This document shows positions 1-64,000 of a stretch of 64,000 bases of DNA, piece after piece. The first letter of the stretch is position 1. Every line of letters begins with the position of its first letter. The notes beneath the pieces were generated by a model that was not told where the DNA came from, did no database searches, and saw nothing but the letters and a program-made list of their open reading frames with translations. This stretch comes from Xestospongia bergquistia (lineage: Eukaryota > Porifera > Demospongiae > Haplosclerida > Petrosiidae): contig OZ014411.1 of the NCBI GenBank assembly GCA_963965975.1, positions 24,969,249 to 25,033,248 of the forward strand, given 5' to 3'. The translations under genes and the position numbers were made by a program.

Positions 1-937
1 ATAAAAAGGCACAACCTACATTATAATCTTGTTTTCAGCTGGGATTATATATAGGTCTGGACATTCTATTTAGTGCCTAACCAATGATTTGATAGTCTCA
101 AATTAAGAGTAATGGCCTGGTTCACCTGCTCTGTCTATATCTACTCCAGTTTTGCCTACTAAAAGCATAATTTGCATATTTTCGCTTACTATTAACTTAT
201 TCTATTTCATGCTTTCCAAACTAATTTTAAGAGTGATAGTAAGCTATTTACAGTAACAATCAATATAGTACATTTATAAGTATTATAATAATTATATATG
301 TAATGTCAAAGATATGTATGAATCAGCATGCCTATAACATACTTAGCTCAAGATATACTCTCATAACAATAATTTCATGTTAACTTAAAAGAATAATCAA
401 GTTTCTTTGCTCACAGGAATGAAAGTTTGTGTGAATGTGGAATTTAAAAGGATATCTTCTGTAATATCATAGCCAATCTTAAAACACATCATGAAGTTAT
501 AATGTCCATAATATGTCATCTACTAATTAGCATCATCATCATCAATAAGTGATAGTACAATTAGACAGCTCAGGTTGATAGTCTATGTAAACAATATAGG
601 AATACTTCATATAGGAAGTATACCTATATTGTTCATAACAGGAAGTAAGAATGTACACAGCATGTACAAGTACATGTAAACAAGATTGCATCATGATCTC
701 ATTATTATTTAAATAATAAATAGTCAACCTGCTATAATTTTCATAACAAATTCTTTATGCAAACCACAGAGAAGGAATACATACTCTTGTACCAGGCAGT
801 TCTCCCTTCATTATTATGTTATTCAAAATTGTATATTTCCTTTCCCAATATGTTCAACTATATCCAAAGCAATTATATGTACATCCTTATATAAAACTAT
901 TTTAATAAAGTATAACTTTGTATTATATATGTCTCAC
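1..937. other. Intron sequence of gene A, nothing else seen
   Basis: This stretch lies downstream of the splice donor of gene A exon 8 (donor at 932-937 on the minus strand). It should be intron 8 of gene A, since the next exon (the DFD exon in genes B and D) is not present. It is plain AT-rich sequence with no splice-bounded coding segment I could recognise. In gene B the equivalent intron is about 2.7 kb, so the missing exons 9-12 of gene A would be expected to the left of the window. Confidence 0.6.
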
Positions 938-3900
938 AATTTTAGGTCGTTTTCTACAGACACAAGCTAATGGATTTGGACACTCGCAATCTGTCAACAC
1001 CAGAATATTAGATGGTTTGATATCTCTGTGAATTATTGGGTTTGGTAAAGTATGGAGATAATGAAGACCTTGAAGGATCTCCCTAGCAATGTACCTAAAA
1101 GAAGAATGTCAGAGCTCTGTAATTAATTAGTACATATCTTGGTTACATTTTATGTAACTGTACAATACACTTGTATACAAATGTAATTATATTGAAATTC
1201 TTCATAACAATCTGTGCTGTATAATAATCAATAAGTATAATAAAATATTGATCTCATTTAATAGTAGCCAAGAGTTATTTGTGATGTATTTTTAGAGATA
1301 TATTATCGTAATAGTTACATATATACATGTACATCAGCCAATTATAACGTTCCTATTAGTGTTAATTCACCTACTCTATAATTCTCAACAGGATTAACTT
1401 TATCCTAGTGGGAATTATATTACATTTGGCAAATTCCAAATATGAATAGCAAAAACAAATTTATAGACAAAGTATAGAATGTCATAACAAAGTGTCTTCT
1501 AATTAGAATGTAGCCACTTTGGACTAAAATTACAGTTCATACTGAATACATACTCCAATATCCATATCTTTTAATAGTCTCGTGTTACCTAACATGATCT
1601 TAAAATATGCATTAGAAATGTAATGCACATCAAAACAACTATTAACTGAATGCAATTTCAATGAACATCCAGGTATGTGCATCAACCTTGAATAAATCAA
1701 TTTGCATTGAAAATAAATTTAAAAGGTAATCTGTGAACAGTGTGAACAAACAAAACAAACTGCACTACAACATACATAAATGAACTAAGACACACACAAA
1801 CTAAGATAAAAACTCCTTCTTATGCTAGGTATACATAAACATAAGGATACCATTGTAAATATTCATGTAGTTAAGGAAGGCATTGCTTAGGTATATAGTA
1901 CATACATAATATGAATATTTACCTAAAGTTGTTTTGTATCTTTCTTAGTAACAGTGGCTCATTCTTATATCTTTCATTTAGAGATCGAAGACAAAATCTC
2001 TCATAAGATCCCACAGTTCTTCCCAAGTCATCTGCATATACAATATAAAAAATTAACACATAATAAATTTAGATAATCACTTGTCATTCGTGGATAATAG
2101 TGATAGATATAACGTCTTCTTGGAAAGGCTTCTATAGGATCTCCCATTAACATTGCAATTAATGGCAAGATATTAGGATGATGTAATTTAGGCATTATTA
2201 AGACTTCTCTCCAACGAAAAGCAGTCCGTTTCACAGCATACACTGTTCCTTCAAAAAAAACCTTTAAAGGAAAACAGTATAGATGACAAAACATCATCAT
2301 GAGTCAATACCTCTAATATAAGACCATTACCACCTTCTCTTATTACTCCAGTAGTCTTCTTGTCAGGTAGTGTATAATCATGTCCAATTACAAACACTTC
2401 TCCATCTCCCTATATTAATATGTAATAATATATACATAGTATAGATGAACAAGTAACTTACATAGAAGCAATATCCTGGTTGATCAAAACCCTCTAATGC
2501 ATAACGTTTGATTTGTTGCTCTGTTATAAATGCTTGACGTCCTTCATGAAGTGGTTTGACAAGTGATGTACCAAATGTACCCAAAACTTTCCCATATTGA
2601 GAAGACATCATACTACATTGAAACACAATGACAGTTCACAATATATACACACTATTGACTTATTGATCCTAATGCATGCTTCTTACAATGTAGTAGCATT
2701 CAGTCTTTAAAGAAACTATAGTTTCAATAATGTAACTCTAATGCATATGCTGTTATCCTCTTTTCACTACAACAAGTAATACAAGACATAAAAATTTGTA
2801 TTTATTACATCCTAGACCTAGGCCTGTAAACATTACAATCTTATAAGTAAACGAGAGACAAATAAAAAGAAATACAGGCAGATAAGCAGCAAAGAAATGT
2901 TATAAAATCCTAACCTTGGAGGTGGAGAACTAACAGGCATAGATTCCATAGTTGTAATATTAGCTACAGCAGTATTAGTTGTCATAACACCAGATTCTGT
3001 TTCTCGATTTGATGGAAGTGGTAACTCTCGTACTACTTGCTCATCCTCTCCCTCTTGAAATGTTTTAAAATTCCGCCAACGTATGTCTTCCTTAATCTCG
3101 TATTTCTCATCTAAATAGTCACATCCAATCTCTCCTGGTTCATTACATTCATCACTATTGGCATATAATGATATGATTATTGGATCTTCTCCTGTGGGTG
3201 GAGTTATTCCAATACGAACATATCGACTAGAATTCAATAAGACAAGTTCAGCAATCTCTACTTGACTACTACTACTAGTATGTGATTGTATAGAGATTGT
3301 CTTGTACTTCTCTTCTAACTCAATGGACCCATTTGGTTGAGATACCTAACAAAATAGGACATAAAGGTACATCGTAATAATATATAATACTGACGTATGT
3401 GATGATATGTAATGTAGCAAGCTTTTTATGAGTACACCTGCTGACTAAGCTTTGAAAATATAGTATTGGTTTACTTGATTAAACACATACATTTGTCACG
3501 CTAGCATATAATTGTTCCGTGTAAGGTGAGTCAATTAGAAATTAACTGTGTGTAGCAAACAATTTGCTACTATACTCACTCATCCACAAACTATTCTAAA
3601 GTAACATGATGTACAGATGGCTTAGTGTCTAGTCTGAACTCAAACAAGGTTAGGAGGCATCTTGTTAGCACACACAAAGATTATTCAACTGGTACAAAGT
3701 AGATTGTTGTAGTATACTAGTATCTTAGGCTATCAACTCGTTTGTGGATATCAAGTTAGTGTTAGGTTAAGAAAGATGAATGATTCAACAAATTAGTGTC
3801 TTGTGATGCTTAGAAACCATGTCTTAACTTATTACTAAGTCATTATTTTAAGATACTATCTTAGCATGAGAGTTTGTGATCAAGAATATCAAGATGTTTT

Positions 3901-6001
3901 TGCTAATACATTTCAATGAACATCAGATCCCATCATAAAGCATAGTTATTACATACCTAACAACACTAATATTACAAGCTGTTAGTTATCATATAATAAC
4001 ACTAATGCTACAAGCTGTTAGTTATTATATAATAACACTAATGCTACAAGTTGTTAATAAGTAACATATGTAAAGCACCTATCAACAAAGAATCTATTAA
4101 TAATATGAACACTTATATTGTATAATAATAATAATGACAATTTACTGCTAAAACATAAGTACAAAATATAATGCGTATAAAGGTAATTAATGATATAAAC
4201 AATATTTCTGTTTATTAGTAACTGAGATCCCTGACATAGCAAATATGTTACATTCATGAGTACATGAATCTAATTAAAGGCACCATATAAGGCTTAATTA
4301 AATGTCAACACAATATTAATAAAGATATTGCAAAACATACTTAAGTAACGCTCACTTTAACCTGTTAAATAATCCACTTGATGTTTGAGACAATGAAATA
4401 TTATAGTCTATAACTGTGATATTTAGGGTAATATGAAATAAATATACAATACATACACGCATAGTTTCCAAACTCTTTTTCTATTTTATTATTAATGTCA
4501 TTAAAAAACAAGCAACACTCACTTTAACCCAGTGCATTGGTACAATAGGAGTTATCAGGACACCTTCATAGAAGTCATATCTCATATTTCGTGAGAAGGA
4601 GAACCAGATATGATCACTTTTACGATATTGACTTTGTACTAGTATAGGACAATACATTTGTAATTGAGGGGCAACTAAGTCTTTGACCATATTATAGAAA
4701 GTAACATTTTCCACTTGTCGTCGTGTTCTATATTGTTCTGTTGTTTGATGACCATATGCTCCAAGAGATAATTCAGATGGATCTGCAGACACAACAGGCA
4801 TTGATGGTCTAGTGACTCTATCTGCTGTTACAATAACTGAAGACTCTGAAGTCACTTCAATGGCTTGACTATCAAAATGTGTGTCATGTGTACCATATGA
4901 TATGTGTTCACTTAATGTAGTAAAAACATAATCTCGGCTTCGTAAACTAATAACTATGCGATTGAGATCACCAAACATTAAGTCATGATCTTCTCTGACA
5001 ACTACCACAGGTATCTTCCTTTTTCTTATGTCAGTACATTTGTCAATACGTAGTTTTAATCTGCTCACAAGCCTCTCCTTTGAACAATACACTTTCCAAG
5101 TAGCATCATCTTGAGCTGATGACACGAGATAGTATGCAACACCATTAATACTGCTCTCAATTTCATCTATGCTAAAGCTAAAAATCTGTGATCTAAAGAG
5201 CTCATGGTGAACTTGTAAACATAAGTTATTATCTTGAGCTTCATTCAAGCATCGCATAATTAATAGTGCTTTCTGGTTACTGATAATTGGATGGCTACCA
5301 TTAAAACTCTGACAGATGTAGCTAATCATATAGAATAGAGCTTCTTTAGCTATTTTAGATAATCCAGCTCCTGCTAATCCAAAATACATTTCCAAAACTC
5401 CCCATTTATTTTGATCCAAGGAGAAGAGCTTACTGTTCACAAACTTCATAACTGTCATTAAAGGTTGATTAATAAGGTAGTAAGCAGCAAAGTATTCCTG
5501 TATAATTGGATGAAGGAACTGGTAGTGATAGGAAGGGTTGACAGAGAAGCCTTCTAATGACTCACTCTTAATCATTCCTAGTGATTTAACATCTGCCATG
5601 CAAGCAAAACTACATTGTAGTAGTTCATTAGACAGCTGTTCAAAAGACTCAGGGTATTCATCAATGTGCAACAGATAGGCACATCGAGATAACATTTTTA
5701 AGTCGTCATTTTCCTGTCTCTTCATGATTTGAAAGAATAAAGACACATTTAAGATAGGTGGCCTGATAGGTGGCCTGGATTCCACTTTGTCCCATTCCCT
5801 GGCTTCCACTTTGTTCCATTCCATTGCTTTGCAAATCTTTCCACAAACAATGGTAGTAATGAATGAAACCTTGTGTTGTATACATTTTGGCTCTGCCTTT
5901 ATTTCGTCCCAGTTGATATTTAAATAAGGATCATTTAGTGGAATGCCAGGTAAAATCTCTCGTACAACCTCTTGTGGTGTGTTGGGAGTCATAGTCATCA
6001 T
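938..6001 (-). CDS. Gene A: NLR-like module/protein kinase fusion, 3' part outside window
   Basis: Exons on the minus strand, in order: 4523-6001 (start ATG at 6001; the exon itself begins at 6005), 2915-3345, 2462-2612, 2311-2409, 2081-2261, 1923-2031, 938-1094. All borders are GT-AG and phases match genes B and D; exons 9-12 lie off the left edge. The first coding exon (493 codons) contains FLHPIIQEYFAAYYL, the kind of motif found in the winged-helix/HD2 end of NACHT NLRs, but no Walker A. Next comes an unrecognised beta-rich-looking module. The kinase part follows, with VYAVKRT (ATP-binding lysine), LHHPNIL and HRDIKPSNIL. A Cys-rich insert (CECPNPLACVC) follows the catalytic loop. Relative to B the first exon has about 18 extra residues made of short in-frame duplications near 5755-5830. 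The donor of exon 2081-2261 is GTGATT, weaker than the GTGAGT in B and D. The protein is probably cytoplasmic: no signal peptide or membrane segment is supported. A signalling or immune-receptor role is inference. Confidence 0.85.
3962..4058. repeat. 36-bp tandem repeat, about 2.7 copies, in gene A intron
   Basis: Units starting at 3962, 3998 and 4034 share the core AACACTAATGCTACAAG followed by TGTTA-type sequence. The period is exactly 36 bases and the copies differ at only a few positions. It lies in the intron between the first two coding exons of gene A and is absent from the matching intron of B as far as I can see. Confidence 0.8.
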
Positions 6002-6356
6002 ATACCTGGAATATATTTAAATAATGATAATCCACAAAAAAGCTTTCTCTGTTGTACTTCATTTTACTCAAAAATATAGCTATATAAAAGTCCTTCTCCT
6101 AAAAAATAAAGCTTTTTTAAACAAGTCTCATATGCAGTTTGTAAAAATCTTGGTTTATCTGTATCATATTTCCTTTATAACTTGAACCCAAAAAGGAAGA
6201 AAGCAACTAAGAGTGATTGATATACTTACTACATTTCCTTAACTAATTTTTATTACTGATCTTAGCCAGTTAGGTAATCATCATGCACAAAATAAATCTA
6301 ACATGTTCTTACAATAACAAATGTGACATAAATGAGAAGGTTATTTCTATACTCAC

Positions 6357-6372
6357 CAGTATCTGTCGCCAT
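6357..6372 (-). promoter_or_regulatory. Gene A leader exon with a short upstream ORF
   Basis: On the minus strand ATGGCGACAGATACTG is followed directly by a consensus donor GTGAGTATAG. The same small exon ends gene B's leader (ATGGATACTG|GTGAGA at 22588-22597) and a degraded form is in the pseudogene at 39241. The ATG here is not in frame with the main ORF. Spliced to the acceptor at 6005 it reads seven codons and stops at a TGA that overlaps the main start region. It is therefore best read as a 5' leader exon carrying a micro-ORF. A missed microexon between the two is the alternative. Confidence 0.6.
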
Positions 6373-6389
6373 TTTAGCTTTGGCTGGCT

Positions 6390-6919
6390 CACTGGCTTAG
6401 ACTAGGGGGGGCAGGGGCCAGGGGGGCTTGAGCCCTTAATTTAAGACTGGGGGCATAGCCCCCTTTAATTTGAATGAGTCAGCAATTTCAAAAAACCATC
6501 AAAAAATGAATAGTGTCAAAAAATTTATCACCTGACAGTGTAAATGTATTTGTAGGTGATTGATTATGCATATGATATCATAATATTGAAAAATTAATAC
6601 CAGCTATATACAACTTCAATCGTTTGTTCTTAACAGTGACTCAAAGCCGCTTAAACAATTATTTACTTTTGCATATACAACAACTACACCGATAATCTCA
6701 ATTTACTTTCAATATAGCCAAGGAGTTTGCAAAGAGAAATGATGAAAGGATGAAGCATTTTGGACAATTTTAAAACTGTTTACTGATTGTTATACTGTTA
6801 TTGATTCAAGTTATTCGCATGTAACATACTTAATTCATTGTAATTTTTTTCGGCATGGTAGTAAAAAATATCAGGTTACACTTGAGCCCCCCAAATTTTT
6901 TATGGTGTCTAAGCCACTG
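6390..6919. mobile_element. hAT-type non-autonomous element (MITE), 530 bp
   Basis: The left end reads CACTGGCTTAGAC and the right end is the reverse complement of CAGTGGCTTAGACACC, giving terminal inverted repeats. Just inside are G-rich/C-rich blocks with CTTGAGCCC on the left and CTTGAGCCCCCC near the right, the same layout as the hAT element at 25899-26899. There is no coding capacity inside, and I could not find a convincing 8-bp target duplication. It begins only 17 bases upstream of the gene A leader ATG, so it must lie in or replace the promoter/5' end of gene A. Confidence 0.7.
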
Positions 6920-7089
6920 TAACTTGCACATGAACTTTTGACCTTTTTAGTGTTTACGAAAGGGAGGTGACATTGCCGACGTAAGTGTACTTAGCAATAA
7001 AGTTTTGCAGTATATATATACTATCATTATTGTTCATAAACCTAACCACAAACAGTCTGGTTTTGTTAATGTTAACATTGGTATATCCA

Positions 7090-7520
7090 GACTAAAAAAT
7101 CAATATTAAAAGCAAAGAGTGCATACAATTCTGATGAACAACCACTTAACAATTTGCAAATCAAATGGCATTGTGTCATTTACCTCAAATTATCTTTATT
7201 GCTATACAATTCTATACAATCTGTACCACATCTTGATTTCAATGTACTCTTCAACCTTACATCAAAAACTTTTTGTCTAAACCTCGCTCTCCTCAATTCA
7301 CACTATCTTCCATGATTTCCCTGAGGGTGTGTTCGATATGTCTCCTCCACATTCTGACAGATGTTATGAAAGTAACACAATCATCTATACATTAACCCAA
7401 AGCAACTACATGCATCAATCATTTGTTCCAAATTCAATCAGAAACTGGAATTCTCTAATAGTAAAATCAGATATCATAGTATGTTTTAAGAAATTGTTAC
7501 TACAAGTTGTCATAATTTGA
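7090..7520 (+). mobile_element. LINE reverse transcriptase 3'-end remnant
   Basis: The end of this stretch translates to a tail with FVPNSIRNWNSLIV, which matches the usual C-terminus of non-LTR retrotransposon ORF2 proteins (FFPRTIRDWNSLP pattern). Upstream sequence to about 7090 looks like decayed RT-tail coding in shifting frames. Only the last few hundred bases of the element are left. No poly-A tail or target duplication was identified. Confidence 0.55.
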
Positions 7521-9258
7521 TTTCGTGCTTTGGGTGTGCTCCAAATTAGTTATATTATTACTACTGCACATACTATCTTCTCTATCCTACAATTACACAG
7601 ATGGCGATCTTTTTAATACAAAATTCACACAAATAGCAGAACTATGGAAATACTTTTCTCCTTTAGAATAGCTTCTGGATCGGAGTATAAAGCATTTAGC
7701 ATTTGTTTTTATTACTAATGAAAGGACCTTAATAGCTTTGTTAGAAGTAAGAACAGAAATACACAAATAACTCTTTCTTGGTGTTCTTTTAGTGAACAGT
7801 ATAGTAGACTCGTAAGTTTAATTGTGAGTCATAGTCATAGTCTCGCGTAGCCAGCCCCTCCCTCTCGGGAAGGGCTGGTCAACTGTCACCAGAAGGAAAT
7901 CAGGTGGTCGATAAATGTGTTAAGAGGCAGGAGGGCAAACACCCACTTTAAAATTGCTGACTCAACAGAAGCACAATGCCAGATACGCAAGCAAACTTGT
8001 GGGCAGTTGAATTTGTCCATTAGATGGGTGGACAATGATTATGAGCTAAATAAAGACTTGGTTAGGCTCTATTGTCTTCCTAGTACACTCTGTTTGTCTT
8101 GACCAAACTTGGGTGTGTTATTGTAGTGGCAAAGTTTTAGTGAGAAGCTTTTCGTACTATCTCCAATCCTACGGAACAATTTCATATTAGGGGTTATACA
8201 GAGATGAAATGTCTGTCTCAGCTTCTACTTACTACATCGTCAAACTACAGGTAGTTGTTTGAGCACAAAAACGGGCCAAAGATCAATGCAATCAAGCTAA
8301 AAAGAAGTTGCTAATAAAGCATGCTCCCTATACTACATTGTGGAACTTGTGAGAAGCAATGATGGACTAAGCAGATCTATAAGAAGGTTATTCCCATTTG
8401 TCTAAAGTGAATGATTTAGTGCCAATTCATGTAATAACAATTAGTGTAAAAAATAACTAGGCAAAACTAAATTGCTGAACATATTCTTCAAGATTAACTT
8501 TGAAGTGGATTGGCTCAATATATATTGTCCCTAGACTCTACCCCAAACTTCTTAAAACATAAAAGGATCCAACAGTGCTGTAGCCACTTCCATTATTATT
8601 GGATTATTCATAAAAGCAAACCTTGAACACAACAACTATGATGTGTTTGGAAAGAGCAATCCTTGTACCCTAAACTACTGTGTATGTATATACACATACT
8701 GGACTATACACATATACTGTACACATGTCATTTATTTGTTAAAATATAAAAGTTTACAAGTATGCAAATTAAACAGTTATAAGTAATGTAACAACAAACT
8801 AGTTTTAATTTGGTATACATACACAAGTTTCAAGGGTGCCTATATATAAGTTGACAGTAAGAAAGTACTGTGACATGCTAAGTCAAATAAATTTAAAACT
8901 GTTAGATAAACATATTAGAGCTTTAAGATAGTCAGGTGCTCAGGTGAGTATTGTGAAAAGTCAAAAAATAGATGCTAGTCTATTGAACTAGACTCGACTC
9001 TTTACTCACGTAATTAAAGGTCTAAACTTCAACTACCACTGACATTTTACTGCCCAGATTTTTGGTAGTCTGGCCATGGGTGATAACAAGTTATTTTTAA
9101 TGTTGTTAAGAATATGTACTAACATCAATTTTAGCATTGGATACAAATTTCTTATTGGAAAAGAAAGTGTCAAAAAATTTATTTCCCTAAAAGTGGTCTA
9201 GTATAATGCAAAGAGAAAGCACACAAAAGTATGGCCTACACATATTATAATAACTCAA
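7521..9258. other. Intergenic DNA between genes A and B
   Basis: No splice-bounded exon was recognised. At about 7820-7885 there is a GC-richer patch with TCTCGCGTAGCCAG and a CCAGCCC...GGGCTGG inverted pair, which looks like the end of an interspersed repeat. The short open stretch 7917-8102 beside it has no recognisable protein. The last ~300 bases should hold the 3' UTR of gene B (minus strand); I cannot place its poly-A site with certainty. Confidence 0.45.
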
Positions 9259-12200
9259 TTAATATTGAAATCCCCTAAGATAATCATGATTTAGTAATTC
9301 ATTAGCAGTAGGTCTTTTATCTGAATCAACAGTGAGACATTTCTCAACAAAATCAATCAATGAAGTTCCAACAAAAGCCCTTCTCAATCGGACAATCTAA
9401 AGTGCAATAAAATCATGAATCAAACATAGCCTTAAAAATTTTGGCACTAAATGTTTGTCACACTCAGTAATGAGGGTTAATAGTTAAAAGGACAATAAAT
9501 TAAATATTTGACAACAGGGTTACGAAAATATGGTCTTAGTCACTATGTTACAAACTGAAATGTATAGGCTAATAAAAGTGCATTTTCTTTATATCCAATG
9601 AAAATTATGGTACAACCAACTGTTTAAGTTTACATAAAATGTATGCTACTATATCCTAGTAGTATATTTCCTATATCCCTCCTTCCATTCATTCAATTAT
9701 CTATTGATCCATCCATCCATTCTATACTCATGGACATACTGGCAATATTTTGTGGATATCAGATTCTACAACACATGGCTCAGATCTTCTATAAGTAGTT
9801 ATTCCATGTTTCTCTAGAATAGCTTGTTTTCGTTGATCTAATGGTTGAGATGTTTTAATGGCTTGTTTGGCTGAGAGCAGTAATGTTCCAACCTGTAGAA
9901 ACATGTTAATATAACATCACAACATGCTTTTTATATAGGTCAGTTGTTTAGCAATAATAAAAGTTGATAAATTTAATGTCTTATTAAAATAGCTTTAAAA
10001 ACCTTCTGACAAAAATATTAACCATAAAACTAAGTTAAGCTCATAACTATTTAAATTAACACAAGTGGTAGCTGAATAATGTAGTTATATCTTTAAAAGA
10101 ATTAAGGTATAGTCAAAATGAGTCCAGGAACAACAAGCCACAACTACATACATTGCAAATGAAGTTATTACTAGGGCACACTCCCTAGTGGTACAAAATG
10201 GCAGACATTAAAAGGGTTCAAACCAGTTACTGAGTGATTTCTCACTTAAATTTACTTATTTACATAATTACGTTTTACATTGTAAGATGTTAGAGGTGAT
10301 GATTTTGATAGACATTTCAGATTTTTGCCAGGAGGTCTGGATTTCTCAATAATAATCATCTCTTTAATTAATTATGAAATTATTATTAAAGGAGAAATGC
10401 AACTTCACAAAAATGCATTGGAAGCATTGAATTGTGACTATGGAAGCCAAAGGCAGACATCCAATTCTACTTCATAATTTCATATTCTACTTCGTAATTT
10501 CGTATTCTAATTTGAATTTTTCCAAAAATATTCCAATTCTTATTTCTATCCTTCAATAGAATAATTAACAAATAAGTCCTATACCCTCACCATAACTGGA
10601 AACATGTCGCTTCACTCCTCTTTAAGAGACAGGTCGCGTTTCACTTAATTGAGCTCAATGAATTGAAGCGAGCATCGCGAGCTGTCTCTTAAAATGGACC
10701 GAAGAGACATATTTCCAGTTATGGTGGGGGTATAGGATTTTAGTTGTTAAATATTCCATCAAAGTATAAAAAATAGAATTGGAATTGGTAAAACTGCAAA
10801 GTAGAATTGGAATACTGTTGGAAAACTTCAAAGTAGAATATGAAATTACGAAATAGAAATGGATGGCCACCTTTGGCTTCCATATGGGACAGTTCTAATC
10901 TGTTGAATTAGTAGGAAAGTACATAGTTCTATTAAAACAAAGCCAACTCCTTGGCAAAGTAATTTAACTACTCATGAAACCATGCCCACTGATGATATTC
11001 CTTACCAACTTGTGAACATAAACAAACCTGCGAGCAAATTAACGTTATGTATAAAGTTAGCTTTATCTTAAGAGAATGAGTAGATGATGAAATTCTTCTG
11101 ACAAAATGTAAAGTTTTATATGCTCCTGACACAATATTTCTGTAATAACATCTCCAAGATAAGTTATTACTCAAAACTATTCAAGCTCAAGTTGTTGATT
11201 AACACAGACAACAGATGACTTATTAATAACACATTGATGATAATCAATAGTATTGGACGTAGGAAACATAATTGCTTACATTTAGAAACATTGAATGAAA
11301 GTCCCCAGAAGGACTTCCAACTAAATAAAAGCAACCAGGTTTTTCTGAGAAGATAATCTTCTAGAGTAATAATTTGCCAATACATTTAGATTTATCACCA
11401 AAAATGTAGGTAGTAGCAAACTTAGTGATAGTAGTGTCATTAGTATATATAATGAATAGAAGAGGCATCAAACACTTCCCCAAGCCACTTCTGAAGTAAT
11501 AGGAAAAACATTGAAATTTTACTATCTACTGAGACAATTTGAAGGAATTGTCCATATTTGAATACCAACAAATATCAAGCAGGTTTCAATGGACACAATA
11601 TGACTATTACACTAACTAGTTTGATAAAGTGAACATTTTTATTTTCAATTTGAATGTCTGTGTCACTCAAACAGACTTATGAAACATATGTGATGGCTCT
11701 ATGACTCCTTTATGTAACATGTTTTCCACTTTTTGTTTTTCTTCCTGACTTTTATAAAATGGAAGATTTTTTTGAGATTAGTTTAGCCACTGGATGGATG
11801 TGAATATCAAATAAACATTGAATAAAGTATTTTTTTCCAAATAAATCACTGTCTAGTAAGCAATAAAATGAGCTAATTTTCTTTAGAGAAGGACTTTCAG
11901 CTATACTTTTCTTGCTCAACAGAGAATTCTTAGTCCTTTGAAATAACTGTGATATTGTATTACTAGTTTGGCTCCTCAAGGTAGACAACACAAATGATCT
12001 GAAAGTGTGGAATCTGGCTGAATTGTGCTGATATTGTCTCCTTTGGGCAAGGGTTGGAAGTTCTCATAGCTATGAATGAATGTGTAATACTTGGGAATCT
12101 GGATTTTCTCTATAATTCTGAGCAAGAGATTGAACCACCAATAACCAACATAGTTCTATGAGGTTCATATATTTATCTTATTTCAGGATGTAGTATAGTT

Positions 12201-15200
12201 GTGGTGTTTAGAATAGTGACTTGAAAGATTGGTGAATAGCTAGGTCCACCCTATAAGGAATGGTTGACCATTGACAGTAGTGACATGTTGGTTAAGTTGA
12301 ATGAATAATGGTTATACTTATACATATTACTAAACCTGCACCCAATGTACTTGATTGGCTTAGTCCTCTAACAATTACTATCCAAACAATAATAGTAGCT
12401 GTAGTGTCAACTAGCTGTATCCCCATAGGCTATGACCAGTGAATGAGCTGACTTTTCCTGGTTTGGAACTACAGCCACATTACACCAAGTTATAAGCAAT
12501 GCTTCCAGTAGACTCTGTCAACACCAACATCACATGATTGACACAGAGATTACTTTCATAATGGTTCAAGATCAGAAAGCTCAAGCACCTGTTTGACAAC
12601 CATCTTTCCCGTAGAGGGGCTACTAAAATTTCTGAGGTGTGTTTGCCCCATTCATTGATATTATGCAGGTGATAAATGCTTTTCATGCTAAACAATTTTA
12701 CCTGAGCTATCTCAACTGTTCATGATAGACTAAGAGTATCATCCAAAATGTCTCCTTACAAATGGATAGGAAAAAAGAATGCCTTCTGCATTTTCCCCTG
12801 TTGTTTGTGTGGAGAAGATATTTCAGCCAACAGATTCAGTTCACTTGCTATTATAGTCTGTCAATTTAAACAGAGCCCAGCATCCAAAGGAAAACATGAA
12901 ATGGCTTGTTCTCTAGCAAGAGATACTAATGTTATGGTTATCTTGATCTGCTATACAAGTCATACAGTTCAAACAATTTCAGCCAAAGAGCAAAGTCAAT
13001 ATTAGCTACAAACGTCTCTAGCAGACCTTAGCTGCCCTGGACAATACCTAGAGCCACATCCACTCCTAACACTACTCGATAATAGATGATGTTTGACAAA
13101 ACAAAGGAACAAGACATGGAATACGACCTGCTTATATAAAGAAGTAATCAGGAATATGTCATAAAGTACAAGAGACAATTGGACTAAGAAATAGACAATA
13201 AGACTGTCTACTAATTATTAGTTTAAATGGAAGTCAACATTGTTTAGTTTACTCACTTGTGATAAATGTTTGGGTCCTTCTTCATTTAGAGTCAACAAAC
13301 ACATCAACAGACCAAAACTACAAAAATACACATATCACAACATCTCCATATTTATGTTAACATTGTTAATTAGTTGTATTAATGATGTCAACATCATTAA
13401 AAATAATAATTGAATAGTTAGATAACTAAGCTCCAGAGGAAATAATTTACTCAATTTACACAAGTGTGTTCTGTTCCAAGAATAATTAAACAAAGGCACA
13501 CATTATTACCACACCCATACATAATGACTGCATAAATATTATATATGTATAATTGTGCATTAGTTGGGAAAAGTTATCATTTAATAAAAATCACTCCAGA
13601 ATGAAAAAAAAAGTTGAATACTGGTTCAAGATTCATCTTACTGAAGATAAAGGCAACAATATTAACATTTTGATGCAGGATTTAAAAGTTAAATTGGCTA
13701 TGGGCTACAATTGTTAGTAGAACATCTGACTATAGCAGGTTAGATTAATAGTTATCTAACTACAGGTAATAGTTACTCAAATACAAATTTTGATTCTCAA
13801 TACAAGAAAGAATACTTAATATATACAATAAAGCATGGCTGAAGTGTCAAGGTGTCAGACACACCCATATGTACATAAATTAATTGTTTGGTGTGTATGC
13901 AAATTTACCTAAAAATATCAGCTTTAGTAGACAATGATGTCATTAAATCAGGATTATTGGATACCATATGTATAAATCCTTCTGGTGACTTAAATCCCAT
14001 TGTACCAACAGGTGATATATGGTATGTTCTGTCAGTTGTAGTATAAATGTCTTTAGATGAACTCTTTGGTGGATCAGGTTGAAGAGATCCATCAGGATTT
14101 AACTCAAGACTAGCATCAAAATCTGACAGCATCTAAAAAAAATTCGCATAGTTTGCTTACTCCACACTCTTATCTTCATACTACACTATATATATTATAT
14201 GAGTGGAATTATTTCAGACAGTGCAAATTATAACTAACTTATTTGGCAACTACATAAATTAATAGTTAGTTCTATTGTTATAGACCAATATCATTTTCTA
14301 CATTGTATTAAAGTTGGAAATTCACATCACCTTATACTGCTGCCTTTTTTCAAGAAAGCAAGTACTCTTATTTAAAGGCATGTAAAAGACAAAAATAGCA
14401 ACACCAAAAATTCATGCACTTTACTATTGTATTCTAAGAAATATCTATTAGTCATAAAAGGATATTGGCAGCAGTGTCGAGTGTTACTATTTTTATCCTT
14501 TATATCCTGGTTCGATTTCTTTATTCTATTAAAAAATTTACTTTAATCCATGATCATATTATAACTGAATTGGTTGATTAAATTATTGTTGTTCCAATCC
14601 ACACCATTACATATATAATAATTATAATATAATTATTATATAATTATAATATAATAATTATAATAATTATAATATAATTAATAATTAATGATTATGATAT
14701 AATTGAAATTGCTGCTCCAACACAAATACATATTACTATTACAAAGTATAACCATATGACACAACTATGAAGGGAAGATGACTTAACAACATGGCCACAA
14801 ATGAGAGTCCTATACAACACATATGGATCATAGTCCAAAACAAGGGAAATAGAAGCCTAAAACATACATAGTGCACATGGATAAAGGTTTTATTAACCCT
14901 GTAGGCTTATAGTTCCCATTGATCAAGGACTCTAACCAATTTAGTGTATAACAACAAATCAATGACAAAACATGTTAAAAGTAACTAAGTGATTCCAGCA
15001 AGTAACTAAGAATAGAAGAATAGTTACTTCATGTGTACTCTAAATGTAGAGTTTCATATTTCATTATTGTCTTTTTATTTAAATAAAAAATCACAATTGG
15101 GTCTTTTCTGTTCTAGTGGCTACGATTCTGCCTTAATTGAAAATGAGGTTTAAAATTGAACCTCACCAAGAGATACAAGAAATTTCAATTAAGTCAGCCA

Positions 15201-18200
15201 TAGTAAAAGGACAATCAGTGATATGTCAGTGACAAACATAAAGTATACTTGGTATAAAGTTCACACCATGCATATATAGCTCAATTGTTCTCTTTAACAA
15301 CTATTAACAGATATACTACAGTTGGTTCATAGGATAATACAAAATGTTACATGTCCTAATACAAGTAAATGTAATTGGAGAAAACATACATGTAGTACAG
15401 ATATTTATATTTTTGTTTCTCCCCAAATATAGGTTCAAACATTCTGCCTAACCTTTGATATAGCAATCTAGAATTATAATGCTAGAATATAGCATCAACC
15501 AGAAGTTGTAGATAATGTTCAGGTTTGTTTCTTTTTGAGTAATAAAGGGAATCACAGACAATTAATACTACTCAATTAATAATTGATTGTTAGCCATTTG
15601 TTAAGTTTCTCTAAGAATAGTTTCATGCTAACTTTAAAAAAAGAAGAGTCAAGTTTCTTTGTTTGCAAGAATGAAAGTTTGCATGTATGCATTATTCAGA
15701 AAAGATACTATCCAATAATATAAAACAAATCATAAAGTCAAAATTTCTATAACATGTCACAGACACTTCACAAATGATACTACTGATTAACATCAATACC
15801 AACAAGTGCTAGGACAAACATCAGCCCAATTGTACTCTGGTTCAGAGTCTATGTAAGCAGCATAGAGTGCAAGAGATGGTTTATTAATTAAGAAATCAAG
15901 CATTAGTCTAGCAAGCTAGCCCCTCATCCTTTTTGATAAACTGATGGGTGGACAAGGATCTATGGAAGCATACTGCCCCATTGGAATGTGTGGAATGTGG
16001 GATAATACCATATGAGTGTCATAGTGGTTATAAATATTGTTATTGTTACTGCCACTTCAGTCAAATTATCCTTTGCTTATGCTTTTTTCTAACTGCATCA
16101 CCATGCTATCCATCTATATAACTTCTTTCAAAGTAAGCCTTATCAAAAGATTTGTATAAAAATTAGCTTCTGCACATATTAGTAAGTTAAGTGTTTTTAA
16201 TTCTCTCTCTAAGCTTATAAAGGTAGCATTTACGAAAGCTTCAATAAGATTACAATTTAATAAAAACTACTGTGCTAAAAACATATCTTCCAAAATGGCT
16301 ACCATAACAATAATATTCCTAACCACTACGACAATTTTGTGGTATTGCCCCACATTATAGGATGACAGTAGGCAAGTTCACTTTTAGACCTTCTTCTAAT
16401 CCAACTTCATAAAAGTATGCAACATAACAAAGTGTCAGCCTGTTCTAACAAGTCATATTATATAATTTCTAAAGCAATTCCTTTAGGCAAAGCCTAGATA
16501 TAAATATTATTATTAAATATTCTCATTATCAATGTACACAACATGTACATGTACATGTACAATCTCATAATATGCAGCATAAAAAGGTGTCATTGTATAT
16601 TGAGATATTTTCAAAGCGATAATTAGGAATTATTCAATTATGTTATTCAAGTAGAACTGATAAGAAAGAAAACATGCAATTAAACTTTGAGATGTATTTT
16701 TAAATAATTTATTAATATCCAAACCAATTTCTAACACTTCAGCCTTAATGTAAAAACACATCCTTGTGCAAAGCCATTCAAAAAATTAATAAGTCTCACA
16801 ATTTTAGGGCGTTTCCTACAAACACAGGCTAATGGATTTGGACACTCGCAATATGTCAACACCAGAATATTAGATGGTTTGATATCTCTGTGAATTATTG
16901 GGTTTGGTAAAGTATGGAGATAATGAAGACCTTGAAGAATCTCCCTAGCAATGTACCTAAAGGTAGGATATGATATTAGTAAGATCTTTGAACATACACA
17001 TATACATAGAAGCATATAAGTTTGTTACATTTTACAGTATAATACTTATTCTACATACACATATATATTAGAAATGAGTATACTATTATAAATAATAAAT
17101 CAATAAAAATTAACCATTTTTTTTGTTATTTACTTTTGGATATGTGTTATGGCAATATTAATGATCCTACCAACAACAAAGCACTTTCAGACTGGTATGT
17201 AATGTTGTTATGTGTGTTAGACTAAAAAACACAAGTTGACACTGAATATCCTTTCAATAAGAAAATGTGATCAATGCCATTTGATTTGTTTGTCTAACAT
17301 GATCTTAAAAACATAATGAATATAGAAATCACGGGACAATGTGGTTTAATTCACATCAAAACACAATGAAATCAATTGCATTGAATATAAATTGAATGGT
17401 CATTCTATGACCAGTGTGAGCACAAATATAGGAAGCTGAATTACACAACACACATGTATGTACACTAACAATCATACTAGCTACTAAGACACACTCAATC
17501 TGAGTTATAATATTCTCATACACCAGAGTTAAAAACATAAGTATAACAGATAAAGGAGGCATTAATTGGGAATAGTACATACATAATATGTATATTTACC
17601 TAAAGTTGTTTTGTATCTTTCTTAGTAACAGTGGCTCATTCTTATATCTTTCATTGAGAGATCGAAGACAAAATCTCTCATAAGATCCCACAGTTCTTCC
17701 TAAATCATCTACATATTTATATAATATTAAAAATTAACACATAATAAATTTAGATACTCACTTGTCATTCGTGGATAATAGTGATAGATATAACGTCTTC
17801 TTGGAAAGGCTTCTATAGGATCTCCCATTAACATTGCAATTAGAGGCAAAATATTAGGATGATGTAATTTAGGCATTATTAAGACTTCCCTCCAACGAAA
17901 GGCAGTCCGTTTCACAGCATACACTGTTCCTTCAAATATAACCTTTAAAGGTAAACAATAAAAGATTACCAATAGCATCATGAGTCTATACCTCTAATAT
18001 AAGACCATTACCACCTTCTCTTATTACTCGAGTAGTCTTCTTGTCAGGTAGTGTATAATCATGTCCAATTACAAACACTTCTCCATCTCCCTATATTAAC
18101 ATGTAATAATATATACATACATATTATAGATGAACAAGTAACTTACATAGAAGCAATATCCTGGTTGATCAAAACCCTCTAATGCATAACGTTTGATTTG

Positions 18201-21200
18201 TTGTTCTGTTATAAATGCTTGACGTCCTTCATGAAGTGGTTTGACAAGTGATGTACCAAATGTACCTAAAACTTTTCCATGTTGAGAAGACACCATACTA
18301 CATTGAAACACAATGGCAGTTGACAATATATAGACACTATTGACCTACTACATGGAATGTTTCTTACAATGTAACATCATTCAGTCTTTATAGGGACTAG
18401 TTTTAAGACATTGTATAAACTACACATATACTATTAACCAGTTTTCACTGAAAAGAGTTATTACAAGGAAAAAATCTGTACTTACTGGCCCCTAACATTA
18501 TAACATTACAAGTAAATAAGAAACAAATAAAAAAACAAGCAGATAAACAACAAAAAAACACTATAAAATCCTAACCTTGGAGGTGGAGAACTAACAGGCA
18601 TAGATTCCATTGTTGTAATATTAGCTAGAGCAGTATTAGTTGTCATAACGCCAGATTCTGTTTCTCGATTTGATGGGAGTGGTAACTCTCGTACTACTTG
18701 CTCATCCTCTCCCTCTTGAAATGTTTTAAAATTTCGCCAACGCACATCTTCTTTATTCTCATATTCCTTATCTAAATAGTCACATCCAATCTCTCCAGCT
18801 TCATTACATTCATCACTATTGGCATATAATGATATGATTACTGGGTCTTCTCCTGTGGGCGGAGTTATTCCAATACGAATATACCGACTAGAATTCAATA
18901 AGACAAGTTCAGCAATCTCTACTTGACTACTACTAGTAGTACGAGATTGCACAGAAATTGTCTTGTACTTCTCTTCCAACTCAATAGATCCATTTGGTTG
19001 AGATACCTAACAAATTAGGTCATAAAAGTACATCATAATAATATAACATATGTGATGATATGTAACATTGCAAGTTTTTACAAGTAAAACCTATGCAGAC
19101 AAGGAATATATTGAAAAAAGCAGTTAAGTCAGAAAGTCATAACTCATATATTGAACAAATGATGTCTTGAGTAATAAAATATAATTATTATTGATATAAT
19201 TGATATATAATATAATAGTATAATAGAAGCTACAAATCTTATCATGATATATGTATATATATATGTGTGTGTGTGTGTGTGTGCACGTGTGACCATAAAG
19301 ATGAAAATGGCACTTAATAGTTGCCAAAATTAGTTAAATTTAAAATTAAATTAGTTTCAAACAAATGATTGTGTAAAAACAGTTGCTACACATCCAGGAA
19401 GTCAATGTAATTTGGTATTCATAAAGGTTAATCATTGAGCTTGCACATACTGAATTTTAATAACTTCCTGTTCAAGATGGCAGCACAGCAATATTTTATA
19501 TGCAAGCTTTCCTTCAAAAGTTTTGCGCATTAGGTACCATTTTCATATTTATAGCCACACACACACACGTACATATAATGTCATTTTCAGAACATTGAGT
19601 CAATAACATAAAACATTGTTATAGTTAATCGACCATGACATATACTTGTATTCTAGAACAGTACACATTCAATTAGTGAATACAATGCAACATAATATGT
19701 TTTAACATAATACTATATTCATACTCACACAAAATGACATACAAAACTGGCACAGAGAATACAGTAGTCCCTCTTTTGAGAGACCACCCTTATATCCAAC
19801 AAAAAGTGGTCTTCTACTAGATGTGGGCGGGATAATGGGTTGGATCAATTCGTGCAACACCACGACAAGATTTGCCAAGATAAATTTTTTTCAAAACAGC
19901 TACCCTCTCTTCTAAAATCAAATTTTTTTTTTCATAGACACCTCTGGTTGGTAGTTCTACTTAGTTCTACTATAGCTACAAGTCACATGATAATACAGCT
20001 GCAATTATGTGCATGCATTGAATTTTACATACAATTTACACTTCTAATGGTCTTAAAAATATACGATGATAGTGGTCTCTGGTCTCACAAAAGAGGTGGC
20101 CTTTGACTAGAGGTGGTTTTGTATTGCAATGCATTGGTACATGGAAATTGTGTTCTCTCAAAAGAAGTGGTCTTTCACAGGAGTGGTCTCTCAAAAGAGG
20201 GACTACTGTACTACAAAGTACATATATATAGAGTTACAAAAACCATGTTCAAGTACCACAAAACATGTAATATAATACATACAATAAAGGTATATATCTA
20301 AGGTTATTGCTAGTCTGGTGTCTGCTACTGAATGCAATGTTGGTATGAGAAAGGAATAAATGAGACTATGAATTATAACACAGTAAACAAAACAGGATGT
20401 TTATCGTTTATTAATGTTCTAATTATACACTTATACTGACTACAGTTATACATATAACTATATTGTTAAGAGCAGATATCAATTGTTAACAATCAACCTG
20501 CACACTATAAGAATATGTATTGTTACCAGAACTCACTTTAACCCAATGCATTGGTACGATAGGAGTTATCAGGACACCTTCATAGAAGTCATATCTCATA
20601 TTTCGTGAAAAGGAAAACCAAATATGATCACTTTTACGATATTGACTTTGTACTAGTATAGGACAATACATTTGTAATTGAGGGGCAACTAAATCCTTCA
20701 CCATATTATAGAAAGTAACATTTTCCACTTGTCGTTGTGTTCTATATTGTTCTGTTGTTTGATGGCCATATGGTACAAGAGATAGTTCAGATGGATCTGC
20801 AGACACAACAGGCATTGATGGTCTAGTCACTCGATCAGCTGTTACAATAACTGAAGACTCTGACGTCACTTCAATGGCTTGACTATCAAAATGTGCGTCA
20901 TGTCTACCATAAGATATGTGTTCACTTAAGGTAGTAAAAACATAATCTCGACTTCGTAAACTAATAACAATGCGATTGAGATCACCAAACATTAAGTCAT
21001 GATCTTCTCTGACAACTAGCACAGGTGTCTTCCTTTTTCTTATGTCAGTACATTTGTCAATACGTAGTTTTAATCTGCTAATTAGCCTTTCTTTTGAACA
21101 ATACACTTTCCAAGTAGCATCATCTTGAGATGATGACACTAGATAGTATGCAACACCATTAATACTGCTCTCAATTTCATCTATGCTAAAGCTAAAAATC

Positions 21201-21961
21201 TGTGATCTAAAGAGCTCATGGTGAACTTGTAAACATAAATTATTATCTTGAGCTTCATTTAAGCATCGCATAATTAATAGTGCTTTCTGGTTACTGACAA
21301 TTGGATGGCTACCATTAAAACTCTGACAGATGTAGCTAAGCATGTAGAATAGAGCTTCTTTAGCTATTTTAGATAATCCAGCTCCTGCTAATCCAAAATA
21401 CATTTCCAAAACTCCCCATTTATTTTGATCCAAGGAGAAGAGCTTACTGTTCACAAACTTCATAACTGTCATTAAAGGTTGGTTAATAAGGTAGTAAGCA
21501 GCAAAGTATTCTTGTATAATTGGATGGATGAACTGGTAGTGATAGGTTGGGTTGACATAGAAGCCTTCAACTGACTCACTCTTAATCATTCCTAGTGATT
21601 TAACATCTGCCATGCAAGCAAAACTACATTGTAGTAGTTCATTAGACAGCTGTTCAAATGACTCAGGGTATTCATCAATGTGCAATAGATAGGCCCACCG
21701 AGATAATGTTTTTAAATCGTCAATTTCCCGCCTCTTCATAATTTGATAGAATAAAGACACATTTAGCCTGACCTCACATTCCATGGCTTCACAAATTTTT
21801 CCACAAACAACAGCAGTAATGAATGAAGACTTGCATTGGGTACATTGGGGTTCTGCTTTGATTTCAATCCAGTTGATATTTATGTCAGGATCATTTACTA
21901 GATCAGGTAAAATTTCTTGTACTTGTTGACGTGGTGTACTGGTACTGAGAGCCATATTCAT
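9259..21961 (-). CDS. Gene B: complete NLR-like module/DFD-kinase fusion, 1042 aa
   Basis: Coding exons in order on the minus strand: 20537-21961, 18576-19006, 18147-18297, 17992-18090, 17762-17942, 17600-17708, 16800-16956, 13909-14132, 13257-13317, 9740-9892, 9259-9396 (stop TAA). All are GT-AG and all phases join without a stop. Residues 1-475 form an N-terminal module with FIHPIIQEYFAAYYL at about 144-158, typical of the winged-helix/HD2 end of NACHT NLRs, but with no P-loop. About 440-670 is an unrecognised module. The kinase runs from about 690 to 1042: REGGNG as a possible glycine loop, VYAVK (Lys about 713), WREVLIM (possible alpha-C Glu), HRDIKPSNIL (about 821), CxC...CxC insert, LSDFDAS (about 854, DFD for DFG), FKSPEG in place of APE, KADIFSFGLL, and an ending near KRPTANELLNH. 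The lysine, HRD Asp and first metal Asp are all kept, so activity is possible. No signal peptide or membrane helix is supported. Introns carry two MITEs and a LINE remnant. The leader exon is 22588-22597. Kinase class is uncertain (TKL/IRAK/RIPK-like by HRDIKPSNIL). Confidence 0.88.
10441..10882. mobile_element. Fold-back MITE, 442 bp, with TA target duplication
   Basis: Ends are TGGAAGCCAAAGG and its exact reverse complement CCTTTGGCTTCCA, flanked on each side by TA (10439-10440 and 10883-10884). Nearly the whole element is an inverted repeat. For example TCCTATACCC near 10577 pairs with GGGTATAGGA near 10730, and TTAAGAGACAG pairs with CTGTCTCTTAA around the centre. The TA duplication points to a Tc1/mariner-type transposase. 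It sits in the intron between the last two kinase-lobe exon groups of gene B (9892 to 13257). Confidence 0.85.
10968..11510 (-). mobile_element. LINE reverse transcriptase remnant in gene B intron
   Basis: Read on the minus strand, decayed frames give MPLLFIIYTND near 11470 (RT block PLLFLIYIND), FNVSKCKQLCF near 11290, then SNNLSWRCYY and AYKTLHFVRR near 11170-11080, in the order seen in the C-terminal half of non-LTR RT proteins. Frames shift and stops intervene, so it is dead. It has the same orientation as gene B and lies in its largest intron. Whether 11510-12700 also belongs to it is unclear. Confidence 0.65.
11511..13256. other. Rest of the large gene B intron
   Basis: Several open frames occur on both strands (for example near 11752-11991, 12480-12695 and 12748-13005) but none has splice-bounded or recognisable protein features. 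Parts may be more of the LINE remnant just downstream. I see nothing else to annotate. Confidence 0.4.
14598..14702. repeat. AT-only low-complexity palindromic tract
   Basis: A run built from ATAATTATAATATAATTA-type words, reading nearly the same on both strands, within the intron between gene B exons 16800-16956 and 13909-14132. It is simple sequence with no further meaning visible. Confidence 0.7.
14703..16799. other. Gene B intron, nothing recognised
   Basis: AT-rich intron between the HRD exon and the DFD exon of gene B. It has a short self-complementary ACATGTACATGTACATGTAC run at about 16540-16560 and a TAGTCTAGCAAGCTAGCCCC patch near 15903 that resembles the repeat at 7840. No coding segment was recognised. 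Confidence 0.4.
19244..19283. repeat. (TA)n(TG)n microsatellite
   Basis: Alternating TATATA followed by TGTGTGTG, ending in GTGCACGTGTG, in the intron between the first and second coding exons of gene B. Confidence 0.85.
19760..20210. mobile_element. pogo/Tigger-like MITE, 451 bp, TA duplication
   Basis: The left end TACAGTAGTCCCTCTTTTGA and the right end TCAAAAGAGGGACTACTGTA are exact reverse complements. The repeats extend inward through GAGACCAC. With TA as the duplicated target, the terminus CAGTAGTCCCTC resembles pogo/Tigger-type Tc1/mariner ends. Inside there are further GTGGTCT/AGACCAC repeats and no transposase. It lies in the intron after the first coding exon of gene B. Confidence 0.85.
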
Positions 21962-22587
21962 CAAATACCTGGATGAAATATATTAAATAATGATAATCCA
22001 TAAAATTGCTTTCTCTATTTCACTTTATTATAACATGTACTTGACATAACTTATAAATCAATCAGAAAAGTCAACTCAAATAAAGTTTTTTTCAATAGAT
22101 TCTATATCTGAATCTTTACAATTTACATAGGAGCATAGAGTCCTATACTATTATCATGTATGGTTTGCACATGTGTTCTAGTAAATTAGCTCGTCATTTG
22201 ACAATATGGAGTAGCAATAATATATAAGGGCAAATATAAGATACTCTAATTTGTTTTGTAGCAGACATACTCAGACATTAGCCTCCCTTTTCTCTCTATG
22301 TCGAAGAAATTGATGCCATATTCTGGATATTTAACAAAAGTGCCTTTTTCTCCCTAAAAGAGCTTTTTAACAACACTCTCACATGCAGTTTGTCTGTACT
22401 GTATTTGCTCCATAATTTAAATGCAAATAAGAGGGCAACAACAAAGGATAATTCATACATTTTGTACATATCCTAAACTCATTGGTCTTAGCAGGTTAGA
22501 TGATCATGACAAAATAAATCCAACATATCATTCTTCTAATAACAAATGTAACACAATAAGAAGCAGAATGGTCGTTTCTATTCTCAC

Positions 22588-22597
22588 CAGTATCCAT
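22588..22597 (-). promoter_or_regulatory. Gene B leader exon with a micro-ORF
   Basis: Minus strand ATGGATACTG is followed by donor GTGAGAAT and matches the leader exon of gene A in sequence and position. Joined to the acceptor before 21968 it reads five codons (M-D-T-G-I) and stops at TGA. That TGA overlaps the main ATG as TGATG. This suggests an upstream ORF rather than the true N-terminus. The transcription start must lie further right, in the short gap before the divergent ORF at 22662. Confidence 0.55.
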
Positions 22598-22661
22598 TTT
22601 AGTTTTCTTTTCGAGGCACATAGTAGAGTAAACGGAGGAGTATCCGGATACTGGTGGGATT
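22598..22661. promoter_or_regulatory. Candidate divergent promoter
   Basis: Only 64 bases separate the leader ATG of gene B (minus strand) from an ATG opening a plus-strand ORF. The plus side carries GGATACTGGTGGG just before its ATG, while the minus side carries GGATACTGGTGAG in the leader exon, so the two arms form an inverted duplicate of the gene 5' end. No clear TATA box is seen. A shared bidirectional promoter is inference. Confidence 0.4.
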
Positions 22662-22776
22662 ATGGAAGAGTCTAGTGATATTAAAAAAAACTGGCGCAAT
22701 TTGGAAACTATACTCCATGCTGAGAATGAGCTCTGTTTTGATGCTTTTACGGACGTACTCTATTTATTGACACGTG
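22662..22776 (+). CDS. Small divergent first-exon candidate, unrecognised
   Basis: ATG at 22662 opens a frame starting MEESSDIKKNWRNLE and continuing through FDAFTDVLYLLTRG. A possible donor (CGTG|GTATAA) falls after 22776; without splicing the frame runs on to 22859, into the minisatellite. The composition looks protein-like but I do not recognise a family and see no downstream exon. It may be a dead fragment created by an inverted duplication of the gene B 5' end. Confidence 0.3.
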
Positions 22777-22796
22777 GTATAATGTTTTCGCTGATG

Positions 22797-23299
22797 TTAG
22801 CCAGGCGCTTTCACCTATCAAATATTGAAGATGAAATCTACCTCGAGTCTAAGTCTTAGCCAGGCGCTTTCTCCTATCAAATATTGAAGACAAAATCTAC
22901 ATCGAATATGAACCTTAGCTAAGTGCTTTCTCTCATCAACTATTGAAGACAATCTATCTCGACTCTAAGTCTTAGCCAGGATCTCTCTCCTATAAACTAT
23001 CTAAGACAAAGTCTACCTCACGTCTAAACCTTAGCCAAACACTTTCTCCTATTGACTATTGAAGATGAAGTCTACTTCAAGTCTAAACCTTAGCTGGGCC
23101 CTTCTATTGAAGACAAAATTATCTCAAGTCTAAGCCTTAGCCTAGGTACTTTTTCCTATCACCTGTTGAAGACAAAATCTACATCGAGGTTAAACCTTAG
23201 TTAGGTGCTTTCTATTATCAACTATTGAAGATGAAATTTTCCTCAAGTCTAAGCCCTAGTCAAAGACTTTCTCTCATCAACTATTGAAGACAAAATCAA
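22797..23299. repeat. Minisatellite, ~59-bp unit, about 8.5 diverged copies
   Basis: Each unit follows the plan TTAGCCAGGCGCTTTC, then TCCTATCAA, TATTGAAGAC, AAAATCTAC and CTCGAGTCTAAG. Copies begin near 22797, 22856, 22915 and so on; the sixth is shortened. Divergence between copies is moderate, and the last unit ends in AAAATCAAACATGG. It starts right after the small ORF downstream of the gene B promoter. Confidence 0.85.
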
Positions 23300-24217
23300 A
23301 CATGGTAATTGCTGTCAGTGTATAAAGTAGGTTATATATGCCACAGAATAGACTAAGTTTATGTCCTTGAGCTATGGCACTGCCTTATTTGTAGCCATTT
23401 TAGCAATTAATAATTGATTCTGGAACCTGGTCTGATGTATTAAGTCACTTTATCGTAGGTTTTGTGTTTTAGGGGCTTTAATCCCAGACCAACACTATTT
23501 ATTGAAAGTAGACTAAATTTACAGGTAGGCTGGCATCCATAGTGAACTGAATGGAATAAAGTTTAAAATGTGCATTAGTCAGATGACAATATTACTTAAT
23601 TTCTAATGTCTTTGACTATATCAATAATCTTAGATAAACAAGTACAATTAGTTCATTAGAGTAACTTTTCTCTATATCATGAAATAACCACTACCACTAG
23701 TGACATAACACAGGATAAAATGTGTCACTGCCCCTCCCCCCTACACCACTACTCTCCCTAACCAGGCTCTTATAATTATATGTGTATGACAAATATCCAG
23801 GTTTTAAAGGCCTAATACTATCTTTTTGCAATGAAATTAGTGTTGACATTTTTTGAACTAAATTGTTTGTGGTAAAATTTCTATATCACACGTAGTTATT
23901 AGTGTAATGTATACTATAATCTATATTCTGTGCAACCTTTTAGGTTAGGTGATTTTAGGTTTGATTTTAGACAAGAAGGTGTACAAGAAATGCTTGCAGA
24001 GGAAGTAGTGAAATAATAAATGGGCTTACCAAAAGGGGAGAATGGACTTAGTTAGTTAGAATGAAGTGGATGAGTATGGTATGTGTAATCTGTTGATTAT
24101 AACTTTTAATTAATAGTCTAACATTTTAGAAAGTACTCTAAAACAGTCATAGAAGACATTATACAAAGATAATCAGAGAACTAGTATGAAAATCACTATT
24201 TCATTATTTCATTACAG
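23300..24217. other. Intergenic, nothing recognised
   Basis: AT-rich sequence with a C-rich patch near 23730. A short open stretch at about 23960-24025 ends in tandem stops. No gene or repeat family was identified. Confidence 0.4.
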
Positions 24218-24372
24218 AGAACCCACTGGTATGTTTGAATGCCAGAGTTTTTCATCCTAAAGCAGCAAATTGGATGGAATGTGAAAAATGTTTGCACTGG
24301 TACCACATGGTATGCATTGGTATTAAGAAGCAAAAATCAATTAATCTTGTTTGTTTTATGTGCGATATATAA
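24218..24372 (+). pseudogene. PHD-finger-like exon remnant
   Basis: After an acceptor-like TTTCATTACAG the plus strand reads through WMECEKCLHWYHMVCIGI and then LVCFMCDI to a stop. The CxxC-W-x-H-x2-C...CxxC order is that of the second half of a PHD zinc finger, with the first Cys pair reduced to one Cys. Such fingers occur at the end of some transposon proteins and in chromatin proteins. No convincing partner exon was found, so I treat it as a fragment. Confidence 0.55.
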
Positions 24373-25078
24373 TAATTATGAGACTTTTATGTGTACAATT
24401 AATTTTCAGGTATAATCAACTTCAGTATAATCAATGAACTAGTTTGTGATTATGAAATTTAAGTAAATTAATACAAAAAAGTCGTCACCTACTTTGAACA
24501 AGCAAGCTCTTCATTGTTGTATAAATGCCCATTTATTAGTTCATAAATAAATTAATGTTTCTGAAGGAGTTGTATATCTAGTACTGTTCATAAAAATTTC
24601 TTCAAACTTAGAAAGTTATTCATTTATTAATCACATTCATATGTGCAGAAGAAATGTTCAAACTAGCGATTACTAAGGTTTAGTCAAGGTTCATATTGTC
24701 ATAAAAATGTCCATATTATCATTATTTTGAGTATGCAGGCTAAATGCTTGTGGATTACACAAAAAGATTTCTTTTTGTGCAATCAATATGTCAAGGATTG
24801 GGACATTCGCAAGTGGGGTCAAAGATTATCTTTTGACTACTCCATTTATTAAAAAACCGCAAAACAACTTCCAATTATTTTGGCGGGTAAACAATGGTAC
24901 GAAGGTTCAAGGAGCTAACTCAAGTATTTCAGCAGTGGCGTAGGAACTGTAACGACCGTAGCAGCCATGGCCGCTATAATTTCATAGTTATTAATATTCA
25001 TAAACTATTAATAATGAAAATAATTAATTTAACTACTCTATAGCTCTTCCTTTCTTCACACTTCATTGAATCACGAAC
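24373..25078. other. Intergenic, nothing recognised
   Basis: AT-rich DNA. A GC-richer patch at about 24940-24980 (AACGACCGTAGCAGCCATGGCC) may be the edge of the hAT element that follows. No coding feature is supported. Confidence 0.35.
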
Positions 25079-25776
25079 TTGGCTAGTGATTTACGTATAG
25101 AAGAGCCAGTCCTGCCAAGAAAGCGAAAGAGGCCAAGACGATATGAAAGTGGTACAACAGAAAGTTACTCACCAGAAAGTGTTGAACAGTTCTACAGAAC
25201 AGTATATTTTGAGGCACTTGATCTTGTAAGTGGTACGCTCGTTTTGATCAGCCTGGCTATAAGGTTTATTCTAACCTTGAAGCTCTTCTTGTCAAGTCAT
25301 CCAATGGTCAAAAGTGTGACGAAGAGTTACATTTTGTCAAGGATTTCTATAAAGATGACTTTGACACTGAGCAGTTAAGTATGCAGTTACAAGTGATGTC
25401 TTGCAATCTTCCCCAATTATCGCAAGAGGACGCTCTCCACGATTTCTCTTCAGTGATTGGATTTCTAAGGGAGTTTTCAGACTCACAAAGATCTTTAATA
25501 CCAGAAGTCTGTAGGTTCACTTCGCTGATATTGGTGATGCCAGCTACAAACACAGTTAGTGAAAGATTTTTCAGCTCCTTACGTCGGGTTAAATGCTACT
25601 TAAGAGCGACTATGAGCCAGACAAGACTTAATACTTTAATGGTGCTCCATGTGCACAAAACTCTTACTGATTCTCTGTCATTAATAGACATTGGCAACGA
25701 TTTTGTCAAGGGTTCAAACCATAGAGAATCCATCTTGGAAAATTTTCACTTAATGATAATTAATCAAGTTAATTAA
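25079..25776 (+). pseudogene. hAT-family transposase remnant (ZMYM1/DUF4371-like)
   Basis: The first part reads EPVLPRKRKRPRRYESG and SVEQFYRTVYFEALDL, as in hAT proteins of the ZMYM1-like group. The frame must then shift to continue through SNLEALLVKSS and FVKDFYKDDFD, and the open frame from 25381 carries the C-terminal hAT dimerisation block (MPATNTVSERFFSSLRRVK, then TRLNTLMVLHVHK). The N-terminal BED/DDE parts are missing. A frameshift and truncation make it inactive. Confidence 0.75.
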
Positions 25777-25898
25777 TCTGTTCCACCCATTAATAACTAG
25801 CCACGCCTGCGTATTATACCCATTGGACTCTGCACTTAGAAATTGCTTCCTACACCTTTGATTTGTGTTGAGAAAGAAAGAGAGCATACAACTACTTG

Positions 25899-26899
25899 CA
25901 TTGGCAGAGATATAGGGGGGCAGGGGGGCTTGAGCCCTCCACTTTTCAAATTGGGGAGCATGGCCCCCCACTTTTTTTTTACAAAGAAGGCAATTATATA
26001 CGTGGGTGGGATATAGTCAGGTTGCATAGTCTGAACTGTCTGACAGCTGCAATTTCAGTTTTTACACTAAAATAATATACAAATTATACACACATGCATG
26101 CAATAGTTAAGAGTTAGCACCTGGAGTGTAGGACTCAGTTCAGTAGTGAGTGATGGCAACCCAAGAGGCAAGCAACACTAGATCTGTTTACTGTATTCAG
26201 GGAAGAAACTGATACTGTTGTAATAAATGAAATGAGTACTTCATCTAATGGAGAAAATTCTGTGAGTTTAGAGTCTAGTGAAGAAACTGTTAGCCATGTA
26301 GGTCTTGGTCAATTTAAAGTGAGGTGAAAAAGATACAAGAGTCATGCTTTTCAAAAGATATTGCCTTTTCAGAGCTAAGCAGGCAACTTCCACTTCTTCA
26401 TGATATGGTAAAAACTGCCTTGCCAACTGTGAAGTCAGTCACTTCAATTATACTATATATGATGCAATGAACATAAATGATATCTTTAAGGTCATATTCT
26501 CTTCAGTACATCTTGTGCTTTGTTTAACATTAACTTCACCAATAACGTCTGCAATGTCTGAAAGAACATTTTCAGCTATGAAGCACCTTTATACTTATGT
26601 TCAATCAACGATGACAGAAAAACGACTAAATAACTGCCTATTGCTGCACATCCATAAGGAATTAACTCACAAATTCATTAGATTTACCTTCCATTGCATG
26701 AGAATTTGTTTCTAAATGTGATGAACGAAAAAAGTACTTAGGTAACTTTTTGGACTCATGAAGATGTATACTGTGTGCTTTTAAATGTGCTTCAAGTTAT
26801 CCTTTTTTCTTAAAAAAATATTGTTTAATTATACATATAAGAATTTTTTTACTAAGCCCCCCCCCCCCCCCCATATTTTGAGTGGTGTCTCTGCCTCTG
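25899..26899 (+). mobile_element. Second hAT element, ~1.0 kb, with TIRs and dimerisation ORF
   Basis: The left end CATTGGCAGAGA and right end TCTCTGCCTCTG form imperfect inverted termini, with a G-run and CTTGAGCCC just inside the left and a long C-run near 26857-26871 inside the right. Between them an ORF at about 26467-26715 has SAMSERTFSAMKHL and MTEKRLNNCLLLHIHKEL, the hAT C-terminal dimerisation domain. Most of the transposase is gone. The end structure matches the MITE at 6390-6919, so this could be a relative of its source. No clean 8-bp duplication was found. Confidence 0.75.
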
Positions 26900-27898
26900 A
26901 CTTGGAAATCTTTTAATGACTTATAACCATCTCTCAGTGTGATAAAGAGCTGAAACGGTTTAAGTAAGATCCGATCTTGAAAAAATAAAAGTGACTACTG
27001 TATTTGGGGGATGTAGATTGTCATCCGAGACTGATAGTGATATTTAAATTACACTTGTGGAGAGTCTCATAAAAAGGTAGGTAATTGTATGTTATCTTAA
27101 AGTAGTTACCAAAGAATAATTTACAATGTTGAATGATGATGATGGTGAGATGCAAGAGGCATTGAAAGCCATCAATTTATCACAATCTCATAACATACTG
27201 TGTATTGACATCTGCTTTCTTTGTTCAAAAGGGTTGAACCAGAATTTTATTAACAATTGATGATGACCAGAATGACATATCAATTTATGCTCATCCTATA
27301 CTACATACTCAAGAATGTGTTAACATACTTGTTAGCTCTAAATGAGCATTTTTGTTATATACAATCAAGCTCCTTTTGCCATTAAAATTAATGCTGTCTT
27401 TGTTGTTGATTTGAAGTGTTTGCAGTCACTAAAAGACTTCGTTTGTTTGATTTACTATCATAACTAGAAAACATGTGTATATTACACTTAGTTTTGGTGA
27501 TTTTTGTCCTGATTTACACATCACTTTCCCCCCCCCCCCCAGATAAATATCAATTACATATAACTTTTTTCTTCACTATATTCTATAAATTACTATTCCT
27601 TATACTTGGTCATTGTTTACATTGTTCAAGTTTCAAATATTTCATTTTAAAAATTTATAATATGAAAGTGAATTGTCAACATGCACAACATTATTAGCAT
27701 TTATATATAATGTAGGAAGACAAAAGACAGAAAGGTGAAAGCCTGAAACTTCGCTTTCAAGAATTTTGAAGGGGAAATAACTCGCAATAAAGGTTATGAG
27801 CTGTAGCTGTATGTCCTCCTGAGATTCGTCCAGGTACTTCAGAGTGGATTGCAATATTCACTTATTTCATTTCTTTTGTTAAACAGTCTTATTTACAG
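26900..27898. other. Intergenic, weak coding-like traces
   Basis: A plus-strand stretch near 27126-27330 reads MLNDDDGEMQEALKAINLS and later DDDQNDISIYAHPILHT, but has an intervening stop and no family I recognise. A C-run lies at 27530-27541. Possibly more transposon debris. Confidence 0.3.
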
Positions 27899-28086
27899 GG
27901 GAGGATGCTACATCCTTTGAACATCACACCTTTTTTGTTGCTGAGTATCAGAAGTCTGCTCCAAATAAATTAGTGATCCAAAAACTGGCTTACCTTTCTC
28001 TTGCAATGCATAGAGAAGATATATTGAATACAAAGTCCATTCAAGAAGTATTTACAAAAGATCCTTTCTTTAAGGAAGAGGATGAG
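27899..28086 (+). pseudogene. Exon-like open segment, unrecognised
   Basis: Bounded by an acceptor (TCTTATTTACAG) and a donor-like GTAATG, it is open through FEHHTFFVAEYQKSAPNK and LVIQKLAYLSLAMHREDI. The codon pattern is protein-like. No flanking exon in phase was found and no family was recognised; it may be a piece of a transposon-borne or captured gene. Confidence 0.35.
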
Positions 28087-29334
28087 GTAATGTGTAATGT
28101 TTACAATGTTTTTATTTCTTAATTGCATCAAAAACATCATGGAAAATTAAAAAGGCTCTTGAAAACAAGCACAATGTCCCAGGTGAATATAAAGTAATGT
28201 CTAAAAATGAATGTGAATTTTGTAAATGTATGAATGACTGATTACCTGCATTAAACCCATATACTTGTAGAATTTATTGAGGCATATTCTTATATCATAT
28301 GGTATCATAAGACCATAACATAATATAATATATTGAGATTCTTTATTTTAACATAGAATGTTCGAATGACTTGGAGATTCTTCCTCTTCTGCCAGACACC
28401 AGATCCAAATCTTACATCGAAAGTATGAGTATAATGAGTATAAAAGTCACAAATAAATCAGTCTTATTGTTCCCTTTATTTTTTTTATGAAGGTTGGCAT
28501 ACCAGGAATAAAACTTGTAGAGGCAACAAGAACCATATCAACTTTTTCTAATAATATACTGTGTATTTGTAACCAATGTGAATATGGTGGACATGGTGCC
28601 ACTTACTGTACTGTATTTTACTTTGTCTTCAATATTAAACACAAATGTTAGGTATTCATCAAATCCCTATTGAGGGAGGTGTAATACAGTATAGTTGACA
28701 GTTACCAATATCTTATGAGAACAATTGATATTCATATGGCCATGTTTTCTTTCTGAGGCATTTGATGAGCTTTCTTTTGTTATACCCAATAATGTACTAT
28801 TACATAGTAGAGGATATCCTATTATCTGTTGTTCAGCAACCACAATAAATAAATATAAAACTTGTAGTTTGATAACTTACAATAGTTTGGAAAATGACAT
28901 CAAAAGTGGTAGAAAAGCTCTTATATAAGACTGTATGATTGTGTAATACAAGATGATATTCTATAAACAAGATCATTAGTTGAAGCAATATTCATACAGG
29001 ACATGCAGTACAAAGGATATAGTTAAGATAAGATGCTTATATAGCACAAAGCTAAGCTAGATGTTATATGATGCTTTAGGTGATTTACTTGGGGGTGATC
29101 AAAGGCACTTGATAATGCTATAAAGAAGTGTGAATGTTACTTTAATTGAGATCATTAAAACTATTGGAAAAAGGTATACAATCCATTCACATACATGACC
29201 ACACCTACATACTATATGACACAGAAAGACCTGTTGACATATCATTAGTAAAGCTATCCTTTCTCTTTTCAACTCTGACATCCTAGATGTTGCTGGATCT
29301 TTACAACTATATACTGGCTAGGCCAGGAGGGTCG
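28087..29334. other. Intergenic, nothing recognised
   Basis: AT-rich sequence without recognisable coding or repeat structure. A short open stretch at 28725-28928 has no family resemblance. Confidence 0.35.
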
Positions 29335-29960
29335 TTGCAAGACTGCTGTTCATGAAATTTGCCAGCTCTTTCAATCCAGTGATTGTTCTTCTGATTGATG
29401 CTAGAAACAGTTTCAATTAGCTACATCGTCTGGCTGCTCTCTGTTTTTAAAATATGACCCTTGTTTACAAGAAGTCTTATTAATACATACAGATGTGATA
29501 TCCACTTATATATTCATGGTCAAATTCTACTCTCTTGAGAGGGAACAACACAAAAGACCTTTTGTCTATGGCATTGTATGCTATTGGCATTATCCCACTC
29601 ATTCATAAGCTATCTGCTCCCACTTGACTCCTATAAGCAATCTTCTAACGTCAAGTTATGAAAGAAGGAAAGGGATATTGCAGAAGCCCTAAAGAGTTAT
29701 TGATGTCTATGTCATCCAAAACACAAAACTCTTCCTAAAAGTGTCTATGTTTACCACAATAATGCTGTTATGTCATCCCAAAAATCTGGTGTTCTGCTAC
29801 CAAAAGTTGGTTCCTTTCATGAGCTGCTTGACTCGAGGGACATGGATTTAGTCTCATAATTATGCAAGACTTGAGTCAGACTATTATACTTTTCTCTGTG
29901 CATGAAGGAAGGTGTCAAATAAAGAAAGATATTGAGAAAACACTTGTATATTTTGATGGC
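29335..29960 (+). mobile_element. Reverse transcriptase remnant (non-LTR or DIRS-like)
   Basis: Plus-strand frames, broken by shifts and stops, give DARNSFN then LHRLAALC, followed by LLSREGTTQ and LSMALYAIGIIPLIHKL, matching RT blocks DAxNAFNSLxRxAAL and EGTTQGDPLAMPMYA. Further downstream FDGTTHVEEP near 29955 fits a later segment. Family assignment beyond RT is uncertain. Confidence 0.55.
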
Positions 29961-31419
29961 ACAACTCATGTTGAAGAACCAATAGCAGTGGTTATAAAAT
30001 TTGTTTAGATTAGCGTAAGACTCTTAAAGAAAAGCATGACAGGAGAAGAACTGGCTTGAGTATCGATCTCCACTTTGCCTATTTCATATAGTATTGAGTC
30101 AAATACTGTCAACTCAGTTCGTTTACCCCACAGTATTAGATGTGGGTTGCTTTTTCTACAACTATTATGTAAACATTGATTTATAGTATTTAAATTCAAT
30201 GCATTACAATGGGACAGTAAAGCTAATATGCTTCTAAGCCCTCGTCTGCCCAAGAGCTTATTAAAAAGGAGGTGCATGGGATTAGCTCACTAGACTAGCA
30301 ATTACTATAACTAGACAGATAAATGATTAAATGTTACTATGCTTATAGGGCCTAAGAAATAGTTATTAATGCCTGGAGGATGTTTTAGAAGGGGGACAAG
30401 CTTCATTAGCACAACATAATCTTACATATAACATTGCACATGGAAATTATTTTTAATTAATGCTTAGTCTAATTTCTCCACCCCTACTTACATCACTGTC
30501 TATGGCACCCATTTATTTCATTAGTTATAGCAGCAATTTTCTGTTACCAAGCATAACTTAGTGATTCTAGTGTGACTAAACGCTTCCTCCCATTATCTGT
30601 GCTAAATTATTCAAATACATGGCATAACTTGTTTACCAGAGAAAGCTAATATATTTTCTATTTAATAGATATCAACTTACAAACTCAATTTCTCACTGAG
30701 TACTGCAAAACTTTACAAGATATGCTGTGTTGATCTTGTTCTCTGTATTCCTACAGGTAACACAACAGATATTGTTATCACTAACTATTTAAAAACTGCA
30801 TGGATGCTTGAACAAACACAAGTTAACTTAAATGTGTTGCTGGTATTTTGGTGATGGGTGCAAGTAGACAAATTCCAACAAACTAACCCCAATATCCCAA
30901 TCCATTGAAGATTTACCAAAATACATACCCTAGAACTAAACTGAAATTTTATGTGTTTTGTATAATTTTCTCCTAAATTTTTCATATTACAATACTTGAG
31001 CTACCCAATTTGTTAACATAAATTAACCATTGTTTATAAAATATCACAAGCACTGAGTCATTTAACAATGTTATAAAAATTATGTCTATTGCTTCATTAA
31101 TAACTGCCATGATAACTCTACATATTCACTTTTATTTCTTTAATTTTATTCCTGTAACCTATCCTAGAACATTTTTCTAAGTCACACCCATTTAACTTTT
31201 TTATTCATGACCTAATATTTTAGCACATACAATTATTACAATACTTCCCAAAATATTACAACCAGGCAACATCATGTCTATGGTAAATGGCTCTGCTGCT
31301 TTTAATGAGAAATCTTAGTAGCTATTTCTCCAGTCCTGGATATCAATTTCTTCTATGCTAATTTAATCTTAGTTTAAATTGTAGACCTCTTGGATTGTGA
31401 TAAGAGTCAGACAGTTGAT
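29961..31419. other. Intergenic, nothing recognised
   Basis: AT-rich DNA; open frames at 30005-30277 and 30785-30985 (minus) look like chance. The stretch may hold the flanks of the RT remnant to the left and of the gypsy element to the right, but I can see no LTR. Confidence 0.35.
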
Positions 31420-32480
31420 TAGAACAACATCATGTGGCAATTGTTTTCAGCCAGCCAATAGCCTCTTGCATGACCCAAAGTAGTTATTGCTTGGCTGTTC
31501 AATCACTGGGATTGGGTACATGTAAGACCAAATTTCTGCATTGAAACTTCTGTAGTCCAAGCAGACTAGTATACACTTATCCTTCTTTTCACAGGGACCA
31601 TAGGTGAAGTTCATTCACTTTCTGAGGGTTCAATCACTGCTTTTATGAATATCTCTTTTCAGTTCCCTCTCTACCACTCCCCAGTATGCATGTGGAAGTT
31701 AATAAAGTTCTTGTCTCAGAGTGACAATCTCCTATCACATACATTGTTGGGTCACCGAGACCTTGACCAGCTCTGTTCCTTATCATTTTACTAAGTGTGC
31801 TGTCTACCTGGTTTCCCCGCTTCTCTAAACTGTTATCTATAGGATAGTCTCACAAACATCCATACAGGGATATTATCAGCCTCAGTGCATAAACATTCTC
31901 AAATCTCTTTCAAAAAAAGCCATCATCATAAGGAGGATACAGTTTCCTTAACATATTGATGTGGAACATTCTTCTCCAATTCCACATCCTTGCATAATAA
32001 TCTCATACTCCACTTATGTATCACTCAATATAGGTCTTGCCACTGACCAAAGGCTTGTTATTCATTGCAGGTAGTAAGATCACTACTTCATCATTTGTTT
32101 GAATCTCCTGCTAATAAGATGTTCTATTGTATCACCACCGCTGGGTCTCTGCCAGATTTTTTCCACCAAATCTTGAATTGACATCAAATGGGACAACACC
32201 ATGCTCTCATTACTTCTCCAGTCTGCTTGTCACTCTTCCTTCAACACATTCAATGGTCCTCTTATATTCCATTCACAGACAGATAGATTGATGGAGAGAT
32301 TCAACAAGACAATAAAAGCTTTATTAAGAAAAGTTCTCAAGGGGAAGAAATGAAACTGAGCCAAACTACTTCCATATTACTTTTTGCATACCAAGAGTCC
32401 CATAAACATTAGCAGGATTCTGTCAATTTGAAATGCTTTATGGAAGATAAGGTGTGGTGGAATTGAATAGACGTGTAGAA
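31420..32480 (-). mobile_element. Ty3/gypsy remnant with integrase upstream of RT, internally inverted
   Basis: On the minus strand from about 32260: GPLNVLKEEW (end of the integrase core), ILLPAMNNKPL and FHINMLRKLYP (integrase C-terminus, near 31950). After a short linker come HAYWGVVERELKRDI, CEKKDKCILVCLDYRSFNAE and SYMYPIPVIEQ (N-terminal RT blocks, 31690-31470). So integrase precedes RT, the reverse of ordinary Ty3/gypsy. The adjoining stretch 32262-32480 encodes the preceding piece of integrase (FHSQTDRLMERFNKTIKALL) but on the plus strand, so this piece has been flipped in place. Many stops and shifts; inactive. No LTR was recognised. Confidence 0.72.
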
Positions 32481-32890
32481 GTTTCTAGATCAATAATTGT
32501 GACATCAAATTAGATCCTTAATCAGATAATCTTTAACTGATGCTTTTAATCATCATTTTCACTTCTTCTTACGTAACATGCGTCTTTAAACTTTCTTTTT
32601 TCACTTATATCATCTGAACTAATCAATTTCAGCCACCTTTCTTTGTATAGAGTACTTCCTGCTTAGATGTTCAGCTTAAAAGAAGATCCAGGAATATTAT
32701 TGTATGACTGATAAGATAAAGACTTTAACCCTATAATGCGATGAACTAAGTATCATTACAACTTTCTTATTGTATTCCAGAGAACCCCCTTGTTGATTGA
32801 ACCATTTCAAGTTCCAGTTAATTTCGCCTAGCTTAAAATTGTTATCTGTGAGTCAATCATTAATGTTTATTTCAGTCATCTACATTTAAA

Positions 32891-32981
32891 ATAGTGAATA
32901 ACTTACCATATCCTGATAATCCCTGATATATCAACACTTTCAATGATAATATGTCTAAATGTTATTATACATGATGTGTGT

Positions 32982-33034
<53 letters not shown>

Positions 33035-33789
33035 TTATAACTAACTCCAGACCACGTAATCTCAATATCTAAAGCAGACCACTTCATCTTGTGTTGAGTC
33101 AAAATGGAATGACCCCACTGCAACTTCTAAATTCTAGAATAGAAGCTTTACAATGTAAATTTGAAATCAGACAACTAAAACTATAATCAGTCATAGAAGG
33201 TGTAGACACAGTTCAATAGCCAATGGTACATTGTAGGCCCATATTTCACACAGGAAAAATCAATGTTAACTTCCTCTGTATGATAAAACATGATTACAAA
33301 TAGAGCTAGACAATTTCTGCTTGATTGTTCTAACTTTTTGCTTGTTTTTTGAGTAGATATTCCTACATAACAAATAAATCGTGTTTTATAACAGCCAGAT
33401 CTGTTTCAGTCACTTCTTTACTGGCATTGTTTGGACCTCTTTCATGGTATGCTTCTCATCATAACAAACCTTGTTCCTATTATAGAAAAGTACACTTATA
33501 TGATGATGAGTTAACGACAAAGCCTGTATAGTTAGTGCCAGTGTTGACATTCAAGAAGATATTGTGGAAAAACACAAAATAGCTTAATTGCCACCATAGT
33601 CAAAGTGGCCATAAATTAAAATGGCTGTAGTCAAGCATCTTTGAATAGTTACACATAAGAAATATAGTTTTAAAGTACATGTAAAACAGGTTTATATATA
33701 ATACATCATGTATAATAATATTTAGACATATTATCATTGATAGTGTTGATATATCTGGGATTATCAGGATACGGTAAGTTATTCACTAT
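32891..33789. mobile_element. Long-TIR element, ~900 bp, with ~85-bp inverted ends
   Basis: The left arm starts ATAGTGAATAACTTACC and runs through CCTGATAATCCC, GATATATCAACAC, CAATGATAATATGTCTAAAT and ATTATACATGATGT (32891-32975). The right arm (33700-33789) is its reverse complement with only a handful of mismatches. A (TA)n(CA)n microsatellite at about 32985-33034 lies just inside the left arm. The interior has an open frame at 33349-33531 without known family. I could not see target duplications, so it could also be an inverted duplication. Confidence 0.7.
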
Positions 33790-34099
33790 CTGAAGAACCA
33801 ACACATTCATATCTAACATTTTACATTTTAAACAAGCATCTGTACTGTAAATTCATTATTTTTGATTGTAAATTGTTTATAATAAACCAGACTCCTCCTT
33901 ATTAACCACATAGTAGCAGATGTTTATGAAGGACAGCTTAATTTTGTTACTATAGGAGCTAGTTGGTTGTTTGATATAACCAATATACCATTATACAGGT
34001 TGCATGTAACAAAGTAAAAAAGAGATATGTCCTTCAGAGAGATATTTAAAAACTACATGTTCCTTAGTCAACAATAATTAAAGTTAGGAAAAGATATAA

Positions 34100-34930
34100 T
34101 GAAACAGATAGCACTTAAAAAAATGTATCCTGACAGACCATCATCTTCGACAACAAGACGAGACAGACTAGAAACATTGATGTCCCTGCATGAAAGGTTC
34201 TTGACTGGTGCTTAACTTAGGCTTGTCTGACAAGACACCTAGGCAATCTCAGTGAGACCACCAAAATCAAGTCTCAGTTAGAATCTGCTGGGCTAAATGG
34301 TCACAAAGGCCCTATTAATACCACATCATCAACAGGTTTGCCTTCAATTTGTTTAAGAGCATAACAAATGAACCATGGATGATTTGAAGAAAGTGAGATG
34401 GAGTTATAAGAATAAATTTAATCTACTTAGAAGCAATAGTACATCAGATGATGAGTGTCAGAGGAATTCATGCATGAGTGCATACTTACCTACAGTAAAG
34501 TATGGAGGTAGGTTGGTGATTATCTGAAAGTGCTTTTATGGTGATGAGACTGGAGTGTTAGTGATGGTGGGTGGAAGGATGATACTCAGATGACTGTGTA
34601 GATGTGTTCAGTGACAATCTTTACCTTTTTCATGATCCATTCATCCATCAGGATAATACTTCATGTCATAGATCAGAAAAACAAAACAATGACTTGAAGA
34701 CAACTAAGTGGAGACACTAGATTAGCCACATCAAAGCCTTGTTGTGGTCAATCAAGCATCTATGGGGACACATGGAAAGTGAGCTAGAACACTTTTGAAC
34801 AATAACTAAGGATCAGTTGTGGGAAAGTTAAGTGAGATATGGCCACAACATCCCCAAGTGGTCCAGAAGAATGTGGTAAACTTGATGTCCTAACAATTCA
34901 GTTAAGGCAAGAGATGGCCAAATGAAGTAT
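34100..34930 (+). pseudogene. Tc1/mariner transposase remnant
   Basis: Decayed plus-strand frames show in order: DDLKKVRWSYKNKFNLL (RVIWSDESKFNLF block), YLPTVKYGG, DGTGVLVMVDGRMD, DPFIHQDNTSCHRS (catalytic QDNAPxH block), WPHQSPCCGQSSIYGD (WPSQSPDLNPIENLW block) and SPSGPEECGKL at the end. Stops and shifts occur throughout; in the last motif the catalytic DLNPIE is lost. No terminal repeats were located. Confidence 0.75.
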
Positions 34931-36879
34931 TCAAGTCATTTATCCCTGTGTAGATTGTTGTTTACAGTAGCTTCAAAATTATATTGCTTTACTCACCTTG
35001 CACTATTAATAATAAAATAACACACAAACAATACACCAGGCATTACATAACCAACACGTGTTTGCTAGTTTTAGGGGGCAAGGTAAACACAAAGGCTTTT
35101 TAAATGAAATAGGAATCACAAATCAAAACTTAATTATTAATTCTAAGAATGTTCAAATTATATCAGACAGCACTGTAAAGCTTGTGAGCAATATTTTTCC
35201 TTAGGTTTCTACCCTAGTTCTAGCAGAGAGAAGGTAGTAATCTTACTGACCGAATAATGTCAGTACATTTTAAGATGGCATGAAATGTGTAAAGTGAAAT
35301 TTTGAAGTTTCAATGCACTAAGAAGGTGTCTTGTTTAGGATCCATACATTCCTTATTTATATATGTATGTAATGTCATTAACTATAATACATACATATAA
35401 TACTAACCTGACTCTCCCTCTTTGCACTGCAGGCTGTTGTAGTCACTGTTCAATGAGCTCTTACAAAATGATACTCTTCTATAAGGGTCATTTAAAAACT
35501 TTATTAATAATATTAAATTATATTTATATTGTATACGTAAGTATATAAGTACATAAATACTCTCTCTTCATTGCCATAGAACTATATAGATTTATAAAAA
35601 TCAATTAAACTTACTCTAATTAAAACAAACTGTGTACTGGAGTCAATGGAGTGTCTAACCCTAGAACTCTTGCTACTATATAAAATATATATAATAAAAC
35701 GTATCTGGCTAGACTGAACAATCAAAACAGTTGACATAGAGGCAATTGACCACCTGTTCAGGCAACTCCTACGAATCCATGTAGTGATGCCGTACGCAAT
35801 AGCCATTTTTCCCATAAACCTCGATCGACATAAAGAAAGAAAATCACTGTCTTCGAATAAATCAAGACATTTCAAAGACTTACGGTGAGCTGGAAAAGTT
35901 GAGTATGAATTTGCGAGGAAACTGAGTTAGGCATTGAATGTATTGAAAGGGTAGAATGAACAAAGAAAAGTAATAATTGCAGAAGATCCGTGTCCACAGG
36001 TTAACAACTTGCAGGATTATTACATTACTTATAGAATTAAATTAAACTTCGATGATCCAAACTCTACAGGAAGATCACTAGATTTGATGTCTTTCATGGC
36101 ACTTCTAACGCTATAATATACAGAAATTATTCATAAGAGAGGAGATGGATCTACAGAGAAACAGACTAGAGTGTCCAAGAAGAAACTGGTCAACTGACAT
36201 TCTCAATGACACTACTTAAAAAGGCTTACAGAGAGCAGTGTTTTGGGAGTGGGCAAAGTGTTCTTCTTATATTATACCAGTTTTTGAAATCCTGACCAGG
36301 ATATCACTATTTAGTTTACGTTCTAAACCTACATTTGGAGAGACTGCTAAATGTTGCAATTGCTTTTGAAACTGATTATACCTACTGTCGACCAAAAGCT
36401 CTGGGTCCCTGTGATCCTGCTTCCCTGTGGTATGATCCTGCTGCAATTGGAAAGCATGCATCTGCAATAGACCATGATACCAAAGAAAAATATAGAACCA
36501 GTAAGAAATATTTTGGATTTATATTTTGACAGTCTGAGTAATTGTCTTATAAACATTACTCCTAATATTATGAATTGGAATTTACAATCATGAAATCACA
36601 TTTAACTAACTTCATTGATTTTTCATTTCAATAATTAATTTGTTAGGTTTTGTACATATATCTTTACTGTTTGATATGATTGATATCACCAAATGCTTGC
36701 ATTCTAGTGCATACCAATACTACTGGCTAAGAAAACAGCAGGTGGTCTGAGGTCAGCATGTCTGATAGTAAGATCAACAGCTGTAGATAACCACCCCTCC
36801 TTCACATATGAAACTGACCCAGTGGGACAGTCCAAACTTTGGACCTCATATATAATTATATATAATTATACTTTGATTA
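34931..36879. other. Intergenic, nothing firm
   Basis: Two short open stretches look mildly protein-like: 35582-35875 (minus, MGKMAIAYGITTWIRR) and 36267-36467 (minus, SRYNQFQKQLQHLAV). Neither has splice sites in phase with a neighbour nor a family I recognise. The rest is AT-rich. Confidence 0.3.
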
Positions 36880-38970
36880 CCATGAAGTGGTTTGACAAGT
36901 GATGCACCAAATATACCCTAACATTCCCATGATGAGAAGACACCATACTACATTGAAAAACAATGACACTTTACAATATTTAGACACTATTGACCTATTG
37001 ATACTAATACATACTATTTACAATGTAGTAGCATTCAATCTTTAAAGGAACTATAGTTTAAATACATTATGTAATTTAACATATTTATGCTAGTAATCTG
37101 TTTTCACTACAACAAGTAATACAAGATATAAAAATCTGTATTTATTACATTTAGACCTCTAGCCACTAAACATTACAATCTTACAAGTGAATAAGAGACA
37201 AAAAAAGGAAACACAGTAGATAAACAGCTAACAAATGCAATAAAATCCTTGTTAATGCTTAATTTAAAGTCAAAGTTTGCCTATACAAAATTACTAGTAC
37301 TGTTTTATCAATTTAATTCACGAAATATATAAATTATCTTATAATAAATGTAACAATAAAAGATATGAATTGTAGACTTGCACTACATGAATGTGAAATA
37401 CTAAGTATTCTGTCATTAAAAATTAAACAAGACAATCCAAAGTTATGATTAAAGGCAGAGGCAATTCAGAAGCAACCATGGTAGACATCATATCATCAGA
37501 CTCTAATCAACAATTTAAAGGTAACTATTGAACTATTTGTTCATCAGTAACATCTTCAGATGTCTTTAAATGAATTTGTTTGAAGGTATTGTGTACATTA
37601 GATATTTAAAAGATAAATAGATAGATGATCTCATAAAAACAAAATCCTAACCTTTTGAGTGCAATATGTTCTTATGTTCATATCAAAAGATAGTCTTACC
37701 TAGAAGGTAGCACAGTTGATTCAACTGATGAAATTTTAGCTGTGGCAGTATTAGTTGTCATAACACCAGATTCTGTTTCTCGATTTGATGGGAGTGGTAA
37801 CTTTTGTACCACTTGCTCATCAATACCAACTTCAAATATTTTAAAATTTCGCCAATGTACATATTCCTTAATTTCATATTTCTCATCTAAGTAGTCACAT
37901 CCAATCTCTCCTGGTTCATTACATTCATCACTATTCGGATATAATGATATGATTACTGGGTCTTCTCCTGTGGGTGGAGTTATTCCAATACAAATATATC
38001 AACTAGAATTCAACAAGACAAGCTCAGCAATCTCTACTGGACTACTACTACCACTACTAGTATGTGATTGTATAGAGATTGTCTTGTACTTCTCTTCTAG
38101 CTAAATGGACCCATATGGTTGAAATACCTAATAAAGTAAAGATGTTATAATGTCTTTTTTAACATTAATATGTATGACTGAAATAAAAGAGTAGCATTGC
38201 AAAAGATATATTATTAACCAAAGCAAGGCATAAGTGAGATAATGAAATTTAAGCAAAAGAATTAAAATATGCCTTAATTACTCTCCTGTTTATAGACACA
38301 TGATATTATCAATGTATAGATTGTCTTCCTATCTGTTAAATAATCCATTTGATTTTAGGACAATTAATTATCACAGTCTATAACCCAGACATTGATAATA
38401 ATATAAAATTAATTTTACAATGAATCCACATGTAGTTTCTAAATTCTTTTCCTATATATTTTATTATTAATGTCATTACAAAACAAACAACACTTACTTT
38501 AACCCAGTGCATTGGTATAATAGGAGTCATCAAGACACCTTCATAGAAGTCATATCTCATTTTTCGTGAGAAGGAGAACCAGATATGATCACTTTTATGA
38601 TATTGGGTTTGTACTAGTATAGGACAATACATTTGTAGTTGAGGGGCAATAAAATCTTTGACCATATTTAGAATGTTACATTTTCCACTTCTCGTTATGT
38701 TCTATACTGTTCTGTTGTTTGATAACCATATGGTACAAGAGATAATTCAGATAGATCTGCAGACACAATAGGAATTGATGGTCTAGTCACTCAATCAGTT
38801 GTTACAATGACTGAAGACTCTGAGGTCACTTCATGAACTTGACTATCAAAATGTGTGTCATTCCTACCATAAGATATGTGCTCACTTAATGTAGTAAAAA
38901 CATAATCTCTGCTTTGTAAACTAATAACTATATGATTGAGATCACCAAATGTTAAGTCATGATCATCATC
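36880..38970 (-). pseudogene. Copy C: broken paralog of genes A/B/D (body)
   Basis: In minus-strand order: 38498-38970 matches the end of the first coding exon (DHDLTFGDLN to MHWVK) but has a lost base near 38668 and nonsense changes. 37700-38127 matches the second coding exon with the same 428-nt length as gene D and carries two stops (after GSI near 38102, and at the Arg of SSRYI near 38000). 36880-36958 matches part of the third coding exon with small losses. The kinase exons are absent. The blocks differ in origin: 36880-37248 and 38330-38970 resemble gene A including intron sequence, while 37670-38127 resembles gene D including its distinct donor side. It is clearly non-functional. Confidence 0.85.
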
Positions 38971-39240
38971 TTGTTTCATGTTGCGGTTGTGATAATTGTT
39001 GTTGATTTTTATTATAACCAATTAAGCAATGTGTGTTCTCATGCTATACAAAACAATTTATATTGTTGCTCTGGAACCTTTGTCAGGTCTATTTAATTAA
39101 ATGAAAATACTTACATGTATATTCCTAATCTTTTAAATTAAAAAAACAATCCCAAAATATTATGACAGTCCTACCTGTTGATGTAGTAACTCCGCCAAAC
39201 CACAAGAAATTCGGATATTTATTCTGTAAGGCTAACTTTA

Positions 39241-40193
39241 GCAGATTTCCTGGTGAGTATAGAAACATTCTATGGTGGCCAAGAACGTTCAAATATGAAA
39301 ATTGATTTTCATACCCAAAAATAAAATATTGTGAACAACTTTAGAAGCTTGTCATGTACTGCGACAAGAATTCGTTTACAACATTAGTAAAACCATGAAG
39401 AATAGATATCATATGATAATAATTAGTTTAGGGTGTACAAAGTATACCAATCAGCCTTTGTGGTTGACCTTCTTTTGTATTTACACTTCAGAAAACTGTA
39501 GTACAGAAAATTAAGAATTCAACAAACTGTAAATAAATTTGTTGTTGTTAAAGCTTTAAAGTCCCAATTCATTTAGACAGAAAAAGACAGTTTTGTTGAA
39601 TAGGCAAGATATTTGAGGGTGGCATCAATTTTATCAACAGAGAGGAACAAGAGTCCGCTATCTAAGGGTAGCTGCTGCTGCTTGTTTGTCCTTGGATATT
39701 ATTGCCAATTCCTCCTTTGTGACATTATGAGATTGAAAAAAGGTGGAGAGTGTAAGTTGTTAGAAGAGGTGCAGTGTGCAGTAGTCCTGCTGATAGTAAT
39801 TTTGCAAGTCAATCCTTCAAATATGTAAAAGGCTGGTTTGTGAGACTAACATGATAGAATGGCATTCTATATCTCTACTACTCTTTCTTGATATATACAA
39901 TATAAGGCATTGAATCTGTTTCAAGTAAATTGTACCTTGTTATTTGGGTTTGACTTTTCAGAGTGATTTATAAGTTATGTCATATACATTTATAATAAAT
40001 TGAAGTAAAGATCTAGAGAAAGCAATTTTTGTGATTGTCATTATTCAATTTATTTTATACAGGTGTCTGATGACTACAACTCTCAGTATGCCACATCAAC
40101 AGGTATAAGAAATTTTACCTGATCTTCCACTAAATGACCCTTATTTAGTTATCAACTGGAACAAAATCAAAGCAGAACCAAAGTGTATCAGTT
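39241..40193 (+). pseudogene. Copy C 5' end, inverted onto the plus strand
   Basis: GCAGATTTCCTG followed by GTGAGTATAGAAA at 39241-39265 matches the leader exon and donor of gene A, with the ATG lost. After an intron, TTTTATACAG at 40062 precedes an exon homologous to the first coding exon of A/B: MTTTLSMPHQQV, a stop, EILPDLPLNDPYLVINW, then KAEPKCI, where homology ends near 40193. Orientation is opposite to all the other family members. Together with the minus-strand body it accounts for both ends of one first coding exon, with about 285 codons missing between. Confidence 0.8.
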
Positions 40194-40489
40194 ATGACAT
40201 GTCTAGAAATTTGGTTTTTGAAACATTAATAATAGTGAAAACAGCATAAACAACAACGACAATATAAGATCATTGGTTCTTTTTTTATAGTCTTGGTACA
40301 GATCACTTAGTATAGCTGGACCATTTCGAATTTCCATTGCCTGTAATTTAATTGGTCAGCTTTGTTTTTGATCTGGTTAAGTGATCTGCTTGCTCTCCAC
40401 TTTTGTATCCTGGTTCCTCTACTCTGTACTTCAGGGTGCACGTCTTACTCCGTCGCATTTCTTCTCTCCTTCTTTAGTGCGAAGCACAG

Positions 40490-43400
40490 TTCTTCTTGTG
40501 GAATTCATGACAGGACGTCTGTGTTAGCATTTTCACGTCCCTTATGGTACATCATGGAAGGTTGAAGAGCTAGACTCCATCGTGTGAGCAGTGTGTTGTT
40601 ATCCTTGAATCATTGAAGCCATTGTAAAACCTGATGATCTATCTGAATCACGAAGGGCTTCCCCAACTGATACGTTTCAAAGGTTTTAATGTCGAGTACC
40701 ACAGCAAGACACTCTTGTTCCACCACAGAGTAGTTTCATTTCCACAGAAGTAGCTTCCGGCTGAAATATGCGATGGGTCAGTCTTCCTCGCTGCCCTGGT
40801 TGAGTATGGCTTCCACTCCCTCATTGGAAGCATTTGTCTGTAGGATGAACATTTGGGTGAAGTCGGGAGTCCCCATCAATTTTGCTGAGGTTAGGGCGTC
40901 TTTCAGCCATTGAAATGAATGTTTAGTACGCTTGTTCCACTCTACTTCTTTTGGCTGTTGCCTTTTGGTCAGTTCTGTTAAAGGTTTGGGTACGGTAGTA
41001 TAATCGTTTATGAACCGTCTATAGTAGACAGTTATTCCCAGAAAGGTCCTCACATCTTTTTTGGTATGAGGTCAAACAATTGCTTGAGTTGCGGCTACTT
41101 TGCTGATTTCTGGCCGTACCCCTCCTCTTCCTATCCTACGGCCCAGGTAGGTACACTCCTGTGCTCTAAAGCTGCACTTCTTGAGTTTGACTGTCACCCC
41201 TGCTTCTTGTAGATGTTGAAACATTTCTGTTATATGGTTTAGGTGTTCTGTCCAGTTGCTACTACAGATCTCTATGTCGTTTAGGTACATCCCAGTGAAT
41301 TTCTCGGTCCCTCGTAGTACTGTATCCATCAATCTCTGGAACGTTGCAGGTGGTCCAACTTCCCCAAAAAGCATCACATTGAACTGGTATAAGCCATTAG
41401 GTGTGGTGAAGGCTGTCTTTGCTTTGTCCTCATCTGTCATAGGCACCTGCCTGTAGTCTTTCGCTAGATCAAGTGTGGTTGATCCCCTTCTCTCAGCTCC
41501 ATTTATCTGGCTTTCTTATCGTAACACTCTTTGTGTTTCTGCTGTCTTGTCCTCAAATTCTTGTGAGCTAGTCGAGTGGCTAGCTCCATCCTTTCTCTGG
41601 TCTTCATCACGTAGGTGAGGATGTCATCCATCTCCTTTTCACCATTACTCCAACTCTCCTTGAGTACATCTAGAGGTCTTCTCACATCTCTGGATTAGAT
41701 TAGCTCAATGGGCGAGAATCCCGTTGACTCTTGCAGCATTTCCCTGCATGCAAATAGCACATATGGTACCATTAGATCCCAGCTGTGGCTTTCTCAAGCT
41801 AACACTCGTTTAAGCATTGACTTCAGCATTTGATTGAAGTGTTCAACTAATCCATCTTCTGTGGATGGTACAGACTCATCTTGATTGCTTAGACTTCCAG
41901 CAATTTGTAAAGCTTCGACAAAGTTGAGAAGTAAAATTGGAACCTTGGTCCGTTAGGATTTCCTTAGGTATCCTGTAGTGGGCAAACATTTCGATCAACT
42001 TCTCTGCTACTGCTGGTGCTATAAACGTCCATAGTGGGAATGCCTCCTGTATGTTGTAGCATAGTCACATACTACCAAGATGTACTGATATCCCTTTCTA
42101 GTCTTGGGCAATGATCCTACCATATCCATAGCAATTTGTCTGAATGGTTCATCAATTATTGGCATCGGTATCAGGGGTACTTTTCCCCGCTTCTTTGCCA
42201 TTCTCTGACAAGCATCACAGGACTTCCATTATTTCCTGATGTCATGGAATACTCCTGGCCGGAAGAATTCCTTCAGAATTCGTTTGGCTGTACATTCCTG
42301 TCCCAAGTGACCAACCATAGGCATGTCGAATACCAACCGTAATACATCTAAACTGTAGGAAGAGGTAATACTACTTCATCAATTACCTCCTCAGGTCTAT
42401 CTCTAGGATGCCATTGTCGATATAGCAGCCTAGATGCTCAATTACTTGCTCTACATTCTCCTGTTTCTTCCACTTTGTACCTCCAGGTCAGCCTGTTGCT
42501 CCTGGATGAGCCTCTTTGTGGCTGTCTTTTTCTTTCCCTTCAGATGACATTCATTGTGAGTCTGTTTTTCTTCACAAAGTCATATTCTTGCATGACTTTC
42601 AAGGTGTTTTGATCACATTTCTGGTAAATGGAAACAATTGAGCCAAATCACTTGACTCACCTTCCTCTTCTTCGCTTAGGCGGTCTGCCTCTTGCTCTGC
42701 CTCGTGATCCTTGTCGTGAGCCTCCCACTCCGTCTCCAATGTGGGAGCATCACACCCCATAGCTTTATTGTATGTCTCCACTTCTTCAGTAGAATCTCTC
42801 TGCTGAGTTGCTTGTTCTTGGGAATAGCCTCTGAGCTTGAGCTTTTGTAGTGACAGCATACGTCTGACCCAACTCCAACAGGTCCATCTGGTCAAATTGT
42901 CTGGTCTGCTGTGGTCTTGTTTGATCAGCTAGCATCTGACTTAGCACTGTCAAGTCCATCTGATCAGGCTATCTGGTCCACTGTCAAATGGTTGACTGTA
43001 GTGTCTTGAGGGCTTCCTGCTGCTCCTCTTCACTAAGTTGTGGTAGGATATGCCACACCAAAGGCACATCCACTCCAAGTAATACATCCTCATGTAGATC
43101 AGCTGCAGCTGCTACCTCTCTGTTGTACTCTTCTCCATCCAATACAATCTTTACTCTTGCCACTGGATACTTAATCTTCTGTCAATTGGCACTCCAGAGC
43201 TCTATGTAGTGTCAGGTCTTCATTGCTTCGGTCACAAATTTTGAGTGTACTGACATCTTTGTACTGCCATTATCCAACTGAATCCCATTGGTAGTAATAT
43301 CATTTACTGTCCTAGTACACTGGTATACATAAACTCCTTTGTCCATAGCTCCTTCTCATACAAGGGCATTCTCTGGGCACTGTCGAGCATAGTGTCCCAG

Positions 43401-43750
43401 CTTGCCACACTTGCAACAAGTTACGTTCCTTCCAGAGTCCACTTCCGCCAACCTCTCCATCTTGCCTTCATTTCTTCCAGATATTGAATTGTATCGTCAA
43501 CCCAAATGATTGCTCCCTCCACTCCTAGTAGTGTTCGCACTTCGTTGGAATTGGTTATTTTCTGTTTGTTTTGGTAGCTGGATTCTCACTTGTCTTCTCT
43601 GACAACAAGTACACCTGCATCAATTCTGCTATTGCATATGGGTCTTGTGGCTCTTCTCTGATATTACACAAACACTTCTATCCTGTGACATTAACGCCTG
43701 ATGGATCTCTTGCTCCATCCATCATGAGGACAGTTGAACAAATGAGTGGC
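40490..43750 (-). mobile_element. Ty3/gypsy remnant, order gag-PR-IN-RT-RNaseH (Gmr1-like)
   Basis: Minus-strand order: gag tail (DPYAIAELMQVYLLSEKTSE near 43640) and zinc knuckle CCKCGKLGHYARQC near 43410; protease-like IQLDNGSTKMSV near 43280 (the usual DTG/DSG is DNG); integrase HHCC region (GHLGQECTAKRILKEFFRPG...CDACQR) 42320-42200; integrase core (EPFRQIAMDMVGSLPK, YILVVCDYATTY) 42160-42060; integrase end (RPLDVLKESW, HKECYDKKAR) 41690-41505; then RT (TLDLAKDYRQVPMTDEDK, YLNDIEICSSNWTEHLNHI with YLND for YxDD) 41480-41070; RNase H (TFLGITVYYRRFI, TPDFTQMFILQTNAS, MYHKGRENANTDVLS) 41050-40500. Nothing like integrase follows RNase H. The N-terminal RT blocks are deleted at the IN/RT joint near 41505. 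It is broken by stops and frameshifts; LTRs not recognised. Base composition is richer in GC than its surroundings. Confidence 0.8.
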
Positions 43751-44533
43751 ACATAAATCGTGTCAAATAGAATTGGGTATGGCTGCAGAAGGTGCTAAAG
43801 TGCTTCATGTCTCATAGATTGCGGAGGGAACTAGAGGTTGGCCTGGAGGATATTTCTTTTCACGAACAGTATATTGGATGTGTTATCTCCAGGTATGAGG
43901 CTGTGCAAGGAAAGCACTCCTACCTTTTTTGGTCAGTGATCAATGGAAGAGCTGCTTTAACTTTCCCCTCCATCATTAGTTTGGTGAAGGAACAAGTAGT
44001 GTGCTCCTCTGATTTAGAGTTTTTATTTTCAATTGTTTTTAATTTGGATTTTATCAAGCCAAAGAATGTATAAACTAAACATGTTTTTTTACAATAATCT
44101 TTGATCCAACATACAATTACAATAATTTCACTTACATTCAATAGGACCTGTATTAACAGCAAACATCCTCCCACTTCTGAATGGTATTGTAATACATGTT
44201 CAACAACTAAGAAGACAAGACAAAACACATCATAAGTCTAACACAATCCATACTCAATATAACAATAGCTTCATTAACAGACTATCTTACCTTGAATGTT
44301 ATTTATTATTTCATTATTCCCATTATAACAAAATAGAGCAATACACAGTAGCCCACAAACATTTCTACACCAGTGTTAACAATTTCAAGATATGTGAATA
44401 TGTGAATATCATTAATAAAATTAACTACACACCTTACTAAGCCAGTAATAATATTTTTTCAACTTTTTCAGTTTTACTAAGAGGAGACACCACACCTACA
44501 CTCACAATCATCTAGATTGTATTCTTACATATC
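43751..44533. other. Flank of gypsy remnant; one unrecognised open stretch
   Basis: An open plus-strand stretch at about 43800-44073 contains RRELEVGLEDISFHEQYIG and FWSVINGRAALTFPSIISL and looks protein-like, but has no ATG in frame, no splice context and no family I know. It could be a fragment of another transposon. The rest is AT-rich. Confidence 0.3.
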
Positions 44534-44601
44534 GTTTTCATTCCTAATGTACTATCAGATTGATTGTTTTGTCAAACTGATAGTACATTGGGAATGAAGA
44601 C
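44534..44601. repeat. Near-perfect hairpin, 25-bp stem
   Basis: The arms are 44534-44558 (GTTTTCATTCCTAATGTACT plus ATCAG) and 44577-44601 (CTGATAGTACATTGGGAATG plus AAGAC). As RNA all 25 positions pair, two of them as G-U, and the 18-base loop can add four more pairs (TTGA/TCAA). It is isolated, with no terminal repeat structure extending beyond it. It could be a tiny MITE relic, a transcribed small-RNA precursor or chance from an AT-rich genome; the stem length makes chance unlikely. Confidence 0.75.
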
Positions 44602-45838
44602 AGTATGATTTTACCTTACACCATATCCATATATTAGTTAAATTAACCCATTTTTACAGTGAAATATTATTATATGTTTGAGATAAAGGGCCTGGGACTA
44701 AATAGAACCAATTATTTTTTGGATAATTTATGCACAATCAGCACATTGAAAGATCATAGAAAGATGTATAACTCAATTTTATTACTGGCTCTTCTATTCT
44801 TTTGTAGATATTGGCATTTTATATCCATTAGATGTTGTTCGTCATGCTGCTCTTCACTTTGTTTATTTACCCAATTAGACACTACAAACATTTGGAATAA
44901 CCATCAAATAACTTACATTGCTCTTTAATCATGAGGACTACAGTATCATGCTTCTGTATACAAACATTTATACCACACTCATAAATAAAAGATTGAACTC
45001 CACTCTCATGTTTCCAACTTTCCACACTATCAATTTACAGTGTTACTAATACAATGTTCCATTAAAACCCAGACCCAGTCCCTATGACTTTGTCAATGAT
45101 GTTATCTTTATACATCATATGTCTTACATTAGACTTCTGGTACTTGGTCAGTCTGGGTTAGTAGAATGAACTATGCTGACATTGAAATGTGAAAAATAGA
45201 ATTTGTCTGTGTGCTGTTTTATGCAATCTTATGTAGAAATGAATGTTTGTATTTTGGCTTTAAATTTTATTTCATAGGATCACAATAGAATTATAGATTA
45301 CAAAGTGGGTGTAGAAATGTAAATACATAACAGAATCATTTCCTCAGATCCCCCTCTAAAAATGTCAGCACTCATACCAAATATATGTATATATATATGT
45401 ATAGGTATGTATGTATGTATGTATGTATGTACATATAATAATATTAAGGACAAAATACATTTTGTCACAAAAATTTTTTAGTATACTAAATAACATTAAT
45501 TGTTATAGTACAATGGCCTATATTCAATACAAAAGACATAATTGTAAAGAAAATATTTGTATATACATTCAATTATAATAACATTCAAAATCAGGAGTGG
45601 TTTTATAAGTTCACAATGTTGCTAATATTAAAATACAAACTGTAAATTTTGGTATTGATAATTTATGAACATCATGCAGGTCCAATCTGAAGATGTAAGT
45701 AAGTATAACTTCATCTTCTTAAAAGTGATAGACAATTGACCAAAATGACTCAAAACAGACAATTTGTACGTAACCAGAAATATGCATATAGTTTAGGAGT
45801 TTGCAGAACCACTATTCTGATGTTTCAAGTTAAATATA
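44602..45838. other. Intergenic, 3' flank of gene D
   Basis: AT-rich DNA with a (TATG)n/(TA)n microsatellite at about 45383-45436. The 3' UTR of gene D should occupy the right end on the minus strand. No other feature is recognised. Confidence 0.45.
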
Positions 45839-48800
45839 TCATACTTCATCTAGATAATGATGCAATAATAAAACATTAGTTGAAGCTCTTTCACGAGGAT
45901 TAACAATCAAGGATTTCTCAATAAAATCAACAAGTAATGGTGTATCAACAAATGCCTTTTTCAATCTGCCAATCTAGAATTATGAGGAAAGAAAACATGT
46001 TCTCTTGAAAATTAGGTCATTTCATTAACATCTTGCTATGTATATAAAAGTAACAGTAATACTAAGTCAAAGAGACATCTTCAAAAGTCATATAACTATA
46101 GGCAATTTATAAAAATGATTACAGGTTAGGAACTGGTAAGGTATTTATGATAGACATTTGGGAAGCAATATAATTAATAAAAATATCTGGCTATGACTAA
46201 CATTTAACTGTGAGTTGTTCATACAGGATAGCAATACTGTTTTATACATGCTGTTTCCCTTTACAAATACAAATACATACTGGTAGTATCTTGGCAATGT
46301 CAGACTCCACCACACACACTTCATTCTTTCTAAAAGTAGTTATACCACTGTTTCTAAGTATGGCCCTTTTCTTTGGACTCAAAGGTTGAAATTTTTGGAA
46401 AGATTGATGCACTTGCAACAAAAGAGTCCCAATCTAAACAGAAGAAATGTGGGACACACAAATACAAATGACACAAGACATTAGAAAATCATTTTTCACA
46501 TTACAATTAAAGATTTAAATTGCCTTGTGTGTTTGTATCTTTACTGTTTGTATATCCAAATGTCACATTGTTGATATCAGACAAGTAGAGAGACTCACCT
46601 GCGATAAATGTTTTGGTCCTTCTTCATTTAAGGTCAATAAACACATCAATAGGCCAAAGCTGAATTATACAAATTTTTATATCAAAAGATCAACAATTAT
46701 TTTTTTGGCTCACCTAAAAATATCAGCTTTAGTAGACAAAGATGTCATTAAATCAGCATTATTGGATACCATGTGTATAAATCCTTCTGGTGACTTAAAT
46801 CCCATTGTACCTACAGGTGATATATGGTATGTTCTGTCAGTTGTAGTATAAATGTCTTTAGATGAACTCTTTGGTGGATCAGGTTGAAGAGATCCATCAG
46901 GATTTAACTCAAGACTAGCATCAAAATCAGATAGTACCTACGAAACAAAGAACAACAAGTAAATTTAGCCAAGATTATTTCAAGACCTGTGTGGATACCA
47001 TTTTATATACAATTACATCTTATCCTACTATCATACTTCTATAATACATACTGGCTGCAATCAGTAAAATCAACTAAGATCTATAATAAACACTACAATG
47101 ATGTACACCAATTGAACATGCTTTTCCATTATTTTTAACCATAAAATTCATGTTAAGTGTCAGTATATATTAATATCAACTATCATACACACAAAGGAAT
47201 CATATCTATACCTTGTACAATGGTATCCCTTCATTAAAATGTCATATTAGTTTTTGATGCAAGAATGAAACCACAGTAAAATTACATGTGATGGTTGGCA
47301 TGTAATTAAAATATATTTTGTTTGAAATGATATATGATAACAGGAAAATTACAACTAACTACAATTCTGTGTCTATACACATTAGATTCTACAGGTGATA
47401 TGTGTATACCAGATATTTTAAGTTGCCTCCATTACTATAAATACACTAATCCACATATTACTCACAATTTTGGGTTGTTTCCTACAGACACAGGCTAATG
47501 GATTAGGACACTCGCAATCTGTCAACACCAGAATATTAGATGGTTTGATATCTCTGTGAATTATTGGGTTTGGTAAAGTATGGAGATAATGAAGACCTTG
47601 AAGGATCTCTCTTGCAATATACCTAATAAAATGATAATTCAAGTTATTATATAAATAGTTTATGTATGTAGTCCTAAATTCAGAATGATAACATGATACA
47701 GTATAAATTATAAATGTAATATAATTAGTTTTAGTTATAAAAGAGTTTGATCGAAATATTTAACCTAAAGTTGCTCTGTATTTTTTTTAATAACAATGGT
47801 TCGTTCTTATATCTTTCCTTTAGACTTCTAAGACAAAATCTTTCATAAGATCCAACAGTCCTTCCTAAGTCATCTGAAAAAATAATAAAACAATTCAAAT
47901 ATAATTATGTTTGTGATACTCACTTGTCATTCGTGGATAATAGTGATAGATATAACGTCTTCTTGGAAAGGCTTCTATAGGATCTCCCATTAACATTGCA
48001 ATTAATGGCAAGATATTGGGATGATGTAATTTAGGCATTATTAAGACTTCTCTCCAACGGAAGGCAGTCCGTTTTATAGCATAAATTGTTCCTTCGAAAA
48101 CAGCCTTAAAGGAAAATTATAACAAGCGACCACACATATATCTTTATACCTCTAATATAAGTCCATTACCACCTTCTCTCAGTACTCTTGTATTTTTCAA
48201 CTTCTCAGGTAATGTATAGTCATGTCCAATTACAAAGATTTCTCCATCTCCCTATTACAATATATATTATAAAAATAATAAAATAGACAATATAAATTAG
48301 CATTCATCTTACATAGAAGCAGTATCCTGGTTGATCAAAGCCCTCTAATGCATAACGTTTGATTTGTTGCTCTGTTACTTGCTGTTGAGGTTTTTCATGA
48401 AGTGGTTTGACAAATGAATCCCCAAGTAAAGAGCCTAAAACTCTCTTGTAAGTAGGATTTGTAGAAGAATGTACTTTTGCTTCAATACCACTTTTAGAGA
48501 GACATACAAACAAGATTAAAAGCAACAGAGACATTGCTTGAATATTACCATTCTGTATACATTAACATAATATTTATTTTCATTAGAGTTTGAATACAAG
48601 AAAATTAACTATCGCAAAGTAGTAAACATCCTGCTGTTTTTAGTTCAAATATACTATGGAATTAATAGTCATGTATCTAATTGTGAGAGCTACAAATAAT
48701 AAATGCTAGGCCAGAGTTATCACAATGGCATTTATGACAAGATAACATCATTTGTTTAATTATATCAAATATCAATTCCATAGTAAATAGTAATCAAAAC

Positions 48801-51800
48801 AATAAATTGTTTAATAAATTAAATGTCAATAAGTTCATAGAATCAACCAATCTATTTTAACAGTGATGTGCCATTTATTTTTTATGATATAGATAAACAT
48901 ACATGTATTAAAATGATGTAATCCTACCTTAGTTTGTAAAGACAATGCATGTTGTAAATTAGTCTGGCATAACCAGATCCTTACACTAAAGAGGTCTGGC
49001 TATACTAGACTAGTTGTAAACTGACTGTCAATATTTGATATGTTACATTGTCTTTCTAATGCACAAATGTAATGCAGACTCCTATCCTATATACTAACAC
49101 TGACATCAAAAATGACACATCAAATGTCTATTTAGACCTCAGCGTTCCAACTTGTTTACATAAAATGAAAAGCATGCACTAATGTACAAAACCCATATTG
49201 CCATATAGTATTAGACAATACAGATATAAGACAGTGTGATAATGATAATGTACTATAAAATCAATGCATTCCAAGATGTTTGGATTTTGCCAGCAAATAA
49301 CTTTTATTGTGTTTCAGTAAAGCTAGAGGTCCTAACAAAGAAGCAATTCAAGGTCAGCAAGATCATGATATAACTTGCAGCAAACCTTTTAAAACAAATC
49401 CTCACATTTACTTTGTTTATTATGTAATGGCTAAAATATATACATTACATTCAACTTTAGATTAAGCTTTACTCATCTTTTATGTGATTTTTGTTAAGGT
49501 TTTTGAGTTATTGTAAAGTTTTTCTCTAGACAATGACTATGAAGTAATACCATTTCATAGAAAATAATTGTTACTATCTGTGTACAAAGGTTTATTGATT
49601 TAAAACAAACTTTGTGTTATAACAAATTGAAGTGCCTTAATTGCTAAGGTATAAGAGACAAGCAAACAGACAGAATGAATAAGTACTGAAACCTTGCCCA
49701 TACAGATGCAATGACAGTTAACTATTTGATAGCTTTTGCTAGTGACATTGATACAAGTCTTATGTTCATATCAAAAGATAATCTTACCTAGAAGGTAGCA
49801 CAGTTGATTCAATGGATGAAATATTAGCTGTGGCAGTATTAGTTGTCATAACACCAGACTCTGTTTCACGATTTGATGGGAGTGGTAACTCTCGTACCAC
49901 TTGCTCATCGATACCAACTTCAAATATTTTAAAATTTCGCCAATGTACATATTCCTTAATTTCATATTTCTCATCTAAATAGTCACATCCAATCTCTCCT
50001 GGTTCATTACATTCATCACTATTGGGATATAATGATATGATTACTGGGTCTTCTCCTGTGGGTGGAGTTATTCCAATACGAATATATCGACTAGAATTCA
50101 ACAAGACAAGCTCAGCAATCTCTACTTGACTACTACTACTACTACTAGTATGTGATTGTATAGAAATTGTCTTGTACTTCTCTTCTAACTCAATGGACCC
50201 ATTTGGTTGAGATACCTAAAGAGACATTATCTTGATTATTCCACATATAAATAAGTTATCAGCACTCTAGTTGTGTGACCTAATCCTTGCATTGGTTTAA
50301 TTATGTATTGAATATATATTGAAAAAGAAATAAATCCTTCTTCAAATTACATACCATTAATCTTATACTTTAGATCTTGATTAAAAAGCTCAGGTATATC
50401 ATTATAAAAATTCATTGGTTCATTTAACTATTATTTACATAGTATAAGTAGACATTCATACAAACTATATACATGACATTTTTTTTTCATTATTCATTTG
50501 TCTAAAAGTAAAATTTGTAATCTATTTTTACAGACACCTTTGTAAATATGTAGCTAAAAGAGTTAATACAATGTTAAGAATGTAAGTTCATTACATATAC
50601 ATGCATATGTTATAAATGTTGGACATAAATTGTGTTAAACCTATGTTTTATGCCTGTAATATCAAATTGCATTCATTTCTAACCTTAACAATCTCAACAT
50701 TAGATACATTCTTGTTAGTAAAACCACAAAATTTGTTTTACATATTGAAACCAGAAACATTTACTTTTCTATAGGCAACAATATTTCAATGAACCTAGTA
50801 CAAAATTTAATGAAATGCACTAAAGTGTTTAACCTCGCTGCAGTCTTATCCAGAGGCTTTCTTTAGCCTCCTCAAGTGACATAATCTCACGTGATGCACA
50901 AGACGATTATTGATAACTCAGCATTTCTCTTCAATCAAAGGGGACAAAAACTTTGTCTTTTAGTGCGTCTACTGGGTACTTTGCACTCTAATTGACAAAA
51001 GGTGCAATACTTTCCAACTTCTTAGTAAAAGTTAGTGATTCTCCAATGACAGCTATGGTAATAGTATTTTTACTTCGCACTCAATGTATCGACAAAGATA
51101 ACTGCCAAAAGTTAGTAAAACTGTCACAACTTTCTAAAAGTATTTTTGCAAAAATTCTCACTTTAAAAAGTTGGCAAATGTCATAAGCTGTATGCAGGAG
51201 ATTTTTATTGAATTCTTGAGTCTTCACTGAAAGCTGTGCTTTTTTACAAAGGTTTTTCAGACTTTTAAAGCTTTTGGTTCATTTGACGCTTCTTTTGGCA
51301 GTATTCTTAAGAAGTGCAGAAGTTTTGCTACCCTCCACTATAGTTGGTGGCTACCAGTGCCGTATTTGGCGAGTTAAAGCAGTTCGAAGCCATTTGTCCA
51401 GGTAACAGACACACACACACTGACCAACTACAGTAACCCTCACTATGCGCCCACGCACAGCGAGGTTAACAACCACTTCAACAACACTATAACTCAACAT
51501 TATAATAAAGGATACAAAGCTACAAGAATCACACAACATAAAATTTTTGACATACGCTTTTGCTTTTTTTTAAAAGTTATGCTCTTTATTTTTGAAGTAG
51601 GCTCACTATACACTTTAAAATGTCAAATTTCCAGAAATCAACCTGCATGGGTTTTGACCAAGAATAGTAGCATAAAATACAATTTTTAACATCCATTCAG
51701 AGACATTACAAATCTACAAACAATAACTTAAGTTTGACAGTAGGTAAAGGAATCAAAGATTTGTGATGAAGTAAATTGCTCATGGGATCTATTTTCTAGA

Positions 51801-53460
51801 AAAAGATCTGGTTCTGGTTCTAAGTTACAACTCTACTATAATAAATTATATTGATTACCTGTATCATTAACGATATCCTTATCATTGAGACTACTGACAC
51901 TAACATAAATAACATAAATAACAAATATTGTTTACATTGCAGATATTCATTCAAAGAAGTGGGAGTTATATAAACTTAAATGACAATATAGAGTATACTA
52001 TCCTATCAATATTATTATCAAGTCAAACATGTATTCACTTAGCTAAAACTCACTTTAACCCAGTGCATTGGTACGATAGGAGTTATCAGGACACCTTCAT
52101 AGAAGTCATATCTCATATTTCGAGAGAAGGAGAACCAGATATGATCACTTTTACGATATTGCGTTTGTACTAGTATAGGACAATACATTTGTAATTGAGG
52201 GGCAACTAAATCCTTGACCATATTATAAAAAGTAATATTTTCCACTTGTCGTTGTGTTCTATACTGTTCTGATGTTTGACGGCCATATGGTACAAGAAAT
52301 CCTACCAATGGATCTCCAGAACTTATAACCTTTGATGATGTAGTTACTCTATTGACTGTTGAAAATAATGAAGAATCTGAGGTAAAAGTTTTAGAAAATG
52401 GTCCATCAAAGCTAACCCCTCTTGCAGATGACACTTTCAAGAAGTACTCACTTACATTGCTCAAAATATAATCACGACTTCTTAGACTAATAACTATGTG
52501 GTCAGAGTCACCACAGGTTAGCTGAGGATCAATTTGAACAATTATCTTTCTTTTACCTTTTTTTGAATGTTCCTCAACAAACATAGCCAATTTTCTAATA
52601 ACAAAATCCTCTGAACAACAATACACTTTCCAAACTTCACTATCTTGAATTGATGATGCTAGGTAATAGGCTAAACTATAACAACTGTTGTTAACATCAG
52701 ATAATTTAAAGAGAAAGGTTTGAGATCTAAAGAGTTCACAATGAGCTTGTCGACATAGATCTCCATCTTGAGATTCATTCAAACATCTCATTATTAGAAG
52801 TACCATTTCATTATTGATGATTGGTTGGCTACAGTCAAAACTCTGACATATATAACTCATAATGTGAAACAGAGAGTTTTTAGCTACATTAGATATTCCT
52901 GTTCTAGCCAAACCAAAGTATGTTTCTAAAATACCCCATTTATTTTTGTCAAGTGAAAACAAGTTTCCAGATACAAATTTCAATACTGACATTATTGGTT
53001 GATGAATTAAATATACGGATGCAAAGTACTCTTGAAAGATAGGATGACGAAATTGAAACTGAATCACATTGGTATTATAACTCTCCAATTGTTGAACAAA
53101 CATTCCTAGTGTTTGTATGTCTGTCATACAACCAAGACCAAATTGTAACAACTCATTTGAAAACTGCTGTGGCATTATCATTCCAATCATGTGCAGAATG
53201 AAAGCCCACCTTCCAAGCATCAACAGTGATACCATCATTGGCTCCTTAAGATTTTTAAACAGTCTCATAACATCTTTGATAGGAGGTTTTATTGACATTG
53301 CCTCACAAATCATTTTAGTGACAATATTACTGGTGATTTCAGATTTGGATTTGAATGGTACAGCTTCCTTTATTGACGGAATCACATACTTAGCCATATA
53401 TCCTTTCCCTAACTCATTGAAGGGGTATTCAGGAAAAAGAGACTCCAACAAGCTAACCAT
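45839..53460 (-). CDS. Gene D: complete NLR-like module/DFD-kinase fusion, 1044 aa
   Basis: Coding exons on the minus strand in order: 52054-53460 (exon begins 53467, acceptor TTTTTTTAG), 49788-50215, 48313-48490, 48150-48251, 47924-48104, 47765-47873, 47466-47622, 46714-46937, 46599-46659, 46281-46433, 45839-45973 (stop TGA). All phases agree with gene B. The N-terminal module is clearly diverged from A/B yet keeps the frame of motifs, e.g. FRHPIFQEYFASVYLIHQP and NKWGILETYFGLA. From FYNMVKDLVAPQLQMY onward through the middle module and exons up to LSDFDAS the protein is almost the same as A/B. The last two exons diverge again (ILRNSGITTFRKNE; ends HHYLDEV). Catalytic Lys and HRDIKPSNIL are kept, DFG is DFD, and the CxC...CxC insert is present. 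The third coding exon is 9 codons longer than in B, the fourth one codon longer. No leader exon like that of A/B was found upstream. Function (sensor kinase?) is inference. Confidence 0.88.
48960..49013. repeat. Short inverted-repeat patch (AGTCTGG...CTAGACT)
   Basis: AGTCTGGCATAACCAGATCC is followed at short distance by GGTCTGGCTATACTAGACT, an imperfect inverted pair. Similar TAGTCT/AGCCAG words occur at about 7830-7885 and 15903-15925, suggesting an interspersed repeat family. It lies in the intron between gene D exons 49788-50215 and 48313-48490. Confidence 0.4.
50829..51469. mobile_element. Short-TIR element in gene D intron, ~640 bp
   Basis: Left end TTAACCTCGCTG (50829-50840) and right end CAGCGAGGTTAA (51458-51469) are exact inverted repeats. 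The right end also has CCCTCACTATGCGCCCACGCACAG, much richer in GC and CpG than its surroundings. No recognisable transposase lies inside (the ORF at 50992-51186 has no known family). It lies in the first coding intron of gene D. Class unknown. Confidence 0.6.
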
Positions 53461-53467
53461 ATTTATT

Positions 53468-54269
53468 CTAAAAAAGCAAAGGAAAATATGTTCTTGTCAA
53501 CAATCACCAATAGGGTACATAAAACATGTTAAGAACAGTTTAAGTGAAATAAGTGCATATATGAAGTCTATTTAAAGAAAGTAAAAACTGGCATCAGCAA
53601 AGTCCCAGTTGCATGATTTCATCCCTCTAGATATACAAAACATACTCAGACTTCAGTCAGACATAAAACCAAAGTATTATAGTGCCATTGGAATATAGTG
53701 TTTGCATGTCTACTTTATCAATGTGTCAAAGCATATTATATAAGCTAGAATTTTTCATCAACATCACAGTGAAGATTATAATATCACTGACTGGAATTTA
53801 CTGTGAACATTTACATAATTCCAAGGTCAATAGTAGACAATCATAGCAACTATTGGACAATAATTACAAACTTAAAGTACATAAAATGGTGAAAACACAA
53901 TTGTAAAGATTCAATATTCATAGATGCTCTTATTTTTCATGTTGTTACATGAAGTAGACATAAACAGTTTTTAATAACTTATAACTTGAATAGTGTTATA
54001 TATATATTAAGCGGTTGTCTTATAAATTACACGCACACATTGTAAACCAGGCAAGTGCAGAGCAATGCATATGAAATATTTTGAAAAAATAGAAGCAAGA
54101 TTAAAGCATGCATGAGATACTCACACACTCATAGATTCTCATATACTCACAGAGCCCTACTTAGAGTCTGGTCATCTGGCTAGACCATTCATCACAGGCA
54201 ATAAGTGGTTGCAAATACCACTAATAATATTCATTATAAACATTATATTGAATATTGCTATTCTTCTTT
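53468..54269. other. Upstream region of gene D
   Basis: AT-rich DNA that should contain the leader exon and promoter of gene D or an intron leading to them. I searched for a copy of the A/B leader exon (ATACTG followed by GTGAG) and did not find one. No other feature is supported. Confidence 0.4.
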
Positions 54270-54651
54270 TTCTTAAGCTTTCTTGCATCCTCATACAAAA
54301 AATGGAGAATGAAATCAAATGAGATGTATGAGCCAAATGTTTCTGATGCATTGGAGAGAAACACACTGGATTATAAAATGTTCAGAGCACTCTGTCTGTT
54401 CTTGCAGAAGAGGCTTGTGATGGGTTTTATCTATTGAGGGGGGTGGGGGGGAAGCTTTCCCTAAAAAAATTTACAGTGATTTAGTAGCTTGAAATTAATA
54501 AAAACATGATTGAGAAGCAGGATGGGAGAAGAAACATTAGAGCATGCAATGAGAATATGTATTGAAGGACCTGAACCTTTAACAGATGAAACAATGGAAG
54601 AAATTATTGAAAATTACAAAAAAGTCAAGAAAAGAAAAATAGCATTATAAT
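54270..54651 (+). pseudogene. hAT transposase C-terminal remnant
   Basis: Plus-strand frames read MYEPNVSDALERNTLDYK then FLQKRLVM. After a G-rich break come GEETLEHAMRICIEGPEPLT and MEEIIENYKKVKKRKIAL to a stop at 54649-54651. The tail resembles the C-terminus of ZNF862/hAT-type transposases (LMRIxIEGP...KKRRI). It is short, frameshifted and without ends. Confidence 0.45.
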
Positions 54652-55650
54652 TAATAATTATTATTTATTCTCTTTAGTTATTCATAACATGTTATTCAAT
54701 AAAGCTAAAAGTGCATTGGAAGTCAACTTCTCCCCCAAAAAATAAATTCTAGATAGAACGCTGGAATAGTTGCCAGTATTATAGTAGTGACATCACCTCT
54801 GGTGTATTGCAACATCTGAATAGATATAAATTTGGAATAATTGTTAGCTGAGTAACATCAGATAACAAAGGCATTGATTCTCCCACAGTAATAGAAGAGA
54901 TCTGACATGACCTTTCCAAGCCGTTTTCCTTATTAAAGAATGAATAAGCTTATCTATGGTAGAAAAATCAAGCCAATTAAGGGTGACTAAACTCAGTTTG
55001 GTCTTTTGCAGATTGATTTTAAACCAGAACTTGTACTGATTGCTTCAATTTTGATACCAAGGATTCCTCTAGATCTCATTCTTGCAAGTTTTTAGATAAT
55101 ATTCACAGTGATTGGCATTTTCTAAGTGACAACCCTCCATATAAATTCATGTGTACAATCTCCATAGGAAATCTCTTCTGTTAGCAAAGTAAAACTGAAA
55201 ATAGTTGCACAATGAGGCCTTAGGATGGACAATTGTTAAGTCAACTCAAAATTTTAACAGTTTTAGGAAAAGAATTGGAGGAATACTATGTTAAATAACA
55301 AGGAAAGGGTTTCTTAAAAGCAATGAACTTTATGGGAAATGTATTGAGGGATATGCTAGAGGAACAAATAGGCTGATGTCTTTCTATTACATTGGTTTCA
55401 GTGGCAGTGGAAAGACAGACATCAAAGCAAAAACTAGAAGAGGTACACAGATGCCTTTGTAAAATCTCAGAGGTACAAAGTTGAAGACAACCAATCTATT
55501 ACTTATGGACAAGAGCGTTATGTATGTCATGTAATCTTTAATCAATCTAGAATAATGGTCAAAATATTACAGAATTTAACAATAACCACAAATATGTCCA
55601 GTAGCACATATCAAGAAAATATACCAAAGAAATTGCACAGCTGTCTGAAG

Positions 55651-55702
<52 letters not shown>

Positions 55703-56480
55703 TCCCACCTAGAGTAATATTATACTAAATGGAAGCAAAGTTGATGAAATGTGCCAAATATTAGAAGAATTACAAAAATATGTGCCTACAATCAAAGGTA
55801 CGGAGACAGATATTCCTCCTCATAGAGACAGCTACACATATCGAAAACATGGACAAGTATGAGGGTATACTTGGAATAGATCAGCTGCAGTGTGTTAGGA
55901 TTTAGGGAGGCAATAGCTGTTAGGGGAGCATATGATAAGTGAAATAGACTGCCTCAATGTTGCTGTACCAAGATTGGCATATGCAGTCATGTAACATTGG
56001 TAAAGGTATATTATTAAGACTGATGTTCTTGCTATTAACTGTCTTCATCTGTAAATTATAGACTATCTGTAAGCATTTATATTCTGTAAAACAATCACCA
56101 CAAAAAGATAATCTTAAGCAAATCAAACATCTTGGAATAGATAATCTATAGTCAATAACCATGAAATAATAGATTTTAAGGAATAACACTTCATAACATG
56201 AAAAATCCTTACAAAACTCATCACCCCCATAAAAAATTGCAGTCCAATATTTAATAAATTTTGCATACCGTGTTTTGACATGATGAGCTTTGTGAATAGC
56301 TACAGCCACTATTTTTTTCTTGAGAGAAGCCTACAGTGATATTAACTATTGCACAGATCTTTCTGGAGTTATTAAAACTAACTGTACACTTCCTATTAAT
56401 ACAAGATCAATTGCTTTAGTATCACTCCAAATGTATTCTATATAGGAATAAATTTTTCCTTTTGACGACAATTAGTGAAG
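54652..56480. other. Intergenic, simple repeats only
   Basis: AT-rich sequence with a pure (TA)n run at about 55654-55700. Short open frames on both strands (e.g. 55920-56309 minus) lack any recognisable protein. Confidence 0.4.
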
Positions 56481-56780
56481 CCAATCAATCAGCTTACATA
56501 TACAATAACGCTGACATTTGTGCCTAAAGTACGTACTTTAGTAAAACCTATGAAAGACGAGTTACCACTACTGCGGCTCGTCATAAACAAAGAGGTATAC
56601 ATAAGATTCCTTAAATGAAAGACTTGCCATCTTCTAGAAAAAGCCGAAAATTGTTTCTTTTTGTTTCTTTTGGTATCCAGCATACAGCGTCCCCCTAGCG
56701 AAAAGGCGGAGGGGGGAGGAAGTCTGGAATGGGGGCGAGACTAAACATGGCTTTTCGAAGCCAAATTTTTCAGATATTAT
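56481..56780. promoter_or_regulatory. GC-rich patch, possible promoter or first exons
   Basis: CpG-containing, G-rich sequence (56690-56740) stands out from the AT-rich flanks. On its left a minus-strand frame begins MLDTKRNKKKQFSAFSRRWQ and runs to a donor-like AAA|GTACGT near 56530. On its right a plus-strand ATG opens MAFRSQIFQILS. The layout suggests a bidirectional promoter, and the minus-strand side could even be a distant leader for gene D, but no exon link can be shown. Confidence 0.3.
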
Positions 56781-59700
56781 CGTGTAATCTAATAAAAATG
56801 TTTATATTGAGGCTTATGAATGTCTTTAGTAATTTTCACAACCACTATTAGTCGCCAAAAATTATATGAACAGCCCTAGCAGCTCTGTGAGACTAAAATA
56901 ACTCAGTAGTCACATTTCTTTAGACAAGTGTACATTCAACTGTATTAGTTGAAGTGTATCGGCTTAGACAGGTATAATATTGACTGTTCCCTCAACAATT
57001 ATCTTGTGTATGCTGTATAATATATATATATGCTATGGCACTGTTATTTGTTAAAACTTACTAAACCTGCTCTGCATTAATTGTTGATACCTTCCACAGG
57101 TTATTATTAAGTGGGCCAATTGCAATACCACAAGCAATATATAAATAATGGTATTTGTAACAAGCTAGCATGGGAGAATTGAGATAATTCTATCGTGTTT
57201 GTGCCAACTTTGTAGATGTTTTTACTTTTCCCCTCTTCTTTTTGTGCACTTGTGATTGCTAAGCTTGATCTTGGTATATATCCTGACAGCAGTGCCTATA
57301 CTCCCAATGATACCTAGTCAAGTTTCGATTCCCTCAATGTTGTTTTATTCAATCCAACGAACTTACTCAGATACTTGAGCATGTGATGTCCCAGTACTAC
57401 TGTCAACCATGACTACTAATAAGCCAGTAGAGATTCAGTGTATGTGCAATATATAATATATAAGATGTAACTTCAGTTAACTATATATAAGGCCCAGACT
57501 TTTTAGCTTTTAACATTAACAGTACATAGAATTGACCTATTCAATCATGTATGGATATAAGTAGGCAATGGCTATTCATATAACACAGGAAATACATACT
57601 ACTTCAATGAGAAATTAATACTATACCTTAGACCCTAAACCCAAACATTAGAAATTAACTGTATTAATTTCATATCAGAGTATGTACTTTGTGTTATACG
57701 AATAGCCACTATAAATAAATATACTTTCAGTTTTATTATACACAACAGAAAAGCAAAAGAATTAAAGAAGAAAGTATATATATATATATACTATATTATA
57801 TATTATACCTGGTGATTTCTTTTAGGAGGTGTTTCTGTGTATTCTGTGGCTACCAAAATGGGGGATGGGGTGTAATAGTAATAACTTGAAAGTTATTAAA
57901 CATAAAACAAGTTGTAGCTAGTTGTGATAATAATTATATAGCAAGTATTGAAGTAACCATATACCAAATCCCATGCTAGACTAATATTCTTTAACCATGA
58001 CGGACACCATCAATAGAAATCTTTTACTAGTACTCAAGGAAATAACAAGATCACAAAGCAAATACAGTAGCTACTATGAATAAATAATTATACTGTCCAA
58101 CATGAACAATCAATTAATGGTAACTTGGTCCAACATCCAGTATCATCCCTCACATATTTAGTATTTACCATGCACTAACACAAAGATGAGTTAGCATAAT
58201 AGTGGATCACTCACTATTGGGCAATGAATTGTTCACAGTGGCTATTGAATTTGCTTTGCGCTTCCTAGAGCAAAATATTTTAAGTGATGCTGGCAATTCA
58301 GACCCATATATTATATGGCTAAGGTATGGCTTAGGTATGCAAATGATAAAACAAAAATCAGTCAGTATCAAGTATCATATGATATATAATCTGTATTCGG
58401 ACACCATGTTGAAGTATATGGCAATACATACTATATATATATATATATAAGCATAACAATGTTGCTATGAGATATTCATTCTTGACCTATATATATATAT
58501 GTTTGCGTATATGTATATGTGTGTATGTATGTATGTATGTATGTATGTATAAGCCTTGTATAATATATTATGTCGGCCATATGACCCATGCCAGCTTTAT
58601 CAGGTAAGTAGTTACTCACGTGGTGTGGGCAATGATACTGGACAAAGTCAATATTCAAACTGACTAATAAAATTGAAAGAGACAACAGCCTGTATGCAGG
58701 AAGGAGACAAACATACATATGTTATAAGAAAACTACAGAGTTTGCAAGAATTGACAACCAGTCGTTTTATGATTACTTAACTTCATATCGTGAATTTACA
58801 TAGAAATATAATATAGATCTTACCAGGAAATAAATGGCACTGTCAGCATCGATATCAGACACTCCCACACGTAAAAAAATTCATGTATACATAACTCATT
58901 TTGACATTCTATTAATCAATTTAAGGTGTGTCTGTAAAAGATGTAGTCACATGAACAAATCCACTTAATATTCATAAATTTATTTGATGCAATCAGAATT
59001 ATCTACCGTGTATAGACCCATAGTAATCCAAACTGAGTGCTGTATCATGTGCATTAGGTTTATTGTTTTTTATTATTCATTAAAATATCATCAAATAGTT
59101 AATGAAGACCAAGCCCGTTGTGTTTACTATTTAGAAGAAGTCCAAGAGGTGTGTCCTTCCTGTTGAGATATTTAGTAGGTGTTTCGTTAAGCTCTGATCA
59201 TGTATTAAATTTGACAAGTTGTCGAAAGAGCACCCTCCACATGGAAGTAATATCGATAGATCTCAGTTCATTTTGAGCAAATAGGAAGGAGTAAGAAAGG
59301 TAAACATTAGGGTAACATACAATTATGTTAAATATTATCATACTATAACTTGTGTAGAAGATTAATTGTTGAATGCAAAAAAAATTATTATAAATTTATA
59401 ACTACTACCACCACTGGAATTGACCTTTGAACTTAGTTTGAGCATTGTCCCAAAGTATAGCTTCACTTCACTCAGAAAAATGAAAGTGTCAATACAATTC
59501 ACCACAATTATCATTTGACAAATGACACACCTCCTCTTTGATTAGCAATCTTTCCCCTCTTCAAGCTGACAGGTGGAGATTGGTATAAAAGGAACTTAGC
59601 AAGCTTATCAAAAAGGAAGGATGGCTAGCTACCTTGACTAGTCCATGCAAAATTATGAGGTAAAAGGTCATAATAAAATATCAAAAATTGTTTAGACAAT

Positions 59701-61413
59701 GGATATGATATATAGTCTTTGTTATAAGAAAATTAAATGAGTAGACATTGAGGAATGTTGACATCATCTATTATAGTTAAAGCATCATTGAATACATCAA
59801 GATTTAATATTCACTAGTATTAATATTAGGATATAAATACATTTTCTAAAATGAAGCAAGTATTGGGATAGCTAACGTCAGTCCTTTACAAAGGGTTCGA
59901 ACAATATAGACGGGATGTCAACAGCATCATCTCTAAATAATACCACGCATAGGAACAGAATTTAATAATGCTACTGATATTATTAAGGTATATCTTATTG
60001 AATTGGTAAACATCTTAAGCTTTGTGCTATTATATAAGGATGATGCAATTGCCATTCCTACTATGTAGTTCACATTCTTTATAAATTGACTGACATAATC
60101 ATCCCTGCATTTCCTTTTTTGTTTTAAAGATATTTTAGTTACCTGTTTTGTTAAATTTTTATAAATGAAATGTTTAACATGCAGCTTATTGCTTCTTGTA
60201 TTTTGATATGAACATTTTATTAAGTAGTACTATATTAGCTTTCAAATTCCAACTTGAAAAGTCTGTGGTGTCAACATCATCTGCCCCTACAATTAATTTT
60301 GAATAGTCCTCATGGTGGAACCCTTCCCACTCCACAAATATTTCTTCAATTCTTTTGTTCACTTTTATATGTCAATAATCTCATGCTCGTGGTATTCCAA
60401 AAAGTGTTCATTTCAATCATTTAACATTAAACATTTATCAACCAATTGATGGTATGACACATTTATAATCATTTCCAGCAAACATTAATTATATTTGAAA
60501 GACTCATTTTGTTTTGGTAAATAAAAATCATTTGTAAACATAGGAGCAAAGTTTAATCATTGCATTCCCAAACTCAGTACAGCTTAGCCAGTAAAGTTAA
60601 TGAATTTTCTTTCAGGCAATCAGTCTATACTAGCGTAATTCATACTCATGTACCATATATTCAAAATACTTGAGGTTGATACATCATAGTTTTGATTTTC
60701 CCTTATGTCAACTGAAAATAGCACAGATCTGTTAACTATTGGATATATAGTTATATTATAAAAAGTAAGCATTATTTTGATTACTAATATATAATAGCAA
60801 GATGTTTACATAGGTAATGATATTGATATTTTTATTCTTAAAAATTAACAGGATTCAGGCCAGGTCTGTTACTATGGATTCTTTATCTTCAATGAGGTAG
60901 GTTTTAAGGTGGTAGTTCTGATTATATTACTGTTTACATGTTGCGTGAATATTATTCAGTTTATACACATCCATTCAAGATACAAAATTAAAAATTGAGC
61001 TGTTTTAACTACTAGTTCCATAAACAGTCAATCCCATGATACATGCAACATGTATAATTAAATCAATTAATTAAATCGACCGATCAGTTTTACAATGATA
61101 TATATATGAATCCATGCATGCATCCATTTTGAATAATTCTCAAACCATGCATTTCTAAATGGGTTTTCTTACAGAAAGTAATAGTGTATGAAGTGATAAA
61201 GCCTTAATAACACTGTGTAGTTACAACAAACATGCCTTGTAAGCACTAATGTAATATTATTGTGATAGTAGGTGGTCTTCCCCTTTAAGAATACAGGATA
61301 AACTGTTTTAGTATAAACAAGGAAATGTTTTGTCTGTCTATATCACTTGTCACTATGTAGAAATACTTCTCACAAAACAATTAGCATGTCATTCATGTTT
61401 TACATATCTCTAG
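56781..61413. other. Long intergenic stretch, nothing firm
   Basis: AT-rich DNA with microsatellites ((TA)n near 57777 and 58434; (TATG)n at about 58500-58552). At 60873-60895 ATGGATTCTTTATCTTCAATG is followed by AG|GTAGGT, a possible small first exon for the plus-strand gene ending at 61656, but its phase does not fit. The segment 61160-61413 is a diverged copy of 63700-63904. Confidence 0.4.
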
Positions 61414-61656
61414 GTATTACATGATACCAAGACACTCCTATCTTCTGAACAAAATTCACTTCAACCAAGTAACTATACTCAAGCTGTCAATAACATGATA
61501 GGTGTTTTCTATACAATACATTTTGTATGTAGTAGATGTGCTAACTTTTCATTAGAGAGTCACTCCAGCTCCAGTTTTGGTGCTCAATCAACATTTGAAG
61601 AAATTATAGAACTCTTCCATGATTATAATAACAGCGAAGGTGAAGTTGGACTGTGA
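61414..61656 (+). CDS. Terminal exon of unrecognised gene E1 (paralog of E2)
   Basis: After acceptor CATATCTCTAG an 81-codon exon opens in phase 0: VLHDTKTLLSSEQNSLQPSN, then TQAVNNMIGVFYTIHFV and a Ser-rich, acidic tail ending EGEVGL and TGA. The first 33 codons match, with about five changes, the exon starting at 63905. About 250 bases of preceding intron also match, so this is a tandem duplication. I could not find the counterpart of the 63139-63447 exon upstream, so E1 may be a 5'-truncated copy. Family not recognised. Confidence 0.6.
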   Translation, partial: VLHDTKTLLSSEQNSLQPSNYTQAVNNMIGVFYTIHFVCSRCANFSLESHSSSSFGAQSTFEEIIELFHDYNNSEGEVGL

Positions 61657-63138
61657 TGTATTTCTTGTTTGTATCATATTAACATTGGACATTTTGCTTT
61701 GTACATATAGTATTATGTAAAAGTTGAAATGATTTTATTTCTTATAATATACTTTGTTGAATTTACAAGATAATTATTAGTAATCAACAGTAAAAAACAA
61801 AATGTAGCAGATACTACTACAGTGATAGAAAATATTAAGCTGATTGGCCATGTATGAGTGTCAATTCTATGCTTTGAAATCCATTGTTTAGTAAGATGGA
61901 ACTTTGAATAAGATTACACTATATTTCTTCTCTTAATTATTTGCTTATGATATTTGTATTTGGAACTTGTGATTTTATTTTTTCACATTATATGATCTTT
62001 TGACACTCATTGTTTAAATACTATAATATTTTGATTCCATGCTTTAATATAGCACAACATTCCAATAAAAAATAGTTTTTTATGTACACACACTTTCAGC
62101 ATCTGGTCTGTATTGTAATGATTACACAGAAGAAAGCTACTATAGCAAACTTTGAAATACTGTGAATTAACAAGTTATAGTGATGATAACTTCATATACA
62201 CAATAAGTATGTCTCGTATATATCACTGTCGCTATAAATTTGACAAAAAGGTTTGTTAATTTTGCTATTGTACTCTATCATATGATATAATTATACAGTT
62301 TGCAGGGTATGTCTAATGTCAAATAGTTTTGTTAATTTTGTTAAAGTACTATATTGTATGAGATAATTATAGAATTTGCTCGATATATATTAGTCAACTA
62401 TGTGGTCTAGTACTTGACTTGTTTGCACATATTACCTACTGTTTAGTTACAGATGCTTAGTACCTCATGGCTTCAATAATTAAGCAATAAACTACAAAGG
62501 TTATTTTTTTGGCTTCATAATTGGCTTCATTTATTGAATTACACTATTTTAGGGTTTGTTAATAACTCAAAGGTTGACTGTACATCATATTGATGAACTA
62601 TGGTAACCGAGACACAGTTGAAATGACAATGTGTGGTAACCGAGACACAGTTGGAATGACAATGTGCTTTTTAAGTGCAAACAACAGCCATTGCATCTTT
62701 TTAAAAAAAAACTCAGTGATATAGTGATTTACAAGTTCACTTTAAACTGGACTATATCATTTGACTTCTTGAGTATTTTTTGAGTATTTCTTTATAGCTA
62801 ACCACACAAGATGCACCTTGTGTAATTATAACTAGATATAATGTCGATACTGATATCCCCAAGACAATATTATATAAAATAACATTCATTACTCTGACAT
62901 TTTATGTCATGTTTAGTATATACCAGTATATGTTGCATTACTTTACTAGAAGTCCGTGCAGCACTATTAGTTAATGGTATAATCATAAGATCTTTTTCTT
63001 GGATTTAGCTGATCGCAAACAAACATTAATAACTTTTAACACTCTTTGTAGCTATAGATTAATAATGTCAGACAGGAAGTAAAATCGGATGTATTTGCGA
63101 TATATAATGATTAATAAGGTTTGATTTCTTCAATCGAA
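61657..63138. other. Spacer between E1 and E2
   Basis: AT-rich; presumably the 3' UTR of E1 and the promoter of E2. Two diverged copies of a ~100-bp unit (TTTGTTAATTTTG...GATATAATTATA) occur at about 62240-62385. No coding feature. Confidence 0.4.
62602..62667. repeat. 33-bp exact tandem duplication
   Basis: GGTAACCGAGACACAGTTGAAATGACAATGTGT occupies 62602-62634 and is repeated at 62635-62667 with two changes. It lies in the spacer upstream of gene E2, is richer in GC than its flanks and could hold a duplicated promoter element, though nothing shows this directly. Confidence 0.85.
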
Positions 63139-64000
63139 ATGACTACAATTACTTCCACAACACTTTTAAAAGATTGGGATGTACCAGTGAGCAAAGTGCA
63201 AAAGTTTGTTCCTCTTCTCACTGATTTGCAAGTTCGTTTTGCTGAAATACCTACTGATATCTCCACTATACTAGAGAAGGATAAGAAAAATATAAAAGTG
63301 ATGCCAAAAGCTCTCCAAATACTCATTTCTCATTGTAAGTCATGGCTAGATTTGTTTAAGAAGAAACAGACTGACTCACAAGCACAGGTTCTTCCTCAAT
63401 CACAAGTACCACTGTTGTTACAAACAATATCATCAGATGTTTTTAAGGTATGTGTGATATTAAATACAGCAGAGTATATCACTGGTTCATGTGTGACTCA
63501 AGTTATAGTCACTTACTACATTAACATGCATATTTTATGTCATATACAAGTGTGTTGTACTGATGATTGATAACTGCTAGCTTCATGCCAGCGTATAACG
63601 AAACTTTTGGTTTTTAAGCACATTGAACTATGCCATGATAAGGTATTCAGTATATAACTAGATATTCCTATTGTGTATGAGAGCACTTACAAAAAAGCCA
63701 TAGATAACAATGTATGAAGATGTTGAAGCTCTAATAACACTGTGTTTACTACAAACATGCCTTACAGCATTATTTTGTAATTGTTATAGTAGTACATGAT
63801 CTTCCCCTTATTATGGAAACAGGAAGAGGTCACTCAATACTATGGACAAAAAATAACTGCTCACAAAACTATTAACATGTCATTCATGTTTTACATATCT
63901 CTAGGTATTACATGACACTCTGACACTCCTATCTTCTGAACAAAAATCACTTCAACCAAGTGACTATACTCAAGCTGTCAATAACATGATTGGGGTTATC
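63139..64000 (+). CDS. Unrecognised gene E2, 5' part, leaves window
   Basis: Exon 1: 63139-63447, 103 codons from ATG (MTTITSTTLLKDWDVPVSKV...) to DVFK at a GTATGT donor. Exon 2 starts at 63905 after TATCTCTAG and is open to the window end (VLHDTLTLLSSEQKSLQPSD, AVNNMIGVI). The protein looks soluble and helical, with DLQVRFAEIPTDISTILEKD and a Gln/Ser-rich stretch (QTDSQAQVLPQSQVP). No signal peptide, membrane segment or known motif is seen. The exon 1 ATG was chosen because the frame upstream of it holds no other ATG. E1 at 61414 is a tandem relative. Confidence 0.65.

Follow-up and report, generated by a model that had tools for sequence, protein, structure and literature searches.

The window analysed here is a stretch of 64,000 nucleotides from the sponge Xestospongia bergquistia (contig OZ014411.1, positions 24,969,249 to 25,033,248). 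Gene B occupies window positions 21961..9259 on the minus strand and consists of 11 exons (3129 nt) that encode a predicted protein of 1042 aa plus the stop codon. Its frame is open throughout, and each of the 10 introns is GT-AG, with the splice sites read from the sequence. The features of gene B, of its two paralogues in the window and of a broken copy are as follows.

20537..21961, minus strand: gene B exon 1, 475 codons, with the NLR-like end of HD1, winged helix (WHD) and HD2, an alpha/beta stretch left unassigned and the start of the middle region
21092..21856, minus strand: gene B residues 36-290, NLR-homologous, with no nucleotide-binding domain (boundaries are approximate, and the alignment that was scored spans residues 49-243)
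21488..21535, minus strand: HD2 motif QFIHPIIQEYFAAYYL, gene B residues 143-158
20537..20821, minus strand: first part of the gene B middle region, residues 381-475
18576..19006, minus strand: gene B exon 2, remainder of the middle region, with a linker of lower conservation
18147..18297, minus strand: gene B exon 3, pre-kinase segment, in the same open frame as exon 2 in the C11 paralogue
17992..18090, minus strand: gene B exon 4, first part of the kinase N-lobe, with REGGNGLILE as its glycine-rich loop (by eye)
17762..17942, minus strand: gene B exon 5, kinase N-lobe, lysine of VYAVK and helix C glutamate in REV (glutamate by eye)
17600..17708, minus strand: gene B exon 6, kinase
16800..16956, minus strand: gene B exon 7, with HRDIKPSN as the catalytic loop and an insert C-x-C-x6-C-x-C
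13909..14132, minus strand: gene B exon 8, with DFD in place of DFG, the activation loop, SPE in place of APE and the start of helix F
13257..13317, minus strand: gene B exon 9, kinase C-lobe
9740..9892, minus strand: gene B exon 10, kinase C-lobe
9259..9396, minus strand: gene B exon 11, final kinase segment with the stop codon
45839..53460, minus strand: gene D, open paralogue, 1044 aa (exons 53460-52054, 50215-49788, 48490-48313, 48251-48150, 48104-47924, 47873-47765, 47622-47466, 46937-46714, 46659-46599, 46433-46281, 45973-45839)
1..6001 in the window, minus strand: gene A, open paralogue, 1060 aa (exons 1-7: 6001-4523, 3345-2915, 2612-2462, 2409-2311, 2261-2081, 2031-1923, 1094-938)
36881..40188, no strand assigned: broken family copy, made up of frame-broken pieces of exons 1 and 2, one of them inverted

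The exon chains of B and D match in length those given in an earlier note on this DNA (1042 and 1044 aa), and that observation is confirmed. Other particulars of the note are revised. It had gene B starting at 21968, where the first ATG of the present model is at 21961; gene D (53460..45839) lies outside the interval 9259-21968 given there; and it had described an N-terminal region ending in QFIHPIIQEYFAAYYL, a motif that sits well inside exon 1, with the region running on beyond it. Gene A is a third window gene of the same structure, its exons 8-11 falling beyond the left window edge.

The 11-exon chain could be assembled in seven genes, spread over three contigs of the 146-Mb genome and free of internal stops. 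Exon order, strand and phase are alike in all seven, including the copies on contigs C9 and C11, whose identity to B over residues 1-345 is 29% and 26%, respectively. The recurrence of the chain in seven genes, these diverged copies among them, argues that the chain of B is not a product of chance. In the six copies other than B the splice sites were chosen to fit the phases of B, and their GT-AG agreement is partly by construction; exon 10 of the C9 copy and the ends of some exons in C9, C11 and D were placed by eye. The predicted proteins have ~1000-1060 residues each. The first intron is short in C9 (46 nt) and in C11 (45 nt), and the C11 copy has no intron 2, which puts the middle region into the same open frame as the first stretch of the kinase exons. 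The single chain in seven genes, its phases, the short introns and the missing intron of C11 support the fusion that had been proposed, with an NLR-type region and a kinase encoded by a single gene and probably translated from one mRNA.

Rates of substitution were computed for 8 of the 21 gene pairs. By region, dN/dS is below 1 except for three values with saturated dS (N-terminus in two pairs, kinase in one); dS is near 2 in three further values. The unsaturated pairs give 0.20-0.31 for the N-terminus and 0.12-0.34 for the kinase, which has the lowest dN of the regions in seven of the eight pairs. These values point to purifying selection on the family.

The N-terminus of the family was compared with NLRs of the same genome by profile-profile alignment with hhalign, whose filter retained six of the seven family rows. 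Seven of eight fetched loci went into the NLR profile (the eight were drawn from 95 NACHT matches, and one short locus was omitted). The match has a probability of 94.8 and a score of 70.6; the controls score 21.9 (highest of 50 column shuffles), 23.2 (reversed) and 18.0 (kinase half). It is co-linear over 179 columns, covering the end of HD1, the winged helix and the start of HD2, and the N-terminal profile scores 48.2-68.5 against each of the seven single NLRs. Among the sub-parts only those with the winged helix and HD2 start score alone (65.4 and 57.7). On their own, the first 130 alignment columns reach 16.6 and columns 250-400 reach 20.0, and neither these nor later columns give an NLR match. 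Gene D alone matches the NLR profile weakly (34.7). Matches to the Pfam family NLRC4_HD2 fall below threshold in four of six family members. Genome-wide, 35 of 38 HD2 matches (weak) begin 415-460 nt after a NACHT, and the HD2 match in protein B starts at residue 146, which puts the start of the protein roughly at the point where a NACHT would stop. The earlier proposal of an NLR-type module is upheld by the hhalign score with its shuffle controls together with the HD2 spacing, and by this predicted homology of HD1 end, winged helix and HD2 start we take the N-terminus to be derived from an NLR.

The same region could instead be a helical domain unrelated to NLRs that acquired the motif by convergence. 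In line with this, no Pfam family exceeds its cut-off in the N-terminal region. An AlphaFold model of exon 1, from three window sequences, reached a mean pLDDT of 39.9, and a shorter segment 52.9, with ten-residue block means of at least 70 only at model residues 181-240 and 251-270. Foldseek with the latter model gave no match at E <= 0.001 among 578, and no NLR is among the 50 matches listed; the alpha/beta pattern that follows HD2 in this low-confidence model likewise found no significant fold match. Most of the 50 listed matches have a RidA-like fold, which was not accepted in view of the high rmsd. Convergence is nevertheless very improbable, as the profile score exceeds the best of the 50 shuffles more than threefold along a co-linear match, and at E <= 10 the PDB profiles give a single match, to the NLR NLRP6, which is weak (E 2.4) but in register.

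The Walker A pattern G-x4-GK[ST] occurs in none of the seven family proteins, and no P-loop NTPase, which would mark a STAND NTPase, was found in the family. None of the 95 NACHT matches obtained in the genome, where 103 of 156 candidates were scored, comes within 460 kb of any family copy, and no NACHT was found in the three minus-strand frames of the ~3.1-3.3 kb upstream of any of the seven. The claim that no Walker A is seen holds, and by the criterion of a NACHT with Walker A the predicted proteins would not count as NLRs. The full protein might still be an NLR with a C-terminal kinase if a NACHT exon existed upstream. An acceptor-like AG shortly 5' of the exon 1 ATG (by eye) makes an upstream exon likely, and gene F, in which no ATG stands close to the 5' end of exon 1, could begin translation further upstream or be a damaged copy. 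Against a NACHT exon, however, stand the two negative NACHT searches and the whole 3.25-kb spacer between genes A and B, where no minus-strand frame exceeds 74 aa; in C9 an in-frame TGA separates the nearest acceptor from the ATG, although further AGs follow the TGA. We give this possibility very little credence. Besides exon 1, conserved upstream coding exons were limited to short matches in the close pairs A/B and F/G. A Pfam scan upstream of the seven copies at E <= 0.1 returned nothing for five, one weak DUF3311 for gene D and, for gene F, a weak Halogen_Hydrol and a single LRR_6 unit (E 0.00069, below cut-off), the latter ~3 kb away from the gene.

At E <= 1, Pfam gave no LRR match for the full-length B protein or for the members of family profiles A2 and A4 (with near-duplicates dropped, A2 was made from six of the seven genes, A3 from four and A4 from five), and Pfam showed no death fold (CARD, DEATH, PYD) in B or in the ~3.1-3.3 kb upstream of the seven copies. 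Matches to Death, CARD and NACHT are all present in the genome, in keeping with an animal; those to Death number at least 150 (150 of 150 scored, of 983 candidates).

As had been noted, the stretch from HD2 to the kinase has no recognisable kin, and searches of Pfam and of PDB sequences gave it no convincing match; its length is nearer ~390 residues (about 290-680) than the 250 first estimated, with a conserved core at about 381-610. The best Pfam match of the middle region is MRP-S28 (E 0.058), and the best among PDB sequences has E 0.94. Within the genome it is confined to this family and its broken copies. A link to FIIND/ZU5-UPA was considered but found no support. Used as a single-sequence query, the C9 N-terminus gave seven matches in the genome, all within the family.

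The C-terminal part of protein B matches Pkinase in Pfam (E 1.2e-21). The catalytic lysine, HRD, the DFG aspartate (as DFD) and SPE are retained in all seven proteins, and by this domain and its K, HRD, DFG-Asp and APE motifs they are predicted members of the protein kinase superfamily. The best PDB sequences are those of p38 MAP kinases, matched through the catalytic loop and the C-lobe end, too weakly to assign a group. The activation loop is rich in Ser/Thr/Tyr and the helix-C glutamate is retained (by eye). Judged by these residues the kinase is probably active; since DFD replaces DFG and the glycine-rich loop is short of one glycine (by eye), this is not certain. Those two changes would suit an NLR part that interferes with canonical NLRs and carries an inactive or bait kinase, comparable with plant modulator NLRs and integrated decoys; truncated NLRs, plant NRG1C among them, antagonise full-length relatives (PMC9851556). 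The retention of the lysine, HRD and metal-binding aspartate in seven of seven copies and of the glutamate, and the low dN of the kinase, speak against such a modulator or decoy, which we consider improbable.

The family is real and conserved, and would be a variation on known NLR-kinase fusions. Plant NLRs carry the nucleotide-binding domain NB-ARC, and barley Rpg5 is an example of a plant NLR-kinase fusion. One survey counts 161 such proteins in 19 plant species (PMC4759884). Like the sponge family, they combine NLR parts with a protein kinase in a single polypeptide, whereas a search for a nucleotide-binding domain in the sponge proteins was negative and their NLR part is closer to NLRs of the NACHT type. 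Fungi have NLRs in which a PKinase domain, listed ahead of the C-terminal domains, seems to stand N-terminal to a nucleotide-binding domain (PMC4986451). These are likewise STAND-type proteins with a kinase; in the family the kinase is C-terminal and the nucleotide-binding domain was not found. With animal NLRs (Death/CARD-NACHT-LRR, from this genome and from the sponge Dysidea avara, PMC12909245) the family shares the order of HD1 end, winged helix and HD2 start, motifs and HD2 spacing, but no NACHT, Walker A, Pfam LRR or death fold was found in it and a kinase follows. The open-access papers searched yielded no description of an NLR-kinase fusion from an animal. NLRs are normally recognised by their nucleotide-binding domain. 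Three surveys of sponges and sea anemones define them by NACHT plus LRR (PMC12909245, PMC6208332, PMC5094078), a definition under which proteins like this family would be missed.

RIPK2, downstream of NOD1/NOD2, is a separate protein joined through CARD; both there and here a kinase would be the NLR output, while the family has the NLR-like part and the kinase in one chain. LRRK2 and other Roco kinases likewise have a multidomain regulator and a kinase in one chain, but with a Roc-COR GTPase where the family has NLR WHD/HD2. In NLRs the winged helix and HD2 pack against the nucleotide-binding domain. We propose, with a probability of roughly 50%, that the module of HD1 end, winged helix and HD2 serves for docking and inhibition and not as an ATP switch, and that the C-terminal kinase signals without a death-fold adaptor. 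With its nucleotide-binding domain gone, the module would no longer be a switch driven by ATP. The winged helix and HD2 could keep the kinase off until a partner is bound, or could bring it to a nucleotide-bearing NLR assembly. The kinase would autophosphorylate its activation loop, and its output would then need no death-fold adaptor. We infer kinase activity, docking or inhibition, a partner, a cytosolic place and an immune role for these proteins; the one tie of the family to immunity is its homology.

It is also possible, though less likely, that an unrelated signalling kinase captured NLR exons and that the remnant is a part for scaffolding or stability, its fold kept and its immune or NLR role absent. 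A small family (seven open genes found), an N-terminal dN/dS with no sign of diversification and the distance of every NACHT match from the copies would fit, but the winged helix and HD2 are still recognisable in diverged copies and the genome is rich in NACHT and Death matches. Returning to docking and inhibition, a bolder form of the proposal can be put forward tentatively: a switch-less NLR with its own kinase, slotted through WHD/HD2 into assemblies of canonical NLRs, would turn NLR activation directly into phosphorylation, bypassing death-fold adaptors, and would represent a new class of animal immune protein. Such a chain could give an immune-receptor-like part direct control of a signalling enzyme. 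If the NLR module does control the kinase, WHD/HD2 would be a regulatory unit that works without ATP, and animals, like plants, would have fused NLR parts to kinases. One cloned gene would be enough to test the model.

The genome kinase search scored the best 99 of 232 candidates. Kinase exons at 9.21 Mb on contig C1 and 7.37 Mb on C9, examined for other N-terminal partners, are broken kinase-side fragments.

The earlier note had observed that genes B (1042 aa) and D (1044 aa) join an N-terminal region bearing an NLR-type motif to a C-terminal kinase. This observation is correct and has more support than its reader could have known. One predicted exon chain recurs in seven genes, none of which contains an internal stop. 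The family members are as follows.

Window 21961..9259, minus strand: gene B, 11 exons, 1042 aa, splice sites read from the sequence
Window 53460..45839: gene D, 1044 aa
From window 6001 past the window's left edge: gene A, 1060 aa, the third copy in the window
C1 near 23.94-23.96 Mb: genes F and G
Contig C9: one copy
Contig C11: one copy

All ten introns of gene B, as read from the sequence, are GT-AG. The exons of B were mapped onto other loci in a search of the genome (146 Mb, 21 contigs; the window lies at C1:24969249-25033248), and their order, strand and phases are the same in the six further genes. Splice sites in these six copies were chosen to fit the phases of B, so part of their agreement with GT-AG follows from this choice; exon 10 of the C9 copy gave no match at E < 0.02 and its position was assigned by eye. 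The first intron is only 46 nt in the C9 copy and 45 nt in the C11 copy. The C11 copy also lacks intron 2, so that a single open frame runs from the middle region into the pre-kinase segment. In gene A, exon 11 is present twice, about 1.2 kb apart, to the left of the window (L027).

Judged by profile comparison, the N-terminus of the family proteins is NLR-derived. Pfam returned only NLRC4_HD2 for this region, below threshold, in four of six members (best E 0.0066). A profile of the exon-1 regions of all seven genes, compared with a profile of seven NLRs from the same genome, gave a co-linear alignment of 179 columns with a probability of 94.8 and a score of 70.6, in which QEYFAA of the family pairs with QEYLAA of the NLRs. 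Controls scored 21.9 (best of 50 column shuffles), 23.2 (reversed alignment) and 18.0 (kinase half). Each of the seven NLRs taken singly scored 48.2-68.5 against the family profile, and subsets of the family scored 66.8 (B, A, F and G), 44.2 (C9 and C11) and 34.7 (D alone) against the NLR profile. When the exon-1 profile is cut up, only columns 60-260 (65.4) and 130-345 (57.7) score, unlike the first 130 columns (16.6), columns 250-400 (20.0) and later pieces (15.8); what these scores support is thus a winged helix and the beginning of HD2. In a comparison with all PDB sequences, NLRP6 was the sole match at E ≤ 10, in register, with E 2.4. Three window sequences were used for two structure predictions, whose mean pLDDT was 39.9 and 52.9. 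Of the 578 Foldseek matches to the latter model, none reached E ≤ 0.001, and the 50 listed included no NLR.

In this genome, 35 of 38 weak NLRC4_HD2 matches begin 415-460 nt (138-153 codons) past a same-strand NACHT. The NLRC4_HD2 match in protein B begins at residue 146, so the family proteins begin about where NACHT would end; the motif's F is residue 144 in B, and its position across the seven proteins ranges from 137 to 162 (numbered in gene F from its exon-1 acceptor). With 103 of 156 genome candidates scored, there are at least 95 NACHT matches. For the five family genes on C1 the nearest of these on the contig is 467-598 kb off; for the C11 copy the distance is 6.1 Mb, and none of the 95 lies on contig C9. 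For each of the seven copies, about 3.1-3.3 kb of upstream sequence was read in the three minus-strand frames and gave neither a NACHT nor a death-fold match, and the 3.25 kb spacer between genes A and B has no minus-strand frame longer than 74 aa. The C9 copy has an in-frame TGA between its ATG and the nearest acceptor. Two features count against the reading that the switch is missing: exon 1 of gene F lacks an ATG at its start, and an acceptor-like site before the ATG implies an upstream exon, coding or non-coding. By definition the family proteins are not NLRs, as neither NACHT nor LRR was found, but they do carry an NLR module joined to a kinase. A single minus-strand LRR_6-like unit (E 0.00069; 19.9 bits, below the 23.4 cut-off) lies upstream of gene F at a distance of about 3.0-3.1 kb (L025). 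Elsewhere, NACHT matches cluster densely on contig C2 at about 8.8-9.15 Mb, with Death-domain matches between them. Some lie on one strand at a spacing of about 2 kb, which suggests DEATH-NACHT-LRR genes in which a separate exon encodes the death domain.

The kinase (Pkinase E 1.2e-21 in protein B) is expected to be an active HRD-type enzyme. The lysine, HRD, DFD and SPE are kept in all seven copies, the helix-C glutamate is visible by eye in the family alignment, Ser, Thr and Tyr are abundant in the activation loop, and the glycine loop is incomplete. A further feature common to all seven is an unusual insert, C-x-C-x6-C-x-C, which separates the catalytic loop from DFD (B exon 7, window 16800-16956) and is possibly a metal or redox site. 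With family members and their fragments set aside, the highest-scoring match to the kinase among the 99 of 232 genome candidates scored reached 26.4 bits over 34 residues. Broken kinase-side fragments without N-terminal exons lie at C1 9.21 Mb (L034-L035) and C9 7.37 Mb (L037-L038), the latter near the contig end opposite to the open C9 copy. The middle region (residues ~381-610) is conserved, with a mean column identity of 70% in five of the seven members, and has no convincing match in Pfam or PDB; in this genome it is confined to the present family and broken copies of it (19 matches, E ≤ 1). It is an unmatched region, at most a candidate new fold.

An NLR part that lacks a nucleotide-binding domain cannot act as an ATP switch. 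Read most simply, it would serve as a docking or inhibitory module through which the kinase is controlled in cis, perhaps on association with canonical NLRs. With at least 150 Death matches (150 of 150 scored) and 13 CARD matches in the genome, the usual adaptor routes are probably present alongside the family. Passages of published papers describe plant NLR-kinase fusions as common (PMC4759884), list a protein kinase among fungal NLR domains (PMC4986451) and report that plant NLRs in truncated form can have a modulator role (PMC9851556). In passages from surveys of sponges, ctenophores and sea anemones no NACHT- or NLR-kinase fusion is mentioned; one sea-anemone novelty described there joins TIR, death and kinase domains, plus Roc/COR and SH3 (PMC12909245, PMC8242945, PMC6208332, PMC11797021, PMC5094078).

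dN/dS, computed region by region for 8 of the 21 gene pairs, was below 1 in every region, apart from three values for which dS was saturated; it came to 0.20-0.31 in the N-terminus, 0.13-0.89 in the linker, 0.14-0.60 in the middle and 0.12-0.34 in the kinase. Between gene D (window 45839-53460) and gene B, dS was 2.04 in the N-terminal region, 0.25 in the middle and 0.49 in the kinase. Gene D looks like a mosaic relative to B, as if gene conversion had homogenised the 3' part or the N-terminus had been exchanged.

The window also contains a broken family copy (36881-40188) with one piece inverted, adjoining a GC-rich stretch at 40-44 kb with a reverse-transcriptase-like frame (41072-41515, by eye). 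An open frame at 25222-25776 resembles, by eye, a hAT transposase C-terminus. Intron 9 of gene B includes a near-palindrome of about 446 bp (10439-10884), possibly a small mobile element, and upstream of the gene lies a 59-bp tandem array of 8.7 copies (22797-23297).
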